From IMG/VR virus record IMGVR_UViG_3300040806_000692, positions 1 to 32,750 of that record: a stretch of 32,750 bases of DNA. The stretch is one strand, 5' to 3'. This stretch comes from a virus. Positions 1 to 32,750 of this stretch are shown in pieces (the stretch's first letter is position 1; every line of letters begins with the position of its first letter). Both the position numbers and the translations under genes were made by a program. The notes below the pieces were generated by a model. The model had not been told where the DNA came from, made no database searches, and saw only the letters and a list, made by a program, of their open reading frames with translations.

Positions 1-56
1 TGATGATAGACACAAAAAGCGAGCGATTGCACAACACAATAAGCGAGGCAGAGTGA
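1..56 (+). CDS. C-terminal end of an unknown upstream gene (partial)
   Basis: The third forward frame is open from the left edge and stops at TGA 54-56, four bases before the glutaredoxin ATG. The visible tail reads MIDTKSERLHNTISEAE. The tight spacing matches the rest of this operon, so it is probably the end of a gene that begins outside the window. Too little is visible to assign a function. An in-frame ATG at 3 could also make it a meaningless 17-codon ORF. Confidence 0.35.
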   Translation, partial: MIDTKSERLHNTISEAE

Positions 57-59
57 GTG

Positions 60-269
60 ATGTTTTTCGTTTATGGAAAAGAGAGCTGCCCTTACTGCCA
101 CGAGGCAACGAGACTGCTGAAAAAGCATGGGTATGAAGTTGTGTACCTTGATGTAGGTGAACGCCCAGAATGGAGAGATCCTGAATGGGAAACTGTGCCA
201 CAGGTATTTCACGGTGGTATTTATATTGGTGGCTTCGGCGACCTCGAGCGGTATTTGGAGACGTTGTAA
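60..269 (+). CDS. Glutaredoxin-like thiol-disulfide oxidoreductase
   Basis: A 69-aa protein with the glutaredoxin active site C10-P-Y-C13 after a short beta strand (MFFVYGKES), the cis-proline segment TVPQVF, and the C-terminal GGFGDL glutathione-binding turn. The length fits the small phage glutaredoxins. Family role: supplies electrons to ribonucleotide reductase for dNTP synthesis, so a reductase gene may lie just to the left, though none is visible here. I chose ATG 60 over GTG 57 because GCGAGG at 42-47 is spaced well for it. The stop overlaps the next start (TAATG). The fold and active site are clear; the electron acceptor is inferred. Confidence 0.9.
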   Translation: MFFVYGKESCPYCHEATRLLKKHGYEVVYLDVGERPEWRDPEWETVPQVFHGGIYIGGFGDLERYLETL

Positions 270-427
270 TGGAATGTTTTATTTGTCATGGCGATGTAAT
301 TTGGCAGAGCGACTTCGATGGAGAGGATGTTGGTTACCCTGCATTTGAGTTGGTTACCTTTTATACATGCGTCGACTGTAAGGCTGAATATGAAGTTTGC
401 GTAGGAGCAAAAGAAGATGACATTTGA
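269..427 (+). CDS. Small zinc-ribbon protein, 52 aa
   Basis: Begins at the ATG overlapping the glutaredoxin stop. It has two CxxC knuckles (C-F-I-C at residues 3-6, and C-V-D-C about 28 residues later) with an acidic, aromatic spacer, which is the layout of a one-zinc ribbon. The protein ends in an acidic tail. No specific family is recognised. Translational coupling to glutaredoxin and an 11-base overlap with the following gene support it as a real operon member. It could be a small regulator or a binding partner; function unknown. Confidence 0.7.
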   Translation: MECFICHGDVIWQSDFDGEDVGYPAFELVTFYTCVDCKAEYEVCVGAKEDDI

Positions 428-668
428 AAGAAGATCTACTGCATTTGATGACACACAGGATTTGCTTGATTACCTGTATACAATTATGGGAACTAACCAT
501 GGAATTTCTGAATACATGCTTATGGAATTGCATGAATCGCTTAAGGGTTTATACAAAAGCCTAGTTAGCCTAGAGGATAAATATATTCTACTAGAAGCTA
601 ACCATGAACAACTAGAGGAAAAATATCATGAACTACAGAAGACCACAGGGCAAGCAGTCGATGCGTAG
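417..668 (+). CDS. Small hypothetical coiled-coil protein, 83 aa
   Basis: Starts at ATG 417 inside the end of the zinc-ribbon gene. The C-terminal half (about residues 40-78) has a regular heptad pattern rich in Leu, Glu and Lys, such as SLEDKYILLEANHEQLEEKY, predicting a coiled coil. The N-terminal half has a short DDTQDLLDYLY helix. No cysteine cluster, signal peptide or membrane segment is seen. The last 41 bases overlap the next small gene in another frame. Position suggests an early gene; the function is not recognised. Confidence 0.65.
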   Translation: MTFERRSTAFDDTQDLLDYLYTIMGTNHGISEYMLMELHESLKGLYKSLVSLEDKYILLEANHEQLEEKYHELQKTTGQAVDA

Positions 669-801
669 AACAACGTACGGCAAAGGTGACACACCACGGT
701 ACGTAGACAAAGAAAAATTCGACGATGCATTTGACCGGATATTCGGTAAGAAAGGGGAGACAAAGGAGAAGAAAGATGAGGATAATAACCCTCGACTTTG
801 A
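628..801 (+). CDS. Small basic conserved phage protein, 57 aa, overlapping both neighbours
   Basis: This frame starts at ATG 628 behind a good AGAGGA (614-619) and stops at TGA 799-801. It encodes a basic N-terminus (MNYRRPQGKQSMRRTTYGKG) and a FDDAFDRIFGKK segment followed by a charged tail. The FD-AFDRIFGKK pattern resembles small proteins seen just upstream of replication genes in other podoviruses (recollection, not checked). The gene shares 41 bases with the preceding gene and 26 with the polymerase gene, so all three are translationally interlocked. Function unknown. Confidence 0.7.
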   Translation: MNYRRPQGKQSMRRTTYGKGDTPRYVDKEKFDDAFDRIFGKKGETKEKKDEDNNPRL

Positions 802-2620
802 GACTTACTACGACAAAGATTTCTCATTGAGTAAGATGCAAACGGACGCCTATGTCATGGACGACAGGTTCCAAACAATAATGGTGTGCTTGATGGATGA
901 GCACGAGAACAAACAAATAATTATGGGGAGCGACGATGAAATACGCGAAGCGCTTACTTCTTATTGCGATTGGTCTAACACTGCTGTACGTGCACACAAC
1001 GTGCTCTTCGATGGTTACATCCTTGCTTTTAGGTATGGGATACGCCCTAAACTGTGGATAGACACTGCGTCTCTGTCACGGATGCATTATCCCAACAAGG
1101 TATCACATTCGTTGGCCAACATGGCGAAGCACTTCAAGCTGCCTGATAAGGGTACGGCAGTGCACAACGCTATGGGTAAGACGCTAGAAGATTTCCTAGA
1201 AGACCCAGACATGTTGCAAGAGTATATCGAGTACTGTGAGCACGACACGTGGCTGTGTAAGCAGATAGGTGAGAAGCTAGAAGAGCGGACTCCCCCACTC
1301 GAGATGAAGTTGATTGATATGACGGTGCGTATGTTTACCGAGCCCAAGCTAGTGGGTGACGAAGCTATGATGTGGAAGCTGTACGAAGACGAGGTAGCAC
1401 GCAAAGAAGGTCTGATGGCGTTGGCTGAGCTTAACCGTGACGAGTTGATGTCTGCTAACAAGTTCGCTGCAAGACTTGAAGCACTGGGTGTTACACCGCC
1501 CAAGAAGATAAGCCTACGCACGGGCAAGGAAACCTACGCTTTTGCTAAGACAGACAAGGACTTCACTAACCTTATGGAGCATGAAGACTCAGATGTTCAG
1601 GCTTTGGTTGCGGCTAGGCTAGGTGCTAAGACCACTATCGCTGAGACTAGGGCACTGCGGTTCTATGAGATGGCTAAGCGTGGTCCGTTACCTGTGTACC
1701 TTAACTTCTGGGGTGCCAAGACGACTGGCCGATACAGCGGTGGCAACAAAGTAAACTGGCAGAACCTACCTGCTCGCGGTGTTAGTGCAGGCTTACGTAA
1801 AGCGCTACGTGCTCCGGCAGGGCACAAGGTGTTGGTAGGTGACTCGTCTAATATCGAGCTACGTACGGTAATGGCACTGGCAGGGCAAGACGACGTGGTT
1901 ACGAAGTTAGAGGCTGGCGTAGACATGTACTGCGACTTCGCTACCAAGCTGTTCGGGCGGCAGATAACCAAGGCCGACAAAGCTGAGCGGTTCTTAGGTA
2001 AGACGGCTATGCTAGGTCTACAGTACGGTGCAGGTGCGCCACGGTTCCAAGAGATGGTGCGGCAGGCGTCAGTGTACCAAGATGGCGTAGAGCCAATCAC
2101 TTTGGACAGAGCACACGAAGTAGTAGATATATACCGTAGCGTGCACTACAAAGTTGTAGAGATGTGGCGCAAATGTCAGGATGTTATATTGCCAGACATA
2201 GCTAACGGCTGTAACTGGATACCAGTAGACGAGCATGGGTGGTTTATCACTCAGAAGTCTGGATTCGGTAGACCCGGCGAACCCGGTGTTGTTTACTACG
2301 ACTTGCAGTACGACGCAGACGAGTGGACTTACCAGATGGGCAGACAGCGTGTCCGTATCTATGGTCCAAAGGTTGTAGAAAACTTGTGCCAACATGCTGC
2401 AATGAAGATCGTTATGTGGCAAACTGCTCGCATCAACCACTTATATCCTGTTGTTTTATCAGTACATGACGAAGCTGTCTGTGTAGTGCCAGAGGATAAG
2501 TTAGATGAAGCGCGAGCGTATATGGAAGAATGTTTAAACATGACACCCCAGTGGTGCAGAGGTCATATACCCGTCGCGTGTGAAACTGAAGTGGGAGACT
2601 CTTATGGTGAAGCAAAATAG
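776..2620 (+). CDS. polA: Family A DNA polymerase with 3'-5' exonuclease (Leu762 type)
   Basis: A 614-aa replicative polymerase. N-terminal DEDD exonuclease: D7/E9 in LDFETYYD, D79 in HNVLFDG, and Y153/D157 in YCEHD, all present, so proofreading is likely active. Polymerase motif A is GDSSNIELR (D356), the O-helix runs R405-F-L-G-K409 to Y417-G, and motif C is H564-D-E. The residue matching E. coli Phe762 is Leu413. There is no 5'-3' exonuclease domain, as usual for phage PolA. ATG 776 was chosen over an upstream in-frame ATG at 725 because AAAGGAG (762-768) precedes it and the exonuclease strand begins immediately. It leads the replication operon. Confidence 0.96.
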   Translation: MRIITLDFETYYDKDFSLSKMQTDAYVMDDRFQTIMVCLMDEHENKQIIMGSDDEIREALTSYCDWSNTAVRAHNVLFDGYILAFRYGIRPKLWIDTASLSRMHYPNKVSHSLANMAKHFKLPDKGTAVHNAMGKTLEDFLEDPDMLQEYIEYCEHDTWLCKQIGEKLEERTPPLEMKLIDMTVRMFTEPKLVGDEAMMWKLYEDEVARKEGLMALAELNRDELMSANKFAARLEALGVTPPKKISLRTGKETYAFAKTDKDFTNLMEHEDSDVQALVAARLGAKTTIAETRALRFYEMAKRGPLPVYLNFWGAKTTGRYSGGNKVNWQNLPARGVSAGLRKALRAPAGHKVLVGDSSNIELRTVMALAGQDDVVTKLEAGVDMYCDFATKLFGRQITKADKAERFLGKTAMLGLQYGAGAPRFQEMVRQASVYQDGVEPITLDRAHEVVDIYRSVHYKVVEMWRKCQDVILPDIANGCNWIPVDEHGWFITQKSGFGRPGEPGVVYYDLQYDADEWTYQMGRQRVRIYGPKVVENLCQHAAMKIVMWQTARINHLYPVVLSVHDEAVCVVPEDKLDEARAYMEECLNMTPQWCRGHIPVACETEVGDSYGEAK

Positions 2621-2632
2621 ATGAGGTAGTTG

Positions 2633-3322
2633 ATGTCAAGCATGGGCCTGTCGTATAGTCGACTCAGTACGTTCGAGCAGTGTGAATCTAAATTTGATTA
2701 CTTGTATGTTACTAAGTCCGTGCAGGACATGGGCGGCGAAGCCAGCGCCTACGGCAACAGGGTACACGAAGTACTCGAGCTGTATGGCAAAGGTGAACTT
2801 AACGAAGAAGAGCTATCACTAGAAGGTAGACAAACCCTAAAAAGGTGGGGCTCACTTGTTGACACAATAAGGAGTAAACATGGAGACAAATACTTTGAAT
2901 ACCAGATGGCGGTGGATGAAAGTTGTAATCCTTGTGACTGGTTTGATCCCAGCGTTTATATACGTAGTATCGCTGACGTGCTTGTGGTGGATGGGAAAAG
3001 GGCTTACTGCCTTGACTACAAGACTGGTAAAGTCAAGGATAACCCGACTCAGCTACAACTGTTTGCAGCTATGGTGTTCTTCCATTTCCCAGAGGTGGAA
3101 GAGGTCAAGACTAGCTTCATTTGGCTCAAATTTGATGAAACAACTGAAGCAGTCTATAGAAGAGCTTATCTAAAAGAACTGTGGACCGGACTCAAACCTA
3201 GATTTGAGAAAGTGCACGAGACTATTGAACTTGGAGTTTTCCAGTCTAAGCCATCTGGACTATGTCCTTGGTGTCCTGCCAAAGATATATGCCCAGATGC
3301 TAGATTACGAGGTAGAAGATGA
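2633..3322 (+). CDS. Cas4/AddB-like PD-(D/E)XK nuclease with Fe-S cluster
   Basis: A 229-aa RecB/Cas4-superfamily nuclease. The N-terminus LSYSRLSTFEQC is the typical opening. The catalytic core shows YGNRVHEVLE, D115 in IADVLVVDG, then D128-Y-K130 (LDYKTGK), followed by the conserved Gln motif QLQLFA. Four cysteines, C17 and C211/C214/C220 (CPWCPAKDIC), match the arrangement that holds a 4Fe-4S cluster in AddB and Cas4. Expected activity: ssDNA or end-processing exonuclease in replication/recombination. ATG 2633 has GAGG at 2623-2626. It overlaps the next gene by ATGA. It occupies the place of the DUF2800-type nuclease in similar phage replication sets. Confidence 0.9.
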   Translation: MSSMGLSYSRLSTFEQCESKFDYLYVTKSVQDMGGEASAYGNRVHEVLELYGKGELNEEELSLEGRQTLKRWGSLVDTIRSKHGDKYFEYQMAVDESCNPCDWFDPSVYIRSIADVLVVDGKRAYCLDYKTGKVKDNPTQLQLFAAMVFFHFPEVEEVKTSFIWLKFDETTEAVYRRAYLKELWTGLKPRFEKVHETIELGVFQSKPSGLCPWCPAKDICPDARLRGRR

Positions 3323-3627
3323 AGAATGAAGGCGACGTCAAAAAATATGTTAAGAAGATCATCAGTAGCTTCGACGCTGATAAAGTATGGTTTTTTATGC
3401 CACCTGCTAATGGCTATGGTCGGAGTGGGATTCCTGACTTTCTTGGGGTTATCAATGGTAATCCGTTCGCTATAGAGACTAAGTTCGGCACTAACCAACC
3501 TACCAACAACCAAGTGCGTGAGATACATCACTTGACTAGGGCTGGATCCAAAGTGTGGATAGTGCGTAATACTAACTGCGACCAGTGGGCTACTGAATTT
3601 AAAGCGTGGGCTGCGCTATGCTTGTAG
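3319..3627 (+). CDS. VRR-NUC domain nuclease
   Basis: A 102-aa single-domain protein with the virus-type replication-repair nuclease signature: an N-terminal helix (EGDVKKYVKKI), a Gly-rich loop and GIPDF with D40, then E53-T-K55 as the PD-(D/E)XK half-motif. Length fits free-standing phage VRR-NUC proteins. The family cuts branched or structured DNA, suggesting Holliday-junction or flap processing during phage recombination. The start overlaps the previous stop (ATGA) and GAGGT at 3309-3313 serves it. Placement beside an SNF2-like helicase is a recurrent pairing in phages and suggests cooperation. Confidence 0.9.
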   Translation: MKNEGDVKKYVKKIISSFDADKVWFFMPPANGYGRSGIPDFLGVINGNPFAIETKFGTNQPTNNQVREIHHLTRAGSKVWIVRNTNCDQWATEFKAWAALCL

Positions 3628-5174
3628 TACCTGATAAGCAACAGCTTATTCTTGATAGCTCACTTAACGACTCTGTAGCAAAGTTTATACCACATGCGAA
3701 AAAGTTTACTCACGATGGTAAAGAACTACTGGCTGTTAAGTATGGTGTAGAAGAATCTATCGTGCTGAAGAACATGGGCTTTAGCATACCTGAGCCTATA
3801 CGCCACTATTACAGTTGGCCAGCAAGATTCGCACCGATGGAGCACCAGATAGATACAGCCGCGTTCTTGACTACACACAGACGTGCGCTGTGCCTGAATG
3901 CTCCGGGTACTGGCAAGTCCATTAGTTCTTTGTGGGCGGCGGACTTTTTGATAACTATGGGTGTGGCTAAGAAGGTATTGATCATAGCTCCGCTGTCGAC
4001 ACTGAAACCTGTATGGGGTTCTGAGATACGGCACCACATGCCACACAGACAGTTCGAGCTATGCGTAGGAACTAGGAAGAAAAGATTAGAGCTAATTAAC
4101 AAGCCGGGATTACAGTATCTTATTATCAACCACGACGGCTTCACTGGTTTGGCTGGCGAACTGAATGACTTTGACGTTGTTATCTATGACGAGGCTACAG
4201 CACTTAAGACACCGTCGTCGCAACGTTACAAAATATTTAGTAAGTGGATGAACGCCAACAAGCCGTGGCTATGGTTGCTAACGGGTACGCCGATATCGCA
4301 GTCGCCTGCTGACGCTTGGACACTAGCGAGGCTGGTTGAGTCGCCTACTGTAGCAAGAAGCTACACAGCGTTTAAAGATACTGTAATGAAGAAGGTAACA
4401 CAGTTTAAGTGGATACCGCGCGAAGATGCGCTGACTACATGTAAGAAAGTATTGCAGCCGTCGATACGGTTTAGCCTAGATGAGTGCAAGGATCTACCAG
4501 ACACAAACTTTGTAGGGCGAAAGACCGAGCTAACGCCGCAGCAACAGAAAGCGTTTAAGGACATGCAGGACAAAGCGGTGACTACATTTGCGGAAGGCCA
4601 AGTGACCGCTACCAACACAGCCGTGATGTTGTCCAAGCTGTTGCAGATATGTTGTGGTGTTGTCTATAGCGAGGACAGTACAATTGCCATAGACTGCGCT
4701 GATAGGTATAATACCCTTACTGAATTATTAGACGAGATTGGAGAGAAGGTAATCGTCTTTGTGCCCCTGAAAGGCGTGCAGAAATGGCTTATAGAGAAAC
4801 TGGAAAAAGATAAATACGATTGCGCGTTAGTAAACGGTGACGTTGGCAAGAAAGAACGCGACGAGATATTTTACAACTTCCAGCACACAGATAAGCATAA
4901 AGTATTGATTGCACACCCAAAGGTTGCGGCTCACGGTCTGACACTGACACGAGCAAAAGACATTATTTGGTACGCTCCGATCTACTCTCTCGAACAGTAT
5001 GAACAGGCTAACGCCCGAATCAGACGTTTGAGTACGGAAGGCAAAACCACTGTATGGCACATTTACTCAACCAAATTCGAAGCGGAGCTTTATCGTCGTC
5101 TTCGCGCGAAGCAAAGCACGTTAGCCGAGTTCTTAGACTTGGTGCGTGGAATAAACAACGACGATATAAACTAG
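3618..5174 (+). CDS. SNF2-type superfamily 2 helicase/translocase
   Basis: A 518-aa ATPase with all main SF2 motifs: Walker A NAPGTGKS (K100), Walker B YDEAT (D191-E192), motif III LTGTP, motif V around AAHGLTLTRA, and motif VI QANARIRRLS (Q463, R467, R470). Spacing and motif VI are SNF2/RapA-like rather than DnaB-like, so it is expected to translocate on dsDNA or remodel replication forks. I prefer ATG 3618, which overlaps the previous gene by ten bases, over GTG 3606; neither has a strong ribosome site, so translation is probably coupled. It sits between the VRR-NUC nuclease and the putative SSB gene. Confidence 0.93.
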   Translation: MLVVPDKQQLILDSSLNDSVAKFIPHAKKFTHDGKELLAVKYGVEESIVLKNMGFSIPEPIRHYYSWPARFAPMEHQIDTAAFLTTHRRALCLNAPGTGKSISSLWAADFLITMGVAKKVLIIAPLSTLKPVWGSEIRHHMPHRQFELCVGTRKKRLELINKPGLQYLIINHDGFTGLAGELNDFDVVIYDEATALKTPSSQRYKIFSKWMNANKPWLWLLTGTPISQSPADAWTLARLVESPTVARSYTAFKDTVMKKVTQFKWIPREDALTTCKKVLQPSIRFSLDECKDLPDTNFVGRKTELTPQQQKAFKDMQDKAVTTFAEGQVTATNTAVMLSKLLQICCGVVYSEDSTIAIDCADRYNTLTELLDEIGEKVIVFVPLKGVQKWLIEKLEKDKYDCALVNGDVGKKERDEIFYNFQHTDKHKVLIAHPKVAAHGLTLTRAKDIIWYAPIYSLEQYEQANARIRRLSTEGKTTVWHIYSTKFEAELYRRLRAKQSTLAEFLDLVRGINNDDIN

Positions 5175-5183
5175 GAGACTACT

Positions 5184-5567
5184 ATGAACTATGAACAGGC
5201 AGCTGACCGCTACCTTAAAGTTCGCCGTGAGCTAGACGAAATCGAGCGAGCATACAAGGAACAAAAAGCGGCAGTGAAAGAGAAACTCGTAACACTTGAA
5301 AACTGGTTTACAGCTAAGGCACAAGAGGATGGTCTATCGTCTATCAAGACTTCTGCTGGCACTGCATACTGGTCAACGCATCACTCGGCAACTGTCGGGT
5401 CGCGTGAAGATTTCTTTGCGTTCTGCAAGGATAACGATGCTTGGGACCTACTAGAAGCGCGTGCATCGAAGGTTGCTGTAAAAAGCTATATCGAGGCTGA
5501 AGGCGCTCCACCACCCGGGGTCAACTACAGCTCTGTAAATGTGTTTAATTTCCGTAAATCTAAATGA
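5184..5567 (+). CDS. Conserved phage replication-module protein, 127 aa
   Basis: Starts at ATG 5184 after AGGAG (5173-5177). Residues 1-50 form a charged coiled-coil helix (YLKVRRELDEIERAYKEQ). A compact domain follows, with SIKTSAGTAYWSTHHSATV, a DAWDLLEARASKVAVKSY segment and the C-terminal pattern PPPGVNYSS. I recognise this architecture from many phages, encoded next to SSB-like and polymerase genes, but it has no established function that I know. Some relatives are compared with host-nuclease inhibitors of Gam type because of the N-terminal helix; that link is speculative. Confidence 0.8.
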   Translation: MNYEQAADRYLKVRRELDEIERAYKEQKAAVKEKLVTLENWFTAKAQEDGLSSIKTSAGTAYWSTHHSATVGSREDFFAFCKDNDAWDLLEARASKVAVKSYIEAEGAPPPGVNYSSVNVFNFRKSK

Positions 5568-5577
5568 GGATAAGTCT

Positions 5578-6468
5578 ATGACTACTATGAATGTACCTGC
5601 TCACATCGCTGCGCGTATTGCTGAGCGTAAAAAGAACAAGACGAACACACTCGCTTCGTCTATCGTAGGTAACCAACAAGGCGCTTCGTTGCCGCGTATC
5701 AGCACTCGAGCTGGGCGGTTCCGCTTAGTAGAGGGTGGCGTAGAAAGCACCGTTGGTACTTCACTTGATGTTATCGTTGTAGGCGTTAACCCTAAAGTAT
5801 CTAAGGTATTTTACGGACGCGCCTTTGACCAGTCGGCAGAGAATCAGCGTCCTGACTGCTTCTCGAATGATGGCGTTGCTCCTCACTCGTCTGTAGAAAG
5901 TCCAGTGTGTAGTAATTGCGCTAGTTGCCCACACAACGTCCTCGGCTCAAAAGTACTGCCATCTGGTGCTAAGTCTAAGATGTGTGCGGACCAACGCCAT
6001 CTAGCCGTTGTAGCTGCGGCTGACCCAAGCAAGGTATACAGCCTAACCATTCCTGTGTCTGGCATGAAGGCTTTGCGCGAGTACTTTGCTGACCTAGCTA
6101 ACTACGGCATTGGACCAGAAGAAGTAATCACTGAGCTTGGCTTTGACGACAATGCGAGTTATCCTAAACTTGTATTCAAGCAGAAAGACTTCATCACAGA
6201 AAAGGCGATACCTGTGGTTGAGAATTTGCTTGAATCTGATGAGACGAAGGTAGCGATTCGCTTGCTAGACCCCACTGCAAACACTACGGCACTGGCGGCA
6301 CCTGAGCAGAAAGCCACGCTAGAAGCACCTAAGCCAAACCCAGAAGATGATGAAGCATCAGCGTATGAAGAAGAACCAGTCGTTGCCAAGAACACAGAGA
6401 AGCCGAAGGTAGAACCTGTGAAGGCATCAGATGAACTGGCCGCTAAGCTAGACAGTCTCTTCGACTAG
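5578..6468 (+). CDS. Putative single-stranded DNA-binding protein
   Basis: A 296-aa protein with a basic N-terminus (AARIAERKKNK), a beta-rich core containing a cysteine cluster (C94, C111, C114, C117, C136) and a long Pro/Glu/Lys linker ending in DELAAKLDSLFD. An acidic tail with a terminal Phe-Asp is the hallmark by which phage and bacterial SSBs dock partner proteins. Its position between the SNF2/coiled-coil genes and the primase-helicase matches SSB-like proteins (DUF2815-type) in comparable phages. The Cys cluster may bind zinc, as in T4 gp32. ATG 5578 has GAGGA at 5566-5570. Followed directly by a strong terminator. SSB identity is inference. Confidence 0.6.
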   Translation: MTTMNVPAHIAARIAERKKNKTNTLASSIVGNQQGASLPRISTRAGRFRLVEGGVESTVGTSLDVIVVGVNPKVSKVFYGRAFDQSAENQRPDCFSNDGVAPHSSVESPVCSNCASCPHNVLGSKVLPSGAKSKMCADQRHLAVVAAADPSKVYSLTIPVSGMKALREYFADLANYGIGPEEVITELGFDDNASYPKLVFKQKDFITEKAIPVVENLLESDETKVAIRLLDPTANTTALAAPEQKATLEAPKPNPEDDEASAYEEEPVVAKNTEKPKVEPVKASDELAAKLDSLFD

Positions 6469-6474
6469 ATACGT

Positions 6475-6494
6475 GCCCCCTTCGGGGGGCTTTT
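6475..6494 (+). terminator. Intrinsic terminator with UUCG tetraloop
   Basis: A perfect six-base stem GCCCCC/GGGGGC closed by TTCG and followed by TTTT, six bases after the stop of the putative SSB gene. Only 16 bases separate it from the primase-helicase start, so it should reduce transcription of that gene unless there is read-through or antitermination. Confidence 0.9.
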
Positions 6495-6510
6495 AACCAG
6501 AGGACAAATT

Positions 6511-9483
6511 GTGGATATACTTAATTTTCTTACGCGCGTCTGTCCAAGACAAGACGAAATAGTAATAACAACACTAGATAAGAAAAGCGACGGCAACACA
6601 ATTTTTTGGAACAGGGGGTCATACAAGTACAGTGAGCTACAGGAAGCCGCTGACATAATCCCAGAATGGGATGCTAACCCCTCAACCACGGTTTACTTCA
6701 GCATTGGTGCATTTGCAGACCATATCGAAGAGGTCGATGGGAAACAAAAAATTCGTAGAACCCAAGCTAACGCTACTTACTTCCGCGTACTGTGCTTTGA
6801 TTTAGACTGTGGTGAAGGCAAGCCATACGCTACTTTGGAAGCCGGGCTAGAAGAGCTTGTTCGTGTTGTTAAAGAACTGAAACTACCGAAGCCGCTAATC
6901 GTAGGTTCTGGTGATGGTGCACACGTTTACTGGGTACTTGATAAAGACATTGAGAAGGATCTGTGGGTAGAAGTATCCACTGCGCTTAGTCATGCACTAG
7001 CGCAACACGGCCTTGAGATTGATGTTTCTAAGATCTTTGACCCGTCTATGGTATTGCGGCCTGTGGGTACTTACCACAAGAAGCGTGAACCATGGAAAGA
7101 AGTAAGCCTTCTTGTAGACGATGGCCAAGTGCACGACATCTACATGCTATATGGCAAGGTTAAAGACTACGCGCCGAAGGTTGCACCGCCCAAGCCCAAG
7201 AGCAAATTGTTAGACGCTGTACTTAGTACGCCACTTGATAGTGATCTGGATGTAATGTCTATCGGCGAACACTGCAATCAGGTGCGAGCGCTTATCGAGT
7301 CTGGTGGTGTTACAGATGCGGCAGGGAATCCAGTGGATGAGCCAATGTGGCGGGCGTCGTTGGGCATTGCTAAGTTCGCTAAGGATCAAGAGGAAGCCAT
7401 ACTGTACTTAGCCGGTGGGCACCCAGAGTTTGACCTAGACGAGAACATGAAGAAGATCCAAGGCTACAAAGGCACTGGACCGACCAACTGTTCTACGTTT
7501 GCTCAGCTATGTCCGAAAGGCTGTGAAGGCTGTCCATATCAGGGCAACAAAACATCACCTGCTCAGTTAGGCGGTGTAGACCAGATCGTTGTACAAGAAC
7601 CCGTACATATAGATACCGGCGTGCCGGAGCCCATGCCAGCTGAGAAGAAAATAAAGCTACCAGATTTCTACAAGGTAAATGGTGGCAAGCTCTATAAGGA
7701 AGTAGAGAAGTTTGATGATGACGGCAACCCATATAAAGACATGGAGCTGATATCAGACAGGCTAATGTATATACGCGGCATATACTACGATAGAGAGGCG
7801 AAGACTACTTCGTTTACTTTGGCAGTACACTACCCTAACGACCGTGGTTGGGTAGAAGAAGACCACCCAATAGAAAAGATATCTATGGTGGGTAGGGACT
7901 TTGCAAACTTTTTAGCTAACTTGCAAATATTTTGCGTGCGGTCATCCGCACAACAGGAGAGATTGAGGATCTATTTGATGGACTATTTAAGTATGGTGCA
8001 GCAACAATCAAGTACAGGCTACGACTACAAGTCATTTGGCTGGCAAGAAGACGGGTCATTTATATGCGGTAACAAAGTAATAAATCCGCCACATGGTAAC
8101 AATGAGAAACGGTTGGTCGGGGGAGCAGCACAACTTTCTTCCCACATAAAGCAGAGTGGTGAGCGCGATAAGTTTATTGAAGCGATGTCAATGTTAGATA
8201 AGTACCCCGGCACTGGGACAGTACGATCTTGTGTATTATTGGGGCTTAGCGGCATTCTTGCCAAGTACTTGGGTAACGGCTCTAGTATGATATCGGTGTA
8301 CTCAACTCTTACTACAACAGGTAAGACTGCGGCACTGCTTTCTGTTAATAGCCTGTTCGGTGAGCCCAAACCACTTCTTTCATCTAGACGAGATACCAAT
8401 ACGGCAACGTTCATGGTTCGAGGTGCGCTTAACAACATACCAATGACCATCGACGAGTTCACAATGATTGATGCACGTGAGGTTGCAGACCTTGTTTATT
8501 CATTCAGTGAGGGTCGCGATAAGAAGAGCGCCACACAGACTCGTCAGCTTAGGGATGCGGCAACGTGGGAAGGGCCAACGTTCGTATCAGCGAATACTTC
8601 AGTCCTAGATAAAGTGTCAGAGGCTAAGGCTCAGAGCGATCCACTACGTGTGCGCGTGCTAGAACTACCACAGAACGACCGACGCTTTGTTAGTGTATTA
8701 GATGTAGACGGGCACAAAATTGCACACAAGTATATTGACTTGCTACTAGAGAACTACGGATTCGCTATGCCAGAAATTGCGCAGGCTGTGTGCGACTTAG
8801 GTGGCCCAAAAGACGTGGCGAAGAAAGCACGGGAAGATTTTATACGCACATTTAAGTTCGAGTTTGAGGCTCAGGAACGTTTCTATGAGTCTATGATTAT
8901 AGCTTCTTGGGGCTTAGGTAAGATCGGGCGTGCGTTAGGCTTGCTACCGTTTAATATAGAAGACACGATAAACCACATGCTTAGAGTAGTAGACGATAGC
9001 CGCAAGCGCAGTGAGGCTTCAGTGGTAGACGCTATCGACGTTATTGGTCAGTTTATGCACGAGAAGAACGATCAGCGTATCGAGGCATACAAGCAGTACG
9101 GCGACAAGAAGTTCCAAGTGCATATGCCAGCCCCCACTAGGGCCGTGATGCGTCAAGAGATCGTTACAGACGGTAGTGGGAAGCTGATGCCCGGAAGTTT
9201 GTTAGCCATTAACAGGGCTATATTTAAGAAGTACCTGCGTGATACTAACGACGCAGAGGATCGGGTACTGCGAGAACTTAGCTCAATGGGCGCGCTACTG
9301 GATGAGAACCGCAGAGTTACAATGTTCAAGAACTGCCAAGGTCGCAACCCGTCGCAGACATATTGCATAGTTGTTAACTTAACTCACCCACGTTTTGCAG
9401 ATATAATTGACGAACTGGATGGCAAAGAGACTAACAAACTCGTAGCTGCCGTTAACAATGTAGATCAAGCGGAGGGAGCGTAA
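6511..9483 (+). CDS. AEP primase fused to a DUF927/VapE-like helicase
   Basis: A 990-aa two-part replication protein. Residues 1-220 look like an archaeo-eukaryotic primase: D97-L-D99 (CFDLDC), H138 in SGDGAHVYW, and R183 in DPSMVLRPVGTYHKK. A cysteine cluster follows (C327, C334, C338, C341). From about residue 380 an SF3/DUF927-like ATPase carries GYDYKSFGW, Walker A TTTGKT (K605) and Walker B MTIDEF (D648-E649), then SEGRDKKSA. It likely primes and unwinds DNA, replacing separate DnaG/DnaB or T7 gp4 functions. GTG 6511 is the start, with AGAGGA at 6499-6504. It is preceded by a terminator and translationally coupled to the HNH gene. Domain names are by motif only. Confidence 0.88.
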   Translation: MDILNFLTRVCPRQDEIVITTLDKKSDGNTIFWNRGSYKYSELQEAADIIPEWDANPSTTVYFSIGAFADHIEEVDGKQKIRRTQANATYFRVLCFDLDCGEGKPYATLEAGLEELVRVVKELKLPKPLIVGSGDGAHVYWVLDKDIEKDLWVEVSTALSHALAQHGLEIDVSKIFDPSMVLRPVGTYHKKREPWKEVSLLVDDGQVHDIYMLYGKVKDYAPKVAPPKPKSKLLDAVLSTPLDSDLDVMSIGEHCNQVRALIESGGVTDAAGNPVDEPMWRASLGIAKFAKDQEEAILYLAGGHPEFDLDENMKKIQGYKGTGPTNCSTFAQLCPKGCEGCPYQGNKTSPAQLGGVDQIVVQEPVHIDTGVPEPMPAEKKIKLPDFYKVNGGKLYKEVEKFDDDGNPYKDMELISDRLMYIRGIYYDREAKTTSFTLAVHYPNDRGWVEEDHPIEKISMVGRDFANFLANLQIFCVRSSAQQERLRIYLMDYLSMVQQQSSTGYDYKSFGWQEDGSFICGNKVINPPHGNNEKRLVGGAAQLSSHIKQSGERDKFIEAMSMLDKYPGTGTVRSCVLLGLSGILAKYLGNGSSMISVYSTLTTTGKTAALLSVNSLFGEPKPLLSSRRDTNTATFMVRGALNNIPMTIDEFTMIDAREVADLVYSFSEGRDKKSATQTRQLRDAATWEGPTFVSANTSVLDKVSEAKAQSDPLRVRVLELPQNDRRFVSVLDVDGHKIAHKYIDLLLENYGFAMPEIAQAVCDLGGPKDVAKKAREDFIRTFKFEFEAQERFYESMIIASWGLGKIGRALGLLPFNIEDTINHMLRVVDDSRKRSEASVVDAIDVIGQFMHEKNDQRIEAYKQYGDKKFQVHMPAPTRAVMRQEIVTDGSGKLMPGSLLAINRAIFKKYLRDTNDAEDRVLRELSSMGALLDENRRVTMFKNCQGRNPSQTYCIVVNLTHPRFADIIDELDGKETNKLVAAVNNVDQAEGA

Positions 9484-9734
9484 TGCCACGCAACTACAAG
9501 AAAGAGTACGACAACTACCATAGCTCTGGTGAGCAGAAGAAAAAGCGGGCCGCACGTAACGCGGCTCGTAGCACTATGGAGAAAGAAGGCAAGGTCAGAA
9601 AGGGTGACGGCAAGGACGTTGATCACAAAACCCCTATGGCTAAGGGTGGCGGCAATGGTCGCAGTAACCTTCGAGTAAAGTCTAAGTCAGCTAATCGCTC
9701 TTTCGCCCGCACCAAATCCGCAAAGATGAAGTGA
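9483..9734 (+). CDS. Small HNH endonuclease, 83 aa
   Basis: A Lys/Arg-rich protein that opens with RNYKKEYDNYHSSGEQKKKR, a pattern known from T7-like and other podoviruses, followed by an HNH core: D47-H48 in DVDHKTP, N62 in RSNLR and N71 in KSANRSF. No zinc CxxC pairs are present. The family nicks or cuts DNA; in phages such proteins are associated with replication or packaging, but the role here is unknown. The start overlaps the primase-helicase stop (TAATG) with GGAGGG at 9471-9476. It is the last plus-strand gene of the left arm and its stop abuts that of the opposing HNH gene. Confidence 0.85.
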   Translation: MPRNYKKEYDNYHSSGEQKKKRAARNAARSTMEKEGKVRKGDGKDVDHKTPMAKGGGNGRSNLRVKSKSANRSFARTKSAKMK

Positions 9735-10256
9735 TCAATCGTCCACTAGGTGTTTGTTAGTTAAGTAGACTAGCTTGCAGAAGTGGACGAACTCTTTCAT
9801 TGGAAGTTTCTGCTTCATAAAGTTAACGTTTTTATGTACTAACTGTATGTTGTCTTCTCTATAAGGCTTGTTTGAGTCGATACGATCAATCGATACAGAA
9901 TAGCTATTTTTTCTGCCAGACATCTTAGCCGAGTGTTCGTGCGTACCCCACCCAATAGGTAGCCGCGTAAGCGCACATACCTTTCCTTGTTTTTCGTAGA
10001 CACGTTGTAGTGCTTCTGGGGTTAGTTCCCAATCTATACCACGACGCTTAGCGTTAAGTCGCTTGTGGTTAACCCACATCAGAAGAACATCGCCATGGTA
10101 ACTAAGGGTTTTTCGTTTGTGAACGCTGTGAAGGCCACACATCCTGCATGTAGTATTGTTTTTGCGGGCTGCGTTGGCACTACTTCTACTAGCAAACGTG
10201 CGAGTAACCCCACACACTCGGCATGGGATTACTAGGTCGTCTGGTACCGCTGACAT
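9735..10256 (-). CDS. HNH endonuclease with N-terminal zinc finger
   Basis: A 173-aa protein with two CxxC knuckles (C12/C15 and C37/C40) likely binding zinc and DNA, a central C94 motif (CALTRLPI), and the HNH-type core SIDRIDSNKPYREDNIQLV (D124, D127, N136) ending in NVNFMKQ. This matches free-standing phage HNH nucleases, many of which behave as homing endonucleases. It is the last gene of the minus-strand structural block, starting five bases after a 42-aa gene. It is not homologous in layout to the opposing 83-aa HNH protein. It may be a mobile insertion at the module boundary; this is inferred from family behaviour. Confidence 0.85.
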   Translation of the reverse strand: MSAVPDDLVIPCRVCGVTRTFASRSSANAARKNNTTCRMCGLHSVHKRKTLSYHGDVLLMWVNHKRLNAKRRGIDWELTPEALQRVYEKQGKVCALTRLPIGWGTHEHSAKMSGRKNSYSVSIDRIDSNKPYREDNIQLVHKNVNFMKQKLPMKEFVHFCKLVYLTNKHLVDD

Positions 10257-10261
10257 TGACT

Positions 10262-10390
10262 TTACTTCTTGGGTTTTTTGTAACCGGAGGCGTAGATAGC
10301 TTTACCTTGTTTTTCAGCTTCGGCTTTAGTCTTATAGACTTTGCCGCTATTCCCCCACTTATACCCGCCTTTTACCTTATATACAGGCAT
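10262..10390 (-). CDS. Conserved small basic protein, 42 aa
   Basis: Encodes a protein beginning MPVYKVKGGYKWGNSGK and ending in a basic tail (GKAIYASGYKKPKK). It carries a repeated Tyr/Lys/Gly pattern (VYKVKGGYKWG, KVYKTKAEAEKQGKAIY). I recognise this as a widespread tiny phage protein next to structural genes; its role is not established. Its ATG overlaps the stop of the preceding 40-aa gene (TAATG). Family recognition is from memory. Confidence 0.8.
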   Translation of the reverse strand: MPVYKVKGGYKWGNSGKVYKTKAEAEKQGKAIYASGYKKPKK

Positions 10391-10512
10391 TATTTTTTAC
10401 TTTTGTTTTTTGCAGCTCGCATACCACGCTTCGGCATACTTTTTTGTTTCATTAAGCACTTGCCTGCTTTCTTGCACTTGGCTGGGTGAGGGCATCCTTT
10501 ACAAGGGGTCAT
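10390..10512 (-). CDS. Tiny Cys-rich basic protein, 40 aa
   Basis: Reads MTPCKGCPHPAKCKKAGKCL then a Lys/Arg-rich tail. Four cysteines (C4, C7, C13, C19) in 24 residues suggest one zinc site. A clear TAGGAGAT ribosome site precedes the ATG on the minus strand. Similar proteins with PCKGC-PAKCK-AGKCL occur in many marine phages in this position. The function is unknown; nucleic-acid binding is plausible from the zinc-like spacing and the charge. Confidence 0.8.
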   Translation of the reverse strand: MTPCKGCPHPAKCKKAGKCLMKQKSMPKRGMRAAKNKSKK

Positions 10513-10520
10513 AAAATCTC

Positions 10521-10772
10521 CTAACGATATCTGGCGGTTTTAGCTGCGATCTTCTTTGGCTGTTTAGACATTTGCTTACCAGCCTTAGTGTCTTCGCGTT
10601 TCTTGCGCGTAGTGGCTGCATACTCTTTCGAGCTTAGAGCATCACGTGCCTTTTTCGGTAAGTACCTCTCACCAGTAGCTTTTTTGCCCTGCGTGCTAGG
10701 CTTACCAGATTTGGTACCCCAATCTTCTTTGGTCCACTTCTTTAGACTTTTTTGCGACGGTTTAGTAGCCAT
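10521..10772 (-). CDS. Lys-rich conserved protein (DUF5872-like), 83 aa
   Basis: About a third of the residues are Lys or Arg. Characteristic blocks are KKWTKEDWGTKSGKPS, GERYLPKKARDALSSKEYAA and KQPKKIAAKTARYR. These match my recollection of the DUF5872 family found in phages and some large viruses. There is no signal peptide or membrane segment. The start overlaps the stop of the preceding 62-aa gene (TAATG). Likely a virion or nucleic-acid-associated basic protein, by composition only; there is no experimental role I know of. Confidence 0.8.
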   Translation of the reverse strand: MATKPSQKSLKKWTKEDWGTKSGKPSTQGKKATGERYLPKKARDALSSKEYAATTRKKREDTKAGKQMSKQPKKIAAKTARYR

Positions 10773-10960
10773 TAGTCTTTGTAGCCCCCACCCTTAGCCT
10801 TGTATTCTTTGGCAAGCATTTGTGCCTTTCTAGCACTCCACTGCCCGGGCTTGCCGCCTTTGCCACCAGCTTTGATCTTCTCGAACAAGGTCTTCCTCAT
10901 CGCAGGCTTGGTGTAATTACCGGCTTGGTTTACCTTAGATTTTGTAGGCTTCTTGTTCAT
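10772..10960 (-). CDS. Lys/Gly-rich conserved small protein, 62 aa
   Basis: I chose ATG 10960 (MNKKPTKSKVNQAGNYTKP) over an upstream in-frame ATG at 11050 because the conserved sequence starts here and the longer version would read through the neighbouring gene. The core RKTLFEKIKAGGKGGKPGQW and SARKAQMLAKEYKAKGGGY is a pattern I recognise in many environmental phages. It is strongly basic, soluble and probably nucleic-acid or capsid associated. Function unknown. It lies four bases after the 96-aa gene. Confidence 0.82.
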   Translation of the reverse strand: MNKKPTKSKVNQAGNYTKPAMRKTLFEKIKAGGKGGKPGQWSARKAQMLAKEYKAKGGGYKD

Positions 10961-10964
10961 ACTA

Positions 10965-11255
10965 TCACCACTTAACTTTGTCGGCCCAGTACGCTGCTGA
11001 CATCTTGCCCTTAGCAATGTTCTTACCGTGACGAGCTTTGAAGCTAGCACGTTTCTTTTTCATTGCTTCAGACTCACCTGACTTAGGCTTTCCAGCAGTT
11101 TTCGCGCCCTGCTCTCCGAAGCGGATAGTCTTAACCTTTTCACCTTCTTTCGCTACTACAACGTGCGACTTCTTGGGGTGGCTAGGCGTGCGCTTAGGTT
11201 TGTTATAGCCCGAAACGCCAGCTCGTTCAAGTCTAGGATCTTTTTTAGTAGGCAT
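10965..11255 (-). CDS. Lys-rich conserved protein (DUF6321-like), 96 aa
   Basis: Begins MPTKKDPRLERAGVSGYNKP, followed by KRTPSHPKKSHVVVAKEGEK, TIRFGEQG and the C-terminal block FKARHGKNIAKGKMSAAYWA. The ordered run RTPxHPxKSHVVVA, KTIRFGxQG and SFKARH-KNIAKG is the signature I associate with DUF6321. Family members occur in phages and environmental viral contigs; function is not established. It lies two bases after the stop of the 1982-aa ejection-type gene, so it is expressed late with virion genes. A capsid-internal or DNA-compaction role is a guess from charge. Confidence 0.82.
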   Translation of the reverse strand: MPTKKDPRLERAGVSGYNKPKRTPSHPKKSHVVVAKEGEKVKTIRFGEQGAKTAGKPKSGESEAMKKKRASFKARHGKNIAKGKMSAAYWADKVKW

Positions 11256-11257
11256 GG

Positions 11258-14200
11258 TTACTCCTCTATCTTGTAGATCTTGCGAACTTCTTCCAGCATG
11301 CGAAGCTCTAGGTCTTGGATTTCTTCGTATAAGCCTTCGTAGTCTGGGCTACCACTACGCATCTCTTCTCGCTGCAACTTCCTAATAGCGGCTTTATACT
11401 CGCGGCCAACTATAGACTCACGTATCTGGCGATGAGTGGCTTCCTCCGCCATGTTGTAGTCGACCACCTTTAGGCCGAACACCTGAGCAGCTAGGGCTTT
11501 AGCTAGGTCAATGTCATTACCAACTATGTTCACATCACCAGTAGCAGCTGCCCATACCTTGTCGCGCTTAACTGACTGTAGCCAAGGTGGCACAAACATA
11601 TCAGACAGACCTTCGAATATCTCACCAGCCTTACTGATACCAGATTCCGTAGGCTCGTATAGAGACTTGCCAGTGTAAGGATCAGTGCCTGTCATAAGCA
11701 TAATTAAACCATCTACTAGCGGGCCACCGGGCTTGAAGCCTTGCGGATACCCTTCGAACCCTAAGAATCCTGTAGGCGTAGGTGCGAAAGTAGATACCAG
11801 TGGTATGTAATCACCGAGGCGGTAGTACACAGGGTTCTCATCACCACCCAAGAAAGGTATGCGGATGTGCGTTCGTAAACCAAAAGTACGCTCGTCTAAA
11901 CGCTCTGGGCCAAACTTACGCATCTCATCATCGTCACCTGCAAGTCCAGCAGCGACAAGGTCTAGTATGGTGTACGCGATCATCACGTTAGCAATTTGCC
12001 AAGGCTTCTCTACAGCAATACGTCCTATAAGGGGCATCGCTGCGTAAGTCCACGATATGAACGGGAACACAGACTGACGAGCTGCTTTAACCGCAGGTGC
12101 GTCGATATCATAGTCTAAGAACATTTTAAGACCAGCACGACCAGCAGCAGCTCTGTTCTCTGGGGTAGGGTCACCACCTAGTTCGTCGAGTTTGTTCATG
12201 TAAGCAGCTAAGCGGAATGCGTTATCTTCTGCGGCATACAGCTGGGTAGTAAACTCGTCGTAGTTGTTCCAAAAGCCTTTGACACGCTTGGCCAGCGTAG
12301 ACTTACCCATCTCAGCGAAGAGCATGTGGCGAACTTTGCCTTCTGTCGTGTCAGACTCACCCTCTTTCAGTGCGTCAACGTGCGCTTGGTGCAATACGTT
12401 TTTGATTTCTACTGATGAGAACGTACCCAACATAGCACCAGACTCGTAGAAGTCTTGGATAATGGCAAGCTCGTTGGCTCTAGCAGAGTCCTTGAACCGC
12501 TCTGGGTGTACCTCAAACTCCCACAAAAGCTTAGCTGCTTTGGCTACCGTCTTCATGGGTATACCGTGCATCATTGCTAGAGTAATGTTGGACGCCACGT
12601 TAGTTATGTGGGTGCCGGGGTTCTGTACAGTCTTCGTCTTCTTGAAGAACGTCATACCTTGGTTTACCCAGCGCATGTTAACTAGCGGAGATCTGTCGGA
12701 CATATCGTTCATAGCATGCCAAACAGGTGCATGGATAATCTTTCCAGCTAGCGGGCCCCACAACGTCTCATTGTCAGAAACTTTAATCCAGTGCTGGCTA
12801 GATCGCGTAGAAGCTTTAATTGAAGGACTTTTCAGCTCAGATGCTTCAGTCACTTGGATATTGGGGTTGTTGTGGCGTGCTCTAATCTGCTCCACGCTGT
12901 TGTATACGACTGGCTCACCATCGTAGTTAGCTAACCCTTGCAAGAAAGACCTAGATGCTGAGAAGTTAGACAGCGCTGCCATGGTGTTAAGCATAGCTAC
13001 AGTCAGTTTCTCTACGTTGTTGTCGTCTAGCTGTTCTTTAAAGTTACGTACTTCTCTAAAGTTATACTTGCCACGCGCAAAGTTTACTAGCTCAACAGGT
13101 GCAGAGTCGTGCACTACATATGGGCTACCTATATTTAGGTTATCGCGGCCTTTAGAATCAACAATGTCCTTACTTGCTATAAGTTTATAGTCTTTGCCAC
13201 TTATACCATCGGTTACTGTAATTAAGTACAGCGGCTCATCTAAGATAGGATCACCATTTTGGTCTAGACGAAACAAATCTTTGTTGTTGTCTATGTCCGC
13301 TTGATCAATTCGGATAGACGCCGACTTAGCTAAGTCTATTAAACTACGCTGGCTTAGGTTGTGATTGGATACATCCTTGCCAGAGGCCACATATAGCAGA
13401 GAGTCAGAGAACTTCTTCCCGGCAAACAGTGCTTGTTGATCTTCTGGCAATTGCTCGACAAAACTGTTGTAGTGGTTTAGCAAGCTATCAGCCATCAACT
13501 TAAGCGCAGCTGAGTCTTTGTACTGCTCAATAGCCTGCACGTTGTCACCATCCAAGTACTCTAGAATAGCTCGACGACGATCAACAGACTGATTCTCAAA
13601 ACCCTTAGTTATCAGGCGATTAACAATAGTTAATGGAGTGTTACGAATAACTTTCCACATGTCCATAAGATCGCTAAGCGCAGGAGCCACACCAAAACGC
13701 GTATTGAACGTGCTTATCGTCTTTTCCAGCATCGGCATTTCTTTGCGGATATAGGAAGCTGCTTTCTTAAACTGTTCTGTCGTCTTGTCTATTGCAGTTG
13801 TGACGCCCAAGTTCTCAATAAGCATGCGAGTTACGTTAGCACCTACATAGGCTTCACGTTTTGCTTGCTGTTCAGCGTTTAGTTCTACACCTTTGCCAGT
13901 GATATCTACATTGTTTGACTGAAACACCTTAGCGTTAAGTTGGCCAGCTATAAAGTCTGCTTTGGAAGGCTCTTCCTGCAAGCTGCTTTCAAGCAGTCGG
14001 TATGTGTTATCAAGCACACTGTTAGCGGCTGTGCCTTTAACACCAAGAATACGAGCAACCAAGTTGGCTATACTGCTCCACAAAGTGTCTAGGATATTTT
14101 TCCAGCTCTTCATGCTAGCAGTTTCTGGTTGGCTGATTTCTTTGAGCATGTCTTTGAAGTCGCGAAGCGTAGTACCATATGAAACAAGTTCCAGTACAGC

Positions 14201-17200
14201 GTCATCTGGATTATCACTAGCTTTAAGGTCGCGGAGGATTTGCAGTACGCTGTTGATGCGGTCCTTGCTAGCCTCTGGCATTTTTAAAGAGGCCACGAAC
14301 TCAGGCGTTGCTGTGCTAAGGACATTATCTAAAGTATCCCGCAGCTCGACAACAGCATCCGAGTCAGGGTTCTGCTGCACAAACCAAGCTATGGCCGCGT
14401 GCAAAGTTTCGTGGAGGATTTCTTCTTCAGATGCTTCTTTGCGAATGAAAATGGTGTTTAGTTCGCGGTCGTAATACGGATTGCCTTCAGTAATAAACTC
14501 AACTGTGGGCGTGAACCCAGCTGCCTGCATGCCTTCAATGCTGTACTTAATAGCAGAGCCAAGCATGATCACGTAAGGAGAGCGAGTACCCTCTCGGGTT
14601 GTAATAGTGTTAAGTAGGCCGTAGACACCATCTTCTGCAACAGCACGTTCTAGTCTAGATGTGGATGACTTTTCTGATCGCTTGAGGACATCCCTAATTG
14701 GTCTAGGAGATACACGGTCCAAAGTTTCTGTTAGGTCGCCGTCACGATAGGCAGCAAACGCCGAAGATAACTCAGTATCTATGGTAGCCAATACATCGCG
14801 CATGGACATGTATCGGTTGTTTTTGGCACGGTTAAACTTCTCGCTGTACTTAGCTAGCTTCTTGGGGTTTGATACGAACGTACCAGTTTCGTCGCGGTAT
14901 CGTTTGGTTAGTGCAATCAATGCTTGCACGTTAGCTTCGCCACCTGCTTCACTAATAAGATTTTCTACTTGCGAACGCAACGTTCTTTGGTATTCCATTG
15001 CCTGACGTGCATTAGTATCTAGCGTACTAACATTACGCTTAACTTCTTTTTGGTTACCATTTTTGTCGAAAGCTTGTTCTCTACCATAAAAAATGTTCTT
15101 GCCTTTGTCGTCCATTTTCTTTTTCGTGGCGACTACTTCAATTAGCAACTGATATATACGGCGCATCTTAGCTGCTTCTTTAGCTGTACGAACCGCATCT
15201 ACAGCAGCGGTCTGTTTACCGTCGGCACCGACCTGTTGAATTGTTGGAATAGGATCAAAGTCGGTAGAACGTATCATACGAGCGATACCAGCTAACATAA
15301 GCGGATCAAAAGTTACACGTCCTACAGGCTTACGACCACCAGATTCTACTTGCGCTTCGAGCCTAGAACTTTCTTCGTTCACGTCGTTTATGGCAGCTTG
15401 AACTATGTCGTCATCAGTCGCCAACTCAGGCGTCGCTTGAGCAGTTTGTGGTGCCTCTTCCATGACTGGCGTCGTATCTACGTCAGCAACAACTTCTTCA
15501 GTAGCTTGTACTTCCGGTGCCTGTTGTTCTTCGATATCTAAACCCAGCTGCTCAGCTACATCTTCTTGTGCCTCTGCAACTGGTTCGGCGACTGGCTGAG
15601 TTAAGTCTGTAGCTTCTCTAAGTTGTTGACGCTGTTGTTGAAACAGTACTTCTTCCGGTATAACTTTAGAAAGAACGTCAATTTGCTCTTGATCTAGTGA
15701 CGTAATGTCGTCGCCTTCTTGCAGTGCTACTAAAGCCGAAGAGAGTAAACCACGCTCTCTTAGTAGGCCTGTTTTTTCAGCCGCCTTGGATAATGTAGCG
15801 GCTTCCGCCTCAAGAGTTTGTTGTTCTTGGCGTAAAGCGGCAATGTCTTTAGAGTACTTAGACTTCATCAAACTAGCTAGGCCGGGGTTGGGTATTGGCT
15901 TCGCAGCTTCAGCTTCGATTGCAGCTATATCCTCATTAATAACGCCTACCCTGTCTGATATCTCTGCGACTCTTTTAGCAGCGGAGGCGGAAGCTGCGTT
16001 AGTAGTGCGGTTCTTTCTTACACCAGTTTTTATTTCGTCTAGACGGTTTTGTACGGCAGCGACAGCAGAGGTTCTGGCTTCTTCGTCCGTTATGAAATCA
16101 AGTGTAAACTGGCCTTCATCTTCTAACTGCGGCTGTCCTACTGGCTGTTCTTGCTCTACGTAATCTGGTTCACGGTACTGGCTTCGTCTGTATGCAGGTG
16201 AATCGTACTGCGAGTAGTCTGTATCGCCCTCTAAATCTATATTTTGTTGTGCACCCGCGCCACGCAAACTAGCAGGTAAATCATACTGTGAGTAATCAGT
16301 TTCTGTCTCGCCGACCTCTTCCTCTACTGGTTTAGGCTGCTGAGTAAGGTCAGCGCCTTCGGATGCAGGATTGTATTTACGCAAAGCGCCACCAGCACCA
16401 CCAAGGCCACCACCAACTATACCCCCTGCGACAGCCGCGTTAAGACGCATAGACTGCTTTTCTTCCTCAGTCAGGTTAGGGTTCATAGATATTTCAAGTT
16501 CAGTTTGGCCAAGCTCAGTTAAGGCTTCTCCAGTGCCTCCAGTAGCAAAACCTTTCCCTGCTCTAGTTACGACACCGCCCTTGAAACCAGCTCCAGTACG
16601 AAACAGTTTGCCGATAGCAAGCGGGGTTAAGGATTCCAAAAGAGCGTATGGCACAGACTTGCCAGCTATATCAACAAGATCCCCGCTACTAACGTAGCCA
16701 TCAGCTTCGCGAGCAGACTCATACAAAGAGCCTACACCAACACCGTAGCCAGCAGCCACACCTAGTGCTGGATTAATTATAGCGGCCCCAGTGAGACCGG
16801 CAAGCATAGGCCCTTGTTTCGCGATTTGGTAGCCAACATACGGCAATGCCGTACCTAGCGTAACGTCTTCTACGCGCTCAAGCTCTGGGTTACCGGCAAG
16901 CATGCCTTCATACTGTTGTTGCTTAGCTTTACCAGCTAGATATTCCTCAGTGTCGCGAGCGCCCAAAGCAGCAGCACCGGCAGCAGCAGCGCTAAGACCT
17001 AAGCCCTGAACCATATCTATGCCAGAACTAAAACCAGCTGATACGGACTTACCTCGTCCCGTTTGTACCCCAAGAAGTTCAGCTACATAGTATGGGTCTT
17101 GGCCAGTACTATTGCTGTATTCAACTATTAATTGCTCGTCCGATACGCCCTGTAGGTGCTTAGGTGCAGTACTGCGAAGCTGATCAAGGTTATATATGCC

Positions 17201-17206
17201 AGCCAT
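11258..17206 (-). CDS. Giant internal virion / polyvalent ejection protein with zincin motif
   Basis: A 1982-aa protein. The N-terminus (SDEQLIVEYSNSTGQDPYYV) resembles the start of large phage ejection proteins. Gly/Ala-rich hydrophobic stretches lie near residues 65-85, 125-165 and 250-275, followed by a Gln/Glu-rich coiled-coil region (about 365-600). H932-E-T-L-H936 is an HExxH zinc-peptidase motif in a domain also containing YYDRELNTIFIRKEAS; E954 is a possible third ligand. The C-terminal third, with FPFISWTYAAMPLIGR near residue 1710, recalls large polyvalent protein-associated domains such as LPD38. Likely packaged in the capsid and injected with the DNA. Strong AGGAG before ATG 17206. 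No lysozyme or transglycosylase motif seen. Confidence 0.85.
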   Translation of the reverse strand: MAGIYNLDQLRSTAPKHLQGVSDEQLIVEYSNSTGQDPYYVAELLGVQTGRGKSVSAGFSSGIDMVQGLGLSAAAAGAAALGARDTEEYLAGKAKQQQYEGMLAGNPELERVEDVTLGTALPYVGYQIAKQGPMLAGLTGAAIINPALGVAAGYGVGVGSLYESAREADGYVSSGDLVDIAGKSVPYALLESLTPLAIGKLFRTGAGFKGGVVTRAGKGFATGGTGEALTELGQTELEISMNPNLTEEEKQSMRLNAAVAGGIVGGGLGGAGGALRKYNPASEGADLTQQPKPVEEEVGETETDYSQYDLPASLRGAGAQQNIDLEGDTDYSQYDSPAYRRSQYREPDYVEQEQPVGQPQLEDEGQFTLDFITDEEARTSAVAAVQNRLDEIKTGVRKNRTTNAASASAAKRVAEISDRVGVINEDIAAIEAEAAKPIPNPGLASLMKSKYSKDIAALRQEQQTLEAEAATLSKAAEKTGLLRERGLLSSALVALQEGDDITSLDQEQIDVLSKVIPEEVLFQQQRQQLREATDLTQPVAEPVAEAQEDVAEQLGLDIEEQQAPEVQATEEVVADVDTTPVMEEAPQTAQATPELATDDDIVQAAINDVNEESSRLEAQVESGGRKPVGRVTFDPLMLAGIARMIRSTDFDPIPTIQQVGADGKQTAAVDAVRTAKEAAKMRRIYQLLIEVVATKKKMDDKGKNIFYGREQAFDKNGNQKEVKRNVSTLDTNARQAMEYQRTLRSQVENLISEAGGEANVQALIALTKRYRDETGTFVSNPKKLAKYSEKFNRAKNNRYMSMRDVLATIDTELSSAFAAYRDGDLTETLDRVSPRPIRDVLKRSEKSSTSRLERAVAEDGVYGLLNTITTREGTRSPYVIMLGSAIKYSIEGMQAAGFTPTVEFITEGNPYYDRELNTIFIRKEASEEEILHETLHAAIAWFVQQNPDSDAVVELRDTLDNVLSTATPEFVASLKMPEASKDRINSVLQILRDLKASDNPDDAVLELVSYGTTLRDFKDMLKEISQPETASMKSWKNILDTLWSSIANLVARILGVKGTAANSVLDNTYRLLESSLQEEPSKADFIAGQLNAKVFQSNNVDITGKGVELNAEQQAKREAYVGANVTRMLIENLGVTTAIDKTTEQFKKAASYIRKEMPMLEKTISTFNTRFGVAPALSDLMDMWKVIRNTPLTIVNRLITKGFENQSVDRRRAILEYLDGDNVQAIEQYKDSAALKLMADSLLNHYNSFVEQLPEDQQALFAGKKFSDSLLYVASGKDVSNHNLSQRSLIDLAKSASIRIDQADIDNNKDLFRLDQNGDPILDEPLYLITVTDGISGKDYKLIASKDIVDSKGRDNLNIGSPYVVHDSAPVELVNFARGKYNFREVRNFKEQLDDNNVEKLTVAMLNTMAALSNFSASRSFLQGLANYDGEPVVYNSVEQIRARHNNPNIQVTEASELKSPSIKASTRSSQHWIKVSDNETLWGPLAGKIIHAPVWHAMNDMSDRSPLVNMRWVNQGMTFFKKTKTVQNPGTHITNVASNITLAMMHGIPMKTVAKAAKLLWEFEVHPERFKDSARANELAIIQDFYESGAMLGTFSSVEIKNVLHQAHVDALKEGESDTTEGKVRHMLFAEMGKSTLAKRVKGFWNNYDEFTTQLYAAEDNAFRLAAYMNKLDELGGDPTPENRAAAGRAGLKMFLDYDIDAPAVKAARQSVFPFISWTYAAMPLIGRIAVEKPWQIANVMIAYTILDLVAAGLAGDDDEMRKFGPERLDERTFGLRTHIRIPFLGGDENPVYYRLGDYIPLVSTFAPTPTGFLGFEGYPQGFKPGGPLVDGLIMLMTGTDPYTGKSLYEPTESGISKAGEIFEGLSDMFVPPWLQSVKRDKVWAAATGDVNIVGNDIDLAKALAAQVFGLKVVDYNMAEEATHRQIRESIVGREYKAAIRKLQREEMRSGSPDYEGLYEEIQDLELRMLEEVRKIYKIEE

Positions 17207-17225
17207 TTAATAGCTCCTAAATTTA

Positions 17226-18893
17226 TCACATTCCGATGTAAGGGCTTAGTCCACGCTGTCTTCTTGTGTTGTAGTAGCGTGACGCATAGTTTTGTCTCGC
17301 TCTTTCGCGAACTTCAGCAGGTGCATACCTGTCGTTCATAACGTTTTCTAAGTCGCTAAGTTCGACATCTGGACTATCTAGTACGGTTAAATCTTCCATT
17401 AATCTGGCGTATTTAATTTCGCCTTCCGTAAGTTTAGTAGCTTCTGTTCTCGAAGCTTCCTCAGCTGCGGCTCGCTTGCTTGTTGTGCTTGGTAAAATGT
17501 CAGACAAACCGCCGCCACCGCTACCTTGTGTGTTAACATAATTACCACTCCAACCACCAAGCGGAGAGCTAATACCTAGTTGCATGCGCAGTTGCATTAG
17601 TTTTTCTTCATCTCCCATAAGGTGTGGGTTCGCCTCTAAAAATCCAGCGAATAGCTCGTTCTTTTCACTAGTAGATTTGGCTCTAGCTATATCTGCTGCG
17701 GCTTTAGCTTTGGTATTCTCTATATACTGCCCAATCTGGAATGGATTTTTAGTAAAGCCTTCTTGGTACTGTTTAGCGTAATTTCGGACATCTTCTATGC
17801 TGTTAAATTGCTCTAGCGTTCTGTCTCCATAAGCTAACTCAAATGCACCAGTGGGTTCGCCGGTCTCTGGGTCTCTGATCTGCACTAGTCTAGTTTCTAT
17901 GCCATCACTATAATCTGGATCAGCAAAGCTTTGTAGTACTTCATTCCAGTTAGTAGCCTCTTTGGCTATATCACCATCAAAATCTGTGTTAAGTGCTGCT
18001 GTTATTGGACTGGTAGCGCGCTGCACTATTTTGCCAGCTATTACGTCATTGATACCATTCTGCGTGTAATATTCGTCTGTAGCAGCAGTAACCGCCGCCA
18101 TACGCATAGCATTGTTTTCTTCACCGGGATACTTAGCTTCTATCTCAGTTAGTATTTCATCTACGTTTTTACCCTGACGCAATCCTTGTTTAAATAGTTC
18201 CTTACCACTAGTTACAGCTTGTGCGGTATCTCTATCTTCGGTAAATGCATTTAGCCTAGTGGCCATGTTTTTAATGGTGGCGGCAGTCTCTTTGGCCAAA
18301 CGATCTTGGTTATCAATTAGTACATCTATTTTATCCTGCGCTTGTTCTTCAGAAACTCTAGCCGAACGGACTTGCTCTCCAAATGTCTTTGTAAACTGAT
18401 CATTCAACGCATCGAATTTCTTAACCGCTAAATCATACTGGCGATTGGCTTGTTCTTCCGCGGCCATAGATCGCTCCATTTCTAGAGCCAGTCTGGGATC
18501 ACCGAACTTGCGATAAAGCCCTATCTGTTTCATGCGATAGTCGCGATCAGACATTGGTGACGGTGCTGATACCGGGATAGGTTCTGGCTTTGCACCAAGT
18601 GCTTGGGCAGCCATAGTGGGTTGTTGTGCAACCGGGCTCATCGCAGGAGCTGGGCCACCAAGACCTAGCGCAACGTTAGCTGGTGATTGCATCCCTGCCT
18701 GAACCGGAGCCGCTGACTGAAGAGGTGCGCCAGTTAGTCCAGCTGTTTCTTCAGCTTGCTCATAAGGCTGCTGGGTTTGGGTGTACTCGTTTTCTAAATT
18801 AGCCAGCTCATCTCGCAGCATGCGCTCGTCACGCATTTCTTTAGCTGTCCTAACGGCAGATAGCCCCGCCTGAAATCCTGATGCAAAACCCAT
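17226..18893 (-). CDS. Putative internal virion protein, 555 aa
   Basis: Starts at ATG 18893, overlapping the stop of the S74 protein gene (TAATG). Residues 1-55 are a charged helix (RTAKEMRDERMLRDELANLE). Then comes a Pro/Ala/Gln-rich linker (60-115), a long helical region (120-250) and a mixed C-terminal half with a Gly-rich segment (GSGGGGLSD). No enzyme motif or membrane segment is seen. Its position between the S74 protein and the giant ejection protein matches the middle internal core/ejection protein of podoviruses (the place of T7 gp15), which suggests a role in DNA delivery. Sequence alone does not prove that. Confidence 0.7.
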   Translation of the reverse strand: MGFASGFQAGLSAVRTAKEMRDERMLRDELANLENEYTQTQQPYEQAEETAGLTGAPLQSAAPVQAGMQSPANVALGLGGPAPAMSPVAQQPTMAAQALGAKPEPIPVSAPSPMSDRDYRMKQIGLYRKFGDPRLALEMERSMAAEEQANRQYDLAVKKFDALNDQFTKTFGEQVRSARVSEEQAQDKIDVLIDNQDRLAKETAATIKNMATRLNAFTEDRDTAQAVTSGKELFKQGLRQGKNVDEILTEIEAKYPGEENNAMRMAAVTAATDEYYTQNGINDVIAGKIVQRATSPITAALNTDFDGDIAKEATNWNEVLQSFADPDYSDGIETRLVQIRDPETGEPTGAFELAYGDRTLEQFNSIEDVRNYAKQYQEGFTKNPFQIGQYIENTKAKAAADIARAKSTSEKNELFAGFLEANPHLMGDEEKLMQLRMQLGISSPLGGWSGNYVNTQGSGGGGLSDILPSTTSKRAAAEEASRTEATKLTEGEIKYARLMEDLTVLDSPDVELSDLENVMNDRYAPAEVRERARQNYASRYYNTRRQRGLSPYIGM

Positions 18894-19861
18894 TATAGTG
18901 ACTCCTCTGTGGCACCTACTTCTTCCATCTGGATACCTAGCGACTCATAGTCTACAGCGAAGTAGCCGTTATCCATCTCAATCACAGCTTCTGGGTAACG
19001 CTCCATAACCTCGTCAGCCATCACACCTTCAAACACACGGTCATCGCCGATGTAGTTAAACTGGTACTTGGTAAGGTCTAATTCTGGGTATTCGCCAACT
19101 GCGATAATATTCTCTTTCAAGCGACGGTCAGAAACTGCGCCATATACGCCTAAGCCAGCACCGAGGGCGGTACCCAACATCTCTCCCTGAGTCGCCACGC
19201 CTTGCATGTACGCTTGGTTCTGCATATTCAGCATATTAGCCTGAGATGAAGCCGCTTGGCCTAAGCCTTGCATGTACATTGTTCCGGGCTGTTGCGCAGT
19301 ATTTATGCCAGCAGATCCAGCACCCGTTGCACCTGAGTAAGCCTGCAAAGCTGTAGTTGCAAGTGGGTTACCTAAACCTATGGCAGCAGCTTGCAGTGCC
19401 CGACCCTCTTGGCGAGCAGATGTTCTAGCTCCAGTCATAGCGGCAGCGCGTTGCGCAGATTGTTCTAGTAGTGCAGCCCTGTCAGCGCCACGAGCAGCGC
19501 CAGAATTAGGGTTAACGCCACGAGCAGCTAAGCCACGACGTTGTTGTGCTTGCAGGTTTTCAAAAGCCCTACCAGATGCTGCCGCAGCTTGACCAGCCAA
19601 CTCTTGGCGTCTTGCGTCTGTGTTGAAAGCTTGGGCTTCTGCTATAAACTGATCTTCAAGTGGCCTATACAACCCAAGCAACCGCTCTCTGTCCTGTTGA
19701 GCGAAATCCATTTGCTGCTGCTGTGCGGCAATCTGAAGTCCGGAAATCTCTTGTGCTATGGGCAGCATGTCTGCATATTGCTGCTTACTGAATGCTAACT
19801 GCTCTCTAGAGATTGCAGCTAGCTCCTTGTAATTCGGTGCCTTAGAACTTTTACCGCCCAT
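18893..19861 (-). CDS. Internal virion protein with C-terminal S74 autoprocessing domain
   Basis: A 322-aa protein. Residues 1-240 are Ala/Gln-rich and helical (REQLAFSKQQYADMLPIAQE), with a GVNPNSG loop known from podovirus internal/DNA-transfer proteins. At residue 244 begins SDRRLKENI, the signature of the intramolecular chaperone (peptidase S74) domain, with S244-D245 at the presumed cleavage point, followed by FEGVMADEVMERYPEAV and VDYESLG. The domain is usually known for trimerising and then releasing tail spikes. Here it caps an ejection-type protein, as in some other podoviruses. AGGAGGAA precedes ATG 19861. Confidence 0.88.
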   Translation of the reverse strand: MGGKSSKAPNYKELAAISREQLAFSKQQYADMLPIAQEISGLQIAAQQQQMDFAQQDRERLLGLYRPLEDQFIAEAQAFNTDARRQELAGQAAAASGRAFENLQAQQRRGLAARGVNPNSGAARGADRAALLEQSAQRAAAMTGARTSARQEGRALQAAAIGLGNPLATTALQAYSGATGAGSAGINTAQQPGTMYMQGLGQAASSQANMLNMQNQAYMQGVATQGEMLGTALGAGLGVYGAVSDRRLKENIIAVGEYPELDLTKYQFNYIGDDRVFEGVMADEVMERYPEAVIEMDNGYFAVDYESLGIQMEEVGATEESL

Positions 19862-19864
19862 CTA

Positions 19865-20287
19865 TTATTCCTCCTGTAGCCATTTACAATTTTCGGGCCA
19901 CAAAACTAGAATCATCATATCGGCACCGGGAGCGCCGTCTTTCATTACAAATTCTTCTACGAAGCCGAGCTTTTTGTCGAATGCAATCGTGGCTGGTTCG
20001 TCGGTTGGAACCATACCTGTCAATCTTTTTAGTCCGCACTGGATAAATGCATAGGATGACACGACCTTAAATAACGGTATGATTAGCTTAGTTCGTTTCT
20101 TTATAGCGATGTGTGCAGTTGCGTTAGCACCGTTGAAGTTGTTTACGACTACGCCAGCGGCTACCTCACCATTCACTTCAGCACCGAAAGCGTAAAAACT
20201 ACCCCAGTCACCAGTCTGACCGACTTGTTCAGCGACCCATGCACCGACCCGCTCTTTGTCATACAGAATTAAGCTAGAATATGTCAT
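19865..20287 (-). CDS. GNAT-like acetyltransferase-fold protein
   Basis: A 140-aa protein with a GNAT-like pattern: a central strand with FGAEVNGEVAAGVVVNNFNG, a helix with KLIIPLFKVVSSYAF, and the late motif ATIAFDKKLGFVEEF, typical of the N-acetyltransferase fold. Proteins of this type often sit beside internal virion genes in podoviruses, where their substrate is unknown. The classical acetyl-CoA loop (Q/R-x-x-G-x-G/A) is not obvious, so catalysis is uncertain. It is separated by only three bases from the S74 gene and is expected to be expressed late. Confidence 0.75.
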   Translation of the reverse strand: MTYSSLILYDKERVGAWVAEQVGQTGDWGSFYAFGAEVNGEVAAGVVVNNFNGANATAHIAIKKRTKLIIPLFKVVSSYAFIQCGLKRLTGMVPTDEPATIAFDKKLGFVEEFVMKDGAPGADMMILVLWPENCKWLQEE

Positions 20288-20301
20288 GTGCTAATTATGC
20301 C

Positions 20302-20772
20302 TCAATTTGGAGGTATAGGCCATACTACATCATCTAAACTGGTGATATCACTAACATTTTGAGGCAAATCTCGCAACTGTTGCCTGTACGCAGCCCACCA
20401 CCCACGTTCTAGCTCACCTAGAGGTGAGTCAGGCATTTGTGTCCAATCTGATTGCCTAAGCTTTGAATTACGTGCGCTTCTAAGATCTTGGAGGAGAAGC
20501 TCGCTATCCCACTCCCAGCTACTAGTATCAAAATTCCATGTAGCATGCTTATTCGGCTTTTTGCCCAGCCAAACAAAACCGTCGTTCCACCAGTACTCAT
20601 CTATAAAATGCTTTAAGTTTTTGCCGCATTCTTCAGAAGGTAGATTAGCGTCTGTTATATACACTACACGATCATCACCATTTATACCTTCAGGTGGTAT
20701 GTCTCTTTGGGGGAATTCTATGCGAACTATCTTCCCAGTTCTCGCCTCTATGTGTGCTATAAATCTAAACAT
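20302..20772 (-). CDS. Tail-fibre-assembly-like protein, 156 aa
   Basis: The N-terminal part is beta-rich (FIAHIEARTGKIVRIEFPQR) and contains WLGKKPNKHATWNFDTSSWEW. The C-terminal part, RNSKLRQSDWTQMPDSPLG then WWAAYRQQLRDLP, is the conserved end found in phage tail-fibre assembly chaperones and in DUF4376-like tail proteins. It probably helps fold or attach a tail component. A related C-terminus recurs in the 112-aa protein at 29341-29679. It follows two tail-protein genes on the minus strand. No strong ribosome site was seen. Role assigned from the C-terminal motif only. Confidence 0.65.
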   Translation of the reverse strand: MFRFIAHIEARTGKIVRIEFPQRDIPPEGINGDDRVVYITDANLPSEECGKNLKHFIDEYWWNDGFVWLGKKPNKHATWNFDTSSWEWDSELLLQDLRSARNSKLRQSDWTQMPDSPLGELERGWWAAYRQQLRDLPQNVSDITSLDDVVWPIPPN

Positions 20773-20783
20773 TTTGTTCCCTA

Positions 20784-21419
20784 CTAGTAGATATCAGCTA
20801 AAAGTATTGTGGAGTAGTTGTCCCAATAAACAGTGCCTATTTCCTCATCTACTTCTAAATCCCAGTGCCTAACAGATGATGCAGTGTATTCGGCACCAGC
20901 GTAGTTAGCATCAAAAGGGTCAGAACTATTGAAGTAGGACCACCTACCTATCTCAGTATAAAGATTAGGGTTCGTTGTAACTACAGAGTCACTACCATCT
21001 ATACTATTCGGTGTTACATATTCGGGTATATAAAAATTATAGTTCTGTAGGAACCTAGTAGAATCAAATGCTACTTGGCTTGTACTTGTAAAAACCCTAA
21101 TGCCATAGCCTCCACCAGTACTTGGTACTCCAGTTACATCCGCAGCTATAGCATATTCGACACTAATTGGTGAACCTGCTGGCGTACCGTCTGGCCTTAT
21201 AAAACTAATAGTGGAACCAGATTGTGAAAAGCATATTATGTTGCCGTCATTTTGGCCACGGACGAATACAAGCATACTTAGTGCGGATATATTACTTACG
21301 CTTACAGTGGAACCTACACCTATGTGTGTTACTACATAGTTTACAAGATTTAGGTCCGAGTCTATTTGCAAGAACTCACCGCTAGCGTCTTTCCCAAATA
21401 CTTTAATGCCGTAAGTCAT
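20784..21419 (-). CDS. Putative tail protein, 211 aa
   Basis: A beta-strand-rich, Ser/Thr/Asn-rich protein starting MTYGIKVFGKDASGEFLQID. The opening YGIKVFxxDG-type segment resembles small phage tail-tip or fibre-associated proteins. The end is aspartate- and tyrosine-rich (GTVYWDNYSTILLADIY). No catalytic motif, signal peptide or membrane segment. The start codon overlaps the stop of the 338-aa gene (TAATG), so the two are coupled. Structural role inferred from position and composition. Confidence 0.6.
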   Translation of the reverse strand: MTYGIKVFGKDASGEFLQIDSDLNLVNYVVTHIGVGSTVSVSNISALSMLVFVRGQNDGNIICFSQSGSTISFIRPDGTPAGSPISVEYAIAADVTGVPSTGGGYGIRVFTSTSQVAFDSTRFLQNYNFYIPEYVTPNSIDGSDSVVTTNPNLYTEIGRWSYFNSSDPFDANYAGAEYTASSVRHWDLEVDEEIGTVYWDNYSTILLADIY

Positions 21420-22435
21420 TAGCCTATCCTTATAGCCAATACTTCGCCGTTCTGAGCAGTCGGGCTAGTGTTGGTTAGGCGCAGCGTGTTAGTTAGCCGT
21501 GTGACTGTAACTTTCTCATTACCCAGCCTAGATCCAGTCTCCACTATTACGGCAACTTTGTTCGCGAACTGAACTGAGTCGCAGAAAAAATTTACGCTAG
21601 CACCACTTGAAAGTGAAAATATATTAAGCACTGTAATGTTACATATCTTGAAGTTAGGCCCAAACACAGTAGAAGAGCCATCAGGACCAATTACTTCTAA
21701 CCCACTTTCTACGGACGTAGCTTGCGTTTGCCTAGTAATACTAAATGTGTCTGAGTAATAGTATTGGCCCTCTCCATCCCCAGCCGGAAAACGGTAGGCG
21801 TATATATAGTAATTAAAAAAATTACCAGCTGTTGGCAGTTGGTTAGCAGGCATCTCAAAAATGTCGCCAGTCACATACCCATCAGCAGGTGAGTTAACAG
21901 CCGGTATCCTAGTGTCAGCAACAAACTGATTAGTAGGATTAGGGTCGTATAATCTAGATATTGAGTATGCGTCTAAGCCGTCTGAAGCGGTTGGGCTAAG
22001 GTAGAGGTTCAGGTTGCCTACATAGTCTGATGCTATTACTGGGTTAGGAATTACGTCAGGAAAGTTAGGTAAGACAATAGGATTACTTCTAGTAATGGTA
22101 AAAGAACTAGAGTAAAAATACTGTGCGTCGCCGCCACCAGCTGCAAATCTGTATGCGTATATATAGTAAGTGTAAGAAGATCCGGCAGAAGGTAGCTCGC
22201 TAGACGGCATTACGAACGTGTCGCCAGTTATATACCCATCCGCAGGGCTGTTAACTGCTGGTATTCTGTATGTAGCTACCCACGCATTCGTCGGGTTAGG
22301 ATCATATAGTCTAGATATGGAATAAGCGTCAAGCCCATCAGAAGCAGTTGGGCTTAGTGTCAGTGCTAAGTCACCGATGTATATATCTGATATTACTGGA
22401 TCTGGTGATACACTAGGAAACGCTGGGAGAGTCAT
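21419..22435 (-). CDS. Tail protein with duplicated beta-sandwich-like domain, 338 aa
   Basis: Residues 3-115 and 122-235 are two copies of one domain, 119 residues apart. Both contain LSPTASDGLDAYSISRLYDP, then IPAVNSPADGY, and a final YIYAYRF segment. The spacing and strand pattern suggest an Ig/fibronectin-like beta-sandwich used for adhesion or spacing. The C-terminal 100 residues form a different beta-rich domain with many Val, Asn and Thr. Tail or appendage protein by position between the 916-aa and 211-aa genes. No enzyme motif seen. Confidence 0.65.
   Translation of the reverse strand: MTLPAFPSVSPDPVISDIYIGDLALTLSPTASDGLDAYSISRLYDPNPTNAWVATYRIPAVNSPADGYITGDTFVMPSSELPSAGSSYTYYIYAYRFAAGGGDAQYFYSSSFTITRSNPIVLPNFPDVIPNPVIASDYVGNLNLYLSPTASDGLDAYSISRLYDPNPTNQFVADTRIPAVNSPADGYVTGDIFEMPANQLPTAGNFFNYYIYAYRFPAGDGEGQYYYSDTFSITRQTQATSVESGLEVIGPDGSSTVFGPNFKICNITVLNIFSLSSGASVNFFCDSVQFANKVAVIVETGSRLGNEKVTVTRLTNTLRLTNTSPTAQNGEVLAIRIG
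21731..22429 (-). repeat. Tandem in-frame duplication inside the 338-aa gene
   Basis: Two copies (22091-22429 and 21731-22072) with a period of 357 bases encode homologous domains of about 113 residues. The protein copies are very similar but the DNA has diverged at many third codon positions, so this is an old duplication that has stayed in frame. Confidence 0.85.
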
Positions 22436-22437
22436 AA

Positions 22438-25188
22438 TTAAACGCTCAAGTTACCTAATTGAACACGCAAAGTTGAGTTTTGATCATATATCTTAATAGC
22501 GCCGCTAGAATCCATAAAGATGGAGTTAGCTGTCTCGTCATCCGTTGCTGATATGGCCAGCTGTTTTGATGTTATAGCATCAGCTCCTATCTGTGTGGCC
22601 GTGATTGTTTCAGCAGTTATTTTATCGGCGTCTAATGATCCGGCTGCTATACGCTCAGCAGATAAAAAACCAGTCGATATTTTCGATGCGTTAAGGCTAC
22701 TTACTTTGAGATCGGTGATAGCACCGTTGGCTATATTAGCAGTATCTACTGCTAGAGTTCCTATCTTAGCTGTGTCTATAGCGCCGTTCTTAATAAAAGC
22801 TTGGTCAATATAAACACCAGCAGGTACGGTAACGCCGTTAAGGGTAGTAGGAGTAGTGTTAACTATAAACGGTATGGAGTCTACATTACCAGAACCTATA
22901 GCGAAACGATCAGCCCTCACAATAAACTCAGAATAAGGAGTACCGTCTTCTCTAGGTGTGGAAGCTAAGCCAAAACCGGAAACATAACCATTGTTATCTA
23001 TTTTAACTGTAAACTGCGACTCTAAGCCGTCTACAGACTCTGCATTAACTTGAATAGCTGATGTGTGATCATTGACCGTAGAAGACAACGTGCTAACACT
23101 CTGGCTTAGGCTATTAATGCCTTGCTCAGTAACGGTAACCCTATTAGTTACAACGGTTACATTATTAGCGTTAGCAGCTATTTCACCATCATTTGTTGTT
23201 ATCTGGTTTTGTAGACCGACTATCAATTGGCCTTGCGAAGATATAGTACCTTCAGTAGCGTCAACACGAGAATCCAAAGCATTAACAGCAGAACTTGTAG
23301 CGCCTAGCCCTGTGACGGGGTCGTTAACTGTGTTATTCAGTACTGTAATAGCATTGCTGTTAGAGCTAATACTGCCTTCAGCAGATGTAACTCTGGTAGT
23401 AAGATCGTTTACAGCAGTCGATGTAGCAGATACGCCTGTTGTTGGGTTGTTGACTGTAGACTCAAGTGCTGTTATGTCTCCTTGTGCTACAGTTATAGAA
23501 TTGCCTTGAGCAGTAACCGTATTATTTAAATTAGATATAGCAGTGCCGTTTGCGCTAATGCTCGAATTAGCAGTAGTAAGGCCAGCACTTAGTGTGGTTA
23601 CGCTTGACTGCAAACTCCCTATATCATCGCCCTGACTAACAACAGTACTATTAAGAGTACTAATAGCCGAGCTGTTTGCGCTAATACCATTTTGAAGGTT
23701 GGTAACACTACCTTGCAGCGAAGTAACATCGGCCTGAATAGATCCGATCGTATTGCCTTGCGTAGTAACTGTGTTAGTTAGTGATGTTAGGGCAGAGCCT
23801 TGGGCGCTGGCTGTATTTTGTAAGTTAACTACGTCCGCTTCCAGAGTTACGATATCCGACTGTATGGCAGATATGCTGTTACCCTGTGTTGTAACAGTGT
23901 TAGTCAACGTGTTCAGCGCTGTCGCTGTAGCAAGTCTAGAAGACCCGTCTGGGCTAAACACTTCCCCTTCTAAAGAGGTTATATCGATCTGCACGCTAGT
24001 AATAGCGTTACCCTGAGTCTGTACTGTAGAAGATAGAGCTGATAGCGCACTCGATGTGGCGAGCCTACTTGATCCATCAGGGTTAAATACTTCGTTGTTA
24101 AGATCTGTAACGTCAGTAGATATCGAGGTTACCGTGCCGTTTAGGTTAATAACAGTAGTATCAAGTACGGATAGAGCAGCCGCTGTAGCAAGCCTACTAG
24201 ACCCATCACCATTAAATACTTCAACATCTAATGCAGTAATTGCCGCTTCGTTTGCTGCAATACGCGGATCTTCCAGCGATACCCACTCTAAACCGCTACC
24301 TTGGTCAATCCAAACGTACACTTTGTTGTTGTCATCGCTGTCATACCACCGAGAGAATTCTGCGATCGTGCCAACAGGATTATCTAGCGGGGCTGTAGCC
24401 TGTACGTAAACAGATGTTGTGCCAGCTACTAGATCGTTAATAGAAGACTGGATGTTGGATATGTTTGTGTTAATCGACGTAATACTATTGTTTAGCGACG
24501 TTATGTTGGTGTCGTTAGTATTTAGTCGTGTTACCAAGTTAGAGCCAGTGTAAGAGTCTACATACCCAGTAAACGTTTCTAGCGCCTCAATAAGATCAAT
24601 ACGTGTGTTTAAGTCGTTATACAGTTGCCCTTCTGTTATAGAGTCTGTAAGCGTTGTAAGTAGGAAATCAATATCAGGCGCTGTTTCAGCATATACACCA
24701 GAGACGGCGTTAAATGCACCGGCAACATCCAGAGTATTAACGTTTCTAGCCCAGTAATATCTACCCTTGCCGCCACCAACTTGATCATTAATAACAGCAG
24801 CGTTAGTAAGTCCGATAGGTTTAGCATTCGCCAGATCTTGGTATGGAGTCAAATCTTCGGGTGGCGACAATATGTCAAATGTATCGGAAGCCCATACCTC
24901 AGTGTAAGCATGGTTTGCGTAGTTAACTACATCCCACGTAATAATTATGTTTTGAAATGCGCCATCAGCAAATAAACCAGTAACTACTGGCGGTATGCCA
25001 TAGTCAGGGCCATCAATGCCAACGGGGTTATTATTCTCATCTATAAGACCGAGGTCACGAAGGCTTTGGTTAGTCAGATATCCACCAGTCCCTGCACCGT
25101 TAAGCACGTCACGAACGCGATCCAAAAATATGCGAACGTCTCTAGGTACCTGTGACGTAATTGTTGGTAACGATCTTCCGCTAGACAT
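22438..25188 (-). CDS. Central tail fibre/tip protein, coiled-coil with DUF1983-like C-terminus
   Basis: A 916-aa protein. Residues 60-180 contain a fibronectin-like segment (NIIITWDVVNYANHAYTEVW). Residues 180-715 are long stretches of Ser/Thr/Asn heptad repeats (NTVTTQGNSI type) typical of trimeric tail fibres, interrupted by three EVF-(N/S)-xDGSSRLAT units. From about 715, NNGYVSGFGLAS and SEFIVRADRFAIG match the DUF1983 region of lambda gpJ-like tip proteins. The end consists of ADKI/GAI-type short repeats expected to form a beta-helix-like fibre. It probably links tail tip to receptor binding. A GGAG site precedes ATG 25188. It overlaps the previous gene by eight bases. Confidence 0.8.
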   Translation of the reverse strand: MSSGRSLPTITSQVPRDVRIFLDRVRDVLNGAGTGGYLTNQSLRDLGLIDENNNPVGIDGPDYGIPPVVTGLFADGAFQNIIITWDVVNYANHAYTEVWASDTFDILSPPEDLTPYQDLANAKPIGLTNAAVINDQVGGGKGRYYWARNVNTLDVAGAFNAVSGVYAETAPDIDFLLTTLTDSITEGQLYNDLNTRIDLIEALETFTGYVDSYTGSNLVTRLNTNDTNITSLNNSITSINTNISNIQSSINDLVAGTTSVYVQATAPLDNPVGTIAEFSRWYDSDDNNKVYVWIDQGSGLEWVSLEDPRIAANEAAITALDVEVFNGDGSSRLATAAALSVLDTTVINLNGTVTSISTDVTDLNNEVFNPDGSSRLATSSALSALSSTVQTQGNAITSVQIDITSLEGEVFSPDGSSRLATATALNTLTNTVTTQGNSISAIQSDIVTLEADVVNLQNTASAQGSALTSLTNTVTTQGNTIGSIQADVTSLQGSVTNLQNGISANSSAISTLNSTVVSQGDDIGSLQSSVTTLSAGLTTANSSISANGTAISNLNNTVTAQGNSITVAQGDITALESTVNNPTTGVSATSTAVNDLTTRVTSAEGSISSNSNAITVLNNTVNDPVTGLGATSSAVNALDSRVDATEGTISSQGQLIVGLQNQITTNDGEIAANANNVTVVTNRVTVTEQGINSLSQSVSTLSSTVNDHTSAIQVNAESVDGLESQFTVKIDNNGYVSGFGLASTPREDGTPYSEFIVRADRFAIGSGNVDSIPFIVNTTPTTLNGVTVPAGVYIDQAFIKNGAIDTAKIGTLAVDTANIANGAITDLKVSSLNASKISTGFLSAERIAAGSLDADKITAETITATQIGADAITSKQLAISATDDETANSIFMDSSGAIKIYDQNSTLRVQLGNLSV
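23923..24222 (-). repeat. Three GSSRLAT coding repeats in the tail fibre gene
   Basis: Three related segments (about 24181-24222, 24053-24093 and 23923-23964) encode EVF-x-x-DGSSRLAT-x-x-AL. They are about 42-44 codons apart within the heptad region. The DNA copies are diverged. Likely structural breaks in the coiled coil. Confidence 0.75.
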
Positions 25189-26779
25189 TAGCTAACTCCG
25201 ACATAGACTGACTTAGGGCAGCAGAAAATATCTCATTCGTACCTGTTATCTCGAACTCCCAGTCCCTTGCTGATATCGGTGGAAGCCTAAACGGGAATCT
25301 AGAGGTTACAGTTTGCGTGTGTATAAGCGAACCGTCTGCGTATATCTTCATTGTAACTGGGTAAGCTTCTGCTTCTACCTGTGCACACGACATACCCATA
25401 ACTGCGGGTAACGCGAACAGTTTAGATTTCCACTGGTATGTTAGCTCACTACCTTCGTTCCAAGGCTTTATTTCGCCAGCCGTCATCAGGTATAGCGTGT
25501 CGTCTCGCAAATTATGGTAACCAACGGTAGCGTACACATCGTTCAGAGTGAACTGCCCAGTAGCGAAATCAAATACAAAAGAACCAGTAGCAGTACCGTT
25601 ATCGTAGAAACCAACGTATTTCATATCTGTGTGAAACGCTACGATAGAAGAGGGGTTTATAAGTGTCTGCCACTGCTCTTGGGTGTACATACTCTGTGTT
25701 AGCAAACTAGAGCCGTTTGAAGACAACGATACTAAGCCATCAGGTGATGCATAAATCACTGTGTTATTAAAGCTGACTATACTGCGCTTAGATATGCACG
25801 CCTGCTCTATGTCAGACTTAACTACAACCACAGAGTCTGGATGTGAACCCTGTATGAAATACGGCGTGCCCTTGGTAAGCACGGCTAATGTGGTATCCAT
25901 ACGGCCTAAACCAACTACTGGGAAATCAATTGTCTGTCTATATGCGTCTGGCCATGCATGCGGTACGTACGGTTCACAAAAGTAAACATCTCTACTAACA
26001 AAACCGGCCATAACTCCATTAGGCAAGTTGATCAAACCAGCTAAATCATCAGGTGGGGCTAGCCAGTCTATTGACGGTATAACCTCGCCTAAATCCTCTG
26101 GGTCAATCGTATCGTTGAATCCACCTATTGCTGAAGCCAAAGTTAGCTCTGTAACAAACAAGAAAGAACCGCTAACAGCCCTGTATATACGTACATGTGT
26201 AGCAGCATAACCAGAAGGTGGTGTTGTAACACCAGATACCGCCACGTCTTGGCCGGGCCACACATCGACACTATCTGAAGGAGGTGCAGGAGCAGACTCT
26301 ACAGATCGAACCCCAACCTTGTTCACGTATGTATATGTATATACTCTAGTTTCCCTTGTAAGGGTAGTAGTATCCGCTGGATCAGCGCCTAATGTCAGTT
26401 CTAGGCCAACAGATGGGGCGGGTAAGCCTAGCGGTATCGGTGAGTTTGTGTAACCTGCTCGAATAGCTTTCGGATAGCCATCACCAGTATAAAACGTCCA
26501 CTCTTCTGTATCACCTGCTATCTGGCTACGGCATACATCTACATCGCTACCCCACCCGAGCCACCCAGAAGCTGGATTGTCATTGTCTTGCCCAAACTTA
26601 TATATGGTCTGCGAACTTCCTACAATATTAGCAACCGTAGTGCCGAGGCCTTTTAGGGGACGGAGAGAACCGCGAAATACATCGCAATTATCAGCAATCT
26701 GTGCCTGTTGATCTTTTAAGTAACGCGGTGGCGTCTTGGGTGATATGCCGTTAAACGCACGTACAGTGATTGCTGCCAT
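25181..26779 (-). CDS. Putative podovirus tail structural protein, 532 aa
   Basis: Starts at ATG 26779 with AGGA seven bases upstream on the minus strand. The opening AAITVRAFNGISPKTPPRYL and CDVFRGSLRPLKGLGTTV resemble the start of large beta-rich tail proteins in other podoviruses. The rest is mostly beta strands with Gly/Asp turns, including KVGVRSVESAPAPPSDSV and IYASPDGLVSLSSNGSSLL, suggesting a propeller or beta-sandwich array. No catalytic motif. First gene of the tail operon, behind its own promoter and the upstream terminator. Specific tail position (hub or nozzle) is not determinable from sequence. Confidence 0.7.
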   Translation of the reverse strand: MAAITVRAFNGISPKTPPRYLKDQQAQIADNCDVFRGSLRPLKGLGTTVANIVGSSQTIYKFGQDNDNPASGWLGWGSDVDVCRSQIAGDTEEWTFYTGDGYPKAIRAGYTNSPIPLGLPAPSVGLELTLGADPADTTTLTRETRVYTYTYVNKVGVRSVESAPAPPSDSVDVWPGQDVAVSGVTTPPSGYAATHVRIYRAVSGSFLFVTELTLASAIGGFNDTIDPEDLGEVIPSIDWLAPPDDLAGLINLPNGVMAGFVSRDVYFCEPYVPHAWPDAYRQTIDFPVVGLGRMDTTLAVLTKGTPYFIQGSHPDSVVVVKSDIEQACISKRSIVSFNNTVIYASPDGLVSLSSNGSSLLTQSMYTQEQWQTLINPSSIVAFHTDMKYVGFYDNGTATGSFVFDFATGQFTLNDVYATVGYHNLRDDTLYLMTAGEIKPWNEGSELTYQWKSKLFALPAVMGMSCAQVEAEAYPVTMKIYADGSLIHTQTVTSRFPFRLPPISARDWEFEITGTNEIFSAALSQSMSELANV

Positions 26780-26807
26780 GACAATATCCTGATAAATATG
26801 TTGCTAG

Positions 26808-26836
26808 ATTATATTACAGGATGATATGGCGTTCCA
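26808..26836 (-). promoter_or_regulatory. Putative sigma70-like promoter for the tail operon
   Basis: On the minus strand a perfect TATAAT -10 (26808-26813) lies 17 bases downstream of a weak -35 TGGAAC (26831-26836, three of six matches). Transcription would start near 26801, giving a short leader before the 532-aa gene. It lies directly after a terminator, which makes a new promoter here logical. Confidence 0.45.
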
Positions 26837-26843
26837 CCACAAG

Positions 26844-26869
26844 AAAAAAGCCCCGTGGGGAGGCGGGGC
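26844..26869 (-). terminator. Intrinsic terminator after the lysis genes (minus strand)
   Basis: Read on the minus strand, GCCCCG/CGGGGC forms a six-base stem with an eight-base loop (26850-26869), followed by six T (26844-26849). It lies after the lysozyme gene and should end lysis-cassette transcripts before the tail operon promoter. Confidence 0.85.
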
Positions 26870-26914
26870 AAACTATGGAGTAACTTTGAGGAACTATGAC
26901 GTTCGAGTACTAAT

Positions 26915-27337
26915 CTAAACTAAATACTGGCCAGTTTCAACCATATAACTCAATTCTTTTGCTCGATCACCAACTTGTCTAGCCCACTTGCTGTTTAACA
27001 TCTCTGCCGCTGCTTGTGAGTACTGGCCTTCAGCAACATATTTGAGTGTTATACGAAAACCTAAGAAGTTAGGCAGGCCAAGATTAAAGCACATGTCAAT
27101 TAGCGCCTCTTGGCGCACTTGGTCTAGATCAGCAAACCAAGAAAACACAGACAACTCTTTGTAGCAGCGTTCTATGTCATTTTGTAATAAGAAGTCCACT
27201 TCTGCATCTGATAGGCCCATACCAACGCCTTCACGCAAACAGCGACCAACGCCAATAGTCTCGTAACCAAGGTGGTCTTCATAAACATAGTTGCGTACGC
27301 CCTCGTGCCGCTTTAACATGTCGATAAGGTAGTTCAT
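26915..27337 (-). CDS. T4-type lysozyme (endolysin, GH24)
   Basis: A 140-aa protein with the T4 lysozyme catalytic triad in order: E12 (LKRHEG), D21 and T27 in the segment EDHLGYETIGVG. Later helices include ALIDMCFNLGLPNFLGFR and KWARQVGDRAKEL, matching the second lobe. It hydrolyses the beta-1,4 bond of peptidoglycan to release progeny. There is no signal peptide, so it depends on a holin. The start overlaps the holin stop (ATGA). Followed by an intrinsic terminator. Confidence 0.93.
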   Translation of the reverse strand: MNYLIDMLKRHEGVRNYVYEDHLGYETIGVGRCLREGVGMGLSDAEVDFLLQNDIERCYKELSVFSWFADLDQVRQEALIDMCFNLGLPNFLGFRITLKYVAEGQYSQAAAEMLNSKWARQVGDRAKELSYMVETGQYLV

Positions 27338-27699
27338 TTGGTTTTGTTCCTTAGTACACCTTCAAAAGCACCGCCGCCGAAGTAGAAGAAAACAATCGTC
27401 AGCATAATCTCACCGATGTAAAAATCTCCAAGAACCGCTTTTACTGCGTCTATATCACCTTCGCCAAGCAAAGTCATAGTGAGTACCAAAACAAAGCAGG
27501 ACAGAAAGGTAAACGCAAACATAACCGCCAAGTAACGCTGGGCAATCTTGAATGGTGCATAGGCTTGTAGCAGATCAGTCCTAGCTTTTGACTTAGCTTG
27601 GATTTCTTCCTCAGTGGAAGTGTGCATGTCATCAATGAGCTGTAAGCCCTTCTGAACAACATCACCTGAGCCTAATATCTTACCAAGAGCTTGCCACAT
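27334..27699 (-). CDS. Holin-like membrane protein, 121 aa
   Basis: An amphipathic N-terminal half (DVVQKGLQLIDDMHTSTEEE) is followed by two hydrophobic helices at about residues 56-78 (YLAVMFAFTFLSCFVLVLTM) and 94-115 (IGEIMLTIVFFYFGGGAF), then a basic end. This layout matches the 3TM/GTA-type phage holin family. The gene is directly upstream of and overlapping the lysozyme gene. It is expected to make holes in the inner membrane to release the endolysin. Exact holin class unproven; a second candidate is the 62-aa protein at 28430-28618. Confidence 0.75.
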   Translation of the reverse strand: MWQALGKILGSGDVVQKGLQLIDDMHTSTEEEIQAKSKARTDLLQAYAPFKIAQRYLAVMFAFTFLSCFVLVLTMTLLGEGDIDAVKAVLGDFYIGEIMLTIVFFYFGGGAFEGVLRNKTK

Positions 27700-27700
27700 A

Positions 27701-28132
27701 TCAACCCCCTAAAACCGCACTCGATATCACGAAGATAGCGTACACACCTATGAGTCCAAGACAGCCAGCAATAATAATACTTGCATACTGCCAGCGTTGA
27801 TTGATCTTTCTGATCCTCTCATTACGCTCTAAAAGCCGTTCCTTTCTGGCTTCGGCTTGGAACTTTACAAAGTCATCCCACAAGCCAGCTCTACCGTAGT
27901 ATTGCATTAATTCTCTAAGTTCGTCTTCGGCTTGCTTGATCTGTTCAAGTGCCGCAAATTCCTCAGCGTCACTGGTAAAACTGTTCTTCTTTGCTTGTCG
28001 TAACTTAAGGTCTTCTTTGGCTGTGGTCATCTGACCTATAAAACTAAAACAGTCGGTCAAATCCCTGCCGTTGGCTACGAACTCTTTAACTACCGAGTAA
28101 GCGGCATTAAACGCGGCGAGTTCCGCAATCAC
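27701..28132 (-). CDS. Conserved lysis-region membrane protein, 143 aa
   Basis: Starts at GTG 28132 within the GTGA overlap with the previous gene. The soluble part is helical and charged (AEDELRELMQYYGRAGLWDD), and a C-terminal hydrophobic helix (about residues 116-141, YASIIIAGCLGLIGVYAIFV) anchors it in the membrane. I recognise the AAFNAAYSVVKEFVANGRDL opening and the YYGRAGLWDDF motif from proteins of many marine phages, which have no firm function. Being in the lysis cassette suggests a holin modulator, antiholin or spanin-like part; unresolved. Confidence 0.75.
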   Translation of the reverse strand: MIAELAAFNAAYSVVKEFVANGRDLTDCFSFIGQMTTAKEDLKLRQAKKNSFTSDAEEFAALEQIKQAEDELRELMQYYGRAGLWDDFVKFQAEARKERLLERNERIRKINQRWQYASIIIAGCLGLIGVYAIFVISSAVLGG

Positions 28133-28425
28133 TTGTCAGCCTTGTTCTCTTGAATGAGTTTAAGTATCTGACGGATATCCTGCCTCTGCTCCTCGACCAT
28201 TTTTAAAATGTGCTTTTGATCTGAATTCAAAACGGCTGTGTCTTTCTGGATATCGGAGATTGAGGCTTGCATTGCAGTCTGACGTTCTTGTAACTGCTTG
28301 ATTTGCAAATCTGCTGTTTCTTGACCATTGGCTAGAGTCGCATAAGCCACGCCACCAGCAAAAACAAGCGCGCAACTGGTGGTTAGCACCTCTGCGGAAA
28401 TTACTTTATTCCAGTCAATAGCCAT
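28129..28425 (-). CDS. Spanin-like membrane-anchored coiled-coil protein, 98 aa
   Basis: One N-terminal membrane helix (about 13-32, VLTTSCALVFAGGVAYATLA) is followed by an uninterrupted coiled coil to the end (LQIKQLQERQTAMQASISDI). This anchor-plus-coiled-coil plan is that of i-spanins (Rz) or small phage lysis regulators. No Rz1-like lipoprotein partner was found embedded or downstream, so spanin identity is open. Gene spacing: four-base overlap with the 143-aa gene. Confidence 0.6.
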   Translation of the reverse strand: MAIDWNKVISAEVLTTSCALVFAGGVAYATLANGQETADLQIKQLQERQTAMQASISDIQKDTAVLNSDQKHILKMVEEQRQDIRQILKLIQENKADK

Positions 28426-28429
28426 AGCA

Positions 28430-28618
28430 TCATTTCTCGCTTAAAGGTTGCGTAGTAATGAATCTAAGTATAACTATACCACTAGCTATTGCACAACCAA
28501 TAGTGGCTTGGACCGCTGGGTTAGCGGGTATATACCCCACAAAGCCCTGCAACACCGATAAACAGGCAATTGCTACGCCAAACTGCACCGTCCTAGACTT
28601 TAGGGCTTGTTTAACCAT
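28430..28618 (-). CDS. Small two-helix membrane protein, holin candidate, 62 aa
   Basis: Two hydrophobic helices, about residues 11-30 (VQFGVAIACLSVLQGFVGYI) and 35-54 (AVQATIGCAIASGIVILRFI), are separated by a short Pro-containing turn and flanked by a basic N-terminus and a short charged end. Size and topology fit class II holins or antiholins. First gene of the minus-strand lysis cassette, transcribed away from the lone plus-strand gene. Which of the two hydrophobic proteins is the true holin cannot be decided here. Confidence 0.65.
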   Translation of the reverse strand: MVKQALKSRTVQFGVAIACLSVLQGFVGYIPANPAVQATIGCAIASGIVILRFITTQPLSEK

Positions 28619-28647
28619 TGGGCACTACCATAAAAATCAGTTACGGG

Positions 28648-28678
28648 TATTGTACTATACGCCCACTAATATACAATA
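28648..28678. promoter_or_regulatory. Symmetric dyad with promoter-like boxes on both strands
   Basis: TATTGTA (28648-28654) and its perfect reverse complement TACAATA (28672-28678) are 17 bases apart. On each strand the arms form a -10-like TACAAT with a TTGTA-type -35 sixteen bases upstream, pointing toward 28733 (plus) and toward 28618 (minus). It lies between two divergent genes. It could be a divergent promoter pair or an operator. Confidence 0.45.
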
Positions 28679-28684
28679 GATGTC

Positions 28685-28700
28685 AACCACACAAGTGGTT
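28685..28700. repeat. Operator-like inverted repeat
   Basis: AACCAC and GTGGTT form perfect six-base arms around ACAA. It lies where a transcript from the proposed plus-strand promoter would begin (about 28684), in the leader of the 78-aa gene. It could be a regulator-binding site or a small RNA hairpin. Confidence 0.4.
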
Positions 28701-28732
28701 ACTTAATTTCAGCATACCTATATGGAGCGAAC

Positions 28733-28969
28733 ATGACTGACCAAAAACAAGATACCATCAACATTGATGGCGTAGAGTATAACTATGCGGATCTATCTGA
28801 AAACGTTAAGTATTTCATAGCGCAGATAAACGATCTTAAGAGCCAGATGGATATAGCTAAAGCGCGACTAGACCAACTGAGTGTAGCAAACAAAGGATTC
28901 TTAGACTTGCTAAAGGCTGAGATGGAAAAGCCCAAAGAGGGCGAGTTAGCTGATAAAGTTGTTAACTAA
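28733..28969 (+). CDS. Lone plus-strand DUF6447-like protein, 78 aa
   Basis: Begins MTDQKQDTINIDGVEYNYAD and continues with LSENVKYFIAQINDLKSQMD, a coiled coil to about residue 60, then an acidic/basic tail. The pattern INIDG-EY-ADLS-x-x-V/A and the coiled coil match my memory of DUF6447, a small phage protein of unknown role. It is the only plus-strand gene between minus-strand lysis and fibre modules, with its own promoter-like dyad upstream, GGAG at 28724-28727 and a terminator directly at its stop. So it is probably expressed independently of its neighbours. Confidence 0.8.
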   Translation: MTDQKQDTINIDGVEYNYADLSENVKYFIAQINDLKSQMDIAKARLDQLSVANKGFLDLLKAEMEKPKEGELADKVVN

Positions 28970-28988
28970 GGGGCTTACGCCCCTTTTT
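28968..28988 (+). terminator. Intrinsic terminator of the lone plus-strand gene
   Basis: GGGGC/GCCCC stem with TTAC loop, extended by AA/TT and followed by TTTTT, overlapping the TAA stop of the 78-aa gene. It is also the boundary to the opposing 110-aa gene (stop at 28990), so it may work in both directions, though the T-run on the minus strand is weak. Confidence 0.85.
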
Positions 28989-28989
28989 G

Positions 28990-29322
28990 TTATGGGGCTG
29001 TAGGTGTTTCTTCTGGAGCAGGAGCCCAAGGCATAGAAGCGTCTGTGATTGTCTGCTGATCAATCTGCTTTTGGATCTGCCCATTCACGTGCTCTTCATA
29101 TGAGTCAACCACTACAGCCTGTATCCAACCGAGTACATCTGCCTCTGTTAACTGGTCAAATGGAATATAGCCTTCTGCCGTCTCGTCTACCTCAAATGGT
29201 GTTGCACCAGAAAAAGATCCAACATTGCCGTCTGCATCTGTGCCAGTCTTCTTCCAGTATGTCTGGACTACTCCGCCGTCGTTAGTTGTTTTAAGCCCTG
29301 TGACTTCCCATGTGTATTGCAT
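28990..29322 (-). CDS. Conserved phage protein (DUF7936-like), 110 aa
   Basis: The N-terminus MQYTWEVTGLKTTNDGGVVQ begins a beta-rich domain with QTYWKKTGTDADGNV and the helix LTEADVLGWIQAVV. The TW-x-VxxL opening, the WKxTGTD strand and the TEADVLGWI helix resemble the DUF7936-type proteins I know from T4-like cyanophages and others (recollection). It is likely a tail-associated accessory protein given its place after the fibre and its assembly protein. AAGGAG precedes ATG 29322 on the minus strand. It ends in a Pro-rich, acidic tail. Confidence 0.6.
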   Translation of the reverse strand: MQYTWEVTGLKTTNDGGVVQTYWKKTGTDADGNVGSFSGATPFEVDETAEGYIPFDQLTEADVLGWIQAVVVDSYEEHVNGQIQKQIDQQTITDASMPWAPAPEETPTAP

Positions 29323-29340
29323 ATCGTTCTCCTTCTGAGA

Positions 29341-29679
29341 TTATGCGAGTTGTGGTCGTGTGTCTGGAAACTGATCCGTGTTTGGCCAGTCTCTTAGTTC
29401 TTGCCTGTATGCTGTTAGCGCTTCCTTCTGCGGGTAATCAGGGAGAAGCATTATTGAGTCTGTTCTCTTCAGCTCTGCATCTCTCCACTCCCTAGCCTGA
29501 TCTTCAATCTGCGCTTGAGTATATGCAAACTCTCCTGTTGATGGGTCGTATGTTTTGCCAACAATTGAAGTGTCATAAAAATCAACTACAGACTCATTTG
29601 CCTGTAACTCATACCCAAGTTTAACCTGCTTTACGCCAACGCACACGCCCTGATCATTTAATGTAATTACATTACTCAT
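29341..29679 (-). CDS. Tail-fibre-assembly-like protein, 112 aa
   Basis: N-terminal beta strands (NVITLNDQGVCVGVKQVKLG) precede a conserved C-terminal helical block: WRDAELKRTDSIMLLPDYPQ and ALTAYRQELRDWPNT. The RxxELxxxD, PDYP and AYRQELRDWP elements are those of phage tail-fibre assembly chaperones that fold or attach the adjacent fibre. The start overlaps the preceding 97-aa gene by eight bases. A second protein with a similar C-terminus is at 20302-20772, so one copy may serve each fibre. Confidence 0.78.
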   Translation of the reverse strand: MSNVITLNDQGVCVGVKQVKLGYELQANESVVDFYDTSIVGKTYDPSTGEFAYTQAQIEDQAREWRDAELKRTDSIMLLPDYPQKEALTAYRQELRDWPNTDQFPDTRPQLA

Positions 29680-29965
29680 ACTCTATAACCTCCCATGCAA
29701 CCGTGGAGTTATTGCTGTACCCGCTTCTTTGCACGAAAACCTCGGTAGAAGAGGACAGCCTTGCACTAGCCAAGGCATCGTCAATGTATGTTGCCTGAGC
29801 GTTTGAGTAACACCCGCCGTATGACAAAGTTGACTTTGATAAATCTACAGCCGTAATAGTGGCGATTGTGTAGGCTGCACTATTGGAAATTGATGATACA
29901 CCTCTTTGTATCGACTTTATCCCACCGCCGCCACCGCCTAAAACTGTTGTTAAATCATACGCCAT
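29672..29965 (-). CDS. Small fibre-associated protein, 97 aa
   Basis: Starts MAYDLTTVLGGGGGGIKSIQ, with a Gly-rich turn and the IKSIQRG motif, then alternating Ser/Thr/Tyr-rich strands. This GGxxxIKSIQRG-type domain occurs as short tail or fibre-tip proteins and at the ends of longer phage fibres. AAGGAGGA precedes the ATG. It follows the large fibre gene by ten bases and leads into the assembly-chaperone gene, which supports a structural or receptor-binding role; not proven. Confidence 0.68.
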   Translation of the reverse strand: MAYDLTTVLGGGGGGIKSIQRGVSSISNSAAYTIATITAVDLSKSTLSYGGCYSNAQATYIDDALASARLSSSTEVFVQRSGYSNNSTVAWEVIEYE

Positions 29966-29974
29966 GCGTCCTCC

Positions 29975-32750
29975 TTATGGTCCTACCATCCAGTAACCAT
30001 TTGTAGTAGTGTACTTTATAAGTGTAAAGCTACCAACCACGCCGTTAAATGTTACTGATGTGTCGTAAGATCCGTTTGGTAAATATATCCTAGTAGCGGC
30101 AACGGTTATGTTTGTTCCTCGCGTGTTCTTTACTACAACCATATCGCCGCGCTGCCATGTAGTACTTGTTAGCGTAAGGCTTAAGTTTGCAGACCATTGA
30201 TGATACACGTGAACCGCACAGTCGCCACGCGTTGGTGTTCCTCCAGCGTTTGCGTATACGTAATTAACACCGCCGCCATTAGTAGCTGTTGATATATTAC
30301 CACCACTAAGCTCGCTGTCGTAGTTGCCAGTGTGAATTACGGGATAGGCAACGCCGCCCATAGACCAGCCGCCAATCTTCATTTTGTTATCTGTATCAAG
30401 ACCGAAGTTAACTGCGTATGCTCCCGCTCTGTGGAACGACATCACAGCTCCGTATGAAGGATCTCCGCGAACACTAAGAGTGGTATCGTTTGATGCTGTA
30501 AAAGATGTATAGTTTGTTCTGGTAGTTAATTGACCAGCCATGTTAAGCGTGACTAGTGCAGACGTGCCATTTGGGTCTACATAATAATTGGTGTCGTTTA
30601 GGTCGTAAATAATTGGCGTTCTTAACTGATCGGTCGCCGTAACAGCAGTGTTATTTACCTCAAAACGCTCAGCTCCTCCGGTAACGATCCTAGCTTGGTT
30701 AGCTGCGTGGAATTGGAAATACGTGTCAGTATCGCCGTTGTGTCGCAGAAGATCGTCAATGCGAATCTCATGAAAAATACTGATTGCGGCTGCATCTAAG
30801 TAGTAGCCGGTGTCGTCTGAGTCGTAGAAAATGGGTGCTCGGAATGAACTAGTAGCATACATATCAGCATAGCCGTCATGATGTATGTTATAAAAACTAT
30901 TCCAAGTGGTATCTATACCCTTCCGTATTCTTAGCTGTGGTACGCCGCCGCCGTTTGCTGCTGTACTGCCGAACGCTAATTGGTAAGACGCATCACCAGT
31001 GCTGGATGTTGTACCAGTCCAAGGACTGAAGTGCATAACGCCAGCGTAGTTACCCCCCGACCCAACACTAGACGAATGAGCAAAAAACCACCGTACCGCT
31101 AGTGCTTGGACGTTAGGGTACCAGACCGCATTATTCGCATTACGCTCGCCATCATTGTACGTTAACCACTCAGCCATCTTAATATTGTTAAGGCTGGACG
31201 TACCAGCAGGATCTGTATAGTAAGCAGTGTTGTTTGAGTCGAAGAAGATTGGTGCTCGCATGTCGGATGCAGCTGTTACACGACCGCTTAGCGCGTTAAA
31301 ATGGCCATCATAACCAAAAGTAAAGTATCTCTCTGCTCCGGGGGCCCCAGTACGTACAGCTATTTCATGCGCAGCCGACTCGTACATGTATGCGTTACCC
31401 CCGCCCAAGTACATTGAACGTATTCTTGAGTCCGTTCCGTTGGGATTTACATAGAAAGCGGTGTTGTCTGAGTCGTAGAAGATTGGCGCGTCTACGCGAG
31501 AACCCACAAACAAATGCCCAGCAGTGGTTAGTGACATCGCCCCTTGAGCGGTTGTGTGGTCATCGTGACCCCACCAAAATCCACGGTTGGCGTTGTTGTT
31601 AAACTGGAAGGTCATAGCCCAGTCGCTGAGGCCACCATAAGTTACAGCCGACTGCATGCCGATAGTGTAAAGATTACTACTATAAACGCGTATTTTGTCC
31701 CTATTAGATTCGCCCGGACCAACAAGTCTGGTATATGTAAGCGCGCCGGTCATGATATCGCCGGATTTGGCTACGTAGTTTCCTCCAGTGGCAGGGGCGT
31801 AATAAGAACCATGCTGTCCATCAAGCAAATCAGCGTCTAAACCGCTGCCTGAGCCGTCATTGTTGCTGCTCCAAAACTCGTTCCACGCCGTATAATTTCC
31901 GCTATTAGCGCGTCTTACGGCAAGTCTTCCACTAGTTGAGCCAATGGCAAGCTGTATATTTTGGCTGGCGTCTCTTATTGTTATGGCGACACCATAAGTA
32001 AATGGGGCGTCGTTAGTTGATATATTTGAACTCCAAGAATACCATCCCTGATCTACACCAGAAGTTAAAGTACTTAGATCAATGGATGAAGCAGAGCCTT
32101 TATCTTGTAAATACCCAGCCGATGCGTGATCGCCCCAGCCGTATGCTGTGTCCCAGTTCGAAATAGTTGAGCCATTAATGGTTCCGATATTCGTCAGATT
32201 ACGGCTTGAGTCTATTACAGTGGTGCCGCCTATCTGTAAAGCACCTGTATTTATATTTACATTGCCAGAACTGTCGATGCGCATACGTTCTGAACCAGCG
32301 GTGTCTAGTCTTAATGTTTGAAGACCAAACCTGATTGAGGCTTGTGGAGCCACATTGTCAATATTTCGCTCAATTGCGAATGATTCTGTCTGCCAATTAC
32401 CTGAGCTAGAACCTGTAGAATCTCGATAATTAATAATGCGGAGACCATCATTAGCACCTGCTCTAGCATTGGCAAAATATGCCATGTTGACTTTATCACC
32501 TGCGGTAAGGCCAACAGTAGGGGTTTGTGATATTAGTCCGTATGTTGTTGAAGAAGTATTTTGAATTCTTAATTTGCTGTCTGGCGAGGAACTACCAATA
32601 CCAACATTGCCAGAACTGTCGATGCGCATACGTTCTGAGCCGCCAGAATTACTAAACACCATATTGTCCGTAACACCGCTGCCACCAATCCAGCCAGCAA
32701 AACCAGAAGCATTAGAAACTCCAATAGAAAACGCATTATTTGAGGCAAAC
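29975..32750 (-). CDS. Large tail fibre protein, 5' end beyond the window
   Basis: The frame is open from the right edge to TAA at 29975, giving at least 924 codons with no stop; ATG 32662 is internal and not the start. Upstream residues read FASNNAFSIGVSNASGFAGW. The protein has SERMRIDSSGNV repeats, a pyocin-knob-like WGDHASAGYL, a DADLLDGQHGSYYAP element and four copies of an AP-I-(F/Y)-D-(S/L)-(D/N)-x-T-x-YY/FY module, all familiar from phage fibres. The end FTLIKYTTTNGYWMVGP is a typical C-terminal cap. No S74 domain is present. It likely binds the host surface. Confidence 0.88.
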   Translation of the reverse strand, partial: FASNNAFSIGVSNASGFAGWIGGSGVTDNMVFSNSGGSERMRIDSSGNVGIGSSSPDSKLRIQNTSSTTYGLISQTPTVGLTAGDKVNMAYFANARAGANDGLRIINYRDSTGSSSGNWQTESFAIERNIDNVAPQASIRFGLQTLRLDTAGSERMRIDSSGNVNINTGALQIGGTTVIDSSRNLTNIGTINGSTISNWDTAYGWGDHASAGYLQDKGSASSIDLSTLTSGVDQGWYSWSSNISTNDAPFTYGVAITIRDASQNIQLAIGSTSGRLAVRRANSGNYTAWNEFWSSNNDGSGSGLDADLLDGQHGSYYAPATGGNYVAKSGDIMTGALTYTRLVGPGESNRDKIRVYSSNLYTIGMQSAVTYGGLSDWAMTFQFNNNANRGFWWGHDDHTTAQGAMSLTTAGHLFVGSRVDAPIFYDSDNTAFYVNPNGTDSRIRSMYLGGGNAYMYESAAHEIAVRTGAPGAERYFTFGYDGHFNALSGRVTAASDMRAPIFFDSNNTAYYTDPAGTSSLNNIKMAEWLTYNDGERNANNAVWYPNVQALAVRWFFAHSSSVGSGGNYAGVMHFSPWTGTTSSTGDASYQLAFGSTAANGGGVPQLRIRKGIDTTWNSFYNIHHDGYADMYATSSFRAPIFYDSDDTGYYLDAAAISIFHEIRIDDLLRHNGDTDTYFQFHAANQARIVTGGAERFEVNNTAVTATDQLRTPIIYDLNDTNYYVDPNGTSALVTLNMAGQLTTRTNYTSFTASNDTTLSVRGDPSYGAVMSFHRAGAYAVNFGLDTDNKMKIGGWSMGGVAYPVIHTGNYDSELSGGNISTATNGGGVNYVYANAGGTPTRGDCAVHVYHQWSANLSLTLTSTTWQRGDMVVVKNTRGTNITVAATRIYLPNGSYDTSVTFNGVVGSFTLIKYTTTNGYWMVGP
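30560..31500 (-). repeat. Four fibre modules in the tail fibre gene
   Basis: Four diverged coding repeats, near 30593, 30808, 31228 and 31461, encode RTPIIYDLNDTNYYVDPNGT, RAPIFYDSDDTGYYLD, RAPIFFDSNNTAYYTDPAGT and DAPIFYDSDNTAFYVNPNGT. Spacing is irregular (about 215-420 bases), so they are modular repeats, not a tandem array. Confidence 0.85.
32259..32638 (-). repeat. 35-bp perfect direct repeat in the fibre gene
   Basis: The same 35 bases occur at 32259-32293 and 32604-32638, 345 bases apart, an exact multiple of three. On the minus strand both encode SERMRIDSSGNV-type sequence. Recombination between them would delete 115 codons in frame. Confidence 0.85.

Follow-up and report, generated by a model that had tools for sequence, protein, structure and literature searches.

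The polyvalent proteins described by Iyer et al. (2017; PMC5512222) are giant phage proteins that are encoded in virion gene clusters and have zincins as their commonest domain. The core of these metallopeptidases consists of an N-terminal helix, a three-stranded sheet and two C-terminal helices, the HExxH motif is followed by a Glu on the next helix, and the zincin can be combined with an ADP-ribosyltransferase (ART) domain, ART-PolyVal (PMC5512222). What the zincin does in these proteins has so far only been proposed in the literature examined. A HExxH domain, termed C1 (residues 2124-2375), is also part of the virion RNA polymerase (vRNAP) of phage N4, which is both packaged and ejected as a single polypeptide (PMC12633501). 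Among the ejection proteins of the T7 gp16 type, the 1337-aa phiKMV gp37 is the gp16 equivalent (PMC8954989).

The window analysed here is the 32,750-base IMG/VR record IMGVR_UViG_3300040806_000692 of an uncultured phage. It contains an open reading frame of 1982 aa on the minus strand (17206 to 11258), which starts with an ATG at 17206; the plus strand over 11258-17206 is non-coding and has many stops. The following features were assigned to this frame:

11258-17206, minus strand: giant virion/ejection-type protein, 1982 aa (open reading frame and relatives)
16337-17206, minus strand: conserved N-terminal region, aa 1-290, with Gly/Ala-rich hydrophobic stretches at 63-81, 134-152 and 257-275 (conservation, hydropathy)
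13982-14578, minus strand: predicted zincin-like metallopeptidase domain, aa 877-1075 (AlphaFold2 model and profile matches)
14399-14413, minus strand: HETLH (H932-E933-T-L-H936), predicted zinc ligands and general base (invariant in 71 sequences)
14177-14191, minus strand: E1006, the predicted third zinc ligand, to Y1010, within DAVLELVSYG (invariant in 71 sequences; model helix 185-197)
13940-13990, minus strand: site of the ART cassette of relatives, aa ~1073-1089, empty in the window protein (pairwise comparison)
11261-13915, minus strand: conserved C-terminal module, aa 1098-1982, common to many polyvalent proteins (AlphaFold2 model, BFVD matches)
11939-12073, minus strand: most conserved hydrophobic segments, aa 1712-1756, SVFPFISWTYA...AYTILDLVAAGLAG (alignment conservation, hydropathy)

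The HETLH motif, with YYDRELNTIFIRKEAS ahead of it (residues 911-926), lies where the initial annotation had placed it. It is the sole HE/HQxxH motif in the protein, for which the chance expectation from composition is 0.013. The giant protein alone gave no useful matches in Pfam, PHROGs, PADLOC or the PDB. None of the curated polyvalent domains in Pfam (ART-PolyVal, LPD) passed the cut-off, and neither Pfam nor PHROGs revealed a T7-like RNA polymerase module. The initial annotation had also seen no lysozyme or transglycosylase motif, and indeed no such family from Pfam or PHROGs matches, the N-terminal transglycosylase of the T7 gp16 type included; P22-type gp16s are likewise devoid of it (PMC8954989). 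The zincin is the only recognisable enzymatic domain.

Starting from IMG/VR relatives 28-72% identical to the window protein, further ones were collected by alignment-based scans, which yielded 79 loci via the C-terminal module and 80 via the zincin, with many contigs common to both; after removal of duplicates, 66 complete family members remained. HExxH is kept in all 66 complete members and loss of the zincin was never seen. This universality is not a selection effect, since the patterns of the C-terminal scan lie outside the zincin; the count of the third ligand among the zincin-scan loci is partly selected, because that scan used the motif AVLEL[VI]SY. All 71 aligned domain sequences, whose mean identity is about 33%, agree in H932, E933, H936, E1006 and Y1010. 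These residues make up five of the 11 invariant columns in this alignment, and T918, A1003, L1005 and T1013 are likewise among them. The spacing from H932 to E1006 varies between 62 and 85 residues across the family. The window protein contains 18 histidines, and only H932, H936 and H1547 are invariant in a six-sequence alignment.

A UniProt entry from an uncultured phage named "large polyvalent protein" (A0A6J7WQ13) shows 32-34% identity to the window protein. A tblastn search of 50,697 phage records with the window protein and those of L008, L009 and L147 gave no matches. Bacterial genome contigs gave no match to the C-terminal query and a single one (29%) to the zincin query, in a Zoogloea MAG. 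The matching contig (L177:5502-8666) carries a 1055-aa open frame with ETVLHEALHAALQ and is the sole bacterial-genome match to the zincin profile; judged from this similarity, Zoogloea is a possible hint to the host of the phage lineage. On the HExxH stretch of four relatives (L033, L095, L143 and L098), the Pfam family Tox-MPTase4 scored below cut-off (E 0.07-0.1). Residues 1-42 of the window protein (17206-17081, minus strand) are identical to the start of a relative (L014:54-179) and the downstream halves are only ~41% identical, which may reflect recent exchange or strong constraint.

For the zincin region (aa 817-1101) an AlphaFold2 model was calculated from the 71-sequence alignment, with a mean pLDDT of 85.9 and a pTM of 0.88. 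It shows a helix (model residues 61-79), three strands (85-89, 95-97 and 102-106) and two further helices, of which 111-129 bears HExxH and 185-197 bears E1006 and Y1010. This layout of N-terminal helix, three-stranded sheet, HExxH helix and Glu helix is that of the polyvalent-metallopeptidase core (PMC5512222), and the resemblance to such domains proposed in the initial annotation thus holds. Since the model puts both H932 and H936 on helix 111-129, it differs, as far as helix placement goes, from the arrangement that had been named as speaking against a zincin, with the two histidines off one helix. BFVD matches of the model are polyvalent proteins and virion RNA polymerases. Foldseek gave no PDB match at E ≤ 0.001, and VIA-align found anthrax lethal factor with Z ~6 (up to 6.3, the range 448-776 of the catalytic domain included) and PPEP-1 with Z 5, in a range (Z < 8) that can be chance. 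The likeness to these two proteases concerns the overall fold only, at ~10-15% identity, and the window protein differs from them in the position of the conserved Tyr, four residues past the Glu. The top VIA row, N4 entry 9pnt (Z 8.9), was set aside because the matched residues 2373-2599 lie past C1, unless the entry is numbered differently. Together, the invariant catalytic set, the model and the profile matches bear out the zincin fold: as judged from alignment and model, the middle domain is a zincin-like metallopeptidase by fold, which would be expected to bind zinc and to act as a peptidase.

The profile matches link the domain to two known virion proteins. N4 vRNAP (gp50) has HELVH at 2228, followed by NEFMAWG, and hhalign matches it with E 1.2e-4, whereas a shuffled copy gives 0.35. 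Its C1 domain and the window family share the arrangement HExxH-(82)-E, with E-F-x-x-W-G in N4 corresponding to E-L-x-x-Y-G, and the pattern D..TI(Y/F)I...S.E..HE..HA. In both cases the zincin sits inside a giant protein, and for N4 ejection is known (PMC12633501); in contrast to gp50, the window protein has no detectable RNA polymerase module, and hhalign detects no similarity between the two outside the zincin. The family profile also matches PDB chain 9sfn_G, a 1337-aa internal virion protein in the gp16 position that is matched to phiKMV gp37 by size only (E 0.0058, 138 residues aligned), with HEAVH and KELVAWG aligning to HETLH and LELVSYG. The contrast with T7 gp16 drawn in the initial annotation therefore stands for the transglycosylase and falls for the zincin as a unique feature, since 9sfn_G has a HEAVH domain. 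Pseudomonas phage F116 gp60 resembles the relatives in combining the zincin-type motifs DUF6782 (sub-threshold) and HEMIH (379) with a following ART-PolyVal in one protein, and tblastn matches it to relative L086 (28%). It differs from the window family by an LPD23 domain and two HExxH motifs, and its C-terminal module is not homologous by hhalign.

The C-terminal module (aa 1098-1982) was modelled with a pLDDT of 78 and gave 55 BFVD matches at E ≤ 0.001, many of them named large polyvalent protein; other names are zeta toxin, ART-PolyVal, RelA/SpoT, methylase, lytic transglycosylase and vRNAP. Many of the latter are long with a low TM-score and make the kinship less firm than the first-named ones. 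A VIA search with this model returned only uninformative long-helix matches, and the LPD38 model, run on the records, was equally uninformative, having no matches in records or controls. LPD-annotated proteins have this module as well. We do not claim C-terminal homology to the giants of cultured phages or to N4, because the hhalign scores are weak and near those of shuffled controls.

Some orthologues carry a second enzymatic domain. Pfam ART-PolyVal is present above cut-off in L033 and L086 (E 1e-21 to 1e-22). A profile built from three ART domains detected ART in 15 of the 66 complete members, mostly ~160 aa behind HExxH, with weak per-domain matches in L047, L055 and L100; diverged ARTs may be missed in this count, and the contigs are metagenomic. 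The window protein and its closest kin lack ART. Pairwise comparison revealed that the insertions occupy one homologous site just behind the zincin, corresponding to window aa ~1073-1089. Four pairs were compared in this way: L113/L123 are 93% identical elsewhere and differ by a 243-aa insert, L116/L020 are 98% identical with a 238-aa insert, L033/L104 91% with 306 aa and L069/L098 90% with 160 aa. Mapped on the tree of the 66 C-terminal modules, the ART label changes 13 times and clusters no better than shuffled labels. This corresponds to at least 13 gains or losses of ART, even between proteins that are 90-98% identical elsewhere. We found no description of such single-site ART turnover in the literature searched, which lay mainly outside subscription journals.

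The giant protein is encoded within a phage virion/late gene cluster. Upstream, on the same strand, lie the 555-aa gene, the 322-aa gene, the GNAT gene, tail fibre genes and the gene for the phrog_511 protein:

17226-18893, minus strand: 555-aa neighbour, kept in place with fast-diverging sequence (synteny)
18893-19861, minus strand: 322-aa virion structural/DNA-ejection-like protein with S74-type end (phrog_8003, 2.7e-38; phrog_4287, 2.8e-5; syntenic)
19865-20287, minus strand: GNAT-type acyltransferase of the same cluster (phrog_4470; syntenic)
25181-26779, minus strand: phrog_511 internal virion protein/tail component, a lineage marker (PHROG match)

The 322-aa gene is located 1.3-2.9 kb upstream of the giant gene in 55 of 77 loci, and 48 of the 77 have GNAT within their ejection cluster, as do phages LASTA, JC1 and Itty13. 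The 555-aa gene is detected by phmmer in only 4 of 77 loci despite its kept place. Klebsiella phage LASTA and Burkholderia phage JC1 each encode a giant, annotated as PLxRFG-domain or DarB-like antirestriction protein, that comes after GNAT, a gene that is either S74-type or virion-associated, and intervening genes; Pfam domains in such cultured giants are LPD3, LPD38, LPD39, LPD22, LPD23 and ART-PolyVal. The window order (GNAT, S74/ejection-like gene, ~500-aa gene, giant) is thus that of cultured podoviruses with polyvalent giants, and these neighbours support its place in an ejection-protein cluster, in line with the reading as an ejection protein in the initial annotation. As in the T7 gp16-type proteins, the giant is the largest and last gene of the cluster. 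A separate lysozyme-type endolysin of 140 aa is encoded at 26915-27337. Replication genes (DNA polymerase, exonuclease, helicase, primase; 725-9483, plus strand) converge on the virion genes (11258-32662, minus strand); an endonuclease VII/HNH gene separates the two blocks, and most relatives have this convergent layout. Stx-converting phages are among the relatives of a neighbouring gene; the comparison drew on other phages. Limnohabitans phage DC33 (PQ492659.1; L167, L172), which has a 39-kb genome and a 3125-aa LPD22 and ART-PolyVal protein, is filed as Inoviridae, a label that looks wrong; Limnohabitans, like Zoogloea, is no more than a lead to the host. Aeromonas phage phiARM81mr (L168:15828-17461) and Vibrio phage 1F273_PE002 (L173:15666-17317) carry a reverse transcriptase amid tail genes; these are annotated as retron-type and DGR-like and are accompanied by a small Avd-like or 23S-IVS-like gene.

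Since zincins in polyvalent proteins are already known (PMC5512222), we regard the giants as a new family of a described kind. Of the several disparate enzymatic domains of polyvalent proteins, zincin and ART are found in orthologues and the zincin alone is recognised in the window protein, which also differs from those of Iyer et al. in giving no Pfam LPD or ART match and in its uncultured lineage. Because the zincin set is invariant in more than 70 relatives and ART lies behind it in some, we infer that the giant is very probably injected with the phage DNA. Taken together, sequence and model make it likely that this uncultured podovirus ejects a polyvalent protein whose zincin is active and works as a peptidase after entry. 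The giant would be the final and largest of the ejection proteins; it would be stored in the head and exit together with the DNA, and its N-terminal and C-terminal modules would serve assembly, passage and membrane anchoring. H932, H936 and E1006 would hold Zn2+ and E933 would activate the water for peptide cleavage. In the infected cell, the substrate of the zincin may then be a host protein or, in cis, the giant itself or the proteins ejected with it.

It is quite possible that the zincin acts as an autoprotease. Cleavage of the giant or of its ejection partners, either inside the head or following entry, would then release the N-terminal region, the ART (in members that have it) or the C-terminal module. 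Such processing in cis has been proposed for polyvalent metallopeptidases, with P1 DdrB processing as precedent, and has at least as much support in the literature as the host envelope or defence target suggested in the initial annotation (PMC5512222). The constant position of the ART cassette directly behind the zincin, beside the poorly conserved aa 1100-1160, fits this reading. However, N4 vRNAP travels as one chain with the same domain (PMC12633501), and release of ART cannot be the sole job of the zincin, because the catalytic residues are also unchanged in the 51 members in which no ART was detected. That these residues persist regardless of cargo could also mean that the zincin, once injected, cleaves a protein of the host or of its defences at an early stage of infection. 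We hold this to be possible at a more tentative level: the fold class includes the host-cutting proteases lethal factor and PPEP-1, and a host target has been raised before (PMC5512222), but typical arms-race effectors behave differently from this domain, which varies slowly and stays in one position. A metal site that serves folding or encapsidation and does no cutting is unlikely; in N4, encapsidation depends on the region that contains the domain, and the protein stays unprocessed (PMC5512222, PMC12633501), but a purely structural site would not need the general base E933, which is invariant in 71 of 71 sequences. That HETLH arose by chance in a helical protein with no relation to zincins, as the lack of a curated family match to the window protein alone might suggest, is extremely improbable and was rejected, since the catalytic residues are conserved in 71 of 71 sequences, the AlphaFold2 model has the fold, and 9sfn_G and N4 match the profile.

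Returning to the zincin as a peptidase active after entry, it might, though this is rather doubtful, form the constant centre of a delivery system with exchangeable cargo. Its one slot would take up and lose ART cassettes (~160-306 aa in the compared pairs) at a high rate, with the content freed by the protease, so that closely related phages would inject the protein with or without an effector. The family offers a clean test of what zincins do in polyvalent proteins, with a universal catalytic set and near-identical natural pairs (L113/L123, L116/L020) that differ by a cassette of ~240 aa. One domain ties together N4 vRNAP, a solved internal virion protein of the size of phiKMV gp37 and a large group of uncultured podoviruses, and what stands out most in the finding is a constant zincin followed by an exchangeable cassette.
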